31,701 nt of DNA from a virus (IMGVR_UViG_3300037246_001193:1-31701); one strand, 5' to 3'. Counted from the stretch's first letter, positions 1 through 31,701 are shown. Notes: generated by a model not told the origin, from the letters alone. A program made the numbers and translations.

Positions 1-8
1 TTGGACAT
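1..8 (-). CDS. Start of a divergent gene running off the left edge (partial)
   Basis: On the minus strand an ATG at positions 8-6 is preceded by an AAAGGAGATC ribosome binding site (about 14-23) at roughly 8 nt spacing, the same layout used by most genes here. Only the first codons (Met-Ser) are inside the window, so no product can be named. If real, positions 9-140 are a divergent intergenic region serving this gene and the rightward tail block. Confidence 0.4.
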
Positions 9-103
9 TTGTTGATCTCCTTTCATAAAGAATTAATAGTCAGTTGTTTTATCTTTCATTTATTAATATATATAGATAAATTTATGAACAATGTCTTATT
101 GAG

Positions 104-122
104 TTTAGAACAAAATATAAAA
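104..122 (+). promoter_or_regulatory. Candidate phage promoter motif, copy 1
   Basis: The 19-mer TTTAGAACAAAATATAAAA lies just upstream of the likely start of the HAD gene. It nearly matches motifs on the minus strand upstream of the terminase (16473-16490) and hub (17949-17967) genes. All three sit in the leaders of transcription units, which suggests a promoter for the phage RNA polymerase or a late sigma-like factor. No transcription data are available, so the role is inferred. Confidence 0.5.
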
Positions 123-140
123 TTAATCACCGGTAGTGTA

Positions 141-665
141 ATGAACTATATAGATAAAATTTTAGAAAAAGTTAAGGATAGTGAGTCTGTTGGCGCGTTT
201 GCAATTGACTCGTTTCCCAAAGACCGGAAAAAGAAGAAAAGACAGATTATAAGAACTATTTACCCTGAGAATAAAAATGAACAAATTCCAAAAAGAGCAA
301 TGATTGATCTTGATGGAACAATTCATAAATATTCCAAAGGGTACAAAGATGGAGCAATTTATGACGATGCATTTGATGGTGCAAAGAAAGTCATTGATTG
401 GTTAAAACGAAATAGTTATGAGATAGTTATATTTACTACAAGAGCATCAAAACAAAACGCTGACGAACTTGGAGGTGATCACGAAGACCAAATAAAGAAA
501 GTTGGTAAGTGGTTAAAAGACAAGGGTATTCATTTTGATAAAATTACTGGCGAAAAACTCGCAGCAGATTTTTACATTGATGATAAAGCTATTAGTATTC
601 ATAACGGTGATTGGAAAACGGTTCTTAAAGTTATAAAGAAACGTATTAAGTATAAAGTTGTTTAA
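141..665 (+). CDS. HAD-superfamily phosphatase / nucleotidase-like protein
   Basis: The protein has HAD motif I as MIDLDGTIH (nucleophile and acid/base Asp about residues 56 and 58), motif II as IVIFTTRA (Thr about 99-100) and the late acidic motif FYIDDKAI (Asp about 147-148). HAD enzymes of this compact type dephosphorylate nucleotides or polynucleotide ends; the substrate cannot be read from sequence. The open frame extends upstream to a TTG at 9, but the ATG at 141 is preferred: it follows the candidate promoter at 104-122 and gives a 174-residue protein, whereas the extra 44 residues look like translated leader. The ribosome site (GGTAG) is weak. It is followed after 21 bp by the tail tube gene. 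Family assignment is firm, exact function is not. Confidence 0.75.
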   Translation: MNYIDKILEKVKDSESVGAFAIDSFPKDRKKKKRQIIRTIYPENKNEQIPKRAMIDLDGTIHKYSKGYKDGAIYDDAFDGAKKVIDWLKRNSYEIVIFTTRASKQNADELGGDHEDQIKKVGKWLKDKGIHFDKITGEKLAADFYIDDKAISIHNGDWKTVLKVIKKRIKYKVV

Positions 666-686
666 ACAACTAGGAGGACAGAAACA

Positions 687-1433
687 ATGACAATGAAATA
701 CTCGTTCGCTGAACTTGGCCAAAATATTTTAACGAGAAAATTTGGTGGGACGTCTGTGGGTGTTGCAGATCCTTATTCAACAGGTTATCATTTTATCTGG
801 TTTGATAAATTACCTGCTGGATTAGTAACTTATATTACTGATGGAATAAGTGGTTTATCATCAATTGGTGAAATACAAACAGTACTTGCAGCGTCTTGTC
901 TATCGGTTACACCGCCAGGCGGAACTCTAAATAAAATTGAGTACACTGGCCTTGGTGGCGTTAAATGGGCTGTGCCAGGAAACATCGACTATGGAAATAC
1001 TGTATCTGTAAAATTCTTGGAATTTAATAAAACTCCTCTCCTTGATATTATGCATTCTTGGGTGAAGATGATTAGAGACTATAGAACAGGTGCTACTGAT
1101 TTAATAGATGGAGAAGGTGGTGAAGGATACACAAAGAAAACTTATGCTGGTCTTATGTACTACTGGACTACAGCTCCCGATGCTAGAACAGTTGAATATT
1201 ATGCAGCATATGACGGCGTATTTCCAGGTAAAGATCCACAAGACTTATACACAAGTGATGTTGAAACAGTTGGTAGATTAGATCTTGAAATTGAGTTCAA
1301 TGTGGATTATGCATGGCACGAACCATGGGTTTATGAAAAGTGTAATTCATATGCCGCTACATTTGCTAAAGTTAAAGACACAGTTAAGGGATATGGTCCA
1401 AGACAAGCGTCTGGAGGACAAGGTCCATCGTAA
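687..1433 (+). CDS. Tail tube protein (T4 gp19-like)
   Basis: This is a 248-residue protein with the build of a contractile-phage tail tube subunit. There is a beta-rich N-terminal half, a central stretch around residues 105-135 of the type SVKFLEFN...HSWVKMIRDYRTG that resembles the fold-defining segment of gp19-like proteins, and a beta-rich C-terminal half ending in a Gly/Ser-rich tail. Tail tube subunits stack as hexamers inside the sheath to form the DNA channel. An AGGAGG site at about 671-676 supports the ATG at 687. No sheath gene is visible here; it probably lies outside the window. The call rests on pattern and tail-gene context, not on a search. Confidence 0.6.
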   Translation: MTMKYSFAELGQNILTRKFGGTSVGVADPYSTGYHFIWFDKLPAGLVTYITDGISGLSSIGEIQTVLAASCLSVTPPGGTLNKIEYTGLGGVKWAVPGNIDYGNTVSVKFLEFNKTPLLDIMHSWVKMIRDYRTGATDLIDGEGGEGYTKKTYAGLMYYWTTAPDARTVEYYAAYDGVFPGKDPQDLYTSDVETVGRLDLEIEFNVDYAWHEPWVYEKCNSYAATFAKVKDTVKGYGPRQASGGQGPS

Positions 1434-1448
1434 TATTGAGGTAATAAA

Positions 1449-1919
1449 ATGTTATCAAAATCTTATCTTAAAGTTATTGCTGCATATATTGTTCATGAAT
1501 CTAACCTTTCAAAATATGCTAAAATTCAAATACTTCGTTTTGTTGAGAATGAAGCGTCTAAATCTCAATTAAAGGTGCTCATTACTAAAGGTAGAATACG
1601 AAATGTATCTGAAGATGAGGTCGTATCAGAAGCTATCATCGTTCCAGCAATGATAATTGCTGCGGCTGTTGCAGCAGGAAAAGTAGCACATGCTAAATTC
1701 CTTAGTAATGCTGCCAAAGCATGCGCTGGTAAAGAACGTGAAGAAAAAAAGAAATGTATGCAAGATTTTAAACTAAAAGCGAATTATGCAAGATTAGGAG
1801 CTTTAAAGAGAGAAGTGAGTAAATGTAGTCAAACAAGTGATATAAAAAAGTGTCGCGATAATTTTATTAAGCATATAAAAAAAGTTGAAGATCAAATTCG
1901 TAAAGATAGAGTTATGTAG
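1449..1919 (+). CDS. Cysteine-module virion-associated protein A (one module)
   Basis: I do not recognise a named family. The 156 residues divide into an N-terminal helical region (about 1-58, with YAKIQILRFVENEASKSQLK), a short hydrophobic segment (about 63-80, IIVPAMIIAAAVAAG) and a Lys-rich helical C-terminus with Cys at 92, 103, 126 and 135. The spacing C-x10-C-x22-C-x8-C is identical to protein B immediately downstream and recurs twice in the 396-residue protein at 3923-5113. The position between tail tube and baseplate genes suggests a tail or membrane-interacting virion component, but this is inference. The start follows a GAGG site at about 1438-1441. Confidence 0.7.
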   Translation: MLSKSYLKVIAAYIVHESNLSKYAKIQILRFVENEASKSQLKVLITKGRIRNVSEDEVVSEAIIVPAMIIAAAVAAGKVAHAKFLSNAAKACAGKEREEKKKCMQDFKLKANYARLGALKREVSKCSQTSDIKKCRDNFIKHIKKVEDQIRKDRVM

Positions 1920-1934
1920 AGGAGGTAGTTAAAG

Positions 1935-2450
1935 ATGGATATTAATAAAATGAAGTTAGGTCTTATTTATATTTTTTCAGAGAATGATAAGTTATCAAAA
2001 CAAGCCAAACTTCAACTTATAAATTTTATTGAGCAAGCTGATGAATATCAATTAAAAGTTTTAGCAATGGATGGAGAAATTGTTGCAGAATCTAAACTAG
2101 ACGAGCAAGCGAGACAAATTATTAGTGATAGATTTAAAACTTTTAGTGAACTTGCGCCTATTGGTTGGGCAGCAATTGTTGCGATGGCTGCAGTAATTGG
2201 AGCAAAAAGACGTAAAGTCATGTTAAAAAAATATAATGCTGGTTGTTTGGGTAAAAAAGGAAAAGTTCTTAAGGTCTGTATGCAACAAGGAACTGTCAAA
2301 GCATATAAAGATGAAATTTCTATGTATAAAAGCCAAATGGGTAAGTGTTCACAGACCAAAAAACCAGAGAAGTGTAAAAAAGCGCTTGGGAAACATATAG
2401 TAAAAGCTCAAACGAAAATGGCTAAAGCCGCAAAGAAACTAGTATATTAA
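1935..2450 (+). CDS. Cysteine-module virion-associated protein B (one module)
   Basis: This 171-residue protein is a paralogue of the preceding gene. The N-terminal helical region has SKQAKLQLINFIEQADEYQL (residues 21-40), close to SKYAKIQILRFVENEASKSQ in protein A. A hydrophobic segment follows at about 74-90 (PIGWAAIVAMAAVIGA), then a basic helical domain with Cys 104, 115, 138 and 147, the same C-x10-C-x22-C-x8-C spacing. A strong GAGGAGGT site supports the start. The module could form disulfides or bind metal and the hydrophobic segment could insert in a membrane; neither is proven. Confidence 0.7.
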   Translation: MDINKMKLGLIYIFSENDKLSKQAKLQLINFIEQADEYQLKVLAMDGEIVAESKLDEQARQIISDRFKTFSELAPIGWAAIVAMAAVIGAKRRKVMLKKYNAGCLGKKGKVLKVCMQQGTVKAYKDEISMYKSQMGKCSQTKKPEKCKKALGKHIVKAQTKMAKAAKKLVY

Positions 2451-2495
2451 CTAACAATTTTGTAATAGATTGTGAATGAAAGGAGATAAAACAAG

Positions 2496-3287
2496 ATGAC
2501 GTTCAAAGGATTTGCAGTACAGTATCCGGAGTATGAAGTAATAACACCGCAAACTAAACAATCATTTACTTTAAGATCCCTAAGTGTACAAGAGGAAGAG
2601 AAATTAAAGGGGAGTTTAGTCACTCCGACAAAAATTGCGGAACATTTAAATAATTGTATTTTTACCTCTTTAGCTTCCAAACCGGAAGGTATTGAGGATT
2701 TAGATTCTTTTCTTCGTAGTGTAACGCTCAAAGATAGAGATGCTTTGTTATATGGTCTTTATCATGTTACGTATGAGGAAATCAGAAACTACCAGGTAAG
2801 ATGTACAGCTTGTGCTAATGAATATGCTGTAACTGTACAAGCATCTAGCACATTTAACTTCAATGCTTATCCAGGAGATAACATTATAAAAGATAAAGAA
2901 AAAGTTGAACTTCCTATTTCAAAGGGTGTTTTTGTAACGGTAAAACAACCAACTTTATTTGATGAGATTTCTGGAATAAATCAATTGGGAAATAGACCTG
3001 GAAGTACAATTGAGCTAATAACAGAAACTCTCATTATTGATAAATTTGAGCAAGATGTTCCAGAGAAAAAAGAACCAATTGAATATTCTGATAGGGTTGA
3101 TGTTATTGATGCTTATCTTTCATTACCCGCTAGAGATAAACGAGCTATATATGCAGCTTACGAAAAAGCATTTGGAGATTATGGTATTAATTTAAGAATG
3201 CAAAGTAATTGCAATAGTTGTGGCAACCAAGATGAATATGATATTGATTTGGTGGAAAGCTTTTTTCGTGCATTGTTCTCAGCATGA
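2496..3287 (+). CDS. T4 gp26-like baseplate/tail assembly protein with zinc ribbon
   Basis: The 263-residue protein carries two cysteine pairs, CTAC at 103-106 and CNSC at 239-242, forming a split zinc-ribbon-like site, and ends in DIDLVESFFRALFSA. This arrangement, and a position two genes before the large baseplate J gene, match the T4 baseplate-type family (gp26/gp51 group) of hub-assembly and tail-chaperone proteins. An AAAGGAGAT site at about 2480-2488 fixes the start. The gene overlaps a second ORF in a different frame (through 3474), and the slippery T6 run at 3261-3266 suggests a possible programmed frameshift making a longer form. Family call is moderate. Confidence 0.6.
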   Translation: MTFKGFAVQYPEYEVITPQTKQSFTLRSLSVQEEEKLKGSLVTPTKIAEHLNNCIFTSLASKPEGIEDLDSFLRSVTLKDRDALLYGLYHVTYEEIRNYQVRCTACANEYAVTVQASSTFNFNAYPGDNIIKDKEKVELPISKGVFVTVKQPTLFDEISGINQLGNRPGSTIELITETLIIDKFEQDVPEKKEPIEYSDRVDVIDAYLSLPARDKRAIYAAYEKAFGDYGINLRMQSNCNSCGNQDEYDIDLVESFFRALFSA

Positions 3288-3474
3288 TGAAATATTTAGA
3301 TTTAAAAAAGATCTAGCTGAGAACATTTATGCGTGTATGGAAATGAGTCGACAATCATATACTGATGTTATACTTATGCCTATTAAAAGGTTTCAAGATT
3401 ATCTCAAGTGGAAAACGCAGTTAGAAGAGGACAAACAAAAAAGACTGGAAGAGGAAACTAAAAAGTATGGCTAG
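3268..3474 (+). CDS. Small tail-chaperone-like ORF, possible frameshift extension of the preceding gene
   Basis: The reading frame (+1, equivalently -2, relative to the gp26-like gene) encodes HDEIFRFKKDLAENIYACM followed by a stretch ending in a Lys/Glu-rich tail, resembling the C-terminal extension of tail-assembly chaperones in other myophages. The frame has no good ATG start: GTG at 3268 with a distant GGTGGA (3251-3256) is possible, or translation may enter by slippage on the T6 run at 3261-3266. A shift there gives a fusion of about 325 residues. The ORF ends 8 nt inside the gp25 gene. The coding nature is supported by its fit between neighbours; the mode of expression is unresolved. 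Confidence 0.6.
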   Translation: MHCSQHDEIFRFKKDLAENIYACMEMSRQSYTDVILMPIKRFQDYLKWKTQLEEDKQKRLEEETKKYG

Positions 3475-3910
3475 CATATTAGATAGATTCAATGAGTCAG
3501 TTGCTGGTTCGAATTCTAAATTAGCTGATTATACTTCAAAAATTGCAGCCACAGGAGATTTCAATAGAATCAAAGATATAGAAGTTATTGTCAGTTCTTG
3601 GAATAATATATTGATTACTCCAAGAAGAACTTATCAGTGGGATCCTGAGTATGGTAGTGATTTGTATAAAATGGTATTTGAACCTGCTGATCAACCTACT
3701 GTTAATAAAGTTATAGATGAAGTTAAAAATACTTTATTGAGATATGATGATCGAGCAAATATTAGTAATGTAGATGTTACGTTTTTCAAAAACTTGAAAG
3801 GTTTTTCTGTTGCCGTTGATGTTACCTACAAAGGAGATACTGGTCAATTACAAGTTGTTATTGATGAAGCTACATACTTTAAATTTTTTGAATCTTCAGA
3901 TTCGCAATAA
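3467..3910 (+). CDS. Baseplate wedge protein gp25-like (lysozyme-like fold)
   Basis: This 147-residue protein has the GPW/gp25 family pattern: a segment for wedge assembly (VSSWNNILITPRRTYQWDPE, then YGSDLYKMVFEP) and a helix plus beta hairpin near the C-terminus (LLRYDDRANISNVDVTFFKN). In contractile tails gp25 sits at the sheath/baseplate interface and helps nucleate sheath assembly. Length is usual for the family. It overlaps the end of the preceding small ORF by 8 nt, implying translational coupling, and precedes the baseplate J protein by two genes, as in many myophages. Confidence 0.85.
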   Translation: MASILDRFNESVAGSNSKLADYTSKIAATGDFNRIKDIEVIVSSWNNILITPRRTYQWDPEYGSDLYKMVFEPADQPTVNKVIDEVKNTLLRYDDRANISNVDVTFFKNLKGFSVAVDVTYKGDTGQLQVVIDEATYFKFFESSDSQ

Positions 3911-3922
3911 GAGGTTATATAT

Positions 3923-5113
3923 ATGATTACTCAAGAGGATAGAAATATTTTAAAAGACGTTGGAAGAAAATACTTACTTGATATTGCTTTCGATAGTCAG
4001 GTATTAAAAAATAAACTTACATTTAAAGAACATGTTGATTTGTGCAAGTTCATTTCCGAGTTATCATATGAAGATGTTATAGGACTGACTATTACAGAAG
4101 ATATCAAAGAGTTTGAAGGTAAATTTAGGAAATTTTTAAAATATGGGTTTGCTGCAATTGCAGGTGGGGTTGGTACTGCGGTGGCTGCTACAGGTGTGGC
4201 TGCTACAATTGGTGGTATGATTGCTGGTCCTCCGCTTGGTATGTTTGTATTATACATAGTTAGAAAACTTACTGATACATGCTCAAGATCCTGTTGGAAG
4301 AAATTTCCAATGTCAAATGCAAGAAAGATATGCCGTTATGAGTGTCAGGTTAATGCTACCCGTAAAGTCGTAGGTGATCTCAGGTCAGAAATTTCAAAAT
4401 GTAATAGATTTCCAAATCCAGATAAGTGTGAGAAAAAGTTAAATGGTCAATATATTAAATGGTCAAAAAGATTACAACAACAAATGATTAAGTTAAATCA
4501 AGCTAAATTGGGAAAAGAAGAAAAAGGTAGAAAACAAAAACAAAAAGAACTAGCTAAGAAAGCAAGAACCATCGCTGCAAGTTATCAACTTCCAAAATCT
4601 AATTTATTAAAAATTGTGACAGAAGATAAGAGATTAAGACAAAATATTCCATTTAGACAACATGTTAAGATTTATCAAGCAGTCAGATCAATTAAAGAAG
4701 AAGAAGACATAGCTGTTGAACCTCCGAGGATAGATCCCAAAAAAGAGAAATTTGCAAGACAAGCGCTATATATGGGTCTTTGGGTAGTACCCATTCCCTT
4801 CTTTAATGATGTTGTTAATTATATTATAAAAAAATACAATTTTGCATGTATGGGTAAATGTGTGAAACAGAAGAAGTTTTCTAGAACGTTATGTAATCAA
4901 CAATGTAGTTATTTGTCAGCAAAATATGCTGTACAGTTGTTAAATAAACAATTAGCAAAATGTAGCAAAGCTAATAAACCTGTTAAATGTAAAAAGAAAA
5001 TTTATAAATTACTCGAGGATTGGAAGCAAAGAGAGGTTGAACGGAAGATTCATTTTCAAACAACCCTAAGTGGAGAGATGAAGAGAGCAAAAAGAAGAGG
5101 GGTTAAATTATAA
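3923..5113 (+). CDS. Two-module cysteine protein, putative tail/membrane virion protein
   Basis: This 396-residue protein is an internal duplication of the module seen in the two small proteins at 1449-2450. Module 1 has an N-terminal helical region (1-70), a Gly/Ala-rich hydrophobic stretch (about 75-113) and a cysteine domain with Cys 120, 124, 137, 141, 160 and 169. Module 2 has a helical region (about 210-262), a hydrophobic stretch (about 280-302) and Cys 309, 313, 324, 328, 347 and 356. The pattern is CX3C-x(10-12)-CX3C-x18-C-x8-C. Paired CX3C motifs on helices suggest a disulfide-stapled or metal-binding helical hairpin. A GAGG site precedes the ATG. The function is unknown; membrane contact during infection is my inference. 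Confidence 0.75.
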   Translation: MITQEDRNILKDVGRKYLLDIAFDSQVLKNKLTFKEHVDLCKFISELSYEDVIGLTITEDIKEFEGKFRKFLKYGFAAIAGGVGTAVAATGVAATIGGMIAGPPLGMFVLYIVRKLTDTCSRSCWKKFPMSNARKICRYECQVNATRKVVGDLRSEISKCNRFPNPDKCEKKLNGQYIKWSKRLQQQMIKLNQAKLGKEEKGRKQKQKELAKKARTIAASYQLPKSNLLKIVTEDKRLRQNIPFRQHVKIYQAVRSIKEEEDIAVEPPRIDPKKEKFARQALYMGLWVVPIPFFNDVVNYIIKKYNFACMGKCVKQKKFSRTLCNQQCSYLSAKYAVQLLNKQLAKCSKANKPVKCKKKIYKLLEDWKQREVERKIHFQTTLSGEMKRAKRRGVKL

Positions 5114-5790
5114 TGTCGTCTATTCAAAACTATGAAAGATTATATTCTTATGTACATGAATATCAAAACTTACTATATCAATATTATAGTAATCATGTAG
5201 TTAGATTTTTAGTTACATATTATAACTTAAATATCGACGATACAATATGGGAAGATGAAAATATTTTTGGTGGTTCGTATGAGCAAACTGGAGATTTGAC
5301 AGGTATAAAAAGAGATAAGATTCTACTCCTTCCTGTTTACTATCCAGAGGAAGTAACAACTGCATTTGATGCTGAGGAAATTGGATATAATAAAAATACT
5401 GAAACGACTATTGTTATACCAAGTACATATGGATTTAAACCATACCCACATGACATTATAAAGTTTGAACAAGCGTTTTTACAAACCACAAATGATACAT
5501 ATCCCCTTTATCAAATTACTGGGGTAGAGATTCATCCAAATACTGATAGAAGATATTGGAGATTAAAATGTCAAGTGTTTCAAAGTGAGACTCTGGCAGC
5601 TGTAAATGCACAAGTTGTTAATACATATTCTTTTGTTGAATATGATAAAAAAATACATACGCTTTCAGACTCACAGTTTATATCTAGACTTTTATACAAA
5701 GATTCGCTTTTAAGACCTGTTTTAAAGGATACATTATTTGATAATAGAGTTGGGTTTTACTTTACACCTAGAACGCCAGCGACCTGTTAG
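5113..5790 (+). CDS. Putative baseplate/neck structural protein
   Basis: This 225-residue protein is not firmly recognised. It is rich in Tyr and aromatic residues, with a central beta-rich section (about 95-165) containing YPHDIIKFEQAFL and YPLYQITGVEIHP, the kind of segment found in small beta-barrel virion proteins that describe interfaces or connectors. The start overlaps the stop of the preceding gene (TAATG) with GAGGGG upstream, so it is co-translated. Position between gp25-like and gp6-like genes supports a baseplate role. It contains no membrane segment or catalytic motif I can see. Confidence 0.6.
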   Translation: MSSIQNYERLYSYVHEYQNLLYQYYSNHVVRFLVTYYNLNIDDTIWEDENIFGGSYEQTGDLTGIKRDKILLLPVYYPEEVTTAFDAEEIGYNKNTETTIVIPSTYGFKPYPHDIIKFEQAFLQTTNDTYPLYQITGVEIHPNTDRRYWRLKCQVFQSETLAAVNAQVVNTYSFVEYDKKIHTLSDSQFISRLLYKDSLLRPVLKDTLFDNRVGFYFTPRTPATC

Positions 5791-5800
5791 GAGATAAAGA

Positions 5801-8284
5801 ATGACTGATACATTACTATCGGAACAAATATACTTATCTAGAGATGTAATTCGTGAACTAATTAGTAACGAAATGAAAAATTATCTTGAATTGGAGAATG
5901 TGGATTTAACGAAATCATCATTTCTTAGTTTCTTAATTGATACCATTTCTACATTAACTGGCAACCTTTTATTTTATCAATTGTCAGCATACCGTGAGTT
6001 CTTCTTAACAAAAGCACAACTACCCGAATCAATATTAAATCTTTCTGCATTTTTAGGTTACAATACTCAAGAAGCTGTCGCATCGACTGTAAATGTATTA
6101 ATAACAATGCCATTTGGCTTTGATGATCCAATTACTCAATTTTCAATTCCTGAAGGGTTTAAATTTACTGCCGATGGGAATGTTCAATTTGTAACTTACT
6201 ATGAAACATATATAGAAGTAACCAATAATGCAAATGTAACAATTCAAGTAATTGAAGGTAATAAAAGATATAACCTTCCTGTTGATTTAACAACTGAAGA
6301 TTTTAGTTTTGTTTTGCCTCTAAGACAAAATAAAATTGTAGAACAAGAATTTCAAATTGATAGTGATATACAACAATATCAATTTGTAACTTTAGATGTT
6401 CCAATTGATGGTGAAGTTGCTGGTTTAGAAGTTGAAATTCAAGAACCTGGGAGTTCTGGAACAACGACTTGGACTGAATTTGATAGTCTTTTTCTGATGA
6501 CTTCAACGGATAAAGGTTATGTAGCAAGAAGAACTGATACAGGAAGAAGATTAACTTTTGGTAATGGACTAGTTGGTGTACAACCAACTGGAGGGTCTAC
6601 TGTCTATGTAACGACATTGACAACACAAGGGATTGATGGGAATGTTATCGCTGGTTCAATTAGGGAAGGGGAAAGGATTTACCTGACAACTTTAGCTGGA
6701 ACTACTCAAATTGTTGATTACGAAGTAGTTAATGCTTCCTCTGCATATGGTGGTGTAGATGAAGAGTCCCTAGAAGAGATAAGAAGAAATTCAATTGCAG
6801 CAGTTAGAGCATTAGAACGTTTGGTTACACAAAGCGATTATGAAGATATTAGTGTAGTTGTTCCTGATGTTCCGTTCGCTCAAAATGCATTACCTGTCTT
6901 AAAACGATCAGATTTACAAGTCAATGAGATTGAGTTATTTAGCGCTATATTATATGGAACAGGCATAACTGAAACTTCAAATTTAGTCCCAACAAGAAAT
7001 GCTGTATTTACTGTACCGGCGGGAACTACAAGATTATATAGAAATGAAACTATAACAATTGGAGATTATGATTATTATAATATTTTTGAAGTAGAAATTG
7101 ATATTCAGAATACAGTAGGTGAGTATGAGTATATTGTTTTAGAAGTTGAAGTTTTACCAGCTTTAGAAACAAGTTACGTATCAACGTATGATATCTATGC
7201 TGACTTATTACAAGTCGAAAGAATAGGTACTCAAGGTATATTCAAACTACATTATAAATCTTCGGAATCTGATTCTGATTTAACGTCATGTCAAATGCTT
7301 ATTAAATCAAGCGGTTCAACTAGACTTATGACTAACGATTCAACGGGAGGTTATTTTAGTTATACGTTTGATCCCTATACTGATATTCCAGATGGTGAAC
7401 AAACATATGAGTTTACGATAAGGGATCCAAGTAATGCAGAGGTCTCGCTATATTCTAACAAGATTACATTTAGGGCTGATTTAAGTACATTCATGAGATC
7501 AAATATTGTTACTGATTCAACTACCATTACTATTTATGATGTTCCTGTTATAGAAAAAACTTATTATGATGCTGTTGATAAAATAGCATTTGAACTTCAA
7601 GTTATTCAAGAAGTAATTAGTGCTGCAGATTTATCTGATCGTAGAATGTTGACTGATTTTTCAAATATAAAGTTTACTAATACATTTGGTTTGTTAAATA
7701 CAATGTTGCTTAATCAACCTACGGTATCGGCGGTTGTTGATATTGTATTAACTGAACCGGTATCATGTAGTGTTGGAGAGAGATACATTCTTGCACCTGC
7801 AAGTAGAAACGATGCACACCAAGATAATATTATTAGATGTATAGACGCAACAGCACATACATTCTTTTATGAAAAACCTGTTGCTGATATGATTGCTTAT
7901 GTTACAGACAAAGGAGAAGATTATATTTATTCAGATGGTGGTTGGATTCCGCTTCCTCTTTATGAAATTCCTCTTGAAATTGAAATTGAAGTATTTAGAG
8001 ATCTAACATATAGTGGTACTTTAGCATCGTTACAAGAAACTGTCAGAACGACTATAATAGCGGCATTTAATGATAGATTCGGTACTGCAGCTGAAATATA
8101 TAGATCAGAGATTATTGATGTGGTTCAAGGGATTGATGGTATAAGTCATTGTCGTTTAAGAAAACCAGCGACAAGTATATTTTTTAACTTCCAATTAAAA
8201 GAATTAACTGAGGATCAACTGTTAGAATATGGTCCTGAATACGTCTACTTTGATGAGGATAGTATTACGGTTAGGGTGGTATAA
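5801..8284 (+). CDS. Baseplate wedge protein gp6-like (baseplate J family)
   Basis: At 827 residues this is the large wedge protein. The diagnostic baseplate J signature is YGGVDEESLEEIRRNS followed by RLVTQSDYEDIS (about residues 313-352), preceded by the beta-rich domain with GRRLTFGNGLVGVQPTGGS. Gp6-type proteins dimerise to form the inner baseplate ring that controls sheath contraction. A middle segment (about 440-570) looks like an inserted Ig-like domain (SCQMLIKSSGSTRLM, then PDGEQTYEFTIRDPSNAEV). The ribosome site TTAGGAGATAAAGA is strong. It follows the 225-residue gene by 10 bp and is followed after 3 bp by an unknown gene. Confidence 0.85.
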   Translation: MTDTLLSEQIYLSRDVIRELISNEMKNYLELENVDLTKSSFLSFLIDTISTLTGNLLFYQLSAYREFFLTKAQLPESILNLSAFLGYNTQEAVASTVNVLITMPFGFDDPITQFSIPEGFKFTADGNVQFVTYYETYIEVTNNANVTIQVIEGNKRYNLPVDLTTEDFSFVLPLRQNKIVEQEFQIDSDIQQYQFVTLDVPIDGEVAGLEVEIQEPGSSGTTTWTEFDSLFLMTSTDKGYVARRTDTGRRLTFGNGLVGVQPTGGSTVYVTTLTTQGIDGNVIAGSIREGERIYLTTLAGTTQIVDYEVVNASSAYGGVDEESLEEIRRNSIAAVRALERLVTQSDYEDISVVVPDVPFAQNALPVLKRSDLQVNEIELFSAILYGTGITETSNLVPTRNAVFTVPAGTTRLYRNETITIGDYDYYNIFEVEIDIQNTVGEYEYIVLEVEVLPALETSYVSTYDIYADLLQVERIGTQGIFKLHYKSSESDSDLTSCQMLIKSSGSTRLMTNDSTGGYFSYTFDPYTDIPDGEQTYEFTIRDPSNAEVSLYSNKITFRADLSTFMRSNIVTDSTTITIYDVPVIEKTYYDAVDKIAFELQVIQEVISAADLSDRRMLTDFSNIKFTNTFGLLNTMLLNQPTVSAVVDIVLTEPVSCSVGERYILAPASRNDAHQDNIIRCIDATAHTFFYEKPVADMIAYVTDKGEDYIYSDGGWIPLPLYEIPLEIEIEVFRDLTYSGTLASLQETVRTTIIAAFNDRFGTAAEIYRSEIIDVVQGIDGISHCRLRKPATSIFFNFQLKELTEDQLLEYGPEYVYFDEDSITVRVV

Positions 8285-8287
8285 TAT

Positions 8288-9397
8288 ATGGAGCAGTTAC
8301 TTTCAAAAGCAAAAATTAACGATGCTAAACTAAAGAGTTATGTAGCAAAAGTTGTAGCTAAAAACTTGGCTTCTTTATCTGAACCATGTTATTATCCCGA
8401 ACTCAAAAAGCACTTCTATGACTTTTTAAAGATGACAAATCTAACAGAAAAGGATATAAAAGAATTTGTAAAAAGACGTTGGAAAGGAAGAAAGGAAGCT
8501 AAATTTGCAATTCAAAACGATGTAGGTGCAAATTTTTATATATTCTTGTTACAATATTCCCTAAAAAAGAGAGACAAGATGGCATATAGATATCTGATGG
8601 TTTTCTATATTATCAGAAATTATGCTAATCTAATGCATAAACATTTTAAGTATTGTAACGATGAAACATTTAAATATGCATTAGAAGTCTTAACAAAAAC
8701 CCACCTATTTGCAAGAGAGAAAACAATCTCTAATGCTCTTTACTATATTGCTAATGAAATGGTTAGGCGCTGGTCGAGAGGTTTACGAAGTGGAGATTTA
8801 GATGCAATCTCAAAATTTATGCAAGATAGTAGAAGTAGAGTTTCTCAAAGTATGAAGAGTTTTGCGCAGACATATTATAAAGCAGCAGAAGAAGGGGCAG
8901 CAATAAGAAGTGAAAAAGAACCATCAGAAGAAGAAAATATATATCAAATTAAAGCGGCTGAAAAGGGAGCCAAACTAGCTGATGAGATAACCAAAAAAAT
9001 AACTGTGTATAGATTTACAGATGGTCGAGCACAAGAAGCGGCTCGTAACCTTGCAAAAATTAATTCATCTCTTGCAACACAGATAGTATCTAAATTAAAT
9101 AACATAAAACATTCAGATAATTTAAGAATTATATATAAATTATTTTTGAAAGATTTGAAAGATTCACAATCGTTATGCGGAAAGAAATATGAAAGTTATG
9201 TTAGACATCTAATGTCTATAAAAAGAACTAAGATGAAAATCTATTTTAAACAACAAGTGAATTTTTTATTAATGAACCTTCTAGATGAAATAGGTTATAA
9301 ATCAAAGTATGACAAACTCACATCACAAACTCAATTCCTTATCAATTTATATCTCGCCTATTATTTAACTATGGTATTAAGAAATACTGTATGTTAA
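8288..9397 (+). CDS. Unknown helical, basic protein ending the tail block
   Basis: The 369 residues are not recognised. The protein is mostly predicted helical, Lys/Arg-rich, with a central Glu/Ala-rich stretch (about 198-215) that looks like a linker or coiled coil, and aromatic helices such as AYRYLMVFYIIRNYANLMHK that might be buried or amphipathic. It starts 3 bp after the gp6-like stop with GGTGG upstream, so it belongs to the same mRNA and is probably a virion or assembly protein. It is the last + strand gene; the convergent - strand gene ends only 5 bp away. Confidence 0.6.
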   Translation: MEQLLSKAKINDAKLKSYVAKVVAKNLASLSEPCYYPELKKHFYDFLKMTNLTEKDIKEFVKRRWKGRKEAKFAIQNDVGANFYIFLLQYSLKKRDKMAYRYLMVFYIIRNYANLMHKHFKYCNDETFKYALEVLTKTHLFAREKTISNALYYIANEMVRRWSRGLRSGDLDAISKFMQDSRSRVSQSMKSFAQTYYKAAEEGAAIRSEKEPSEEENIYQIKAAEKGAKLADEITKKITVYRFTDGRAQEAARNLAKINSSLATQIVSKLNNIKHSDNLRIIYKLFLKDLKDSQSLCGKKYESYVRHLMSIKRTKMKIYFKQQVNFLLMNLLDEIGYKSKYDKLTSQTQFLINLYLAYYLTMVLRNTVC

Positions 9398-9402
9398 TAA
9401 TC

Positions 9403-10677
9403 TTATGCAGTTCTAACAAAAGTAGAATCGCTTTCGCCTACTAGTTCTGCTTGTAATATTGCATCAGCTGCGGTCACTCTATGGGATGCAAGAACTTCGG
9501 TTACAGTCGGAGCTTGTCTTTGTTTTGCTGCTTCATTTTTGACTAGTTTTATTTGATCTTCAGAACTTAACTGTTCAACTCGTGTATGAAGAAGACCTGC
9601 CACTCCAGCTCTTTGACCTACGACTTGATTTACTCTTGATCTGTTTGTAGATAATGAGTCATCAGTTGCTTTTATAGCATCTATATAACCTCTTACAGTT
9701 GGTCTATTTGTACGTTGGATGTCTCCCTCATCAACAAGCATACTATTATATAAACTTCCAAAGTCAATTCTAACATCCACCATAGCAAGACTTTGGTTAT
9801 ATGCAATTTGTTGTTGATCACCCCCTTTGACCACTGTAATATTTGTGATAACAGCTGGATCTAAATTATAAATTCCAGTAGCTTTTATTTTATGGAAGAA
9901 TGGCCAATTATATGTTTTACCATCATCTGATCTTGGAACAGCTAAACATAGAAGCATAGCTAAAGGTCCCGCTATATATTTATCTGTTGATTTCGGATCT
10001 CCAGGATTTGGATTGTATAATCTAATGGTTGCTGTATATGATGGAGTAAATCCGCTGTTTCTCCAAACTTGAGGAAAGTCAACTCTATGACCAGCAACCA
10101 TTTTGTTGAGTAGTTCTGCTCCACCTCCCATCATCTGACCTAAACCTCCAGCTTCTCGATTTCTCATTTTATTAATTAGATTCTCCATTCCTGTACCCGC
10201 TCCTGTTGCTGCACCTCCAGCACCAGATATTACACCACCAAGCATCCCCCCCACATCTTTACCTATTCCTGTAAAGGCTTCTCCAAGATTTTTCAGACCT
10301 TCTGTTCCGCTTCGTGCTCCAGTCATTTGTGCTAATTGTGACATACCTTGAGATGCAACATCTGTAAATTTCTGAAGGAATGTTTCTCCATAATCATTTG
10401 TAAATGAGTCAGTAGGAAAATTATCAGCTAAGAAAGCACACCGAATTGGCATTTCTGTTGCGTAACCATGTTTTCCAAGTATATCTAAATAAGTTTTAGA
10501 ATCGTCTACAACGCTGAATAAGTTTAGACCGCTTTTAAATTCTGGTTTACATGGTATTATTTCTAGTACTGGCATACTATTTACAATCATTTCATCGCTG
10601 ATCCATGTAGACGGAGGAAGCCCGAATGTTCTATTAAAAGGATCAAGATTTAGTACACGAGGATCATTGTTTGCCAT
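9403..10677 (-). CDS. Putative virion protein with Gly-rich central segment
   Basis: The 424 residues have a globular N-terminal domain (about 1-105), a Gly/Ala/Met-rich low-complexity segment (about 130-180, with VGGMLGGVISGAGGAATGAG) and a C-terminal beta-rich domain (about 190-300, with NSGFTPSYTATIRLYNPNPG) before a polar tail. Such an arrangement, next to the tape measure gene, would fit a tail or baseplate component such as a tube-cap or initiator protein, but I cannot assign a family. AAGGAGATAAAATA precedes the ATG, and it follows the tape measure gene by 12 bp. Confidence 0.6.
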   Translation of the reverse strand: MANNDPRVLNLDPFNRTFGLPPSTWISDEMIVNSMPVLEIIPCKPEFKSGLNLFSVVDDSKTYLDILGKHGYATEMPIRCAFLADNFPTDSFTNDYGETFLQKFTDVASQGMSQLAQMTGARSGTEGLKNLGEAFTGIGKDVGGMLGGVISGAGGAATGAGTGMENLINKMRNREAGGLGQMMGGGAELLNKMVAGHRVDFPQVWRNSGFTPSYTATIRLYNPNPGDPKSTDKYIAGPLAMLLCLAVPRSDDGKTYNWPFFHKIKATGIYNLDPAVITNITVVKGGDQQQIAYNQSLAMVDVRIDFGSLYNSMLVDEGDIQRTNRPTVRGYIDAIKATDDSLSTNRSRVNQVVGQRAGVAGLLHTRVEQLSSEDQIKLVKNEAAKQRQAPTVTEVLASHRVTAADAILQAELVGESDSTFVRTA

Positions 10678-10689
10678 TATTTTATCTCC

Positions 10690-13600
10690 TTACCTGATAT
10701 TACAGTTAGTTACATCATATGCAAAATTTCCGCCAGATCCGAACCCGCCACCTTCATATCCAGCTTGTCTACCATAAGAGTTAGATTGATTAGTATTTGT
10801 TGAAGTCATCATATTCGTATTATGTGTTACTGCAGCAGTAGTTTGGTCAGCTCCTTTGTCTACTTTGTCACCTACTCGTTTCCCAAGTGCATCATAACCT
10901 TTCCTTCTAGCTTCATGTTCTGTTGCTATACGAGCTGCTTCTCTAGCAGTAATAGATGGACCTTCTGCGGCAAGACGACCTACTTCTCTTGGTGATCCCT
11001 CTAGTTCTTGTAAAGACTTTTCTAATTTAGCTGCCATATTTCCTTCATGTATATCTTTGACTGCCGTTATTAACCCTGTGAATATTTTTCCAATTACTGG
11101 CAGACCAGATATTTTCTCAATAAAGGTGTTTTTAAGGTAAGTAAACGCTTTTTGAATTCCAATTAATGGGAACATAAAACTATATATTATTGTCTTCACA
11201 ACTTTATTAATTTTATCCCACATTTCGTCCCCAAGAATAGTTTTTATTTTTTCACGAAGCCATATAAATGGTTTTTTGATGTAATCAATTATAGTTCCAA
11301 ATATGTTACTAAAGAACCCCATTATTCCTTGTAAAATACCTGGTTTTTGCCACCATTCTTTAAATGAGTCATATGCTTTTCCGAGAGTCATTTTAAAACC
11401 CCATTTTAATAATACCCATGCGCTCTTCAAACCTTCCTTTAACATTTTAAATGGGAACATTACGATGTTCCATGCACCTGTTACATAGTCTTTAATAACA
11501 CCAATAGTTTTGCTGATTCCCTCAGACATCTTTTTACCACCAACGAATCCTAACATGGCTCCTGCTGCGGCACCGATTGCACCTCCTAGCAATGCACCAG
11601 GTCCTAAGAAAGCTGTGGCAGCTGCACCTAGTGCGGCACCTTTCAATGCTCCACGTTTAGCACCTGCAACGCCTGTGTCTGTTCCTCCTAAAAATCCAGC
11701 TAATCCTCTAGTAAATATACCTCCTACAAAACCTTCTGGATCTCGAATTGCTCGAACCATATCAAAAAGACCCATTCCTGTCCCAAGTATTCCACCAGCT
11801 GCAACACCTGCGACTTTACCTGCAAATGCACCAACTCTACCAATTCCCGTAGCGGCCATCCTAGCAGATCCTGCCCATCCTGCAGCTCTAGCTGCTCCGG
11901 CACCTGCTTGGACTCCTTTAGCTCCCCTTCCTGCCATTCCTAAACCTGCAAACATCTTTTTTCCTAACCAACCAGTGATGACGCCGCCAATAGACACAAG
12001 GGTTGTTACTATCTTTTTTATCGGTCCGCCAACGAAAGTTCTAAGAAAACCGAAAGCAATTAATACCCAATCCCATACTTTACTGCCCATTTTCTTAAGA
12101 CGTGCCCCCATTCTTTTTGTCATACCTAGTTGTTCTTTTGCGAACTTGTTTGCTTTTTCACCCAAAGTTAGAGATTTTGTTGCCTGATCTTCCGATTGCT
12201 CAACTCCTTGTTCACTAAATTCAGCAGTCTTTGAAATGTTCTCTGCCATACTTAGAGAATGTGGTCCTTCTCTTTCTTCCTGAGCTTCTTTCATTTCACG
12301 AAGTTTAGTTATGTCCTGTCGAAACTCGTGAAAACGTTTGGACTCAAATAAGGCTCCAAATATATTTTCTCTTGATACTCCCATCGCTCCCATGATTTTT
12401 CCTGGTCTTGCTAAACCCCCTACAGTTGTAACTCCAGCGGAGGCCAAAGCTTCTTTACTAAGACCAAGTTTGCTAACTACACCTTCAAATATTTTTTCCT
12501 GTAATGGTATAATTGATCTTGAAGTCATCATCTCTCGTATCTTATCAAACATTGTATATGTAACTTGTGTTGTAGGGGAAATTTCTTCACCAACGAGAGC
12601 TTCGGCTGCTGCTTTTGTATAAATTACAAGATTATCAACCTTTGGCATTAAGTTTGAATACAACAATGCCAATAGATTCGACACTTTTAAGAAAACATTA
12701 TGTGTTCGTGTTGCTCCTCTAACATCTCCAGCATAACCACCTCTAACTCCAAATAAAAATTTAATTGGGGTAACTATAGCTGATTTCATAAGATCAGAAA
12801 ACAAAAGTATATTCCTGAATGTTGGGTGTTGAAGGAGAGTTCTTTGCCATGCAATTCTCATACGAGAAGTCATGCCAATCAAACCAACTTTTAATTCAAG
12901 AATAGCTTTTAATAATCTTTTTTGATGTGATTCTTGTTTTGTATCTCTTGCTTTTTGAAACTCTTCAATAAATGTTCCAACTATACCCCTTTCAGCTTCT
13001 TTTCTTTCAACGACTACTGTTTCTAATCTTATTAGATTTTGGGACATTAGTGATAATGTCTTATCTAGTTTCCTTGATATTTCTGTAGCTTTTGCTTCAT
13101 CAATTTGCTTAAGAAGTTTATCAATTGGAGTAACAACTTCTGCTGCATGAACTTCAATCATTCCCCCGCGTTTAATATAACCACCTTCCTGTAGTTTCGG
13201 AGCTGTTCCTTCAATAGTTCGTTGAAGGGATTCTAAATCTGATACGGTTGCGGGTTCTTTTTCTCTTTCTTCTTTTACTACTGCTTTTCCTTTTCTAAAT
13301 ATATTAGCAATTCCAGATCCGGCTTTTGATAGTCCTTCAGTCATTGCCGAACCAACTTTATCTCTAATTTTTCTAGCTGCACCTTGGAAAACATCTGTTT
13401 CCATAAATTTTGCAGCAAAATATCCAAATAAAGGAGTTGCTCTGGAAAGAGCCATAGCAATAGTATTCGTTTTATTTATACTAATATCTTCACTAATTGC
13501 TTTTCCATATTGTCCAATAGCTTGTGAAGTTGCTTTACTTGTATCAATTGTAATGGTTTTGACGCCTGTTGCTAAAGATTCAATTGTACGTCCTAGACCT

Positions 13601-13863
13601 TTCAGGACATTGTTATAACCTTTCGCTGTTTCAGCTGTCATATCACCATATTCAACTTTCAATTGCGCCGCTGCTTTTTGCTGTTGTTTTGTTAACGTAT
13701 CAATCTCATTTGAAATTTGAAGTCTTTTTCTATTTTGCTCTTGGACTAGATCATCAGTACTTCTATGCAAACTGCTTATTCTACGTGCTCTATCACTAGC
13801 CATTGTTGTAGCGCCTTCTGTTAATAAATCTGTACCAGGTCGCATGATTTCATCATCTGGCAT
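10690..13863 (-). CDS. Tape measure protein / tail lysin-like structural protein
   Basis: At 1057 residues this is the longest structural ORF. The N-terminal 130 residues are helical and heptad-like (QEQNRKRLQISNEIDTLTKQ). A repeat-like element at about 226-246 (EGGYIKRGGMIEVHAAEVVT) matches the G-G-x-I-x...V-H-x-x-E-V-V-x-P signature seen in many tape measure proteins. Residues about 600-790 are a long Gly/Ala-rich hydrophobic region with several possible membrane segments, typical of tape measures that enter the host membrane. The C-terminus is Asn/Gly-rich. The protein is expected to fill the tail tube and set tail length. Start: ATG after AAGGAGATATAAT. No peptidoglycan hydrolase domain is visible. 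Confidence 0.7.
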   Translation of the reverse strand: MPDDEIMRPGTDLLTEGATTMASDRARRISSLHRSTDDLVQEQNRKRLQISNEIDTLTKQQQKAAAQLKVEYGDMTAETAKGYNNVLKGLGRTIESLATGVKTITIDTSKATSQAIGQYGKAISEDISINKTNTIAMALSRATPLFGYFAAKFMETDVFQGAARKIRDKVGSAMTEGLSKAGSGIANIFRKGKAVVKEEREKEPATVSDLESLQRTIEGTAPKLQEGGYIKRGGMIEVHAAEVVTPIDKLLKQIDEAKATEISRKLDKTLSLMSQNLIRLETVVVERKEAERGIVGTFIEEFQKARDTKQESHQKRLLKAILELKVGLIGMTSRMRIAWQRTLLQHPTFRNILLFSDLMKSAIVTPIKFLFGVRGGYAGDVRGATRTHNVFLKVSNLLALLYSNLMPKVDNLVIYTKAAAEALVGEEISPTTQVTYTMFDKIREMMTSRSIIPLQEKIFEGVVSKLGLSKEALASAGVTTVGGLARPGKIMGAMGVSRENIFGALFESKRFHEFRQDITKLREMKEAQEEREGPHSLSMAENISKTAEFSEQGVEQSEDQATKSLTLGEKANKFAKEQLGMTKRMGARLKKMGSKVWDWVLIAFGFLRTFVGGPIKKIVTTLVSIGGVITGWLGKKMFAGLGMAGRGAKGVQAGAGAARAAGWAGSARMAATGIGRVGAFAGKVAGVAAGGILGTGMGLFDMVRAIRDPEGFVGGIFTRGLAGFLGGTDTGVAGAKRGALKGAALGAAATAFLGPGALLGGAIGAAAGAMLGFVGGKKMSEGISKTIGVIKDYVTGAWNIVMFPFKMLKEGLKSAWVLLKWGFKMTLGKAYDSFKEWWQKPGILQGIMGFFSNIFGTIIDYIKKPFIWLREKIKTILGDEMWDKINKVVKTIIYSFMFPLIGIQKAFTYLKNTFIEKISGLPVIGKIFTGLITAVKDIHEGNMAAKLEKSLQELEGSPREVGRLAAEGPSITAREAARIATEHEARRKGYDALGKRVGDKVDKGADQTTAAVTHNTNMMTSTNTNQSNSYGRQAGYEGGGFGSGGNFAYDVTNCNIR

Positions 13864-13876
13864 ATATTATATCTCC

Positions 13877-14791
13877 TTACAGTTTGTTGACCATTTTATA
13901 CACTTTTTGACTTGGACGTTTGATTAATGCAGGCAACGAAATTACTTCAGATGGTGCATATAATTCTTGATAACATAATTCTTTGATATGCTTTACATTT
14001 ATACCAAACGTCGTCTTATATGATGTATATAATGGGACAACAATTTGTCTATTAGCAAAAACAGCTTTTGTAATTAAAGATGGTGCTCCAGACATCATTC
14101 CTTTCCATATAATTTTAATAAGAACAATATAAGCAGTGACCATCTTTTGTAATTTTTCAGCGTCTAAAGTAGTTATATCTCTAAATGTTTCTAGCAACAT
14201 TTTATGATATTCAACTAGTAATTTGTTAGATTTAATTCCTTTTGTTTCCAAATTAACATAAATAAATTCAACCATTTTTTGAACAGTTTTATCATCAAGT
14301 CCATCTTTTGTAACCATAAATAGTTGTGACCAATAATTTTTATAGTATGCCGTTAATTCTGATTTAAATGTTTGATAAAATTGTTTTGGAAATTGATGTG
14401 ATGCTTTATGTATCAATTCATGTAAGCTTGTAATTGATAAATCATTATTAGATGCAAACCCAAAAATGTTTGTATCATTATCAACAAATACAAGAATATA
14501 TTTTCCAATTGTTTGACCTGCATATCCTTTAAATTCAGGAGGTTGTTTTTTCAAGATGGTTTTAAGGATTCTATCAGTTAAATAACAAGGGACAAATTCT
14601 CCCTTTCCCATTAGTTTAACCATTGTTGATACAACAGGAGCAGTCCGTGAAGACTTACTCATCGCTTTTATAAAATTCTGTTTTAGTACAGAAGATGTGT
14701 ATATTTTGACTCCTCCATAATTAACTACAAGGTAGAGGGTCCCTCTTGGAGCAGCAAATATCTCAGTAATTTGTGCGATCTGATCGTCCAT
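13877..14791 (-). CDS. Putative zinc metalloprotease-like protein (HELIH)
   Basis: The 304-residue protein contains HELIH at 124-128 (context ITSLHELIHKASHQF) preceded by a beta strand (KYILVFVDNDTNIFGF), with Glu145 in a following helix as a possible third zinc ligand, the layout of zincin peptidases (HExxH...E). The rest is helical and not recognised. It lies between the terminase and tape measure genes, so prohead maturation, tail assembly or cell-wall/membrane penetration are possible roles, all inferred. A GGAG site and 12 bp spacing tie it to the terminase mRNA. Zinc protease activity would need biochemical proof. Confidence 0.6.
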   Translation of the reverse strand: MDDQIAQITEIFAAPRGTLYLVVNYGGVKIYTSSVLKQNFIKAMSKSSRTAPVVSTMVKLMGKGEFVPCYLTDRILKTILKKQPPEFKGYAGQTIGKYILVFVDNDTNIFGFASNNDLSITSLHELIHKASHQFPKQFYQTFKSELTAYYKNYWSQLFMVTKDGLDDKTVQKMVEFIYVNLETKGIKSNKLLVEYHKMLLETFRDITTLDAEKLQKMVTAYIVLIKIIWKGMMSGAPSLITKAVFANRQIVVPLYTSYKTTFGINVKHIKELCYQELYAPSEVISLPALIKRPSQKVYKMVNKL

Positions 14792-14803
14792 CTAATTTTC
14801 TCC

Positions 14804-16462
14804 TTAAACTTGTTCATACATACTTAAAATATCAACAAAACCACCCATCTCATCAATTTTATCTTTAACATGTTCCATAATAGCTTCATTGGTAAAGTCG
14901 GAGTTTATCCGTACATTTCCTGCAATAATACTTGCCATGTCATTTGAGAATGTAGAATATTCTTGAGTATCAATCATCATTGGTGGATCATATTTTCTTA
15001 CATAGAAAACACATGATGTGGATAAAGCTAAGTCATCATAACATCCTGTATCTGCTTCAACCCTACCATTTGTTTTTGTTACAAGACCGGTTAATTCAAG
15101 AGCTAATCTTTCTGAGTTAACACACTCAGGAAATTGTGTAATATAAGAGTAGAGAGCGTCAATCATTAATGGTCTAGTTTTTGTATTGGTTGATAATCCA
15201 GGGATAATTGTTTTCTTTTGTTTGCCTCGTTTTTCTTTATAAATCATAAATGAAAACTCACTATTATTGAGGTGCTCAACAACTTGGTTTCCATATGAGT
15301 TCGATTCTACAACGATCGTTCCTGGATATTGTGTTGCTAGCACTTTAACAACTTTTATAAAATCAAGTACTTTACATTTTCCTTGATATTCAGCAACCTG
15401 TTCAAGAGTTTCATAATCCCATACCGTTACTGCGGACTTGTCCGCTCCATGCTCAGGTGCTGTATCTACACCCATTATATAATATCTATTAGGAATTGGA
15501 TTTCTAAATCTCCACATTTCTCCATTAAATAGTCTCAATCTTTCAGTTGGTTCCATTACAGCATTTTGAACTTTCTCCATAGTATCTGGTTCAAAGAATG
15601 ATCCTTCTGTTGGTAAAAATTTCAACTCTAACTCTTGAGCAATTTTTCGTTTATCATGATCAAATAACTTACATTGAGTACTATACCAATCGGGATCATC
15701 TGCTAATTCTGGAATCATTTTCCAATGGATAACAAATGGTTCAAAAATGTCATCTCTTGAGACTGCTTTACTATATCTTTTAAAATACCATTCTCCAATT
15801 CCAATAGTTTTATTTGGAGTTGAAAGCACAACAGTTCCATATGGTACGTTTGCTTTTTTGGCTTGCATTTGATTCGTTGATAAAGCAGGAACTAGTGAAG
15901 TCCAAGCAGTATCAATATGATGAACGAATGCTGCCTCATCAATAACTAGGAAAGTAATCGCCTTACCACGAAGAGTTTTATCTGGAGCGTTTGGATTAAC
16001 AGGTGAAGCAAATACTTTACTTCCATTTGTAAGAATAAATGATTGTTCTGTTCTTTTTGCAAATCCTCTTCCCAATGGTCCTTTCGGAGGTTTCATCCAA
16101 TCAGGAAGTTTTTCGACCATTCCTCTTATTCCACGAGCAAAGTCAGTTGCTTCTTTCCCATCCTTTGAAATAATACCAATAACTGCATTATCGTAGAATA
16201 CCGTTAACCAGGTGGAATACGCTTGAATAATTGTAGAAATTCCTATCTGACGACTCTTTAATACAAGAACATATCTTTTTTTCTCAATTAAATTTACAAG
16301 TTCTACCTGTTTCTTGTATGGGTTTAGAAGAACATCTTTACCAGGAACTTCTATCAATATGTAGGTACGGCAGAAGTACTCAAAGTCAGTTTTACATCTC
16401 AAGAATTCAGATACATACTCATCTGCCATTCCTTGAATTTCAGTAACTTGAAATTTTGGCAT
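14804..16462 (-). CDS. Terminase large subunit (T4 gp17-like)
   Basis: The 552-residue packaging motor has all key elements. There is a Walker A-like SRQIGIST at 70-77, Walker B FLVIDEAA at 171-178 (Asp175, Glu176), the coupling motif STPNK at 214-218, and an RNase-H-fold nuclease domain with Asp333 (GVDTA), Glu386 (VVESNSYG) and Asp476-Asp477 (CYDDLALS). It translocates DNA into the prohead using ATP and cuts the concatemer. AAAGGAG precedes the ATG and a candidate phage promoter lies 10 to 28 bp upstream. No small terminase gene is visible beside it. High confidence. Confidence 0.93.
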   Translation of the reverse strand: MPKFQVTEIQGMADEYVSEFLRCKTDFEYFCRTYILIEVPGKDVLLNPYKKQVELVNLIEKKRYVLVLKSRQIGISTIIQAYSTWLTVFYDNAVIGIISKDGKEATDFARGIRGMVEKLPDWMKPPKGPLGRGFAKRTEQSFILTNGSKVFASPVNPNAPDKTLRGKAITFLVIDEAAFVHHIDTAWTSLVPALSTNQMQAKKANVPYGTVVLSTPNKTIGIGEWYFKRYSKAVSRDDIFEPFVIHWKMIPELADDPDWYSTQCKLFDHDKRKIAQELELKFLPTEGSFFEPDTMEKVQNAVMEPTERLRLFNGEMWRFRNPIPNRYYIMGVDTAPEHGADKSAVTVWDYETLEQVAEYQGKCKVLDFIKVVKVLATQYPGTIVVESNSYGNQVVEHLNNSEFSFMIYKEKRGKQKKTIIPGLSTNTKTRPLMIDALYSYITQFPECVNSERLALELTGLVTKTNGRVEADTGCYDDLALSTSCVFYVRKYDPPMMIDTQEYSTFSNDMASIIAGNVRINSDFTNEAIMEHVKDKIDEMGGFVDILSMYEQV

Positions 16463-16472
16463 ACTATTCTCC

Positions 16473-16490
16473 TTTTATTTTTGTTCTAAA
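16473..16490 (-). promoter_or_regulatory. Candidate phage promoter motif, copy 2 (terminase)
   Basis: On the minus strand the sequence TTTAGAACAAAAATAAAA sits directly in front of the terminase ribosome site. It differs from the motif at 104-122 by one missing base in the A/T spacer. The element begins the leader of the terminase-protease-tape measure unit. Confidence 0.5.
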
Positions 16491-16537
16491 CTAGGGTATA
16501 TATCTCAAACTATATATATTAATTAATGATAGGAACT

Positions 16538-16546
16538 TGATATAAT
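16538..16546 (+). promoter_or_regulatory. Extended -10 promoter on the + strand
   Basis: TGATATAAT is an exact extended -10 (TGnTATAAT) for a host housekeeping sigma factor; no convincing -35 is present. It points away from the terminase and would start a short transcript at about 16553 that crosses a small ORF with an AAAGGAG site and ends at the hairpin near 16635-16670. Confidence 0.4.
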
Positions 16547-16576
16547 CTTTTAAATCCAAAAAAGGAGACATGAAAA

Positions 16577-16639
16577 ATGAAGAAGAGCGGATTAAGATGT
16601 ACTCAAATTACTTTTATTTCCTTACTGACGTGGTATTAA
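16577..16639 (+). CDS. Possible 20-residue peptide in a short + strand transcript
   Basis: ATG at 16577 lies 9 nt after GGAG (16564-16567) and opens a 20-codon frame (begins MKKSGLRCTQ) that stops at the foot of the 16635-16670 hairpin. A second frame from ATG 16570 gives 38 residues ending at 16686, but its spacing from the ribosome site is only 2 nt. Promoter, ribosome site, ORF and hairpin occur in that order, which argues for expression. A sequence this short cannot be assigned and could be chance or a leader peptide. Confidence 0.3.
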   Translation: MKKSGLRCTQITFISLLTWY

Positions 16640-16670
16640 TTAGAGTGGGGGTTTCCCCATTAATTCTTCT
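16635..16670. terminator. Hairpin at the end of the hub gene, possibly bidirectional
   Basis: TGGGG (16646-16650), loop GTTT, CCCCA (16655-16659), extended by ATTAA/TTAAT pairing (16635-16639 with 16660-16664) around a bulge. On the + strand it is followed by TTCTTCTTATTTG, a moderate T-tract. On the minus strand it overlaps the hub stop codon but lacks a T-run, so termination there is less sure. Confidence 0.5.
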
Positions 16671-17937
16671 TATTTGTTCTAACTAAATTTATTGTTGCTG
16701 TAGTATCCCAGTTGGCAGCGCGTACAAAGTTAATAGCAGAACTCCAAAGAATATATTTTCCTTCAAAATCTGCATATTCGATAGTCAACGGTTTAAACTT
16801 TACACATTCGCCAACATTGATAAGGCTCAAAACTGGTAAATTTCTTTGTAAGTCAATTGAAATTGTGGATAAATCAGCAACTGTTCTACCATATCTAGAA
16901 TTGAATATTGTTGGGACAAGATTAAATCCTGTATCTTCATTATAGTATCTAGTTCTTGTTACAGCTGAGTCTATATATAATGGACTTGAAATTGATTTTG
17001 CTTGGTAGTGTAATGAGTATGTCTCAGCTACATTTTCTAATTCTTGTGTAATTGTTGCGGTTATTGTATTATTTGGTCTTACGAGATGTTTTAATGAAGT
17101 TGCCAACTTTGCAAATTTAGCATTACCAGAATAATTAGTTTGTATTGGATTATAAGTATAGAAAGTCTTTCCATTTGCACATTCGTTTGCAATCCTATCC
17201 ATTTCTTTTGCATCTCTCAAACCAGATAATTCATATACTGTAAATGTTTGAGATTTTTTTAGTTTTGCTGTTAAGTTCTTAATATAGACAATACTATCAT
17301 GTTGACAGAAAACAGCTGGAGCCCCATCAAATAGTCCAAATCTTTGATCTAAATAACCATCGAATACATCAGGATCATTTCTTGTATGTTCTTTAATAAC
17401 TTTATAAAAAGTAGTTGGTGGAATACAGACTTGCTCAATTGCTTCTGTATTTTGACCATCAGTGTCATATTCTACTGTTGCTCCAATATCAGATGCTAAA
17501 CTTGATACTATTGACGATAAATTAGAACCTATAAAAACATTATTTACAAGGGAGTTCATAATAATATATGGTTGTCTTGCTACAGTTACAACTACTAATG
17601 TAGTTCTATCTTTTTGAGTAAATGTAGACATCTCGTCTTTTTGTGTTAGTTGAAAACTAGATGATACATACATTAATTCAATATCAACTCTTGGACCTGG
17701 AAATTGATCCTCACCATGTAAGGTTATAGCTAACTTAATCGGTTCTCCTCCAAATAGATCTTCTATTATTACATCATTTGGGTCAATACTCATCACTAGA
17801 GTCACAACTTGATATGCAGTTGAAAGAGACGAACCGAGCGTAACTCGTATCATGTCATTTGTGTAATCTAAATTTTTTATTTTCACCTGAATATCATATG
17901 TTCGGGTAGGAGAATATACCCTTTGCTCTTCTGGCAT
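16660..17937 (-). CDS. Baseplate hub protein (gp27-like)
   Basis: This 425-residue beta-rich protein has features of tail hub proteins. The N-terminal domain forms the hub barrel (TYDIQVKIKNLDY, then EPIKLAITLHG), the middle section is alpha/beta (FLDQ-type loops, TFYKVIKEHTRNDPDVFDGY about 174-195), and the C-terminal barrel is marked by LINVGECVKFKPLTIEYADF and ANWDTTATINLVR. In T4 gp27 this trimer connects the tail tube to the spike. The family call rests on pattern and context next to terminase and tape measure genes. AAAAGGAGATAAATA gives a secure start; a terminator-promoter pair lies just upstream. Confidence 0.55.
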   Translation of the reverse strand: MPEEQRVYSPTRTYDIQVKIKNLDYTNDMIRVTLGSSLSTAYQVVTLVMSIDPNDVIIEDLFGGEPIKLAITLHGEDQFPGPRVDIELMYVSSSFQLTQKDEMSTFTQKDRTTLVVVTVARQPYIIMNSLVNNVFIGSNLSSIVSSLASDIGATVEYDTDGQNTEAIEQVCIPPTTFYKVIKEHTRNDPDVFDGYLDQRFGLFDGAPAVFCQHDSIVYIKNLTAKLKKSQTFTVYELSGLRDAKEMDRIANECANGKTFYTYNPIQTNYSGNAKFAKLATSLKHLVRPNNTITATITQELENVAETYSLHYQAKSISSPLYIDSAVTRTRYYNEDTGFNLVPTIFNSRYGRTVADLSTISIDLQRNLPVLSLINVGECVKFKPLTIEYADFEGKYILWSSAINFVRAANWDTTATINLVRTNKKN

Positions 17938-17948
17938 TATTTATCTCC

Positions 17949-17967
17949 TTTTATTTTTTGTTCCAAA
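17949..17967 (-). promoter_or_regulatory. Candidate phage promoter motif, copy 3 (hub)
   Basis: On the minus strand, TTTGGAACAAAAAATAAAA lies just upstream of the hub ribosome site and overlaps the T-run of the preceding terminator. Spacing from GAAC to ATAAAA is the same as in the copy at 104-122. Confidence 0.5.
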
Positions 17968-18011
17968 AAAAATAAAAGATGAGGCAGTACCAATATGTTG
18001 ATACTACCTCA
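17965..18011 (-). terminator. Intrinsic terminator after the DUF932-like gene
   Basis: The minus strand reads TGAGGTAGTATC, an 8-nt loop, then GGTACTGCCTCA, a 12-bp stem counting G-T wobbles, followed by TTTTATTTTTTTT. This is a textbook rho-independent terminator. It begins 6 bp past the stop of the DUF932-like gene and separates it from the hub gene. Confidence 0.85.
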
Positions 18012-18016
18012 CCTAA

Positions 18017-18919
18017 TTAAAGTCTTTCTAATACTTCATACATTCGTGGTGGAATTACAAGTACACTTTCTGCAGCATTTTCCATCAACCTTTTAATATT
18101 CAGATTGGGTTCAAAACTGCTATAACGGACTATTGCAAGAAATACTTGCCATGATGTTGGAAGCCCTGACTCAGGAGTTATTTCATCAAGAAGAGCTGAA
18201 ACTGCTTCTCTCCTTTTTCTACCAAAACCTTCAACAACATCTAGGACTGCTAACATTTCATCCTCTGTTAATCTACTCTCAAAACTTTGAGTAATCATAT
18301 CAACAATACTTTCTGTAAATACTCCCATATATGAATTTACGGCGGATGACATACTGGTTGTTGAACTTTCAATATGGACTTGTCTCATTTCCCCCAAGTT
18401 AAATGCAAAGACAACTCTGTTATTATTATAATTCATAGCAATTCCAAAAGCAATAGTTGCAGCTCTTGAGCCATCATAACTATTATTAATAACCATAACA
18501 GGTAAGACATCTCCAGCGTTTGGGATGTTTTGAGAGCTTTGAATGATAATTTCATTTCTCATTCTTGTGAGAAGATCATTCATAATAGTATTCTCTGTTA
18601 TGATTGGCATACCAACTGAACTGATTGCATCTCGGATTCTTTGGTTTAAAACATCATTACCAATAAACCTATACATCTGAGACACATATCCAGCATATCT
18701 ATAATCTACCCAATCTGGTCCTTTGGTAAATATACCTAACTTGGGAACTAATACACCATCTGTTGGGTGTGGTATATTTGAGTCATGATGTGGCATCATT
18801 CCGGTTTGTAGTTGACGATATACGACCTCACTATATCTATCACGATGTATGAACATACCTCTATGTCCGAATGATACATCAAAACCCATTTGTTCTGCTC
18901 TTTCATGAAACGGTGTCAC
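18017..18919 (-). CDS. DUF932-like protein
   Basis: The 300-residue protein contains VMVINNSYDGSRAATIAFGI (about 142-161), then a beta-rich stretch with MRQVHIESS, resembling the conserved core of DUF932 phage/plasmid proteins (N-S-x-D-G-S plus downstream His). The biochemical function of DUF932 is not known; members are often expressed early and near DNA-processing genes. The start is GTG after GAGGGGTG. It ends in the terminator at 17965-18011, closing the transcription unit from the right. Family call is moderate. Confidence 0.5.
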   Translation of the reverse strand: MTPFHERAEQMGFDVSFGHRGMFIHRDRYSEVVYRQLQTGMMPHHDSNIPHPTDGVLVPKLGIFTKGPDWVDYRYAGYVSQMYRFIGNDVLNQRIRDAISSVGMPIITENTIMNDLLTRMRNEIIIQSSQNIPNAGDVLPVMVINNSYDGSRAATIAFGIAMNYNNNRVVFAFNLGEMRQVHIESSTTSMSSAVNSYMGVFTESIVDMITQSFESRLTEDEMLAVLDVVEGFGRKRREAVSALLDEITPESGLPTSWQVFLAIVRYSSFEPNLNIKRLMENAAESVLVIPPRMYEVLERL

Positions 18920-18923
18920 TTAA

Positions 18924-19265
18924 TCACCCCTCTTTTATTATTCGATTAATCGCTTTTTTGAGTCTTAATCTCATACCTTCTTGAAAAAGTTTTAAGTTTC
19001 CATTAAATACATGTTCAGATAATATATGACATAGTATATTAACGAGCTCTGTTGTATTAACTTTTCCTGTTTTGCCGTCATAGCGATTTTTGTGAATATA
19101 GACTCCATCTTTGCGATCTACATATAACACTAAATTAGCTCTGGTTTCGAGTAGTATCTTACTTGGTTTTCTTAAAGAGTAGCCACCTCCGCCACCTCCG
19201 CTAGGATTTCTTGACTGAAAACTGTCTCCTCCATCACCAGATGCTTTTGAATGTAATATCATCAT
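18924..19265 (-). CDS. Small unknown protein with Gly-rich N-terminus
   Basis: The 113 residues start with a Ser/Gly-rich flexible segment (six Gly in a row at about 23-28) followed by a compact alpha/beta domain with LVLYVDRKDGVYIHKNRYDG. The ATG overlaps the stop of the methyltransferase gene (ATGA), so it is translationally coupled. Not recognised; a partner or adaptor of the neighbouring gene is possible. Confidence 0.55.
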   Translation of the reverse strand: MMILHSKASGDGGDSFQSRNPSGGGGGGYSLRKPSKILLETRANLVLYVDRKDGVYIHKNRYDGKTGKVNTTELVNILCHILSEHVFNGNLKLFQEGMRLRLKKAINRIIKEG

Positions 19266-19849
19266 ATTCTTTCCGCCAAAAATCGCAAATAAATGTTTCG
19301 CCCATCAAATTCAAAATCAGTTGCCCACTGATTAATTTTGAATCTTTTTTCTAATTCAAAGAAGTATTCTGCTCTAGCAGATGTCCATATAGATGCATGT
19401 GGACAAGATGGGTCATTTAAAAGCTCTGTAGTTAGTAATATATTATGAGCTTCAAACCCTTTATCATTTACATCTTCTTTTAAGATCATGTTTGCGAGTT
19501 TTTCATAGTTAGGAACAATGACGTCTATAAGATCTCCTTTTGCAGTTATGGTTGATAAGAGATATATGAAGTATAGAACCTTATCCATTGAAATATGTTC
19601 AAGTAATCTATATATACAAACCCTGTCAAATATCAACTTTGTTCTCTCCATAAATGTAAAGGCGTCTTCGTTACAGAAAGATATATAGCTTTCTTTTCTA
19701 TCCCACTTCATAACTAGACTTTCAATTATTCCTGGTTCGGGCGTTGAATAGTATGCCGTATCTAAGTTAATGAGAAAGTATGGTTTCTCTTTTGTTTGAT
19801 CTTGTATTATTGGTTTCTGTTTTCCTGCGCCAAGATTTAATATTAGCAT
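19262..19849 (-). CDS. SAM-dependent methyltransferase-like protein (class I)
   Basis: The N-terminus reads MLILNLGAGKQKP, a motif I (L-N-L-G-A-G) for S-adenosylmethionine binding. It is followed by INLDT (motif II acidic end of beta 2) and the segment FDRVCIYRLLEHISMDKVLY (motif IV with the EH typical of methyltransferase type 11 proteins). About 195 residues, usual for a single Rossmann domain. The substrate is unknown: nucleic acid, sugar or small molecule. ATG at 19849 fits GAGG at 5 nt; a GTG at 19855 adds two residues. The gene follows the polymerase-like gene in the same operon. Confidence 0.65.
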   Translation of the reverse strand: MLILNLGAGKQKPIIQDQTKEKPYFLINLDTAYYSTPEPGIIESLVMKWDRKESYISFCNEDAFTFMERTKLIFDRVCIYRLLEHISMDKVLYFIYLLSTITAKGDLIDVIVPNYEKLANMILKEDVNDKGFEAHNILLTTELLNDPSCPHASIWTSARAEYFFELEKRFKINQWATDFEFDGRNIYLRFLAERI

Positions 19850-19851
19850 TT

Positions 19852-20583
19852 TCACCTCACAAATTCTGTGACGATACTTTTTGTAAACGGTTCAATATAA
19901 AACTTAAAGTATCTATCTTTATCAATGTCATTTATGTCCATAATCTTCAATGTTTGTGGAGAAACTTCCATTTCGCCATAACCTCTTAAAAAGATATTAA
20001 CTTTTCCATTTTTCAAAGGAATTCCAAATAATTTTTCATTATTTGAGCTCATAAAATTATCTTTTATTTTTTGTAGATTCCTAAAGATAGAATCTTTATT
20101 TGCGTAATTAATTCTACAAATTTGCTCGTAGATTTTGTCGATTGCATCATATCTAAATGCAACACCTTTTATGGTTGTGTTATACTCGCTATCAAATGCA
20201 ATATACTTCTTTCGGTCAATAGAAGCTATGAATATCTGAAAATGTTTTCTTATGTTTAGTGGAACATGTTGTATATCAGTTTCTGTTAAAGTTTTAGTTA
20301 TGATAATACCATCATATTGTCTAATGATAATATCATCATCTGTAATATTATTACGAAGAATATATTCATCAATTATTGATCTAGTTGTGTTTCGTAAAAT
20401 TGATGTTAACTTAGGATTCTTTCTCATCATCTTTCCTATCTGGATATTTCTTTCTAGTTTATTATCTCGATCAACACCAGATAGGTCCATTCCAAGCTTC
20501 GTCATGATTGTATAATGACATGCTTCAATGTCATAGAGATAAACATCTCTTAAAATAAGTTTTACATTTTTATTTATATTCAT
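19852..20583 (-). CDS. Polymerase palm-like protein, possible family B fragment
   Basis: This 243-residue protein looks like the palm and thumb part of a DNA polymerase. DVYLYDIEACHYTIM (about 13-27) resembles motif A (D-x-x-x-x-Y). A helix KMMRKNPKLTSILRNT (about 51-66) is placed like motif B. IIIRQYDGIIITKT (about 85-98) resembles motif C, and DRKKYIAF...TIKGVAFRYDAI (about 124-148) resembles the KKRY...KGxxxxR segment that follows motif C in family B enzymes. No 3'-5' exonuclease or N-terminal domains are present. The only plausible start, ATG at 20583, has no ribosome site; a GC-rich stem-loop ends 10 nt upstream. It could be an active short polymerase, a split-gene fragment or a remnant. 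Confidence 0.45.
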   Translation of the reverse strand: MNINKNVKLILRDVYLYDIEACHYTIMTKLGMDLSGVDRDNKLERNIQIGKMMRKNPKLTSILRNTTRSIIDEYILRNNITDDDIIIRQYDGIIITKTLTETDIQHVPLNIRKHFQIFIASIDRKKYIAFDSEYNTTIKGVAFRYDAIDKIYEQICRINYANKDSIFRNLQKIKDNFMSSNNEKLFGIPLKNGKVNIFLRGYGEMEVSPQTLKIMDINDIDKDRYFKFYIEPFTKSIVTEFVR

Positions 20584-20592
20584 AATAAGGTA

Positions 20593-20654
20593 TGGGCGGG
20601 ACTATTTGGGAGTCAACGTCGAAATGATATTTCGTCCCTCTTTGCTCCCGCCCA
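20593..20654 (-). promoter_or_regulatory. GC-rich nested RNA hairpin in front of the polymerase-like gene
   Basis: The minus strand folds as TGGGCGGGA...TCCCGCCCA (9 bp, perfect), then GGGA/TCCC (4 bp), then CGAAAT-ATC-ATTTCG (6 bp), with internal loops between. It fills nearly all of the 77-bp gap between two ORFs and is far more GC-rich than its surroundings. No T-run follows, so it is not a standard terminator. It may be a translational control element, an mRNA processing or stability element, or a protein-binding site. Confidence 0.6.
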
Positions 20655-20660
20655 AACTCC

Positions 20661-21404
20661 TTATGCTAAGGTGTCAATAAGAACACCATCAATTTGAAGG
20701 TGGTGATTAATATCTGTGACCTCTGCTTGTCGTTCTAGCAACCAATTTACAACATCCTGGTTAGTTGTAAGCTCATCAATTGCTTTTACACTTTGCCTGT
20801 AGCGAAGTTGTAATGCTTCTAAATCAGCATTGGCAGCTAGTTTTGTTAATACCATATTAACATCTTGTGCAGCCACTTCAACCTCAGCATCTCTCTTTTT
20901 AACTCTGGTTATATTAAATGGAATCATATTTCCACCAATATTAGTACAGAAAACAGCAATCAATCCTGTTCTTACCCCATAACATTTAATGAACGTATTG
21001 TCCTCATACTCATAGACAATTCTGAAACCGTTATTATACACATCCATCATACTACTAGGAAGATTGAGAACCGGATATGCATCAGCGTTTTCAAATACTC
21101 GTAGATTTCTTTTGTCATTGCCCTCGGCATCTTGTCCACCGCTTTGATCTTTGACAGCCATAATCAAAGTTTTTGTTGGATCAACGCCTCTAATGATAAC
21201 CTTCACTTGATTGATATTATCGAACTGTTCACAGTTACGTTCGAACCAATCAGATAAAGGCACAATATTAATTGTACTGGGGAGGTTTGGTGTTTCTTCA
21301 GTAATTACTGCCTCTTCTTCGGGCAGATCTAAATCTGTTTCTGAAAATACATTAGGATCTTCAGCTGGTGTGTCTTTTACCATTTGAGATAAACTCTCGT
21401 CCAT
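20661..21404 (-). CDS. Unknown protein with acidic N-terminus
   Basis: About 247 residues. The first 45 residues are Asp/Glu-rich and probably disordered. A beta-rich core follows (VKVIIRGVDPTKTLIMAVKD through NNGFRIVYEYEDNTF and YGVRTGLIAVFCTNIGGNMI), and a helical C-terminal part ends with LLERQAEV. No motif identifies it. ATG at 21404 is chosen over a TTG at 21413 because the AAAGGAG site would be only 2 nt from TTG. It is the first gene before the GC-rich hairpin. Confidence 0.55.
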   Translation of the reverse strand: MDESLSQMVKDTPAEDPNVFSETDLDLPEEEAVITEETPNLPSTINIVPLSDWFERNCEQFDNINQVKVIIRGVDPTKTLIMAVKDQSGGQDAEGNDKRNLRVFENADAYPVLNLPSSMMDVYNNGFRIVYEYEDNTFIKCYGVRTGLIAVFCTNIGGNMIPFNITRVKKRDAEVEVAAQDVNMVLTKLAANADLEALQLRYRQSVKAIDELTTNQDVVNWLLERQAEVTDINHHLQIDGVLIDTLA

Positions 21405-21428
21405 ATTAGTCAAGTCTCCTTTATTGGA

Positions 21429-21791
21429 TTAGTCTTGCCACTTCTTTGAATCCTCTTCTGGATTCTCTCTCCATTTTTGGGCATCAATAGTAGTATATGT
21501 TTCAAGTGCAGCTCCTGCAAGAGCCATGATTTTGATAACCTCTTCGTATGCCTTTATTGGAGCAACTCCGTGATTTTCAAATTCTTTACATGATTTTAAC
21601 CACGGAGGTAATTCTCTTTCCCACTTTCCTGTATATGCTGCAATAGCTTTATCAATATACCTTTGCAGAAATAGAATGAAACTGGGAAAACTTAAAGATT
21701 TGTCATCTTCATATTCTCCAAAGACTTTGATTTCATAATCTCGTTCTTTGAAGTATAGTTGCATAATATCAACTTCTTTACTTTTGCTCAT
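21429..21791 (-). CDS. Small unknown helical protein
   Basis: The 120 residues include an amphipathic helical core (FPSFILFLQRYIDKAIAAYT, then EEVIKIMALAGAALETYTTI) with a conserved-looking WERELPPWLKSC loop. The pattern of helices loosely recalls small helical nucleotide-handling proteins, but I see no metal-binding Glu motif, so no function is proposed. The start overlaps the preceding stop (ATGA) with GGAG 8 nt upstream. Confidence 0.55.
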   Translation of the reverse strand: MSKSKEVDIMQLYFKERDYEIKVFGEYEDDKSLSFPSFILFLQRYIDKAIAAYTGKWERELPPWLKSCKEFENHGVAPIKAYEEVIKIMALAGAALETYTTIDAQKWRENPEEDSKKWQD

Positions 21792-22408
21792 ATAGTTTTC
21801 TCCAAAAGTTGTTTTATTTTTTTAAGGAACATATCTCGAGACTCTTCTTTGTCTCCATAATTTTTTAGTAAATCAGAAATAAACTCTGAAAGATTGAAAT
21901 CAAATAGGAACCATGTTTTATCAATAACTTTAAATGGTTTTTTCATTTTGACATATATGCCATCTTTTTGTATATGTGGAAAATAAGATACACGTTCATA
22001 TGGTCTTTCAGTATAATATTTTCTGATCCTACAAGGACTATTACCTGTAACAAACATAACTATTGCACCATAATCTTGAAATGTCACATATTTATATTTA
22101 ATCCATTTATAACGATTGGCAACTACAGCAAATTGGTTCATAGCATATTTTGGTATATTTTTATTTCGGTTCCAAAATAACTTCTTTTGTTCTCTGGTTA
22201 GAAACCAATCTTTCCAGTCTCCAAAACTTCTTTCGTAATAACCAGAATCAAATTTGATTATATCTCCTTTTCTCATAGCTAACCTTTTAGAATCTTCCAT
22301 CGTTTCATATCTTGTACGATGACTAGATATACACCATCTTCCGTGTGCTACCCTCTTATTTTCATAATAAGAATTAAATTGTTCATGTTCCCAAGGTTCC
22401 ATAATCAT
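21788..22408 (-). CDS. Unknown protein, aromatic-rich
   Basis: This is a 206-residue protein rich in Tyr, Trp, Phe and Lys with an N-terminal HGRWCISSHRTRYETMEDSK stretch and a beta-rich middle (KYKYVTFQDYGAIVMFVTGN). I cannot assign a family. It is joined to both neighbours by ATGA overlaps and so is expressed with the TIM-barrel and FolE2 genes. Confidence 0.5.
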   Translation of the reverse strand: MIMEPWEHEQFNSYYENKRVAHGRWCISSHRTRYETMEDSKRLAMRKGDIIKFDSGYYERSFGDWKDWFLTREQKKLFWNRNKNIPKYAMNQFAVVANRYKWIKYKYVTFQDYGAIVMFVTGNSPCRIRKYYTERPYERVSYFPHIQKDGIYVKMKKPFKVIDKTWFLFDFNLSEFISDLLKNYGDKEESRDMFLKKIKQLLEKTI

Positions 22409-23130
22409 TCCAGTAATCTTTGTATATAATAATAATTCTTTAATAGTTTATGTTGATGTTCCGGCATGTATTCTAAAACAATTATACCTCGCCATTTATA
22501 TCTATGTTTCAAATCTTTTACAAAACCTACCAGGTTTAATTCTCCAAGTGGTGAGTTAAATGGTAGATGCGAACCATGTCCTTTAGCTCGATTTGATAGG
22601 TGTATTACATTTGTGTATTGTAAAAGTTTGTACATGATTTTATAGTCAAACCATATATCTTCTATATGACTTGTATCAATGCACATTCTTATCTCTGGGT
22701 GCTCTATGCAGTATTCTAAAATATCCAAAGGACTCCTCACTACTTTTTTCTTTCTCCATTGAAATGTCTCAATACACAATTTGTAGTCATGGACACCTTT
22801 TAAATATTTATAATATCTATTGTCTAAATAGTAATGGAGAAAGCTGATGAACAATTTATTTGGATGTATGATGAAATTTTCACAACGAAACTTTTGATTA
22901 AACATAAATATAGTTTTTAATATATCATTTGGTTCTTGTTTTAATGTATCGAGTGGTAAATGTACAACTAAAACATTTGTTTCTGCTTTTTCAAGAGCTT
23001 CAACTATTCGTTCCTCATCTTTTTTGAATGTTTCATAGTTATAAATAGCTAATTGAATATTGGCCGGAATCTCTTCAAGATTATATCTATTCTCTTCTCT
23101 AAAACCATATGAAATTGCAACTTCAATCAT
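22405..23130 (-). CDS. Xylose isomerase-like TIM barrel (AP endonuclease 2 superfamily)
   Basis: The 241 residues show the alternating strands of a TIM barrel of the xylose isomerase/endonuclease IV superfamily: NVLVVHLPLD (strand with His), CENFIIHPN, YKLCIETFQWR, IRMCIDTSHIEDIW (metal-site Asp and His), NVIHLSNRAKGHGSH and GIIVLEYMP (Glu). These His, Glu and Asp residues are placed like metal ligands. Members act as sugar isomerases or as AP endonucleases; the length is short for endonuclease IV (about 280). The operon partner is FolE2, with a 4-bp overlap. Substrate not determinable. Confidence 0.65.
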   Translation of the reverse strand: MIEVAISYGFREENRYNLEEIPANIQLAIYNYETFKKDEERIVEALEKAETNVLVVHLPLDTLKQEPNDILKTIFMFNQKFRCENFIIHPNKLFISFLHYYLDNRYYKYLKGVHDYKLCIETFQWRKKKVVRSPLDILEYCIEHPEIRMCIDTSHIEDIWFDYKIMYKLLQYTNVIHLSNRAKGHGSHLPFNSPLGELNLVGFVKDLKHRYKWRGIIVLEYMPEHQHKLLKNYYYIQRLLE

Positions 23131-24023
23131 AAGTATCGCCTTCCGTCAAATCCGCCAAGGACTCCTTTCCAGTTAACTGCAATTGCCTCTGATGTATGTA
23201 TAGATTCTTCATGACTGCATTTAACAATCCAGTCAACGACTCCATCAATGCTTGATATTGATTGAGATATTGCTCTTATTGCATCTTCAACAAACATTGG
23301 ATTTTCTGCTGCAATTCGAGCAATCTCTTGTTCATCGGCTCTTTTAATAACTGGATATGGTAGTGTTGGTATTACTCTTTCAACAGTCTCGATAATATCT
23401 TCCAACCAAATATACTGATCCCCATAGGTATCAGTTTCGACCATTACATGTGCGAATGACCTTTGGTTATGCGGAAAACCTTTGCTATCAAGAACATCAC
23501 ATAATTCGGCGGAGCATGGACAATATGAGGCATATTGAATTGTAGCTCCTTGAAAGAATCTAAAATACCATTCCCTTCGTTTTGTGACTTTATCTGTTTC
23601 TGTTATTTGAACATTAATTATTTGTCCTTCAAACCTGCATTTGTAATAAATTGGAAATTGATTGTCAGATATAATTGACTTTTTAATAATTGGCATTCTG
23701 AAGTCGAATGTCATATATGCTGCGTTGTCACTAGATCCAACATTTTTAATTATATTTTTCAAAATCTCTTTAATTAGTTTACTTTTTAGTGGTAAGTCTA
23801 AATATGGTTTTAATGTAAGTAGAAGTCGAGACATTGAGATACCTTTAGTGTTAGCATCGAGACTAGTTCGCAAAGCAACGTTTGCGGTCATTTGATGAAA
23901 TCCACCATACTTGGATTCAAGTTTGAATGGTACTTCAACATTCTCAACCCCTACTTGCATAATGGGGATTTTGATGTTAGGTTCTGTGCATTGAATATCT
24001 GGTAAACCATCATTAGTTGTCAT
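23127..24023 (-). CDS. folE2: GTP cyclohydrolase IB (FolE2)
   Basis: FolE2 opens and rearranges GTP to 7,8-dihydroneopterin triphosphate, the entry to folate and to 7-deazaguanine (queuosine-type) synthesis. The 298 residues show the family signatures: SYCPCSAELC (metal/active-site Cys at 168 or 170), HNQRSF (185-190), NPMFVEDAIR (Glu247) and SHEESIHTSEAIA near the end. Length and layout match bacterial FolE2. Unlike FolE (IA) it does not strictly need zinc. In phages GTP cyclohydrolases often feed 7-deazaguanine DNA modification, but QueD, QueE and QueC are not in this window. The ATG follows GGGGAATTAT. Confidence 0.9.
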   Translation of the reverse strand: MTTNDGLPDIQCTEPNIKIPIMQVGVENVEVPFKLESKYGGFHQMTANVALRTSLDANTKGISMSRLLLTLKPYLDLPLKSKLIKEILKNIIKNVGSSDNAAYMTFDFRMPIIKKSIISDNQFPIYYKCRFEGQIINVQITETDKVTKRREWYFRFFQGATIQYASYCPCSAELCDVLDSKGFPHNQRSFAHVMVETDTYGDQYIWLEDIIETVERVIPTLPYPVIKRADEQEIARIAAENPMFVEDAIRAISQSISSIDGVVDWIVKCSHEESIHTSEAIAVNWKGVLGGFDGRRYL

Positions 24024-24035
24024 ATAATTCCCCTA

Positions 24036-24302
24036 TCATAACCACGGGATTACATTCTCTTTATAGAATTCCTCAACTTCATTCATCCAATTGTCAAACT
24101 CAGATCGAATAACTTGAGAATTTGTTAGTGGATAAATATCATGCTCCCTATCGTTACTACAATGAAATAATAGTTCTGGACCATCATTAATAAGATTATC
24201 AGCTCTTGTGAGAGAGTGCTCTTCAATGGTCCATGAATAGTCTGGAGCTACTCTGGTGATCATAATTTCACCACCACAATCTGGACAATACATTTTTTTC
24301 AT
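24036..24302 (-). CDS. Small zinc-ribbon-like protein
   Basis: The 88 residues begin MKKMYCPDCGGEI (CPDC at 6-9) and have a second possible metal half-site FHCSNDREHD (Cys48 and His54). The remainder is acidic and helical with EFYKENVIPWL at the end. AAAGGAG at 24311-24317 precedes the ATG and the gene overlaps the upstream 55-residue ORF by ATGA. No function assigned; it might bind a partner or nucleic acid. Confidence 0.6.
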   Translation of the reverse strand: MKKMYCPDCGGEIMITRVAPDYSWTIEEHSLTRADNLINDGPELLFHCSNDREHDIYPLTNSQVIRSEFDNWMNEVEEFYKENVIPWL

Positions 24303-24466
24303 ATATCCAACTCCTTTGGATCGAAGAGGAAAGGTTCTTTATCTTGAGGGCCTTTTTCGAACTCATTTAAATATCCATCCTTTTTTAATGTACGCTTAAT
24401 ATCATCGAAAAGGTCCTCTGGCCAAAGACTTTTAATTTCTTTATCTTTATGTGGTATGCTACTCAT
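24299..24466 (-). CDS. Small 55-residue protein with FDPKELDI tail
   Basis: An ORF from ATG 24466 to TGA 24299 encodes 55 residues, starting MSSIPHKDKEIKSLWPEDL and ending PFLFDPKELDI. AAAGGA lies 9 nt upstream and both ends overlap neighbours by ATGA, so it is a genuine operon member. The tail closely resembles that of the next gene upstream (LPIFDIKDLDI), suggesting a shared short binding motif. Otherwise unrecognised. Confidence 0.7.
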   Translation of the reverse strand: MSSIPHKDKEIKSLWPEDLFDDIKRTLKKDGYLNEFEKGPQDKEPFLFDPKELDI

Positions 24467-24660
24467 ATGTCTAAATCCTTTATATCGAATATAGGCAAAT
24501 GTTTTTGTTTATCCTCCTCTTCCTCTTCAGCTATTACTTTAAGCTCGTCTTTTATTTCATCTACTTTACGCTTAATGCGAGTATTCACATCCGCAGGTTT
24601 GTGATAATTGCTAGCGGAAGCGGTAGAAGAACTAAACCAATTATTATGTATTACACTCAT
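24463..24660 (-). CDS. Small 65-residue acidic protein with FDIKDLDI tail
   Basis: The 65 residues have a Ser/Asn-rich start, a charged helix (KRKVDEIKDELKVIAEEEEE) and the C-terminus LPIFDIKDLDI. It overlaps the end of the beta-subunit gene by ATGA and has AGGAG 10 nt upstream. Position directly after the RNA polymerase genes makes a polymerase-associated role possible, but there is no direct evidence. Confidence 0.65.
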   Translation of the reverse strand: MSVIHNNWFSSSTASASNYHKPADVNTRIKRKVDEIKDELKVIAEEEEEDKQKHLPIFDIKDLDI

Positions 24661-27659
24661 CTTTGATCAACTCCTATTACGGTGAGATATGAATTGAGTA
24701 ATTTAACAGATTCAGGTACTGTATCTAACTCTTTACTTTCGTCAGTAAGAGTAGCTTCAATGAAATTACGGATGTAATTATTTTTTAAATCAATACAGTC
24801 GGATTTAGTTGTTAGAAATTCATGTAAGTTAACTGGGGCATCATGACCAATTAAACATGCGGTTTCCATTTCGCCACATCTTTGCCCCCCTTTGTTTTTT
24901 CTACCTCCAAGAGGTTGAAGGGTTCGTCTTGCATATGCTCCAATTCCTCTTGCTGCAAGTTTCTCTTCTGCAATATGAACCATTCTGAAAAAGTTAATAA
25001 ATCCAACAGCTATCCGCTTTACTAAATGAACTTTGGCTAATGGATCATATATCTTATATTTAAATTCTGCCCCCGTGTATTTCATTGCTTCTTCAACTTG
25101 CTCTAATCTACATGATTGAAATGGAGGTTGGATAATAGTTAAATCTTGAATGAACTCCTCTGTTATTGTTTTTGGGATCTGTTTAGAAAACTGATCATAA
25201 TACCATCCACCCTCTGTACAATCAACTATCTGTATGAATTTTAACAAGTACTGTTTGATGTTTTTCTGTATAATATTATCTTCAAGCATTTGTAACATTG
25301 ATTGTTTTAGAGAATCTACTGCCATAGATAAATGCATTTCATATAACTGTCCGATGTTCATCCTAGATATGATACCTAGAGGATTAATACAGATATCCAT
25401 ATGTCGTCCATCTGGTAATTGTGGCATTTTGTCATGGGGAACAATTCTAGATATCACTCCTTTATTCCCATGCCTATTTGCCATCTTATCCCCCACTTTT
25501 ACACGTCTGAAATGAACTCCATACATTTCAACATGTATACCATTTATTCTCTCACGTTTTTGTTTATACTTACCAACGAATGAGAATTTATCTAGGTTGT
25601 GTTCTCTGACAGTTTTTATAGCTTGATCTTTGGGCATAACTTGTTTAAGAACTTTCTGTAGATCTTTTTCTTTATCTTGTTGTTCTTCTAATTTGGCCTC
25701 AACCCATTCTCTGTATTCAGGTAACTCTTCATTCCATGAGTTACCATACAAATTTACTTCGGATATTATATAGTTTTTTCTAGCTTCTAACGGTATCTGT
25801 TCAGAAAAGACTGAATAGTATTCGTCTGAATTTAACTTTTTAAGAATGGCATATGGATCGCCTGCGTTGATTGTTTCAAATTCCTTTGGTAAAGGTTTAT
25901 ACTCATCTTCTTTTAAAGAAAGGAGAACTTTATCTGGAGTTAATGTAAATGATAAATCTTTATAATGGACAGATGTTAAAATATCATCATTGACAAGTCT
26001 GTCTGATATTACAATACCATCTTCATAATTGTTTCCATAATATACCATCACTCCTGTTAGCAGGTTTTTACCAATATTTATATTACCGTCCTTACAGAAA
26101 TTACTTTCTGCTAAGATGTCTCCACCTTTAACCTTATCGCCTGGTTTAACATATATGTTCATAAAATCCATATGCTCAACATAGATTTTTCTATATCGAA
26201 TGTCAAAGATCTCAACATCTTTATCATTATATAGAACAATAATGTAGTCCTTATCAACATGAACTACTTCTCCATCTTTTTTGGCGATTTTAACGAACTG
26301 TGTATGCCTTGTATATAAACCTTCACAACCAGAACTTATCAGGGGAGTATCAAATTGCCTCAGCATAATTGCTTGTCTCATTTGTGAAGACGCCATTTGT
26401 AATCTTGTTTGGTCGTCGTGTTTAAGAAATGGAGTCATTGAAACAGGTATTGAAATTGGGTGATTTGCACAAATGTCATCTGTGAACTTTAAGTTTTCAT
26501 CAAGATGTACATTTGGAACTAAATTCTGTAATACTCCACAGTTATCTCTATCTGGAGTATCAACTGGACATAAACGCCCAAACATAGTCGGACAAATATC
26601 CCTTAAATGTTTTGGAATATTTTCTCTTTTAAAACCACCTGGCCCAAGAAGACTTATTCTTGATAGTTTTGTCAGTTCTTCAATTGGGTTTATTGAAAAA
26701 TCAAACTGAACAATATCCGAGACATTACAGTCTGACAAAATCTGGGTAGAGTTAATATTAAATTTGGGTTGTCTAGCTGTTCGGTTTGCAAAGCATAGAT
26801 CAAATATAATCTTTGAGATTTTTGAAATTACAACATACTCAAAACACCTTACTCGCTTATTCGTGAATAATGTATCATCAATTGATCCTGTCTTAAGAAT
26901 TTCAGTTAGCTCTTCTAAAATAGAATCATGTTCCATAAACTGCGCTGTAATCAGATCAACTTTGGGAATTAAATCAATTGCATATAATATATCATCTCCC
27001 TTTGATTTTGCATTATATCTGGAATATATTCTTCCGAGTTCGAGAGTAAAGTCATCAATTGTATATCCAATTGATTCTTCACAGTAGCTTTTTAAGTCGT
27101 ATCGTAGTAATTCATAAAGATTATCACTATCCGGATCAACGTCAATGTTAAGATCATATTTTTCAGTAGCAGCTTCGATACCATGATATGCTAATAATAT
27201 TAAAGATAACGGAACTTTTTTACCTAAGAAACTGATCCGAATATATGGTTCTTCTTTATTTTTAAATACCATTATGGTTGCTACATTTGTTCGTAGCTTT
27301 ATAGTCTCGCCTCTGGTGACGATGGGAATATCGAAAAGCTGAAATAAAGGGATTTTTCTTCTTCCATTAATATAAATATAATTTCCATCAACTAATTTAG
27401 GAATAAATATACTTAAGTCAATTTCAGAACTGCCCTTTTGTAACTTAATAGCCAATGTTTGTTTGAGAGTTTTGGCCAGCTCTCCTGATGAAAATCTAGA
27501 ATCTTTGAGATTGATCTCATTTATTTGAAATCCAATTTCTTCAACAGGTTTAACTATTTCTTGTACAATAGGTAAAATCTGGTCATAATCTAGTTGTCGA
27601 ATTGTGAAGATATTTCTATCTTCGTTTTGAATTGTAGATATTGGATTAATTATTTTCAA
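24657..27659 (-). CDS. DNA-directed RNA polymerase beta subunit (phage-encoded, unsplit)
   Basis: The 1000 residues contain the conserved beta blocks in order: the rifampicin-pocket region FSINPIEELTKLSRISLLGP (321-340), TMFGRLCPVDTPDRDNCGVL (358-377), MRQAIM near 427-432, GDKMANRHGNKGVIS (723-737), INPLGIISRMNIGQ (758-771), and the C-terminal LQPLGGRKNKGGQRCGEME. It is about 340 residues shorter than E. coli RpoB (lineage insertions absent) but spans the whole fold in one chain, unlike phiKZ-type split subunits. The pocket differs from E. coli at positions equivalent to D516 (Phe321) and H526 (Lys331). TTG start with GGGGGA 8 nt upstream. Products pair with the beta' gene upstream. Confidence 0.97.
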   Translation of the reverse strand: MKIINPISTIQNEDRNIFTIRQLDYDQILPIVQEIVKPVEEIGFQINEINLKDSRFSSGELAKTLKQTLAIKLQKGSSEIDLSIFIPKLVDGNYIYINGRRKIPLFQLFDIPIVTRGETIKLRTNVATIMVFKNKEEPYIRISFLGKKVPLSLILLAYHGIEAATEKYDLNIDVDPDSDNLYELLRYDLKSYCEESIGYTIDDFTLELGRIYSRYNAKSKGDDILYAIDLIPKVDLITAQFMEHDSILEELTEILKTGSIDDTLFTNKRVRCFEYVVISKISKIIFDLCFANRTARQPKFNINSTQILSDCNVSDIVQFDFSINPIEELTKLSRISLLGPGGFKRENIPKHLRDICPTMFGRLCPVDTPDRDNCGVLQNLVPNVHLDENLKFTDDICANHPISIPVSMTPFLKHDDQTRLQMASSQMRQAIMLRQFDTPLISSGCEGLYTRHTQFVKIAKKDGEVVHVDKDYIIVLYNDKDVEIFDIRYRKIYVEHMDFMNIYVKPGDKVKGGDILAESNFCKDGNINIGKNLLTGVMVYYGNNYEDGIVISDRLVNDDILTSVHYKDLSFTLTPDKVLLSLKEDEYKPLPKEFETINAGDPYAILKKLNSDEYYSVFSEQIPLEARKNYIISEVNLYGNSWNEELPEYREWVEAKLEEQQDKEKDLQKVLKQVMPKDQAIKTVREHNLDKFSFVGKYKQKRERINGIHVEMYGVHFRRVKVGDKMANRHGNKGVISRIVPHDKMPQLPDGRHMDICINPLGIISRMNIGQLYEMHLSMAVDSLKQSMLQMLEDNIIQKNIKQYLLKFIQIVDCTEGGWYYDQFSKQIPKTITEEFIQDLTIIQPPFQSCRLEQVEEAMKYTGAEFKYKIYDPLAKVHLVKRIAVGFINFFRMVHIAEEKLAARGIGAYARRTLQPLGGRKNKGGQRCGEMETACLIGHDAPVNLHEFLTTKSDCIDLKNNYIRNFIEATLTDESKELDTVPESVKLLNSYLTVIGVDQR

Positions 27660-27671
27660 TGCTGAATCCCC

Positions 27672-27860
27672 CTATTCTTTAATATACACATCACAAAATG
27701 ATTTTAAAGCTTCCTCTAGTTTATCATCTTCAACAAAATAAGGATCGCTATTCATTCGTAAAACATTCATTATAAGTTGAGTTAGTCGAAGGTCTGGCGC
27801 ATGACGCCAGATCTTTTCGACCGACCCTAGAATACGTTCAATTCGAGCGGGATCTCTCAT
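27672..27860 (-). CDS. Small protein between the RNA polymerase genes
   Basis: The 62 residues begin MRDPARIERILGSVEKIW and contain APDLRLTQLIMNVLRMNSDP followed by FVEDDKLEEALK. This resembles a small bacterial family of unknown function with an M-R-D-P-x-R-I start and P-D-L-R-x-x-Q-L-I core. GGGGAGAAAATAAC precedes the ATG, which overlaps the beta' stop. Its place inside the polymerase operon makes a role as polymerase partner or assembly factor attractive, but this is speculation. Confidence 0.65.
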   Translation of the reverse strand: MRDPARIERILGSVEKIWRHAPDLRLTQLIMNVLRMNSDPYFVEDDKLEEALKSFCDVYIKE

Positions 27861-30568
27861 GTTATTTTCTCCCCTTTAAGTATTTTGTCCATGACGCCCG
27901 AATACCTTCCTTCGTATAGAATTCCTTGTAATATTGATCTTTTTGGATTCGAGAATGCCATTGCTAATATCCAACTTTCACGGTTTGGTACAGACTGGAT
28001 ACTATAAAAGTTTGGACTAATCTTTTCTCTATTTTTTAATAGTCTCCATTTTTTATAGTCTTTCCACATTAGTTGAGCTACAACACACTCAAAATGGACA
28101 TGGTATATATCTTTATCATATACATCAAATAATTCATCAGCTATAATGGTATATGTTTTTCCCTTAAATTTATGTAAGAGTTCAGCAACGGCTGCAAGAT
28201 CTCCAATAATATCTCTTTGCTTCATGGAGGCTTCTGTATCATCTTTTCCCTTAATTACTGCTGAACCTGAAGTATGGAAAGTTCTTAGAACTAACTGAGT
28301 TCCTCTTTCGCCTAATGTTTGAGCCGCAATAATACCAATGAAGCGACTATTCAAATTCTTATACAAATCTCCATAACATATTTTACATATTTTAGCAGAT
28401 TTACATAAAATAGGACTTCGTATTTGAATGATTTTTCCAATTATATCTTTATAATTATCTCGACTAATTTTATATAACGATGCTCCATCTTCTGAAAGAC
28501 GCCATCTGTTTATTAACATTCGACCCTTTCTTTTTGTTTTCACATCAACTTCTAAGAAATCTGTGGTTCCACAATCTTCAAGATCATGATTAATTTGTAA
28601 ATTGGCACATGTAAAAATGAGTTTTCTCGATAAGTAACCGCTCGTGCCTGTATTAAGTGCAACATCTAAAAGACCTTTTCTACATCCATATGTTGAGTAG
28701 AAAAATTCTTCTTGAGTTAACCCCTCAATTAAAGAGTTTTTAATTGGTAGTGGTAAAATTTCTCCATCAAAATTTGAGATAAATCCTCTCGATAATACAA
28801 GTTGTTTAACTTGATCCCAGCTTCCTCTTGCACCAGATTCTATCATATATGAATATTTAAACTTACTCTTAAGTTCTTCATCCAAACGAGGATCTGAAAA
28901 TGCAGCAATTTGATGTCCAATCTCATCGTGAGAAAATATTTCATCTTTTATTTTTTCTAAACCTTCAATTGAGCAGTCTTTTAAGGACATAGTACAACCA
29001 TACAGAGTCGCAAATTTAAACCCTACCCTTTTAATATTATCAAGAACTTGCATAGTTATACTACTTGGATATTTATCTTTAACGTCGTTAAGAATATCAA
29101 GAAGCTCATCCCCGGCGATAGTTCCTTCAATCAAAGGATAATCTTTTGGAAGTTGTTTATTAAATTCAGCTTGTCCCCAAGGAATATCTTTATCTTTATA
29201 TGTGATTATCTCATCTGAGAAGTTCGCTGATGTTAAATAATAAATACCTAATATTATATCTTGACTTGGGGTTGTAGTCAAACTTTCATTTGCAGGACTA
29301 CTTAAGTTGGCGGAGATTGAAATTTTATTTATAATCTCTTCTTTTGCTTCGTCAGTGATCGGAATATAAACTGCCATTTGATCACCATCAAAATCTGCAT
29401 TAAATGGAGGACAAACTAATGGGTGTATTTTTATCACTTGGTTTAATGTAATTTTGATTTTAAATCCAAGCATTCCTAATTTGTGGAGAGATGGTTGTCT
29501 ATTTAAAATACAGTATTCTCCATCTGTTATTTCCTCACAAACTTTTAGCAAAATAGGTGATCGACTGTCAATACATTGATCTATAAAGTCAATCGCCTCA
29601 TTGAGAAGTTTGAATTTACCAAGTTGTATAATTCTCTTGGCAATTGGGAGTTTAAACATTTCGAGTACCATTATATATGGAAGTTTGCACTCATCTAATG
29701 AAAGTGTTGGATCCGGAGTAATAACTGCACGACCAGAAAAATCAATTCTTTTACCAAGGATATTTCCTCTGATTAATCCTTCTTTTTTAGCCATTTTCTC
29801 GAGAATTCTGGTATATAACTCACTTACATCTTTTTGTAATTGTTTGAAATAAGTATAGTAAAGAGCTTTATCTCGTTGAATGTTAATAACCGTATCTTTC
29901 ATTATCTCTTTCTTAGTGAGTATTTGGACATAATATCGGTTGATTTTGTCCATTAATTGTTTTGTTTCTCCAGAGCTTTTTGATGTTGGTCTTAAGTCAG
30001 GAGGTAGTACAATGATCTTATCTATAAGAAGACTATCAATGTTATCCATAATAATTTGCCACTCAATAATTCCATATTCAAGCATATTTTTTGCAAAACC
30101 TTCAACAAGAACTCTAATTGCTTCTATGCGTTCCCATTTTTCTATATCTGGCGGAAGGTTTTCGGGATTAACAGAAACGACAAAATCACCATTGTCTGTA
30201 TCTATATAAAGAACGCTCTTATCATTTCTCATAAGATCATCAAGAGCTTTTTTCAAACTCTTCCCACCTAGGTCGACCAGTAGGTCATAAAATAATGGGT
30301 TCACAACTGGAATTGGTATTGTGATTTTTGCAAATGTTTTTCTTCGAGCATCGCTATTTATAATTTCGACTTCACAAATAGAACATTTACCTCCAGACTT
30401 TGATACTCCGTGATATGTTCCACACTGGCAAGTATAGTTTCTTACCGGACCAAATATTTGTTCAGAGAATAATCCAAATGGGTGAAACTTTTTCTTTCCG
30501 AATGTTTTTAGAGACGTCACTTCGTCTAGGTTTTCACAAAATGTTCCATAATCTAATATCTTAGGCAT
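27857..30568 (-). CDS. DNA-directed RNA polymerase beta' subunit (phage-encoded, unsplit)
   Basis: The 903 residues include the N-terminal zinc site CQCG...CSIC (Cys 47, 49, 62, 65), GNILGKRIDFSGRAVI (269-284), the catalytic NADFDGDQMAV (390-400, Asp 392, 394, 396), bridge helix SGARGSWDQVKQL (578-590), trigger loop YGCRKGLLDVALNTGTSGY (627-645), the second zinc site (Cys 666, 722, 728, 731) and IIAAQTLGERGTQLVLRTFH (746-765). The rest is short (about 138 residues): it keeps a SWILAMAF...GRYSGVMDK element but lacks the usual terminal V-I-x-G-x-L-I-P-A-G-T-G motif. It makes the RNA-synthesis active centre with beta. GGGAG precedes the ATG. Confidence 0.97.
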   Translation of the reverse strand: MPKILDYGTFCENLDEVTSLKTFGKKKFHPFGLFSEQIFGPVRNYTCQCGTYHGVSKSGGKCSICEVEIINSDARRKTFAKITIPIPVVNPLFYDLLVDLGGKSLKKALDDLMRNDKSVLYIDTDNGDFVVSVNPENLPPDIEKWERIEAIRVLVEGFAKNMLEYGIIEWQIIMDNIDSLLIDKIIVLPPDLRPTSKSSGETKQLMDKINRYYVQILTKKEIMKDTVINIQRDKALYYTYFKQLQKDVSELYTRILEKMAKKEGLIRGNILGKRIDFSGRAVITPDPTLSLDECKLPYIMVLEMFKLPIAKRIIQLGKFKLLNEAIDFIDQCIDSRSPILLKVCEEITDGEYCILNRQPSLHKLGMLGFKIKITLNQVIKIHPLVCPPFNADFDGDQMAVYIPITDEAKEEIINKISISANLSSPANESLTTTPSQDIILGIYYLTSANFSDEIITYKDKDIPWGQAEFNKQLPKDYPLIEGTIAGDELLDILNDVKDKYPSSITMQVLDNIKRVGFKFATLYGCTMSLKDCSIEGLEKIKDEIFSHDEIGHQIAAFSDPRLDEELKSKFKYSYMIESGARGSWDQVKQLVLSRGFISNFDGEILPLPIKNSLIEGLTQEEFFYSTYGCRKGLLDVALNTGTSGYLSRKLIFTCANLQINHDLEDCGTTDFLEVDVKTKRKGRMLINRWRLSEDGASLYKISRDNYKDIIGKIIQIRSPILCKSAKICKICYGDLYKNLNSRFIGIIAAQTLGERGTQLVLRTFHTSGSAVIKGKDDTEASMKQRDIIGDLAAVAELLHKFKGKTYTIIADELFDVYDKDIYHVHFECVVAQLMWKDYKKWRLLKNREKISPNFYSIQSVPNRESWILAMAFSNPKRSILQGILYEGRYSGVMDKILKGEKIT

Positions 30569-30570
30569 TA

Positions 30571-30804
30571 TTAATCTCCCAGTTTGAATTTGTCAGTCAA
30601 AAACTGTCCTATCTCGAAAAAGTGTTGGCTAACTTTATTCGCAATCATTCTGTCTAAATCAGGCATTACTCCACGCGCAATGATTCTTATATCATCTGCC
30701 GCCAATTGTATTTTCGAGTTTTTAATAGCTTCTTCGACTATACGAACAATTTCTTGTTCTAATAATGATGGTTCATCTAAATTAATCTTAATTGTCTTGG
30801 TCAT
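30571..30804 (-). CDS. Small unknown protein upstream of beta'
   Basis: About 77 residues from ATG 30804 (GAGAG site), acidic-helical N-terminal part (IVRIVEEAIKNSKIQLAADD) and a second helix with DLDRMIANKVSQHFFEIGQF. A longer frame from TTG 30819 would add five residues but has no good ribosome site. It is directly upstream of the beta' gene by 2 bp, so co-transcribed. Not recognised. Confidence 0.55.
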   Translation of the reverse strand: MTKTIKINLDEPSLLEQEIVRIVEEAIKNSKIQLAADDIRIIARGVMPDLDRMIANKVSQHFFEIGQFLTDKFKLGD

Positions 30805-31000
30805 CTGGCTCTCTTTCAATTATCTTTTCCTTTAAATTATCAACTCCCTTGTCAACTAAATCGCTTGCTGTTTGCTCAGTTCTCTCAACCATCAAACTAA
30901 AGAACGACTTAACAGCATCTTTACAACATTTTACAACGTCATCAATAAGAGTTCCAACTTGATCTGACATTTCTTCATTACTCAATCGTTTCTTTTCCAT
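30788..31000 (-). CDS. Small unknown helical protein
   Basis: About 70 residues from ATG 31000 (GAGGTG site, 8 nt); an in-frame ATG at 31024 would overlap the previous gene by 20 nt. A hydrophilic, helical protein with VGTLIDDVVKCCKDAVKSFF and repeated Asp-Lys helices. It overlaps the downstream start. No family recognised. Confidence 0.5.
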   Translation of the reverse strand: MEKKRLSNEEMSDQVGTLIDDVVKCCKDAVKSFFSLMVERTEQTASDLVDKGVDNLKEKIIEREPDDQDN

Positions 31001-31004
31001 ACTC

Positions 31005-31343
31005 CTAACACCTCTGTCTTTCATATTTTATTTCGTCCCAAGGTGTAAAATAACAATCATCTAAATTGAAGCAGGATAACATACTAATTATCATTGAGTT
31101 CGATTCTTTCGTTAACTCATGTTGTCTTAAACTGTTTGGTATACAAAACTCTCCAGTCCTTGGAATTGCATTTGGATGTGGATTGTCTAGGATGACCATA
31201 TCAATTTTATCATCAACAGTTTTGATTATATATTTTTTAATTTCAAATTTTTTCGCTATTTTTGTAATTTGGTATAACTCATTTTTGTAAATCAATTTTC
31301 TAGGCATAATAAGTTCTGTTACTTCAATGTCTTGTATCTTCAT
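31005..31343 (-). CDS. Small unknown protein
   Basis: 112 residues, beta-rich at the start (KIQDIEVTELIMPRKLIYKN) then VDDKIDMVILDNPHPNAIPR and SMISMLSCFNLDDCYFTPWD. The AGGAGC site and TAATG overlap with the preceding gene indicate coupled translation. No motif identifies it. Confidence 0.5.
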   Translation of the reverse strand: MKIQDIEVTELIMPRKLIYKNELYQITKIAKKFEIKKYIIKTVDDKIDMVILDNPHPNAIPRTGEFCIPNSLRQHELTKESNSMIISMLSCFNLDDCYFTPWDEIKYERQRC

Positions 31344-31701
31344 TATGCAGCTCCTGTTTCAGGAATCAGTTCAATGTAAACATTACTACCTTCATTGAAA
31401 ACTGATACTACAAAATTGTTAAAATCTTTTTGGCAACTTACAATAGATGCCAAATTTAGAATAACATCTTTACTACTCTTTAGAGTATCCATTGGGATTA
31501 TTCTCTCAACAACTGGATAAACTTTACTCCCAAGGAATACAGTTACATCTTTATGTTTATTCATATCCAGAATTGGGACGATCTTTTCTGGAAGATTTAC
31601 AAACTTTTCTTCACCTACTGTGTTTTCATAAACAACATCATAACAACAGTTTTCAATATGTTTTGTGTAATCAAGTTCGTATTTTTGGACAGATTGGTTT
31701 G
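31343..31701 (-). CDS. Unknown protein, 5' end beyond the right edge (partial)
   Basis: The frame ends at 31343 and stays open without a stop to the right edge. The internal ATG at 31564 has no ribosome site, so the gene most likely begins outside the window. The visible part (about 119 residues) includes YTKHIENCCYDVVYENTVGE and VILNLASIVSCQKDFNNFVV, with alternating beta strands. No family is recognised. Confidence 0.55.
   Translation of the reverse strand, partial: NQSVQKYELDYTKHIENCCYDVVYENTVGEEKFVNLPEKIVPILDMNKHKDVTVFLGSKVYPVVERIIPMDTLKSSKDVILNLASIVSCQKDFNNFVVSVFNEGSNVYIELIPETGAA

Follow-up and report, generated by a model that had tools for sequence, protein, structure and literature searches.

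We describe three basic proteins, P1, P2 and P3, encoded among the tail genes of an uncultured virus, which form a lineage-specific family with a repeated unit of one hydrophobic segment followed by a cysteine-bearing (Cys) domain. The Cys domain occurs four times—once each in P1 and P2, twice in P3 (copies P3a and P3b)—and, judged from sequence, the four copies are homologous rather than alike by chance. At somewhat under an even chance, the reading we put first is that P1–P3 are minor tail proteins of the virion and, during ejection, insert into the host envelope, braced by stapled hairpins. The stretch of DNA analysed, called the window throughout, is a 31.7-kb fragment; in it the three ORFs, which have plausible ribosome-binding sites, were re-read, and the coordinates and Cys spacings reported in the first-pass annotation all matched. 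Their features are as follows.

1449..1919, + strand: P1, 156 aa, with N-domain, hydrophobic helix and Cys domain C92-x10-C103-x22-C126-x8-C135 (ORF, AlphaFold, hydropathy)
1458..1589, + strand: P1 N-terminal three-helix domain, of a type common to P2 (AlphaFold helices 4-17, 22-35, 38-47; P1/P2 family alignment)
1644..1721, + strand: P1 hydrophobic helix, residues 66-91, likely membrane-spanning (KD19 maximum 2.28; helix in model)
1722..1913, + strand: P1 Cys domain, helices 97-128 and 132-155, Cys pairs at two turns (spacing, AlphaFold, profile comparison)
1935..2450, + strand: P2, 171 aa, with P1-type N-domain, hydrophobic segment and Cys domain C104-x10-C115-x22-C138-x8-C147
2244..2447, + strand: P2 Cys domain (spacing, profile comparison)
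3923..5113, + strand: P3, 396 aa, a tandem duplication of the unit N-domain, hydrophobic segment, Cys domain; its net charge is +46
4133..4255, + strand: P3 first hydrophobic segment, Gly/Ala-rich, residues 71-111 (KD19 1.35-1.66)
4280..4582, + strand: P3a Cys domain, C120-x3-C124-x12-C137-x3-C141-x18-C160-x8-C169 (spacing, AlphaFold)
4772..4828, + strand: P3 second hydrophobic segment, residues 284-302, borderline (KD19 1.33)
4847..5095, + strand: P3b Cys domain, C309-x3-C313-x10-C324-x3-C328-x18-C347-x8-C356 (spacing, AlphaFold)

The Cys gaps are 10/22/8 in both P1 and P2; the first module of P3 reads CX3C-x12-CX3C-x18-C-x8-C and the second CX3C-x10-CX3C-x18-C-x8-C, so that a core of C-x(10-12)-C-x22-C-x8-C is present in all four. 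Homology is detectable by BLASTP between single window sequences (P1-P2 1e-13, P3a-P3b 4e-9, P2-P3b 1e-8, P1-P3a 4e-4) and by profile-profile comparison of the Cys domain only (P1-P2 1e-14, P1-P3a 3e-10, P1-P3b 1e-7, P2-P3b 3e-9, P3a-P3b 8e-11). The N-domains of P3a and P3b are likewise related (hhalign E 8e-6); however, the P1/P2 N-domain has no kinship to the two of P3 that hhalign could detect (E 0.18 and 0.87). A common origin for all N-domains was thus considered and set aside, profile comparison leaving two kinds, that of P1/P2 and the duplicate of P3; because of this, the repeated unit common to all four copies is the hydrophobic segment plus the Cys domain. The first-pass annotation had extended the shared module to an N-terminal helical region, a part of its claim that the profiles do not bear out.

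AlphaFold2, run on P1 and P3 with 17-sequence alignments, gave models of moderate confidence (P1 pLDDT 78, pTM 0.52; P3 pLDDT 67, pTM 0.56). Helices are predicted at residues 66-91, 97-128 and 132-155 of P1, and at 105-124/132-162/166-220 and 291-315/321-347/353-391 of P3. Unrelated folds among the copies, together with absence from virions, had been named in advance as evidence against the proposal; the models of P1, P3a and P3b—the three copies covered—gave instead one layout, a helix-turn-helix-turn-helix zigzag, with the centres of the Cys pairs 0.5-3.5 residues from the turn or loop centres.

The setting of the three genes is that of a T4-like tail cluster; tube, gp26-type hub, gp25 and gp6 genes were recognised in the window by PHROG/Pfam matches. 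The neighbouring features are listed here.

687..1433, + strand: tail tube-like gene (PHROG virion structural 3e-11, tail tube 1.5e-4; synteny)
2496..3287, + strand: T4 gp26-type baseplate hub gene, between P2 and gp25 (PF12322 8e-9; synteny)
3467..3910, + strand: gp25-like sheath initiator/baseplate wedge, directly upstream of P3 (PF04965 7e-8, PHROG 6e-20)
5113..5790, + strand: w225, a 225-aa gene; its start codon and the stop codon of P3 share one base (TAATG)
5801..8284, + strand: gp6-like baseplate wedge (PHROG 3e-33; T4-like cyanophage gp6 relatives)
10690-13863, - strand: likely tape measure, 1057 aa, basic, with long Gly/Ala-rich hydrophobic stretches (named from its appearance; no PHROG/Pfam recognition)
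14804-16462: large terminase
24657-27659 and 27857-30568, - strand: two RNA-polymerase beta/beta'-type subunit genes

The tube-like gene lies directly upstream of P1 and is its invariant neighbour, and only 12 bases separate gp25 from the start of P3. The nearest isolates by gp6 are T4-like cyanophages and similar phages, at ~25% identity, and one relative of the window (L010; relatives are given by L numbers) sits on a 223-kb contig, G001, which places the lineage among large or jumbo phages. Two RNA-polymerase beta/beta'-type genes and a terminase in one region are an uncommon combination for a phage with a T4-like tail. The moraphage lineage was considered as an identity and rejected: it is reported without phage RNA polymerase (PMC12619734), whereas the window encodes beta/beta'-type subunits. 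The 1057-aa protein, encoded on the strand opposite to the baseplate genes, is likely to be the phage's tape measure, its gene separate from P1–P3; once it was found, the idea that P3 is the tape measure was dropped. Tape-measure proteins are helical components of the tail that contain hydrophobic segments, and some are thought to extend to the inner membrane; P1–P3, in contrast, are short (156-396 aa, with the 1057-aa candidate nearby) and Cys-rich, unlike a long tail-length ruler.

Scans of IMG/VR returned ~33 uncultured phage contigs with P1 and/or P3, a count that includes some near-duplicates. As far as the contigs reach, the order is constant: HAD, tube, P1, (P2), gp26, an 84-aa gene (sm84), gp25, P3, w225, gp6 and a 369-aa gene (w369); in this synteny comparison P1 was not recognised in L038, L077 and L079, nor P2 in L041 and L045. 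The locus resembles the baseplate locus of T4-like cyanophages in having homologous gp25, gp26 and gp6 around P1–P3; it differs in that gp25 and gp6 are adjacent in the T4-like phages Melnitz-2 and S-T4, but are separated here by P3 and w225, which are therefore insertions at the wedge locus. Among relatives P1 (33-71% identity) and P3 (40-82%) diverge faster than tube, gp26 and gp6 (60-94%)—between the window and L041 the values are 35% for P1, 46% for P3, 76% for tube, 71% for gp26 and 63% for gp6—yet the module cysteines are all kept, with four in every P1 found and six in every complete P3 module. P3 is represented by two genes in L085, by two separate ORFs in L082/L084 and by a single module in L083, so one module can stand alone.

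P2 is the exception to this constancy: its C-terminal half is highly variable, many relatives have no hydrophobic peak and several have lost the whole Cys domain, which makes this copy dispensable. In L040 the protein at the P2 position (L040:5291-6523, 411 aa) has a P1-type Cys domain preceded by a long insertion of low complexity, rich in Lys, Gly and Ala. The module is also found beyond the three genes: two additional Cys-domain proteins are encoded by the 223-kb relative. The larger (320 aa) belongs to a second tail cluster, where it lies ~six genes away from a gp5-like hub gene and where a PAAR gene is also present; the smaller (222 aa; L021:7491-8156; G001 123490-124155) is not in a tail cluster. 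The Cys module is thus mostly in tail clusters, but not confined to them. The 222-aa protein fuses two short C-P-x-G-F...C motifs (a weak chitin-binding match, E 0.017) to the Cys hairpin domain, and adjoins an actin-like-ATPase-like gene, named from sequence only. The same genome holds a Cas4-like exonuclease gene (PHROG 5e-29; L020:6823-7812) beside the second tail cluster, and about a dozen copies of an HNH-type protein that is rich in Cys and has a motif like CQYCGKKAxHVHHERPQKLEPFFALDPD (e.g., L026:7193-8080, L021:1713-2720, L030:4323-5252), which suggests a burst of homing endonucleases.

Searches for known relatives support the earlier proposal that this tail gene cluster encodes an undescribed family built of repeated helical hairpins with Cys. 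A tblastn search of 50,697 phage records gave no match for P1, P3, two divergent versions of P3 or the two additional Cys-domain proteins; a genome search found no relative in bacteria or archaea; PHROGs and Pfam returned weak, scattered matches, none convincing; and a PDB sequence search yielded no convincing match. Foldseek against PDB and BFVD gave no match at E<=0.001, the best in BFVD being an uncharacterised uncultured-phage protein (E 0.017), and VIA-align found only generic helical bundles at Z 7-9, a range that the tool's own note calls common. Since the fold searches return generic helical matches only, we claim no fold kinship. Literature searches for CX3C hairpins in phages found nothing relevant.

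How the cysteines pair can be read from the variability of P2, in which the N-domain is kept and the C-terminal Cys content varies like a natural mutagenesis series. The full four-Cys pattern is present in the window, L004 and L040; the third pair only, with a longer loop (x13), in L010; outer and third pairs (x20/x18/x8) in L039 and in the 222-aa L021 protein, exactly the spacing expected after loss of the inner pair; a bare twin CX3C (CX3C-x11-CX3C) in L035; two C-x11-C pairs in L079; and a single C-x12-to-16-C pair in L033, L036, L038, L047 and L055. No C-terminal Cys remains in L005, L011, L012, L064, L077, L080 and L083. The C-terminal Cys number is therefore 0, 2 or 4, even in 19/19, with 0 or 1 in the N-domain. 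When all 15 perfect pairings of the six sites were scored against the aligned states, only one was free of conflict—o1-o2, i1-i2, t1-t2—and the next best had four conflicts; because the sequences are related, this score cannot be read as a formal probability, and in the reduced variants the sites were assigned by spacing. In these natural variants loss and gain occur only as inner-inner, outer-outer and third-turn pairs. A four-Cys metal site is not expected to survive as isolated pairs, which makes disulfide staples at the helix turns the favoured reading of these sequence patterns. Of the two options first proposed, disulfide or metal stabilisation, the former is thus favoured and the latter is not. 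Structural Zn sites, in which the four Cys of CX3C...CX3C bind Zn as in reduced Tim9/Tim10, are very unlikely: reduced small TIMs do hold Zn with all four Cys (PMC3759932) and the P3 spacing is compatible, but each turn of P1 and P2 has just two Cys, some variants retain only the outer or only the second-turn pair, the counts are always even, and ~22 helix residues lie between the two turns.

The pairing so deduced resembles that of known stapled hairpins. Small TIMs have a twin CX3C motif, an antiparallel helical hairpin, and inner-inner and outer-outer pairing (PMC3759932). The CX3C-x(n)-CX3C spacing of Tim9/Tim10 (PF02953) recurs in P3a, P3b and the P2 of L035, with the pairing deduced from co-loss and the hairpin from AlphaFold; P1–P3 differ in being phage-encoded and fused to a hydrophobic segment, with a third helix and a third Cys pair, and P1/P2 carry only the inner pair, with no outer pair. 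None of six records passed the curated cut-off of the PF02953 profile (best 13.9 vs 22.3 bits; 7 of 14 prokaryote controls also score below it), so on sequence grounds we would not place the family among the small TIMs; the likeness is, as originally proposed, one of analogous geometry. Plant alpha-hairpinins share the arrangement XnC1X3C2XnC3X3C4Xn, with C1-C4 and C2-C3 disulfides in a helix-loop-helix (PMC7191063). Their motif, and that of scorpion and cone-snail hairpin peptides, occurs in P3 and the P2 of L035, where the bonds would be those deduced above; these are, however, short secreted peptides without a hydrophobic segment or tail context, and no sequence kinship to the family was found. 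That P1–P3 are small-TIM-like chaperones escorting hydrophobic tail proteins such as the tape measure is hardly to be expected: the twin CX3C hairpin and a nearby gene for a tape-measure-like protein with hydrophobic stretches fit it, but P1–P3 carry a hydrophobic segment within their own chain, the Tim10/DDP profile stays below cut-off, and small TIMs lack the third helix and third Cys pair.

That the proteins may belong to the virion and act on membranes is suggested by where their genes lie, by their hydrophobic segments and by their positive charge. Hydropathy is clearly high in the P1 segment (KD19 2.3), moderate in those of P2 (1.8) and P3a (1.7) and borderline in that of P3b (1.3); among relatives P1 mostly has one strong peak (KD 1.8-2.4), P3 shows a single peak or two near residues 70-110 plus a weaker one at ~284, and P2 has a peak in only some. 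Net charges are +16 for P1, +19 for P2 and +46 for P3 against -67 for gp6, with tube, gp26 and gp25 also negative. This charge contrast and the borderline hydrophobicity of P3b would suit basic structural proteins in which the hairpins, being positive, bind either the DNA within the tube or the gp6-like wedge, which is acidic, and in which the hydrophobic segments are packed within the tail and not in a membrane; we consider this quite unlikely, as the P1 peaks of most relatives are higher than is usual in soluble proteins. Holin- or spanin-like lysis proteins would also be small and basic with a hydrophobic segment, and one weak PHROG holin match (E 0.21, the sole match) was obtained; but the genes hold a fixed place among tail genes rather than in a lysis cassette across >30 contigs, several paralogues exist and no endolysin was recognised beside P1–P3, leaving this a very slight chance.

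We infer, then, a role in penetration. Each module would end in a three-helix zigzag with turns stapled by disulfides—the first by an inner-inner staple (plus an outer-outer one in P3), the second by a further pair—and the zigzag's first helix would continue the hydrophobic, membrane-type segment. Held in the baseplate or tail of the virion, P1–P3 would be released into the host envelope upon contraction; the hydrophobic segments would insert, and the stapled lysine-rich hairpins may surround the passage for DNA or tube as a rigid anchor or collar. For this we count homology, fixed gene order, pairwise Cys changes, predicted helices, hydrophobic peaks, basic charge, the 320-aa copy near gp5-like hub and PAAR genes, and the split or single-module P3 relatives; against it, the dispensable P2, the 222-aa copy that is not in a tail cluster, the moderate confidence of the models, and the search for phage-encoded Erv1 or thioredoxin, which found none in six relative records, mostly fragments. 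The bacterial cytoplasm is normally reducing, so that the staples would have to wait for export, lysis or ejection, a further point against penetration.

The main rival, which we rate as somewhat unlikely, is that P1–P3 are membrane-anchored assembly factors: absent from the virion, they would tether baseplates or tubes under construction to the host inner membrane via their hydrophobic segments, with gp26-like and gp25-like partners, and be left behind. Their position beside gp26-type and gp25 genes fits, as does the capacity of P2 to shrink to an N-domain without Cys or hydrophobic peak, as an adaptor might. By the positive-inside rule the lysine-rich domain of a normally inserted protein faces the cytoplasm; this suits an assembly factor and counts against penetration, so the rival stays a serious one. 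Against it, the pairwise Cys conservation argues for disulfides, which would not form in a reducing cytoplasm, and T4 baseplate assembly, as generally described, needs no membrane anchor.

The preferred penetration role could also take the form, unlikely in our estimate, of a redox-locked device: TIM-like disulfide-stapled hairpins on membrane helices, shipped in the baseplate, would fold or lock in the oxidising envelope and form or brace an inner-membrane DNA passage. P1–P3 are best classed as a new family that puts a known structural device to work in a new setting, and the case shows how a disulfide topology can be read from paired Cys loss in natural variants. If confirmed, they would add another case, seemingly independent, of the stapled CX3C hairpin that small TIMs and alpha-hairpinins employ; inner-membrane crossing by contractile-tail phages is poorly understood, and the family would be a concrete candidate for that step.
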